Positions 1 to 15,963 of a stretch of DNA of 15,963 nucleotides are shown here, in pieces. The translations under genes and the position numbers were made by a program. Position 1 is the stretch's first letter, and each line of letters opens with the position of its first letter. This DNA comes from a bacterium (GTDB lineage Bacteria; Pseudomonadota; Gammaproteobacteria; Burkholderiales; Thiobacteraceae): NCBI GenBank assembly GCA_027438535.1, contig DAIAMA010000008.1, forward strand, positions 1 through 15,963, read 5' to 3'. The notes under the pieces are model-generated. The model was not told the DNA's origin. It made no database searches and saw only the letters and a program-made list of their open reading frames with translations.

Positions 1-1
1 T

Positions 2-421
2 GCCATCGGCCTGGGGCAATTGCCGCATCTGGCGGCATTTACCGCCCGGCGGCGCGAACTCGCGCGTGCTTATTTCGATCATTTCGATACATCGCTGGGC
101 TGCGCCTTGCCGGTGGCCGATTTCACACAGAGCAATTGGCATATGTTCCAAATCTTGTTGCCCTTGGAACGCATGACGATTTCGCGCGGCGAATTCATCG
201 CACGCATGAAGGGGCGCGAAATCGGCGTCGGCGTGCATTACCCGGCGATGCATTTATTCACTGTCTATCGCCAGCTCGGCTACCGCGCGGGCGATTTCCC
301 GCATGCGGAAGCCGTGGGACGTTCCATCCTTACCTTGCCGCTGTTTCCCGCCATGACCGCGCAAGACGTGGCGCGCGTGTGCGCGGCCGTGAGCGCGGTT
401 ATCCAAGAGGCCCGACCATGA
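2..421 (+). CDS. arnB: UDP-4-amino-4-deoxy-L-arabinose aminotransferase, 3' part (DegT/DnrJ/EryC1 family)
   Basis: This is the C-terminal ~139 residues of a PLP-dependent sugar aminotransferase; the 5' end, including the PLP lysine, lies off the window. The frame is open from base 2. The remnant shows the ArnB/DegT C-terminal layout: a helix rich in Arg (TARRRELARAYF), then SNWHMFQILLP, the GVGVHYPAMHL substrate-side strand, an AEAVGRSILTLPLFPAMT segment, and a final helix. In the family this enzyme moves an amino group from glutamate to UDP-4-keto-pentose, giving UDP-L-Ara4N in the cytoplasm. The stop overlaps the next start (ATGA, 418-421), so translation is probably coupled to arnC. The arn neighbours make the ArnB assignment more likely than another DegT aminotransferase, but the fragment alone would not prove the substrate. 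Confidence 0.88.
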   Translation, partial: AIGLGQLPHLAAFTARRRELARAYFDHFDTSLGCALPVADFTQSNWHMFQILLPLERMTISRGEFIARMKGREIGVGVHYPAMHLFTVYRQLGYRAGDFPHAEAVGRSILTLPLFPAMTAQDVARVCAAVSAVIQEARP

Positions 422-1359
422 GCGCACCGCAAGTCTCCGTCATCATCCCCGTCTACAACGAGGAAGAAGGCCTGCCCGCCTTGTTCGCGCGCCTCTATCC
501 GGCGCTCGATCGACTTAACCGCGACTACGAAGTGATTTTCATCAACGACGGCAGCCGCGATCGCTCCGCCGCGCTGTTGCGCGAACAGTTCCAACAGCGG
601 CCGGATGTCACGCGCGTGATTCTGCTCAATGGCAACTTCGGCCAGCACATGGCGATCATGGCGGGCTTCGAGCACGCAAACGGAAACCATGTCGTCACCC
701 TGGATGCCGATCTGCAGAATCCTCCCGAGGAGATCGGCAAGCTCCTTGAAAAGCTGGACGAAGGATACGACTATATCGGCTCCATCCGCCGCCTGCGCCA
801 AGACAGCTGGTGGCGGCGCAAGGCCTCGCGCGCCATGAACTGGCTGCGTGAGCGCATCACCCGCGTGAAAATGACCGACCAGGGCTGCATGATGCGCGCT
901 TACGATCGCGCGATTATCGATGCGATCAATCGTTCGCGCGAGGTCAATACTTTCATCCCCGCGCTCGGCTACACTTTCGCCCGCAATCCGGTGGAGATCG
1001 AAGTCGGCCACGAAGAGCGCGCCGCCGGCGAATCGAAGTACTCGCTGTATAAGCTCATTCGCCTCAATTTCGATTTGATGACCGCCTTCTCCAGCATGCC
1101 GCTGCAAATGTTCTCGCTGTTCGGCATGGCGATCTCGGTGCTGTCGGCGCTGTTCTTCGTGTTCCTGATGATTCGGCGCTTGATCGTGGGCCCGGAAGCG
1201 CATGGCTTATTCACGCTCTTCGCCATCCTGTTTTTTCTGATCGGCATCGCGCTGTTCGGCATCGGGCTCTTGGGCGAATACGTCGGGCGCATCTACGAGC
1301 AAGTGCGGCGGCGACCGCGCTACTTGGTGCAGGCAGTATTGGAGCAAACGCAAGAATGA
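418..1359 (+). CDS. arnC: Undecaprenyl-phosphate 4-deoxy-4-formamido-L-arabinose transferase (GT2)
   Basis: The protein has 313 residues, close to the ~320 of ArnC. A GT-A glycosyltransferase family 2 domain fills residues 1-220: VSVIIPVYNEEEGL at 7-20, FINDGSRDRS at 41-50, and the metal/nucleotide DAD motif at 96-98 (TLDADLQNPPEEI). Two strongly hydrophobic segments, about 229-252 and 264-287, should be membrane helices, followed by the GEYVGRIYEQVRRRPRY tail typical of ArnC/DPM1-like enzymes. The expected reaction moves formylated Ara4N from UDP to undecaprenyl phosphate at the inner membrane. The start is the ATG in the ATGA overlap with arnB, with an AGAGG-like ribosome site just upstream. 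An in-frame extension upstream to base 136 is only an arnB shadow. Other GT2 polyprenyl-phosphate transferases look similar; the operon decides the call. Confidence 0.92.
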   Translation: MSAPQVSVIIPVYNEEEGLPALFARLYPALDRLNRDYEVIFINDGSRDRSAALLREQFQQRPDVTRVILLNGNFGQHMAIMAGFEHANGNHVVTLDADLQNPPEEIGKLLEKLDEGYDYIGSIRRLRQDSWWRRKASRAMNWLRERITRVKMTDQGCMMRAYDRAIIDAINRSREVNTFIPALGYTFARNPVEIEVGHEERAAGESKYSLYKLIRLNFDLMTAFSSMPLQMFSLFGMAISVLSALFFVFLMIRRLIVGPEAHGLFTLFAILFFLIGIALFGIGLLGEYVGRIYEQVRRRPRYLVQAVLEQTQE

Positions 1360-2273
1360 CCACGGCGGTGGTATTCGCCTACCATAACGTCGGCGTGCGC
1401 TGCTTGTCGGTATTGCTGGCCCGGGGCGTGCGCGTGCCGCTGGTCGTGACCCACGAAGATTCCCCGCAGGAAACCATTTGGTTCGGCAGCGTGGCACAAC
1501 TCGCCGCCGAGCACGATATTCCCGTCGCGGCACCGAGCGATCCGAATGACCCTGATTTTGTCGCGCGCGTGCGTACGCTAGCACCGGATTTTCTATTCTC
1601 GTTTTACTATCGCCACATGCTGAAAGCGCCCCTGCTCGCCACCGCGCGGCGCGGCGCGCTCAATATGCACGGCTCGCTGCTGCCCAAGTATCGCGGGCGC
1701 GTGCCGGTGAATTGGGCGGTACTGCATGGCGAGACTAAAACCGGCGCATCGCTGCATTATATGGAAGCCAAGCCCGATGCCGGCGATCTGGTCGATCAGC
1801 AAGCAGTGCCGATTCTGGCCGACGACACGGCGGCGGAGGTTTTCGCCAAAGTGACTTGCGCCGCGGAAATCGTGCTGTATCGCAGCTTGCCCGGGCTCAT
1901 CGCGGGGACAGCGCCGCGCATACCGCTCGATTTACGCCAAGGAAGCTATTTCGGCGGGCGCAAGGCCGAGGACGGGCGCATCGATTGGACCCAGCCGGCA
2001 CAGGCGATCCACAATCTGATCCGGGCCGTGGCACCACCCTATCCCGGCGCGTTTACTACCCTGGCGGGCAAGCCGCTGCGTATCTTGAAAAGCCGGCTGG
2101 CGCCGGAGCGGGCGCCGCGCTCGAATACGCCGATGTTCTATTGCGACGCGGCCCATTGCTATGCCGACTGCGTCGATGGGCGGGTATTGCTTGTCTTGCA
2201 ATGCGAGCTCGATGGCGCGGCGCTGATACCCGCTTCCTTCGGCACTACCGCAATACCGCTCGGCGGCGCGTGA
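1356..2273 (+). CDS. arnA: UDP-4-amino-4-deoxy-L-arabinose formyltransferase (stand-alone ArnA N-terminal domain)
   Basis: The protein has 305 residues and matches only the N-terminal half of enterobacterial ArnA. The 10-formyltetrahydrofolate-dependent formyltransferase core is clear: LNMHGSLLPKYRGRVPVNW gives N103 and H105, and the PDAGDLVDQ segment gives D141. These are equivalent to E. coli ArnA N102, H104 and D140. The C-terminal third, with an IDWTQPAQAIHNLIRAV block, is the OB-like domain of the Fmt/ArnA family. It formylates UDP-L-Ara4N, a transient modification that drives the pathway forward and is later removed by ArnD. The ATG overlaps the arnC stop (ATGA). The partner decarboxylase domain is a separate gene 39 bases downstream, so the two activities are not fused here. 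A formyltransferase for another UDP-amino sugar is unlikely in this operon. Confidence 0.92.
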   Translation: MTTAVVFAYHNVGVRCLSVLLARGVRVPLVVTHEDSPQETIWFGSVAQLAAEHDIPVAAPSDPNDPDFVARVRTLAPDFLFSFYYRHMLKAPLLATARRGALNMHGSLLPKYRGRVPVNWAVLHGETKTGASLHYMEAKPDAGDLVDQQAVPILADDTAAEVFAKVTCAAEIVLYRSLPGLIAGTAPRIPLDLRQGSYFGGRKAEDGRIDWTQPAQAIHNLIRAVAPPYPGAFTTLAGKPLRILKSRLAPERAPRSNTPMFYCDAAHCYADCVDGRVLLVLQCELDGAALIPASFGTTAIPLGGA

Positions 2274-2312
2274 TCTATCCTTTATAATTGCAGTTTTCCC
2301 CAAGAAACGATC

Positions 2313-3356
2313 ATGAAAAAAGTCCTCATTCTCGGCGTCAACGGTTTCATCGGCCACCACCTCTCCAACCGCATCCTCGCCACCACCGATTGGGAAGTGT
2401 ATGGGATGGACATGCAGAGCGACCGCGTCGCCGAGCACATGGGCAATCCGCGCTTTAAGTTTTTCGAAGGCGATATCACCATCAACAAGGAATGGATCGA
2501 ATATCATGTCAAGAAATGCGACACCGTCCTGCCGCTCGTCGCCATCGCCACGCCTGCAACCTATGTCAAGGAACCCCTGAGGGTATTCGAACTCGATTTC
2601 GAGGCCAATCTTCCCATCGTGCGCCACTGCGTGAAGTACGGTAAGCGCGTGTTGTTTCCCTCCACGTCCGAAACCTACGGCATGTGCGACGACGCGGAAT
2701 TCGACCCCTATGCCTCCAATATGGTGTATGGCCCGATCGACAAGCCACGCTGGATTTACGCGTGCAGCAAACAACTGATGGATCGCGTGATTTGGGCCTA
2801 TGGCATGCAAGGTGCGCTGGATTTCACCCTGTTCCGCCCCTTCAACTGGATCGGCGCCGGGCTGGACAGCATTTTTACCGCCAAGGAAGGCAGCTCGCGC
2901 GTGATTACGCAGTTCCTCGGCCACATCGTACGCGGCGAGGACATCAAGCTGGTGGACGGCGGCACGCAAAAACGCGCCTTCACCTACATCGACGACGGCA
3001 TCGACGCCTTGATGAAAATCATCGACAACAAAGATCAAGTTGCCAGCGGGCAGATCTATAACATCGGCAACCCCGCCAATAATTTCTCGGTGAAAGAACT
3101 GGCCAAGATGATGCTGGACTTGGCCATGAGCTACCCCGAGTATCGCGACACCGCGGTCAAGGTGAAAACGATCGAGACTACGTCCGGCGCGTATTACGGC
3201 AAAGGCTATCAGGACGTGCAGAACCGCGTGCCGAAGATTACCAACACCATGCGCGACCTGAATTGGAAGCCGCAAGTAACGATGCAGGATGCACTCAAAC
3301 ATATCTTCGACGCCTATAAGAATCAGGTGGGCGAAGCCAGGAAATTAGTGGAATAG
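2313..3356 (+). CDS. UDP-glucuronate decarboxylase / UDP-4-keto-pentose synthase (stand-alone ArnA C-terminal domain)
   Basis: This 347-residue short-chain dehydrogenase/reductase corresponds to the C-terminal half of E. coli ArnA. The N-terminal NAD-binding loop is VNGFIGHH (residues 9-16, within GxxGxxG). The catalytic set is visible as PSTSETYGM (S119, E120), the YxxxK pair Y149/K153 in YACSKQLMD, and R221 in GGTQKRAFTYIDDG, equivalent to ArnA R619. The family oxidises and decarboxylates UDP-glucuronate to UDP-4-keto-pentose, the substrate of ArnB. The single-domain Ralstonia homologue is described as a bifunctional UDP-4-keto-pentose/UDP-xylose synthase, so some UDP-xylose output is possible. 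It has its own ATG after a 39-base gap with only a weak AAGAAA ribosome site. Function is near certain; the gene name varies between annotations. Confidence 0.93.
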   Translation: MKKVLILGVNGFIGHHLSNRILATTDWEVYGMDMQSDRVAEHMGNPRFKFFEGDITINKEWIEYHVKKCDTVLPLVAIATPATYVKEPLRVFELDFEANLPIVRHCVKYGKRVLFPSTSETYGMCDDAEFDPYASNMVYGPIDKPRWIYACSKQLMDRVIWAYGMQGALDFTLFRPFNWIGAGLDSIFTAKEGSSRVITQFLGHIVRGEDIKLVDGGTQKRAFTYIDDGIDALMKIIDNKDQVASGQIYNIGNPANNFSVKELAKMMLDLAMSYPEYRDTAVKVKTIETTSGAYYGKGYQDVQNRVPKITNTMRDLNWKPQVTMQDALKHIFDAYKNQVGEARKLVE

Positions 3357-3390
3357 ATTTACCCGCGAACAGGATGCGAGGCGATACCGC

Positions 3391-3453
3391 GTAGCGCCGG
3401 CATCCTTTCCGGCAACCCCAGGGCCGAATTGCCGGCAAGGATGCCGGCGCTAC
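3391..3453. repeat. REP-like inverted repeat in the arnA-arnD gap
   Basis: Two 25-base arms (3391-3415 and 3429-3453) are reverse complements with one mismatch and a 13-base loop. The arms begin GTAGCGCCGGCATCC and end with the mirror image GGATGCCGGCGCTAC. The form resembles dispersed intergenic palindromes. It lies inside the arn transcript unit, where it would fold as a very stable RNA stem that could slow or shield the transcript before arnD. No T-run follows, so it is not a classical terminator. Repetition elsewhere in the genome cannot be seen from this window. Confidence 0.75.
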
Positions 3454-3478
3454 ATACCCTAGCCCAGCGAAATTATCA

Positions 3479-4387
3479 GTGAAGCTTGCCCTCAAAATAG
3501 ATGTCGACACTTATCGCGGCACGCTCGAAGGCGTGCCGCGCTTGGTGGAATTGCTGCAGCGCCACAACGCGCAAGCCACCTTTCTCTTCAGCCTCGGCCC
3601 GGATCACACCGGACGCGCGATCAAGCGCGTTTTCCGGCCGGGATTTCTGGGCAAAGTCCGGCGCACCTCCGTCACCTCGCATTACGGTTTTAAAACCCTG
3701 CTATATGGCACGCTCCTGCCGGGGCCCGACATCGGCCGGCGCTGCACCGAGGTGCTGTGCGGCGTGCGCGATGCCGGGTTCGAGGTAGGCATTCATTGCT
3801 ACGACCATGTGCGCTGGCAAGATCATGTGGCCAATGCTAACGCCGAGTGGACGACAACAGAAATGCGCAAGGCGGCGGAACGATTTACAGAGATATTCGG
3901 CGAACCCGCACATGTGCATGGCGCCGCAGGCTGGCAGATGAACCAGCACGCGCTGCGTCTCGAACAGCGCATGGGCTTCCGCTACTGCTCCGATACCCGC
4001 GGCAGTACGCCCTTCATCCCGATTTGGCATGCCGAAATCATGGCCTGCCCGCAATTGCCGACGACTTTGCCAACCTTGGACGAACTCATCGGCGCAAATG
4101 CGGTGACGGAAAGCAATGTCGCTTCGCATCTGCTGAAAATGACCGAAAACCCGCCGCCTACCGGCCATGTCTATACCTTGCACGCGGAATTGGAAGGCAT
4201 GAAACTCGCGCCGGCGTTTGAACAATTGCTCGAAGGCTGGAAAACGCAAGGCTACAGCCTGACCTCGCTGGCGGACTATTTTTCGGCGCTGGACACGGCA
4301 CAACTCCCGCATCACGAAGTGGTCTTAGGCAGTGTGCCCGGCCGTAGCGGCAGGCTGGCTTGTCAAGGGCCAAAATTTCTCGCATAA
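3479..4387 (+). CDS. arnD: 4-deoxy-4-formamido-L-arabinose-phosphoundecaprenol deformylase
   Basis: The protein has 302 residues, close to the usual ~300 of ArnD, and belongs to the NodB/polysaccharide-deacetylase superfamily. The start is GTG: the ArnD N-terminus (KLALKIDVDTYRGTLEGVP) begins directly after it. Visible motifs are the metal/catalytic D8 and D10 in IDVDTYRG, GIHCYDH with H106 and H110 (the HxxxH metal pair), and a late YTLHAELEG segment shared with ArnD. It removes the formyl group from undecaprenyl-phosphate-Ara4FN, making the pathway irreversible and leaving undecaprenyl-phosphate-Ara4N for flipping and ArnT. The gene follows the decarboxylase after 122 bases that hold the REP-like palindrome. 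No arnT, arnE or arnF follows; the next gene is a peroxiredoxin. Confidence 0.93.
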   Translation: MKLALKIDVDTYRGTLEGVPRLVELLQRHNAQATFLFSLGPDHTGRAIKRVFRPGFLGKVRRTSVTSHYGFKTLLYGTLLPGPDIGRRCTEVLCGVRDAGFEVGIHCYDHVRWQDHVANANAEWTTTEMRKAAERFTEIFGEPAHVHGAAGWQMNQHALRLEQRMGFRYCSDTRGSTPFIPIWHAEIMACPQLPTTLPTLDELIGANAVTESNVASHLLKMTENPPPTGHVYTLHAELEGMKLAPAFEQLLEGWKTQGYSLTSLADYFSALDTAQLPHHEVVLGSVPGRSGRLACQGPKFLA

Positions 4388-4402
4388 AAAATGTCACATA
4401 AA

Positions 4403-4427
4403 CGCGCTTGCCAAGCGCGGCGATTTT
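4403..4427 (+). terminator. Possible intrinsic terminator after arnD
   Basis: A perfect 7-bp stem (CGCGCTT at 4403-4409, AAGCGCG at 4413-4419) with a 3-base loop is followed after a few bases by TTTT. It lies 16 bases after the arnD stop, where the arn operon would be expected to end. The T-run is short, so termination may be partial. Confidence 0.4.
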
Positions 4428-4455
4428 GACAACAATGTAGCCATGCTTCCATTAC
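4426..4455 (+). promoter_or_regulatory. Candidate sigma70-type promoter for bcp-phoH
   Basis: A perfect -35 hexamer TTGACA (4426-4431) is followed after 18 bases by CATTAC (4450-4455), a poor -10 with three of six consensus bases. It sits in the 86-base gap between arnD and bcp, just after the possible terminator, where a new transcription unit would start. This is a sequence match only. Confidence 0.35.
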
Positions 4456-4473
4456 AAAGGCCGTACCGGCAAG

Positions 4474-4929
4474 ATGCTCAATCAACCCCTTGCTGATTTC
4501 GCGCTGCCTTCCACCGGCGGCAAGACTTTCAAGCTCAGTCAATACCAGCACCAGCGCCTCGTTATTTATTTCTACCCCAAGGATAATACCCCCGGCTGCA
4601 CCACCGAAGGGATGCAATTTCGCGACCGCTACGCCGAATTCCGGCAACTTGATTGCGACATCGTCGGTATCTCGCGCGACAGCATCAAATCGCACGAAGG
4701 CTTTAAGGCAAAACTTCCTTTACCCTTCGATCTGCTGAGCGATACCGAAGAAACGGCGTGCCGATTATTCGATGTCATCAAGCTAAAAAACATGTACGGC
4801 AAACAAGTGCGCGGCATTGAGCGCAGCACCTTCGTGATCGGCAAAAACGGCGTACTGGTAAAAGAATGGCGCGGCGTGAAAGTGCCCGATCACGTTCAAG
4901 CCGTGCTGGATTTCGTCAAAACCCTTTAA
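4474..4929 (+). CDS. bcp: Thiol peroxidase, BCP/PrxQ-type peroxiredoxin
   Basis: The protein has 151 residues, normal for the family, which reduces hydrogen peroxide and organic hydroperoxides in the cytoplasm. The peroxidatic cysteine is C42 in DNTPGCTTEG, the standard PxxxT/SxxC context. E. coli Bcp has a partner cysteine five residues later; here that position is M47. The alternative helix-3 position used by Xanthomonas/Xylella PrxQ (in SHEGFKAK) is also not cysteine. C61 and C96 are the only other cysteines, and C96 lies at the place of the non-essential E. coli C99. It may therefore work as a 1-Cys enzyme reduced by an external thiol, which is inference. The stop is 21 bases before the phoH start, so the two genes probably form an operon. 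Confidence 0.93.
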   Translation: MLNQPLADFALPSTGGKTFKLSQYQHQRLVIYFYPKDNTPGCTTEGMQFRDRYAEFRQLDCDIVGISRDSIKSHEGFKAKLPLPFDLLSDTEETACRLFDVIKLKNMYGKQVRGIERSTFVIGKNGVLVKEWRGVKVPDHVQAVLDFVKTL

Positions 4930-4950
4930 ATTCCCGGAGACGCCCCACTC

Positions 4951-6369
4951 ATGGCTCAGAAGCGCACCACGATCAAGAAGCAAGCCGCGCTCACTAAATT
5001 ATTCGTGCTCGACACCAATGTCTTGATGCACGATCCTTCCAGCCTGCTCCGCTTCGAGGAGCACGATGTCTATCTGCCGATGATGACGCTGGAAGAGTTG
5101 GACAATAACAAGAAAGGCATGACCGAAGTCGCGCGCAACGCGCGCCAAACCAGCCGCTTCCTGGACCAAATCGTGAGCGATCCGCAAGCGAATATGGAGC
5201 AAGGCATCGCGCTCGCTCCGCACAGCGGCGCTGCCGCGACCGGGCATTTATTCATCCAGACTTACGCCATTAACAGCGAGTTGCCGGCGGCTTTGCCGAG
5301 CTATAAGGGCGATAATCAAATTCTCGGCGTCATGCTGCATCTGCAGCGCGAATTTCCCAAGCGCCAAGTCATCCTGGTGTCGAAAGACATCAATATGCGC
5401 ATCAAGGCGCGCGCCTTGGGTTTCTCCGCGGAAGACTATTTCAACGACAAGGTGCTGGAAGACACCGATCTGCTGTATAGCGGCACGCGCTTGCTGCCGG
5501 AAGACTTTTGGGACAAACACGCCAAAGGCATGGAATCGTGGCAGGAAAACACCCATACTTTTTATCGCATCAAAGGGCCTTTGTGCCGCGAACTGCTGAT
5601 CAACGAATTCGTCTACCAAGAAAGCCCGCAACCGCTCTACGCCCAGGTGCGCGAACAAATCGGCAACGGCGCGGTATTGGAGACGATTCGCGATTTTTCT
5701 CATGCCAAAAACAGCGTATGGGGCATCACCGCGCGCAACCGCGAGCAAAATTTCGCCTTGAATATTCTCATGAATCCCGACATCGACTTCATCACGCTTT
5801 TGGGCCAGGCCGGCACCGGCAAAACCCTGCTCACCCTCGCCGCGGGCCTGACGCAAGTGCTGGAGGACAAGCGCTACAATGAAATCATCATGACCCGCGT
5901 CACCGTGCCGGTGGGCGAGGACATCGGTTTTTTACCGGGCACCGAAGAGGAAAAAATGACGCCGTGGATGGGCGCCTTGGAAGACAACCTCGATGTGCTC
6001 AATAAAACCGACGACTCCGCCGGCGAATGGGGCCGCGCCGCGACCCAGGATTTGATTCGCTCGCGGATTAAAATCAAATCGCTCAACTTCATGCGCGGGC
6101 GTACCTTCCTCAATAAATTTCTCATCATCGACGAGGCGCAAAATCTCACGCCGAAGCAGATGAAAACCCTCATCACCCGCGCCGGCCCCGGCACCAAAGT
6201 GGTGTGTCTGGGCAACATCGCCCAAATCGATACGCCCTATCTAACCGAGGGCAGCTCGGGGTTGACTTATGTGGTGGATCGTTTCAAAGGCTGGCTGCAT
6301 AGCGGCCATGTGACGCTGATGCGCGGTGAGCGCTCAAGGCTGGCGGATCACGCGGCAGAGGTGTTGTAA
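4951..6369 (+). CDS. PIN-domain/PhoH-family ATPase (PhoH2/YlaK type)
   Basis: The protein has 472 residues in two domains. Residues ~17-165 form a PIN nuclease domain with FVLDTNVLMHDP (D21), the TLEELDNNKKG block (E48/E49), GDNQIL (D121) and LVSKDINMRIKA (D146), which are the acidic metal-site positions. Residues ~250-472 form the PhoH P-loop ATPase with Walker A GQAGTGKT (285-292) and Walker B FLIIDEAQN (390-398). In characterised PhoH2 proteins the pair acts as an RNA helicase/ribonuclease; the native target here is unknown. A GGAG ribosome site precedes the ATG. This is not the PIN-less PhoL/YbeZ that normally precedes ybeY, so the ybeY fragment at the far end of the window is not its direct partner. 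The TAA stop lies in the left end of the MITE-like element. Confidence 0.93.
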   Translation: MAQKRTTIKKQAALTKLFVLDTNVLMHDPSSLLRFEEHDVYLPMMTLEELDNNKKGMTEVARNARQTSRFLDQIVSDPQANMEQGIALAPHSGAAATGHLFIQTYAINSELPAALPSYKGDNQILGVMLHLQREFPKRQVILVSKDINMRIKARALGFSAEDYFNDKVLEDTDLLYSGTRLLPEDFWDKHAKGMESWQENTHTFYRIKGPLCRELLINEFVYQESPQPLYAQVREQIGNGAVLETIRDFSHAKNSVWGITARNREQNFALNILMNPDIDFITLLGQAGTGKTLLTLAAGLTQVLEDKRYNEIIMTRVTVPVGEDIGFLPGTEEEKMTPWMGALEDNLDVLNKTDDSAGEWGRAATQDLIRSRIKIKSLNFMRGRTFLNKFLIIDEAQNLTPKQMKTLITRAGPGTKVVCLGNIAQIDTPYLTEGSSGLTYVVDRFKGWLHSGHVTLMRGERSRLADHAAEVL

Positions 6370-6745
6370 TTCCAATTTCCAATAAAAATAACTTTAATTC
6401 TCCCTCTCCCGCAAGGCGGGAGAGGGTCGGGGAGAGGGGATAAGTTTTATGCGCTGTTTTAAATGGAATTGGAATTAGCCGTTCATCGGCTTTTGACGGC
6501 GTGATTTCAAGAATTTCCGCGCTGACCACATTTTCCGCCACGAACGGATCGCTATTCACCCGGCTTTGAAGATCCGCCAGCGACGTATTGTGCGCCACAA
6601 TCCCACCGCCCAAATTAGGCTGAAGACTGCCGGCCAGCAAAAATACGCCGTCGTCGAAACCGCGTTTGATCCATTCTTTGTGGCCTTCCATGAATTGACC
6701 TGCTTGGCCTTTATTGCCGGAAAATTTAAGCAGCACGATAAACAT
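6284..6745 (-). CDS. YciI-like protein with an extended C-terminus
   Basis: The first ~92 residues match the small YciI/YCII fold: MFIVLLKFSGNKGQ, the HKEWIKRGFDDGVFLLAGS helix-strand block with H22, and DPFVAENVVSAEILEI. YciI-type proteins are ferredoxin-like dimers with a conserved His and Asp, and their function is mostly unknown. The family is normally 90-100 residues. Here the frame runs to 153 because it continues through the MITE-like element and about 85 bases antisense to phoH; residues after ~93 are of low complexity and not family-like. The original stop was probably lost when the element arrived. AGGAG lies nine bases before the ATG. The start is 66 bases after the attC-like site, so this gene could itself have come with the cassette region. 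Confidence 0.72.
   Translation of the reverse strand: MFIVLLKFSGNKGQAGQFMEGHKEWIKRGFDDGVFLLAGSLQPNLGGGIVAHNTSLADLQSRVNSDPFVAENVVSAEILEITPSKADERLIPIPFKTAHKTYPLSPTLSRLAGEGELKLFLLEIGITTPLPRDPPALSAHRASASHGRYAASL
6367..6477. mobile_element. 111-bp MITE-like element with terminal inverted repeats
   Basis: The ends are inverted copies: TAATTCCAATTTCC at 6367-6380 and GGAATTGGAATTA at 6465-6477, which match except for one extra T. TA at both outer edges is compatible with a TA target duplication. Inside is an 11-bp perfect hairpin (CCCTCTCCCGC 6402-6412, GCGGGAGAGGG 6416-6426), a type of palindrome widely dispersed between bacterial genes. There is no coding capacity. The left end carries the phoH stop codon, and the element lies inside the 3' end of the convergent YciI-like frame. 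The internal hairpin may also end transcription of the - strand gene, because an A+T-rich stretch follows it on that strand. Confidence 0.6.
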
Positions 6746-6811
6746 CTGATTTGTTCTCCTATCAACTTGGCGGTTTGAGTATATTTAGCCGTCTTTAGCT
6801 CGCGGCGGTAG

Positions 6812-6894
6812 CACGAACGTTCGCCATAACCGGCAGCAAAAAGTGGCGCTCCTTTGTCCACTTTTTGCTGCCGGAGTTGATGGCGTGGTTATGC
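6812..6894 (-). other. Integron attC-like recombination site (59-base element)
   Basis: Read on the - strand, the site begins with core GCATAAC (6894-6888) and an L box CGCCATCAAC. It continues with a 17-bp perfect stem (CCGGCAGCAAAAAGTGG, 6874-6858 with 6846-6830) around an 11-base loop. It then has the matching L' box GTTATGGCG and a final GTT (R', about 6818-6812). The two L boxes pair except for one extra base in the left copy, the usual attC sign of an extrahelical base. The preceding gene's TAA stop falls in the left core, as is common for gene cassettes. The R' core reads GTTCGTG instead of GTTRRRY, so the site is either degenerate or only attC-like. No integrase gene is visible. Confidence 0.55.
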
Positions 6895-7335
6895 GGCAGT
6901 TTCATTGCTACTTTCATCTGGGTATATGTCCAAACCAATGGCGATATTGAGTTTGGCAGTACCCTCCATAAGTGATGGCTCGAAAGTGGCACCAAAGTTT
7001 GATGAACCAAGCCAGCCGACAAAATATTCAACGTAACCACCTTCCCGTACTAGTTGCGCGAAAAACTCCGCGTGCGAACTGAGACGCTTGTTGGTGGCAA
7101 CCAAAAATTCTTCTAACACGATATTTTCAGAGTTGAGGTTTTTTGGTTTATGCAAATTAGCACCCCAAAAACTTTCTTTGTTGATACCGGGCAGCGACTG
7201 GCCTTTTGGATTGGACCGAGGTTCACCAACTGTCCATTTGCGAAAAGGCTCAATATTTAGTGTCTGAGTAATTAGCTCCGGGGAAATTGTCGGATGCGTG
7301 ATTCGAAGCGAGACACGATATTCATAACTATTCAT
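6889..7335 (-). CDS. DUF4279 domain-containing protein
   Basis: This 148-residue protein matches DUF4279 along most of its length: the ITHPTISPELITQTLNIEP opening, WTVGEPRSNPKGQSLPG, SFWGANL, and a late GLDIY strand. There is no signal peptide or membrane segment, so it should be cytosolic. No molecular function is established for the family that I can state; members are often found in accessory regions. The gene is visibly richer in A+T than its neighbours. Its TAA stop lies inside the attC-like core, and an AGGG ribosome site precedes the ATG. Together these suggest an acquired integron cassette. The start at 7335 is the first ATG after a stretch with stops in this frame. Confidence 0.82.
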   Translation of the reverse strand: MNSYEYRVSLRITHPTISPELITQTLNIEPFRKWTVGEPRSNPKGQSLPGINKESFWGANLHKPKNLNSENIVLEEFLVATNKRLSSHAEFFAQLVREGGYVEYFVGWLGSSNFGATFEPSLMEGTAKLNIAIGLDIYPDESSNETAA

Positions 7336-7652
7336 AACAATGCCCTAGCCACATAATGTTTGAATTAACAGGTCTGCGTGGTTACTCGCGAGGATTTCTC
7401 TATCGTGCGACCGCATGGCAGAAAAAATATTGAGCCGCTGGATTCGCGCCACGGTGCTATGGAAATTGAATGACTGCCACGTGGTGATACGGCGGCAAAA
7501 TTCCCGATGGGAAGTAGTTGAACGTGCATGTTTCTAGTTTTTCCCCCGGTGAATCGCTCACAACGAGCTTGCCAGAGACTATGGCACACGCATTTTTTGG
7601 GGTCAACTCGATTACCGGCGCAGCCAGAGTCGCTCTATACAATCATGTCAGC
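7336..7652. other. 317-bp gap with no recognisable gene, possibly a decayed cassette
   Basis: No complete gene is convincing here. On the - strand three overlapping short frames are open: 7642-7457 (61 codons), 7589-7365 (74 codons) and 7533-7345 (62 codons without a good start). None shows a family motif I know, and the pattern suggests a frameshifted remnant. The last of these frames stops inside CTAGGGC just before the DUF4279 start. A weak attC-like pair of boxes (GAGTAAC at 7387-7381 and GGCTAGGGC at 7350-7342, - strand) brackets this end. Composition is more A+T-rich than the flanking operon. Confidence 0.4.
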
Positions 7653-8375
7653 TCAAAACGTATGATAGCGCGCCCCGTCGCGCTCCAAGGCCTCGCGCTC
7701 GCGCTGATAGTCCGGGTAAATCCGCGCCACGGTATTCCAAAACGCGCGCGAATGATTCATGTGCTTGAGATGCGCGAGTTCGTGCGCCACCACATAATCG
7801 ATCTGCGGCTGCGGCGCTTTAATCAGGCGCCACGAGAGGCGAATCACGCCCGAAGGCAGGCACATGCCCCAGGTGGTTTTGGCATTGGATAATTTCAGTT
7901 GCGGCGGCGCCACGCCCAGCCGCGGCGCAAACAGCGCGATCCGCGTCTGGAAATGTTGCTCGGCGCGGCGCTTGTACCAGTGCGCCACGCGTGCTTGCAC
8001 GATCTGCGCATCGTGCGTATCGGGCACGCCGACCAGTATTCTTCCCGCGTGGTGTATCGGCTCGGAGCGGGTATAGGTGCGGTAAAGATATAGCTCCACC
8101 TCCGCGCCCAACAGCGGCAAGCGCTCGCCATTTTTCCATTTGCGTTCGGGCAGGCGGCGCGCCTCCATCTCTTTGAGCTTGGCGGCGATCCACTGGGCGC
8201 GTTCGCTGATGAGCTGATCGAGGTAGGTGTAGGGCTCACGCGGTGGCGCGCTGACGGTTAATCCGTCCAAGTCGACTTTGAAACCGATGGTACGGCGCTT
8301 GCGGCGCAGCAAGGTGTAATTCAGCACGCGGCCGTCGAGTTGAATGACGCGGGTTTCTTTTAGCGGATAAGCCAT
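7653..8375 (-). CDS. YgjP/SprT-like zinc metalloprotease (M48-type domain, DUF45)
   Basis: The protein has 240 residues, the usual length for the YgjP-like family. The zinc site is VVAHELAHLKHMNHS with H198, E199, H202 and a third ligand at H208, i.e. HExxH followed by His after five residues. The N-terminal half holds the RRKRRTIGFKVDLDGLTVSAPP segment, and the middle has WGMCLPSGVIRLSWRLI, both typical. It is predicted to be a soluble cytoplasmic protein; substrates are unknown. The start is three bases after the plsC stop, so translation is probably coupled, and no strong ribosome site is seen. It appears to be the last gene of the - strand operon. Confidence 0.9.
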   Translation of the reverse strand: MAYPLKETRVIQLDGRVLNYTLLRRKRRTIGFKVDLDGLTVSAPPREPYTYLDQLISERAQWIAAKLKEMEARRLPERKWKNGERLPLLGAEVELYLYRTYTRSEPIHHAGRILVGVPDTHDAQIVQARVAHWYKRRAEQHFQTRIALFAPRLGVAPPQLKLSNAKTTWGMCLPSGVIRLSWRLIKAPQPQIDYVVAHELAHLKHMNHSRAFWNTVARIYPDYQREREALERDGARYHTF

Positions 8376-8378
8376 GGA

Positions 8379-9128
8379 TTAATCGGGTAAGACCGGGTCG
8401 CGGGCGAGGCATGCCTCGCCTCTATGTGGAAGCCGTACCATTTCCGTTTCGATCCAGGCTTGCACTTTTTCATTCAGTTCGCTCGGCTTCATGCCCGTGG
8501 CGTCGATCGGCGCGCCGATACTCACGGTGATGGTGCCGGGGTATTTCAAAAACGAATTGCGGCCCCAATACTCGCCGGCGTTGTGCGCCACCGGCAAAAC
8601 CGGGGTATTGGTGTGGGTCGCCAGCCATGCGCCGCCGATGCCGTAGCGCTTGGTCTCGCCCGGCGCGACGCGCGTGCCTTCGGGGAAGATCACGATCCAC
8701 AAGCCATGCTGTAAACGATCGCGGCCTTGCTCGGTCACTTGCTTCAAGGCCTCGCGTCCGGCACTGCGGTCGATGGCGACGGGCCGCAGCATCGCCAGCC
8801 CCCAACCCAGAAACGGCACGTACAACAACGAACGCTTCATCACCCACGTTTGCGGCGGAAAAATGCTCTGGAATCCTATCGTCTCCCACGCCGATTGGTG
8901 CTTGGAGAGAACGATAGCCGGTGTAGCCGGAATATGCTCGCGCCCTCGCACTTCGTAGCGCAAGCCGCACAACACACGCAACAGCCACAGCACGATGCGG
9001 CTCCAGTTCGAGATCACGCGATAGCGCGCCAAGGGCGGAAACGGAAAAGTCAGCAATGAAATAAGGGAATACGGCGGCGTAAGAAGAATCAGCGACAATA
9101 AAAATAAACACGAGCGCAAAAAAATCAT
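8379..9128 (-). CDS. plsC: 1-acyl-sn-glycerol-3-phosphate acyltransferase (PlsC-like)
   Basis: The protein has 249 residues, with a hydrophobic N-terminus (about 1-30) that should anchor it in the inner membrane and a second hydrophobic stretch at ~43-55. The acyltransferase motifs are SKHQSAWE (H77 with an acidic residue five later), a MLRPVAIDR block, and FPEGTR at 148-153. The family adds an acyl chain from acyl-ACP/CoA to lysophosphatidic acid, making phosphatidic acid for phospholipids. The first motif reads HX4E rather than HX4D: E82 replaces the usual aspartate. I believe this variant recurs in betaproteobacterial homologues, but I cannot verify that here. Its ATG overlaps the gmhB stop (ATGA on the - strand), so the pair is translationally coupled. 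Confidence 0.9.
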   Translation of the reverse strand: MIFLRSCLFLLSLILLTPPYSLISLLTFPFPPLARYRVISNWSRIVLWLLRVLCGLRYEVRGREHIPATPAIVLSKHQSAWETIGFQSIFPPQTWVMKRSLLYVPFLGWGLAMLRPVAIDRSAGREALKQVTEQGRDRLQHGLWIVIFPEGTRVAPGETKRYGIGGAWLATHTNTPVLPVAHNAGEYWGRNSFLKYPGTITVSIGAPIDATGMKPSELNEKVQAWIETEMVRLPHRGEACLARDPVLPD

Positions 9129-9664
9129 GAGGATTGGAGTACCTGCTTCGCCGCTGCGTCAAGGTCTTTGAACACTTGCGTCCCTTGGGGCAAGCCGTTG
9201 GCTTCTTGCGTGCGCACCCCTTTGCCGGTCAGCACCAGCATCGGTTGCGCCCCGACTGCCGCCGCCGCCTCCAGGTCGCGCAGCGCATCGCCGATGGCCG
9301 GTACGCCTTGCAGCGAGGTATTGAAGCGCCGGCCGATCTCTTCCAGCATGCCGGGACGCGGCTTACGGCATTGGCAATTCAAATCCGCGGCATGCGGGCA
9401 GTAGAACAACGCATCGATGCGCCCGCCCACTTGCGCCAGCGCGCGATACAGCTTGTCGTGAATCGCATTCAGCGTCGCCATATCGAACAAGCCGCGGCCG
9501 ATGCCGGATTGATTGGTGGCGATCACCACCCGGTAGCCGGCTTGATTGAAACGCGCGATCGCCTCCAGGCTGCCGGGAATGGGCTTCCATTCGTCCGGGG
9601 TCTTGATGAAATGCTCGCTGTCGTAATTGATCACGCCGTCGCGGTCGAGAATGATGAGCTTCAT
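9125..9664 (-). CDS. gmhB: D-glycero-beta-D-manno-heptose-1,7-bisphosphate 7-phosphatase
   Basis: The protein has 179 residues, standard for this HAD-superfamily phosphatase. Catalytic D7 and D9 lie in LDRDGVINYD. Motif II is ATNQSGIGRG (T50, N51), K101 lies in CRKPRPGM, and motif IV is GDALRD (D126, D130). The zinc loop expected of GmhB is complete, with C89, H91, C97 and C99 in FYCPHAADLNCQCRKP. It removes the C7 phosphate in ADP-heptose synthesis for the LPS inner core. It sits between a MAPEG gene and plsC, a grouping seen with glyQ-glyS in related bacteria. The stop overlaps the plsC start by four bases. A histidinol-phosphatase role is possible for close relatives, but the zinc loop and neighbours favour GmhB. 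Confidence 0.93.
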   Translation of the reverse strand: MKLIILDRDGVINYDSEHFIKTPDEWKPIPGSLEAIARFNQAGYRVVIATNQSGIGRGLFDMATLNAIHDKLYRALAQVGGRIDALFYCPHAADLNCQCRKPRPGMLEEIGRRFNTSLQGVPAIGDALRDLEAAAAVGAQPMLVLTGKGVRTQEANGLPQGTQVFKDLDAAAKQVLQSS

Positions 9665-9710
9665 AATGGATTATGCTAAAGCGAAAACCCTTATTTTCCT
9701 AGAGAAAACG

Positions 9711-10094
9711 CTATCCGATCACCCGTGCCGCGGCGAGAAACAAGCCGACGACGCAGGCAAATCCGCCGGCCCATGCCAGCGAGCGCGGCGTGGCCCAATC
9801 CAAAACATAGCAGATTCCGTGCAAGATGCGGAAACCGATAAACGCCAGCGCCAGCACATTCACCCAGGCCGGTGGCGCGCCCGATACTTGGGCGATGATC
9901 ACCCCGGCGGCGAAGGGCGCGAACGCCTCAAAGGCGTTCAGCTGCGCCCAGTTCGCGCGCTGGCGATAGCCGGTGGCTTGCGCCAACTGAGCGCGCGGCG
10001 CGCGGTTGTCGTAAGCGGGGCCGGCCTTGGCCACGACCACCCACACATAGGGCAAGAACGCTGCGGCCAGTACACACCAATAGGCAATCGGCAT
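9711..10094 (-). CDS. MAPEG family membrane protein
   Basis: The protein has 127 residues with four hydrophobic helices (about 3-23, 55-72, 78-95 and 105-125). The conserved MAPEG motif region follows helix 1: NRAPRAQLAQATGYRQRANW, then NAFEAFAPFAAGV. The superfamily includes eukaryotic glutathione-dependent membrane enzymes; most bacterial members, like this one, have no known substrate. It lies 22 bases after glyS on the same strand, with an AAAGGA ribosome site seven bases before the ATG, and 46 bases before gmhB. Membership in the family is clear, but no specific reaction can be claimed. Confidence 0.87.
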   Translation of the reverse strand: MPIAYWCVLAAAFLPYVWVVVAKAGPAYDNRAPRAQLAQATGYRQRANWAQLNAFEAFAPFAAGVIIAQVSGAPPAWVNVLALAFIGFRILHGICYVLDWATPRSLAWAGGFACVVGLFLAAARVIG

Positions 10095-10116
10095 TGTTTT
10101 TCCTTTCGCGCCAGAG

Positions 10117-12189
10117 TCACGCCAGCTTGCTGATATCCGCCACGAGATTCAGCAAATCGCCCAGCGCCTTCAGCAAAGCCAGGCGATTGTTCCGGATAAG
10201 CGGCTCATCGGCCATGACCATCACCTCATCGAAAAAACGATCCACTTGCGCGCGCACGCCCGCCAGGGCGCGCAGCGCATCGGTATAATCTTGGTTCGCC
10301 ACCAGCGAATGGACGACGGGCGCGAGTTGCGTCACGGCATCGAACAAGGCACGCTCGGCCTCTTCCACGAACAAGGCCAGGTCGGGCGCTTGGCCGGCGG
10401 CCTCGGTTTTCTTTAAGATATTCTGAATGCGCTTGTTGGCCGCCGCCAGCGCTTCCGCCTCGGGCAAGGCTTTGAATTCGCGCACCGCCTCCATGCGCGG
10501 CATGACTTGATCGATGCGTGCCGGGCCTTGCGATACCACGGCTTCGATTTCGTCCGGCTCGAAATCGCGTTCGCGCAAATAACTTTTCAAGCGTTCCAGC
10601 ACGAAGCCGTGCACATCCAATGCCACACTGTCCGTCAGTTGCTCCGCGCCAAATTGTGCCCGCGCGAGTTGCAATAGCTGCATCAGATCCAACGGCAAGG
10701 ACATTTCAATCAGCATGCGCAACACACCCAGCGCATGGCGGCGCAGGCCGAAGGGGTCTTTGTCGCCGCTGGGAACCAGGCCGATGCCGTAAATACCGAC
10801 CAAGGTATCGAGCTTATCGGCGAGCGCGACGGCAGCACCGACGTGATCGGCCGGCAAGGCATCGCCGGCGAAGCGCGGCCGGTAATGTGCCTCGATCGCC
10901 TGGGCTACCGGCTCCGGTTCGCCATCGATGCGCGCGTAATAGCGGCCCATCACGCCTTGCAGCTCGGGAAACTCGCCCACCATATCGGTGAGCAAATCCG
11001 CTTTGCATAAATAGGCCGCGCGCGCCGCGTGATCGGCATTGGCGTCAAGCTGCTGTGCGATCTCGGCGGCAAGCTTCTGAATGCGCATGACGCGCGCCAA
11101 TTGCGTGCCGAGCTTATTGTGATAGACGACATTGGCCAGCTTGGGCGTGCGCGTTTCGAGTGTGGTTTTTTGGTCTTGCTCGAAGAAGAATTTGGCGTCC
11201 GACAAGCGCGCTCGCAGCACACGCTCGTTGCCGTGAATAATATGCCGCGGGTCGGCCGTTTTCAGATTGCTCACCACCAGGAATTTCGGCAACAGTTTGC
11301 CTTGGCGATCCAGCAGCGGAAAATATTTTTGGTGCTGCTTCATGGAGAGAATCAAACATTCCTGCGGTACTGACAAGAAGGCCGCATCGAACTGCCCGGC
11401 GTATACCGCCGGCCACTCCACCAGCGCGGTCACTTCATCGAGCAGGGCTTCGTATTCCTCCGGCTGCGCATCGCCCGCCGCTAGCAACAAACGCATTTCG
11501 ATTTCGGCGCGGCGCTTGGCGAAGGACGGCATCACTTTGCCGTATTCTTCGAGGATAAACTCATAGTGGTTGGCGTGATCGATTGTCAGCGCACCCGCCC
11601 CCATGAAGCGATGGCCTTGGGTCACCTTACCGCTCTCGATTCCGAGCACTTCGCCAGGCAATACTTTGGTGCCGTGCAGCATCACCAGCCCATGCACCGG
11701 GCGCACGAATTGATGTTCGGTATCACCCCAGCGCATGAGCTTGGGGATAGGCAATGCCTTGATCGAGGCCTTGACGATATCCGCTATGACGTAGGCGAGC
11801 CGCGCGCCAGGCTTTACATCGGAATAGAACAAGGCTTCCGTCTTGCCGTCCATGCGCCGCTCGAAATGCGCAAGGCGCTCGACCGGAATGCCTTTTGTCT
11901 CCAGTTTTTTCAAGAGCGCTGGCGTGGGTTGGCCTTCTGCATCGAGCGCCACCGCCACCGGCATGAGCTTTTCGGTAAACGGTTGATCTGGTGCTTGATC
12001 GCGCACCTCCATCACCTGCACTGCCAAACGGCGCGGCGTGGCGAACCAGCTAAAGCCGGCCTCGGCGGAAACCAACTGGCGCGCATGTAGATCGAGAATG
12101 ATTTTTTCCGCGAAGGCTTGCCCCAAGCGCGGCAGCGCCTTCGGCGGCAGTTCTTCGGTAAGCAACTCGATCAATAATGTATCTTGCAT
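10117..12189 (-). CDS. glyS: Glycine--tRNA ligase, beta subunit
   Basis: The protein has 690 residues, matching the ~690 of the bacterial beta subunit in the alpha2-beta2 GlyRS. It opens [20 protein letters not shown], the family start, which fixes the ATG at 12189. The same frame stays open 78 codons further upstream, but those codons come from the inverted repeat and from antisense glyQ. Typical internal blocks include [38 protein letters not shown] and [15 protein letters not shown], and the C-terminal anticodon-binding region is complete. The beta subunit recognises tRNA-Gly and is required with GlyQ for charging. It lies 103 bases downstream of glyQ with a hairpin repeat between, and 22 bases before the MAPEG gene. 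The ribosome site is weak (AAAGAAAA). Confidence 0.97.
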
Positions 12190-12210
12190 GATTTTCTTTA
12201 AACCTTTTTT

Positions 12211-12283
12211 GCCACAGAGATCACAGAGCGCACAGAGAAAAAACTCGCGAAACACTCTCTGTGGACTCTGTGATCTCTGTGGC
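12211..12283. repeat. Long inverted repeat between glyQ and glyS
   Basis: Outer arms GCCACAGAGATCACAGAG (12211-12228) and its exact complement (12266-12283) form 18 perfect pairs. The match continues inward with CACAGAGA for eight more bases after two mismatches. The whole makes a ~28-bp stem with a ~17-base loop. The CACAGAG-rich sequence is of a type often dispersed between genes in environmental bacteria. In the glyQ-glyS transcript it would fold into a strong stem and could protect the upstream message or limit glyS expression. No T-run adjoins it on the - strand. Confidence 0.75.
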
Positions 12284-12292
12284 GAATGATTT

Positions 12293-13165
12293 TTAGCCCT
12301 TAAGCATCGGAAAGCCCAACGCTTCCCGCGAACTGTAATACGCCTGCGCCACCTGCCGCGCCAACGCGCGTACCCGGCCGATATAGGCCGCGCGCTCGGT
12401 GACCGAAATCGCGCCGCGCGCATCGAGTAGATTGAAGGTGTGCGAGCATTTCATTACCTGCTCGTAGCCAGGCAAGGCCAAGCCCGCATCCATCAAGCGC
12501 TTGGCTTCTTGTTCGTACATCGTGAATTGCTCCAGCAGCCAGTTCACATTGCTGTGCTCGAAGTTGTATTGGGATTGCTCGACTTCGTTTTGATGATACA
12601 CATCGCCATACGTTACGCCCGGCGTCCAGGTGATATCGAATAAGCTCTCCACCTCTTGCAGATACATGGCGAGGCGCTCCAGGCCATAGGTGATCTCGCC
12701 CAGTACCGGCTTGCAAGCGAGGCTGCCGACCTCCTGGAAATAAGTGAATTGGGTCACTTCCATGCCGTTCAGCCATACTTCCCAACCCAGCCCCCAGGCG
12801 CCGAGGGTGGGCGATTCCCAGTCGTCTTCCACGAAGCGGATATCGTGCACCTGCGGATCGATGCCGAGCGCGCGCAGCGAATCGAGATATAAGGTTTGGA
12901 TATTGGCGGGCGCGGGTTTGAGCGCTACCTGAAATTGGTAATAGTGCTGCAGGCGATTGGGGTTCTCGCCATAGCGGCCGTCCTTGGGGCGGCGCGACGG
13001 CTGCACATAAGCGGCCTTCCACGGCTCGGGCCCGAGCGCGCGCAAAAACGTGGCGGGGTGGAAGGTACCCGCGCCCATTTCCATATCGTAGGGCTGAAGC
13101 AACACACAGCCCTGCCGCGACCAGTATTGCTGCAAGGTGAGAATAATGTCTTGAAAGGTTCGCAT
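12293..13165 (-). CDS. glyQ: Glycine--tRNA ligase, alpha subunit
   Basis: The protein has 290 residues, close to the ~300 of bacterial GlyQ, the class II catalytic subunit that activates glycine and charges tRNA-Gly with GlyS. The start [20 protein letters not shown] is the family N-terminus, with an AAGGCG ribosome site before it. Class II signatures are clear: [20 protein letters not shown] (motif 1 region), [19 protein letters not shown] (motif 2), and [15 protein letters not shown] (motif 3). It is the first gene of the - strand operon; the 182-base gap to the divergent DsrE gene should hold its promoter, though I see no strong -35/-10 pair. The stop is TAA. Confidence 0.97.
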
Positions 13166-13347
13166 AGGCGCCTTGTGATCGATCCCGGTCCGTGATCGGA
13201 CTGCGCAAAGAGCTGGATTTTAAGCTGTTTTAACGGGGAGAAAAAGCCGCATTTGTAAAATAAGCCACGGTTTCGCGACTAATGCCCTGCGTAATGCGGT
13301 GTACTATCATGCTTTCGCACACATCACGGTCTAATTAAGGAGCCCCC

Positions 13348-13821
13348 ATGCGTATGATCCATTTGCTTCCCCTCATCCTCGGCTGGTTCATCCTGCCCGC
13401 GCACGCCGCTCAAGATGCACCCTGGGGCCATGCCCATGCCATCGAAAAAGAATATAGCAAGCAGAAGGTGGTGTATGACGTCGCGGTCAATAGCGAGGCC
13501 GCCGTCACCAGCGTGCTCGATCGCGCCAGCTATCTCAGCCAGTTAAACGGCGCCGATCCCTTCGACAGCAAAATCGTCATCGTGCTGCATGGCAACGAAA
13601 TCCCTTTCTTTGCGATCAAAAACTTCGCCCGGCACAAAGCGCTGGTCACGCGCGCCCAAAGCCTATCGGTGGGCGGGATTATCGAATTCCGCATGTGCCG
13701 CCTCGCGGCGCGCGCGCATGGCTTCGCGCCGGAAGATATCCAAGGCTTCATCACCCTGGTGCCGATGGCCGATGCCGAAATCGTCGACTTGCAACATAAG
13801 GGATACGCCTATATGCGCTGA
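13348..13821 (+). CDS. Exported DsrE/DsrF-like family protein
   Basis: The protein has 157 residues. Residues 1-20 form a signal peptide (hydrophobic core LLPLILGWFILP, AHA at the cleavage site), so the mature protein should be periplasmic. The rest matches the DsrE-like fold: KVVYDVAVNSEA, an IVIVLHGNEIPFF strand, a lone cysteine C117 in IEFRMCRLA, and a VPMADAEIVDLQHKGYAYM tail. Some family members handle sulfur via that cysteine; the role of exported members is not established. AAGGAG lies five bases before the ATG. It is the only + strand gene between glyQ and lnt, and its last 13 bases overlap the lnt stop end (convergent). A possible -10 (TACTAT, 13302-13307) has no good -35. Confidence 0.82.
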   Translation: MRMIHLLPLILGWFILPAHAAQDAPWGHAHAIEKEYSKQKVVYDVAVNSEAAVTSVLDRASYLSQLNGADPFDSKIVIVLHGNEIPFFAIKNFARHKALVTRAQSLSVGGIIEFRMCRLAARAHGFAPEDIQGFITLVPMADAEIVDLQHKGYAYMR

Positions 13822-15329
13822 CGTATCAGCGCTACCCCCCACAATCCCCCCAGCAACATCAGGAAGGCGCCGTTGCCGAAACGCACATAGGGCGTCTCGC
13901 CCGCCATGCCCTGCGCCGTGCCCTGCAATGCCGCTTCGTGAAATACCGGCGCTTGGGCGATAACGCGGCCCTTGTCATCCACGATGGCCGTCATGCCGGT
14001 ATTGGTGGCGCGCAGCATATAGCGGCCCGTTTCCAGGGCGCGCATTTGCGAGATTTGCAGATGCTGGCGCAGCGCGATGGAATCGCCGAACCAGGCGTCG
14101 TTGCTCACATTGGCGAGCAGCGTCGCTTGCGGTAATTGGCGGATGAGTTCCTCGCCGAAGGCATCTTCGTAGCAAATCGCCATCGCCACTTTCTGGCCGG
14201 CGACGGTGAGCGGCTTCTGATCCGCCGCGCCGCGCGAAAAATCCGAGAGCGGGATTTGCATCAAGTCCATAAACCAGCCGAACACCGGCTTCAGCGGAAT
14301 AAATTCGCCGAAAGGCACGAGGTGCTGCTTGCGATAAACCTGCGTGGGCGATGCGCCCAAGCTGATTACGCTGTTGTAGTAGGTATGCTGTTCGAAATCG
14401 CGCTCGGGTACCCCGGCAATCAGATCGCCGCCGTTATCGCGCGCATGCTGGGCTAGCTCCGCCAAATACGATACCGATACTTGATCGTAAAATAAGGGGA
14501 TCGCCGTCTCCGGCAAAACGATCAGTTGGCTGCGGCTCTCCAGCACCAGCTTGCGATAGGTAACGAGGGTGGACAGTAAGCGATCCTCGCGCCATTTCAT
14601 ATCCTGCGGGATATTGCCTTGCAGCAGGCTCACCGTCACCGGCGCGCCTACCGGGTGCGTCCAGGCGACGAATTGCAGGCCCGCGCCCGCGCCCCATAAT
14701 ACGAGCAAGCCACTCAAGGCAAGCCAAGCATGCTTGCGCCTATTGCGCCATGCGCCATAGGCGAGCGCTATCAGGCCCGCGCTCAAGGCCAGCAGCAGCG
14801 ACACGCCGTATACGCCGAACACCGGCGCGTAACCCGCCAGCGGGCCGGCAGGCACTTGCGAATAGCCCAAGGCCAGCCACGGAAAACCGGTGAATATCCA
14901 GCCGCGTATCCATTCGAAGAGCATGAAGCTGGCGGGCATCGCGGCCAATAAACGTAGCGCCGGCGCGCCTTTCAGCCACGCCTGCACCCATCCGGCCAAG
15001 GCCGGGAACAGCGCCAAAAAAGCGCAGAATACTAAAGTCGCCAAGACAGCTATTGGCATCGGCATCATGCCGAAATCGTGCATGCTCACATAGACCCAAG
15101 ACACGCCCACGCCGAACAGCCCCAGGCCGAACATAAAACCCATGGCGAATGCCGCACGGCGCGAGCCGGCGTGCCACCAGAGATAAAACAAAGCCGCGAT
15201 GGTCAGCGGCGGCAGGAAATAAAAATAAAACGGCGCAAATCCCAGAACGGTGAGTGCGCCGAGAAAAAATGGCAGCGCGCCGAGCTTGAAACGCCCGGCA
15301 CGCAGAATGAGCGCGGCGCTTTGGGTCAA
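13809..15329 (-). CDS. lnt: Apolipoprotein N-acyltransferase
   Basis: The protein has 506 residues, like E. coli Lnt (512). Multiple hydrophobic helices cover residues ~15-225 and one closes the C-terminus (~484-503). A periplasmic nitrilase domain lies between. The catalytic triad is visible: E274 in VLPETAIP, K334 in VYRKQHLVPFGEF and C386 in AMAICYEDAFG. It adds the third acyl chain to the N-terminal cysteine of lipoproteins. The start is TTG, overlapping the corC stop as TTGA: a stop lies nine codons upstream and no ATG or GTG falls in between. The corC-lnt overlap is the normal operon layout and shows that this side of the rearranged joint is intact. Confidence 0.95.
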   Translation of the reverse strand: MTQSAALILRAGRFKLGALPFFLGALTVLGFAPFYFYFLPPLTIAALFYLWWHAGSRRAAFAMGFMFGLGLFGVGVSWVYVSMHDFGMMPMPIAVLATLVFCAFLALFPALAGWVQAWLKGAPALRLLAAMPASFMLFEWIRGWIFTGFPWLALGYSQVPAGPLAGYAPVFGVYGVSLLLALSAGLIALAYGAWRNRRKHAWLALSGLLVLWGAGAGLQFVAWTHPVGAPVTVSLLQGNIPQDMKWREDRLLSTLVTYRKLVLESRSQLIVLPETAIPLFYDQVSVSYLAELAQHARDNGGDLIAGVPERDFEQHTYYNSVISLGASPTQVYRKQHLVPFGEFIPLKPVFGWFMDLMQIPLSDFSRGAADQKPLTVAGQKVAMAICYEDAFGEELIRQLPQATLLANVSNDAWFGDSIALRQHLQISQMRALETGRYMLRATNTGMTAIVDDKGRVIAQAPVFHEAALQGTAQGMAGETPYVRFGNGAFLMLLGGLWGVALIRQRI

Positions 15330-15505
15330 GCCGTACCTTGCAAGGGATTGACCCTATCGGCATTTTGCACGCGCTCGACCAACAGCGAGTGCAAGCGCCG
15401 GCTATCGGCGCGCAACACTTGAAAGCGCAAGCCTTCGAGCACTACCGACTCGCCGCGCTTGGGCAGGCGCCCAAATTTGCTGACCACCAAGCCGCCGGTC
15501 GTGGT
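15326..15505 (-). pseudogene. corC: CorC/HlyC transporter-associated domain, C-terminal fragment
   Basis: Only the last ~59 codons remain. [19 protein letters not shown] followed by [19 protein letters not shown] is the end of the CorC_HlyC domain, found at the C-terminus of the ~290-residue cytosolic CBS protein CorC (magnesium/cobalt efflux, ion homeostasis). The frame runs upstream to 15529, but its first ~8 codons are antisense to ybeY, so homology ends at about 15500. The stop overlaps the lnt start. The rest of the gene is absent on this strand; an N-terminal corC start lies on the + strand at 15783. It is a truncated copy produced by the inverted joint, biological or artefactual. Confidence 0.85.
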
Positions 15506-15689
15506 GCGCGAGGCGCGGCACCAGCACAAAACTCTCGAAGCGCACTACGCGCATCTGGTAGTGCATGGCGCGCTGCATTTGCAAGGTTTCGATCATGAAA
15601 ACGAAGCCGATGCACAAGCGATGGAAGCGCGCGAGACCGAAATTGTCATGCGGCTCGGTTATCCTGATCCGTATGAAAATCGGCGGTGA
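15495..15689 (+). pseudogene. ybeY: Endoribonuclease YbeY, C-terminal fragment
   Basis: About 64 codons of the ~155-residue rRNA-maturation RNase remain. [16 protein letters not shown] leads into the zinc site [11 protein letters not shown] (three His ligands) and then a METE-like helix and LGYPDPYE at the end. The family needs this HGxLHxxGxDH motif for single-strand RNA cleavage in 16S processing. The N-terminal ~95 residues are missing. The frame continues upstream to an ATG at 15459, but those codons are antisense to corC. It is followed by corC on the same strand, the normal order, so the downstream side of the joint is also native sequence. Confidence 0.87.
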
Positions 15690-15692
15690 TGC

Positions 15693-15720
15693 ATGACGAA
15701 TAACCGAAATTATTCGTCAT
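15693..15720 (+). promoter_or_regulatory. Perfect 11-bp palindrome between ybeY and corC
   Basis: ATGACGAATAA (15693-15703) and TTATTCGTCAT (15710-15720) are exact complements around a six-base CCGAAA loop, starting four bases after the ybeY stop. The stem is A+T-rich with no proper T-run, so it is more likely an operator, processing site or weak pause hairpin than a strong terminator. Confidence 0.5.
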
Positions 15721-15730
15721 TTATTACTCC

Positions 15731-15799
15731 AAGGAGGTGACGAGGCATCGCGTGGCTTGTTTGACGATGCCGTTGTTTGTGTATGGACGAAACCCATAG
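15731..15799 (+). promoter_or_regulatory. Perfect Shine-Dalgarno with short leader frame overlapping corC
   Basis: AAGGAGGTGA (15731-15740) complements the 3' end of 16S rRNA over ten bases, but it is 42 bases before the corC ATG, too far to serve it directly. It could serve a GTG at 15752, which opens a 15-codon frame (MACLTMPLFVYGRNP) ending at 15799 and overlapping the corC start. A 7-bp stem (GGCATCG 15744-15750, CGATGCC 15765-15771) would enclose that GTG. This suggests a leader peptide coupled to corC translation, but a chance match is quite possible. Confidence 0.3.
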
Positions 15800-15963
15800 T
15801 AAACCGAGTTGGCTCGAGCGGCTTGGCGCGCTGTTGATGCGCGAACCCGAAGACCGAGACCAGCTCATCGAATTGCTCCACTCCGCTTACGAGCGGAATT
15901 TGCTTGATGCCGATGCGCTCGCCATGATCGAAGGCGTGCTGCAAGTGTCGGAATCCCAGGTGC
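15783..15963 (+). CDS. corC: CorC-type CBS-domain magnesium/cobalt transporter protein, 5' part
   Basis: The first 60 codons are present and the gene runs off the window. The N-terminal region is typical of proteobacterial CorC: SWLERLGALLMREPEDRDQL, then LLDADALAMIEGVLQVSESQV, which leads into the first CBS domain. CorC is a cytosolic or membrane-associated regulator of Mg/Co efflux, encoded between ybeY and lnt. The ATG is chosen because homology begins there and an in-frame stop lies six codons upstream; the nearest strong ribosome site is 42 bases away. Its own C-terminal part should lie outside the window on this strand, yet a corC C-terminal fragment also exists on the other strand beside lnt, so this gene sits on the far side of the inverted joint. 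Confidence 0.88.
   Translation, partial: MDETHSKPSWLERLGALLMREPEDRDQLIELLHSAYERNLLDADALAMIEGVLQVSESQV

Follow-up and report, generated by a model that had tools for sequence, protein, structure and literature searches.

The question raised by this locus is whether the fold-back of the ybeY-corC-lnt genes at the end of the contig belongs to the chromosome or was created on the way from cell to assembly. The window, i.e. the whole stretch of 15,963 nt that was analysed, represents the entire contig C486 of a draft genome comprising 1,748,319 bases in 497 contigs, with a completeness of 66%.

Gene content of the contig end

The lnt gene, encoding apolipoprotein N-acyltransferase, was identified on the minus strand (13809..15329) as an intact ORF with a TTG start and the Pfam domains LNT_N and CN_hydrolase, and was 82% identical to lnt of the same-genus genome G003. 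It is preceded on the same strand by the left fold-back arm (15326..15497), which translates as the 3′ end of corC (56 codons and the stop), aligns up to position 4833 of the related locus L002, and matches the Pfam family CorC_HlyC at positions 36-80 of 81 (15326-15496, minus strand, E-value 5.4e-10). At the joint (15493..15497), as placed by blastn blocks and both strands of L002, about 4 nt (GCCG) overlap, and the right fold-back arm follows on the plus strand. This arm begins with the 3′ part of ybeY (15495..15689, 64 codons and the stop), identified by translation and by a match to Pfam YbeY positions 78-128 of 129 (E-value 2.5e-13), and ends with the first 60 codons of corC (15783..15963, plus strand; L002 alignment up to 4327), which are cut by the contig end and carry the NMB0537_N domain (15783-15962, E-value 4.4e-21). 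Of ybeY and corC, the window accordingly holds only the 3′ part of the former and both ends of the latter, folded back. The earlier note, which was made from the letters of this DNA, had described these pieces: its last ~64 codons of ybeY were confirmed, and the 3′ piece of corC before lnt is present on the minus strand, with 56 codons and the stop in place of the ~59 codons given. At or just after the ybeY stop codon there is an imperfect inverted repeat (15686-15727) with arms of 18 nt and a loop of 6 nt, possibly a structured intergenic element.

An intact ybeY-corC pair elsewhere in the assembly, for which the same note had asked, was not found: the query covering the region from miaB to the start of lnt (L002:1000-5200), with 40 of the 55 candidates scored, and the search of the assembly for the YbeY family both returned the window's own pieces only. 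The absence of an intact copy decides little, because the assembly is 66% complete. The search for inverted repeats at the window end produced 13 pairs with arms of 19 nt at the longest, none of which connects the fold-back arms, as is expected if the contig stops before such a repeat would begin. G000:C333:9524-10972 contains a further lnt-like gene, with 41% identity to lnt of the window, and G001 and G009 likewise have a second match of this kind.

The window contains another break of synteny at 6370-7652, as positions 2-6369 match contig C18 and positions 7653-12194 contig C56 of G003. The stretch in between includes a DUF4279 protein and an ORF that lacks a Pfam match, and its matches in six relatives are all short or weak; either a natural insertion or a direct-orientation chimera could account for it. 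Among the matches listed, a six-frame self-search of window 6200-7800 returned self matches only. Short repeats at 6400-6440, 3390-3455 and 12200-12295 recur in many places in the relatives, the first of them also in other contigs of the same genome.

The joint in related genomes

The end of the window (13701-15963) was used as the blastn query against ten loci chosen for kinship from 91 loci of relatives (L002, L074, L075-L081 and L085), which derive from seven genomes of the same genus and two of the same family. L002 and L074 have matching coordinates and are probably one record, so that nine relatives were compared. The two arms matched opposite strands in all ten loci. The left block ended at 15496-15497 in each of them, and the right block started at 15493-15494 in nine and at 15509 in L080, so the blocks overlapped by 3-5 nt within 15493-15497 in nine loci and were separated by a gap in L080. 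In the nine relatives the corresponding segments lie on one strand at a distance of ~940-980 bp (971 bp in G006); in L002 coordinates the left arm aligns in minus orientation at 6469-4833 and the right arm in plus orientation at 3860-4327. The folded arrangement of the window was seen in none of the nine relatives compared.

The conserved gene order is miaB-ybeZ(phoH)-ybeY-corC-lnt. L002 resembles it, with five ORFs in a row on the same strand identified by eye as miaB, phoH, ybeY, corC and lnt, those of ybeY, corC and lnt being consecutive, whereas the window departs from it with the 3′ part of ybeY and the ends of corC folded back. The comparison bears out the earlier reading of a folded ybeY-corC-lnt locus whose genes normally share one strand, the pieces being confirmed also by Pfam. 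It shifts the switch of strands, previously placed at 15495-15507, to 15493-15497. The short stretch shared by both sides, for which 14 nt had been quoted, stands as microhomology but is reduced to the ~4 nt GCCG, which is present in both strands of L002; this length is judged from diverged relatives and is uncertain for the species of the window.

Inverted joints at other contig ends

Were the rearrangement a single event, no similar joints would be expected in the rest of the genome, and other contigs were examined for them. The sample, in which two contigs were truncated at 20,000 nt and a contig of 500 nt was not included, comprised 80 of the 497 contigs with 767,764 counted bases, and was compared with 1,083,378 bases from two genomes of the same genus. 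Matches shorter than 150 nt, matches overlapping a better one by at least half, and pairs at least 15 kb apart were dropped before counting. Matches of at least 150 nt were obtained for 56 of the 80 contigs and matches of at least 1 kb for 37, and 61 of the 160 contig ends had at least 150 nt aligned in the last kilobase.

Five of the 66 neighbouring alignment pairs (same locus, <15 kb), the window included, were joined in opposite orientation. All five joints were situated within 1 kb of a contig end, with spans of 949-2306 bp, and four of them had an overlap of 4-13 nt. Besides the window (15493-15497 of 15963, overlap 4 nt), the joints were found in C483 (near 5803-5815 of 6076, 13 nt), C199 (near 9564-9568 of 10547, 5 nt) and C445 (near 694-701 of 7420, 8 nt), and in C480 (near 529-571 of 6171), where a gap of 28 nt to the reference was present. 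The C199 and C483 loci are both continuous in the relatives G002, G003 and G005, and the C483 locus also in G001; likewise unbroken are the C480 joint region in G001 and G003, and that of C445 in G001, G002, G003, G005 and G007. The remaining relatives cover these loci partially, in several blocks or in split contigs. As relatives are unbroken at the other four joints, the fold-backs are a property of this assembly and not of the genus. The inversion control with G003, in which none of four pairs was inverted over 21,520 aligned nt, is small and weak.

Several of the contig ends consist of duplicated sequence. The first 571 nt of C480 are a 99.5% copy of C399:7465-6896 (three differences in 571 nt); this part of C399 aligns to the reference as one unbroken block, and the copy matches through position 571 despite the 28 nt gap to the reference at the joint. 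C483 ends in 275 nt that repeat positions 4258-4532 of the same contig in inverted orientation at 98.5% identity. Three of the four differences fall within the 13 nt overlap, which implies that perfect homology at this joint is shorter than 13 nt. In C199, the last 40 nt form an inverted 95% repeat (two differences) of the stretch around its own joint, and another duplicated stretch had one difference in 58 nt. The slight differences between copies may stem from errors where coverage is thin, or from the presence of more than one strain.

A sixth suspect end, in C1, was recognised besides the five joints by a short inverted copy, as C1:1-51 recurs inverted and without mismatch at C1:2863-2913; the match of C1 starts at position 38 in G003, at 52 in three genomes, and at 322 and 1273 in two further relatives. 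The fold-back contig ends other than the window are recorded as loci L096, L099, L140, L165 and L114 (contigs C480, C483, C199, C445 and C1). Terminal inverted repeats within one contig were detected in three of the 80 contigs of this genome and in one of 11 whole contigs of G003 (80 nt between the arms), and such a repeat taken alone was rejected as a sign of artefact for being unspecific. The case is built on recurrent joints contradicted by the relatives, not on terminal repeats alone. Two contigs ended in an exact match of 77 nt to another contig, which is a usual mark of de Bruijn assembly with k=77.

Origin of the joint

On the basis of these comparisons, the joint is very probably an inverted chimera that arose in vitro, most likely during multiple-displacement amplification (MDA), and survived into the contig end. 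The exact cause, including amplification of the sample by MDA, is inferred, and the controls are small. The earlier preference for a snap-back chimera, from MDA or misassembly, over a real inverted duplication gains support from the four further fold-backs at contig ends. A fold-back that arose during library preparation or solely through the assembler, without MDA of the sample, would be an artefact as well, and is an unlikely though not negligible origin: the genome could be a single cell or a metagenome bin, and a mixture of strains would be consistent with the small differences between copies. This origin is countered by the five joints, which are of the inverted <10 kb class that dominates the published MDA chimeras (PMC1855051), and by the numbering of the contigs together with their minimum length, which fits a separately assembled single cell. 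The contig numbers are apparently ranked by length inside this genome, and the presumably shortest contig is exactly 500 nt long, which suggests such a cell, a renumbered bin being possible.

A chromosomal inverted duplication, or an inversion with deletion, at ybeY-corC is highly improbable. Short microhomology at the joint is shared with many real rearrangements, and the intact locus missing among the scored candidates would agree with such an event, but it would cut both ybeY and corC, its arrangement is absent from the relatives compared, the same kind of joint recurs at four other contig ends, and one of those ends (C480) is made of sequence that stands colinear in another contig (C399). 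Scarcely credible is the reading in which the fold-back is genuine and peculiar to this strain, inactivating ybeY and dividing corC, in a lineage whose genome abounds in short inverted duplications; if true, the recurrent fold-backs would represent biological instability of the genome.

On the evidence of the contig end, neither ybeY nor corC should be reported as missing or broken in this organism, and neither gene loss nor rearrangement should be inferred from contig ends of this genome. The five other ends (C480, C483, C199, C445 and C1) are likewise suspect, and genes located there may be falsely truncated. Such chimeric ends can mislead automated scans and calls of gene content.

For the formation of the MDA chimera, a nascent strand copying from corC back into ybeY would lose its template, and its freed 3′ end would anneal, by a few bases, to a displaced strand close by within corC. 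The re-primed strand would then be extended toward lnt, the reverse direction being equally possible, and the assembler would have kept the chimeric molecule as a contig end because the true junction was thinly covered.

According to PMC1855051 (BMC Biotechnol. 2007), 406 of 475 MDA chimeras were inverted, and these became fewer as distance increased; 337 of the 406 spanned <10 kb, and 93.5% of the inverted chimeras of <10 kb had complementary bases where the pieces meet. The window resembles the chimeras described there in that pieces of one locus are joined in opposite orientation (10 of 10 loci), with a deletion of <10 kb between them (here ~940-980 bp), and in that a few complementary bases are found at the joint, the ~4 nt of GCCG judged from diverged relatives lying within the 2-21 nt of this class. 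The recurrence at scattered places, with five joints in 80 of the 497 contigs and the additional end of C1, agrees with the same class, as set against a small control. The two cases differ in their material, since the published chimeras were observed in reads from a known E. coli cell, and those of the present genome in assembled contigs.
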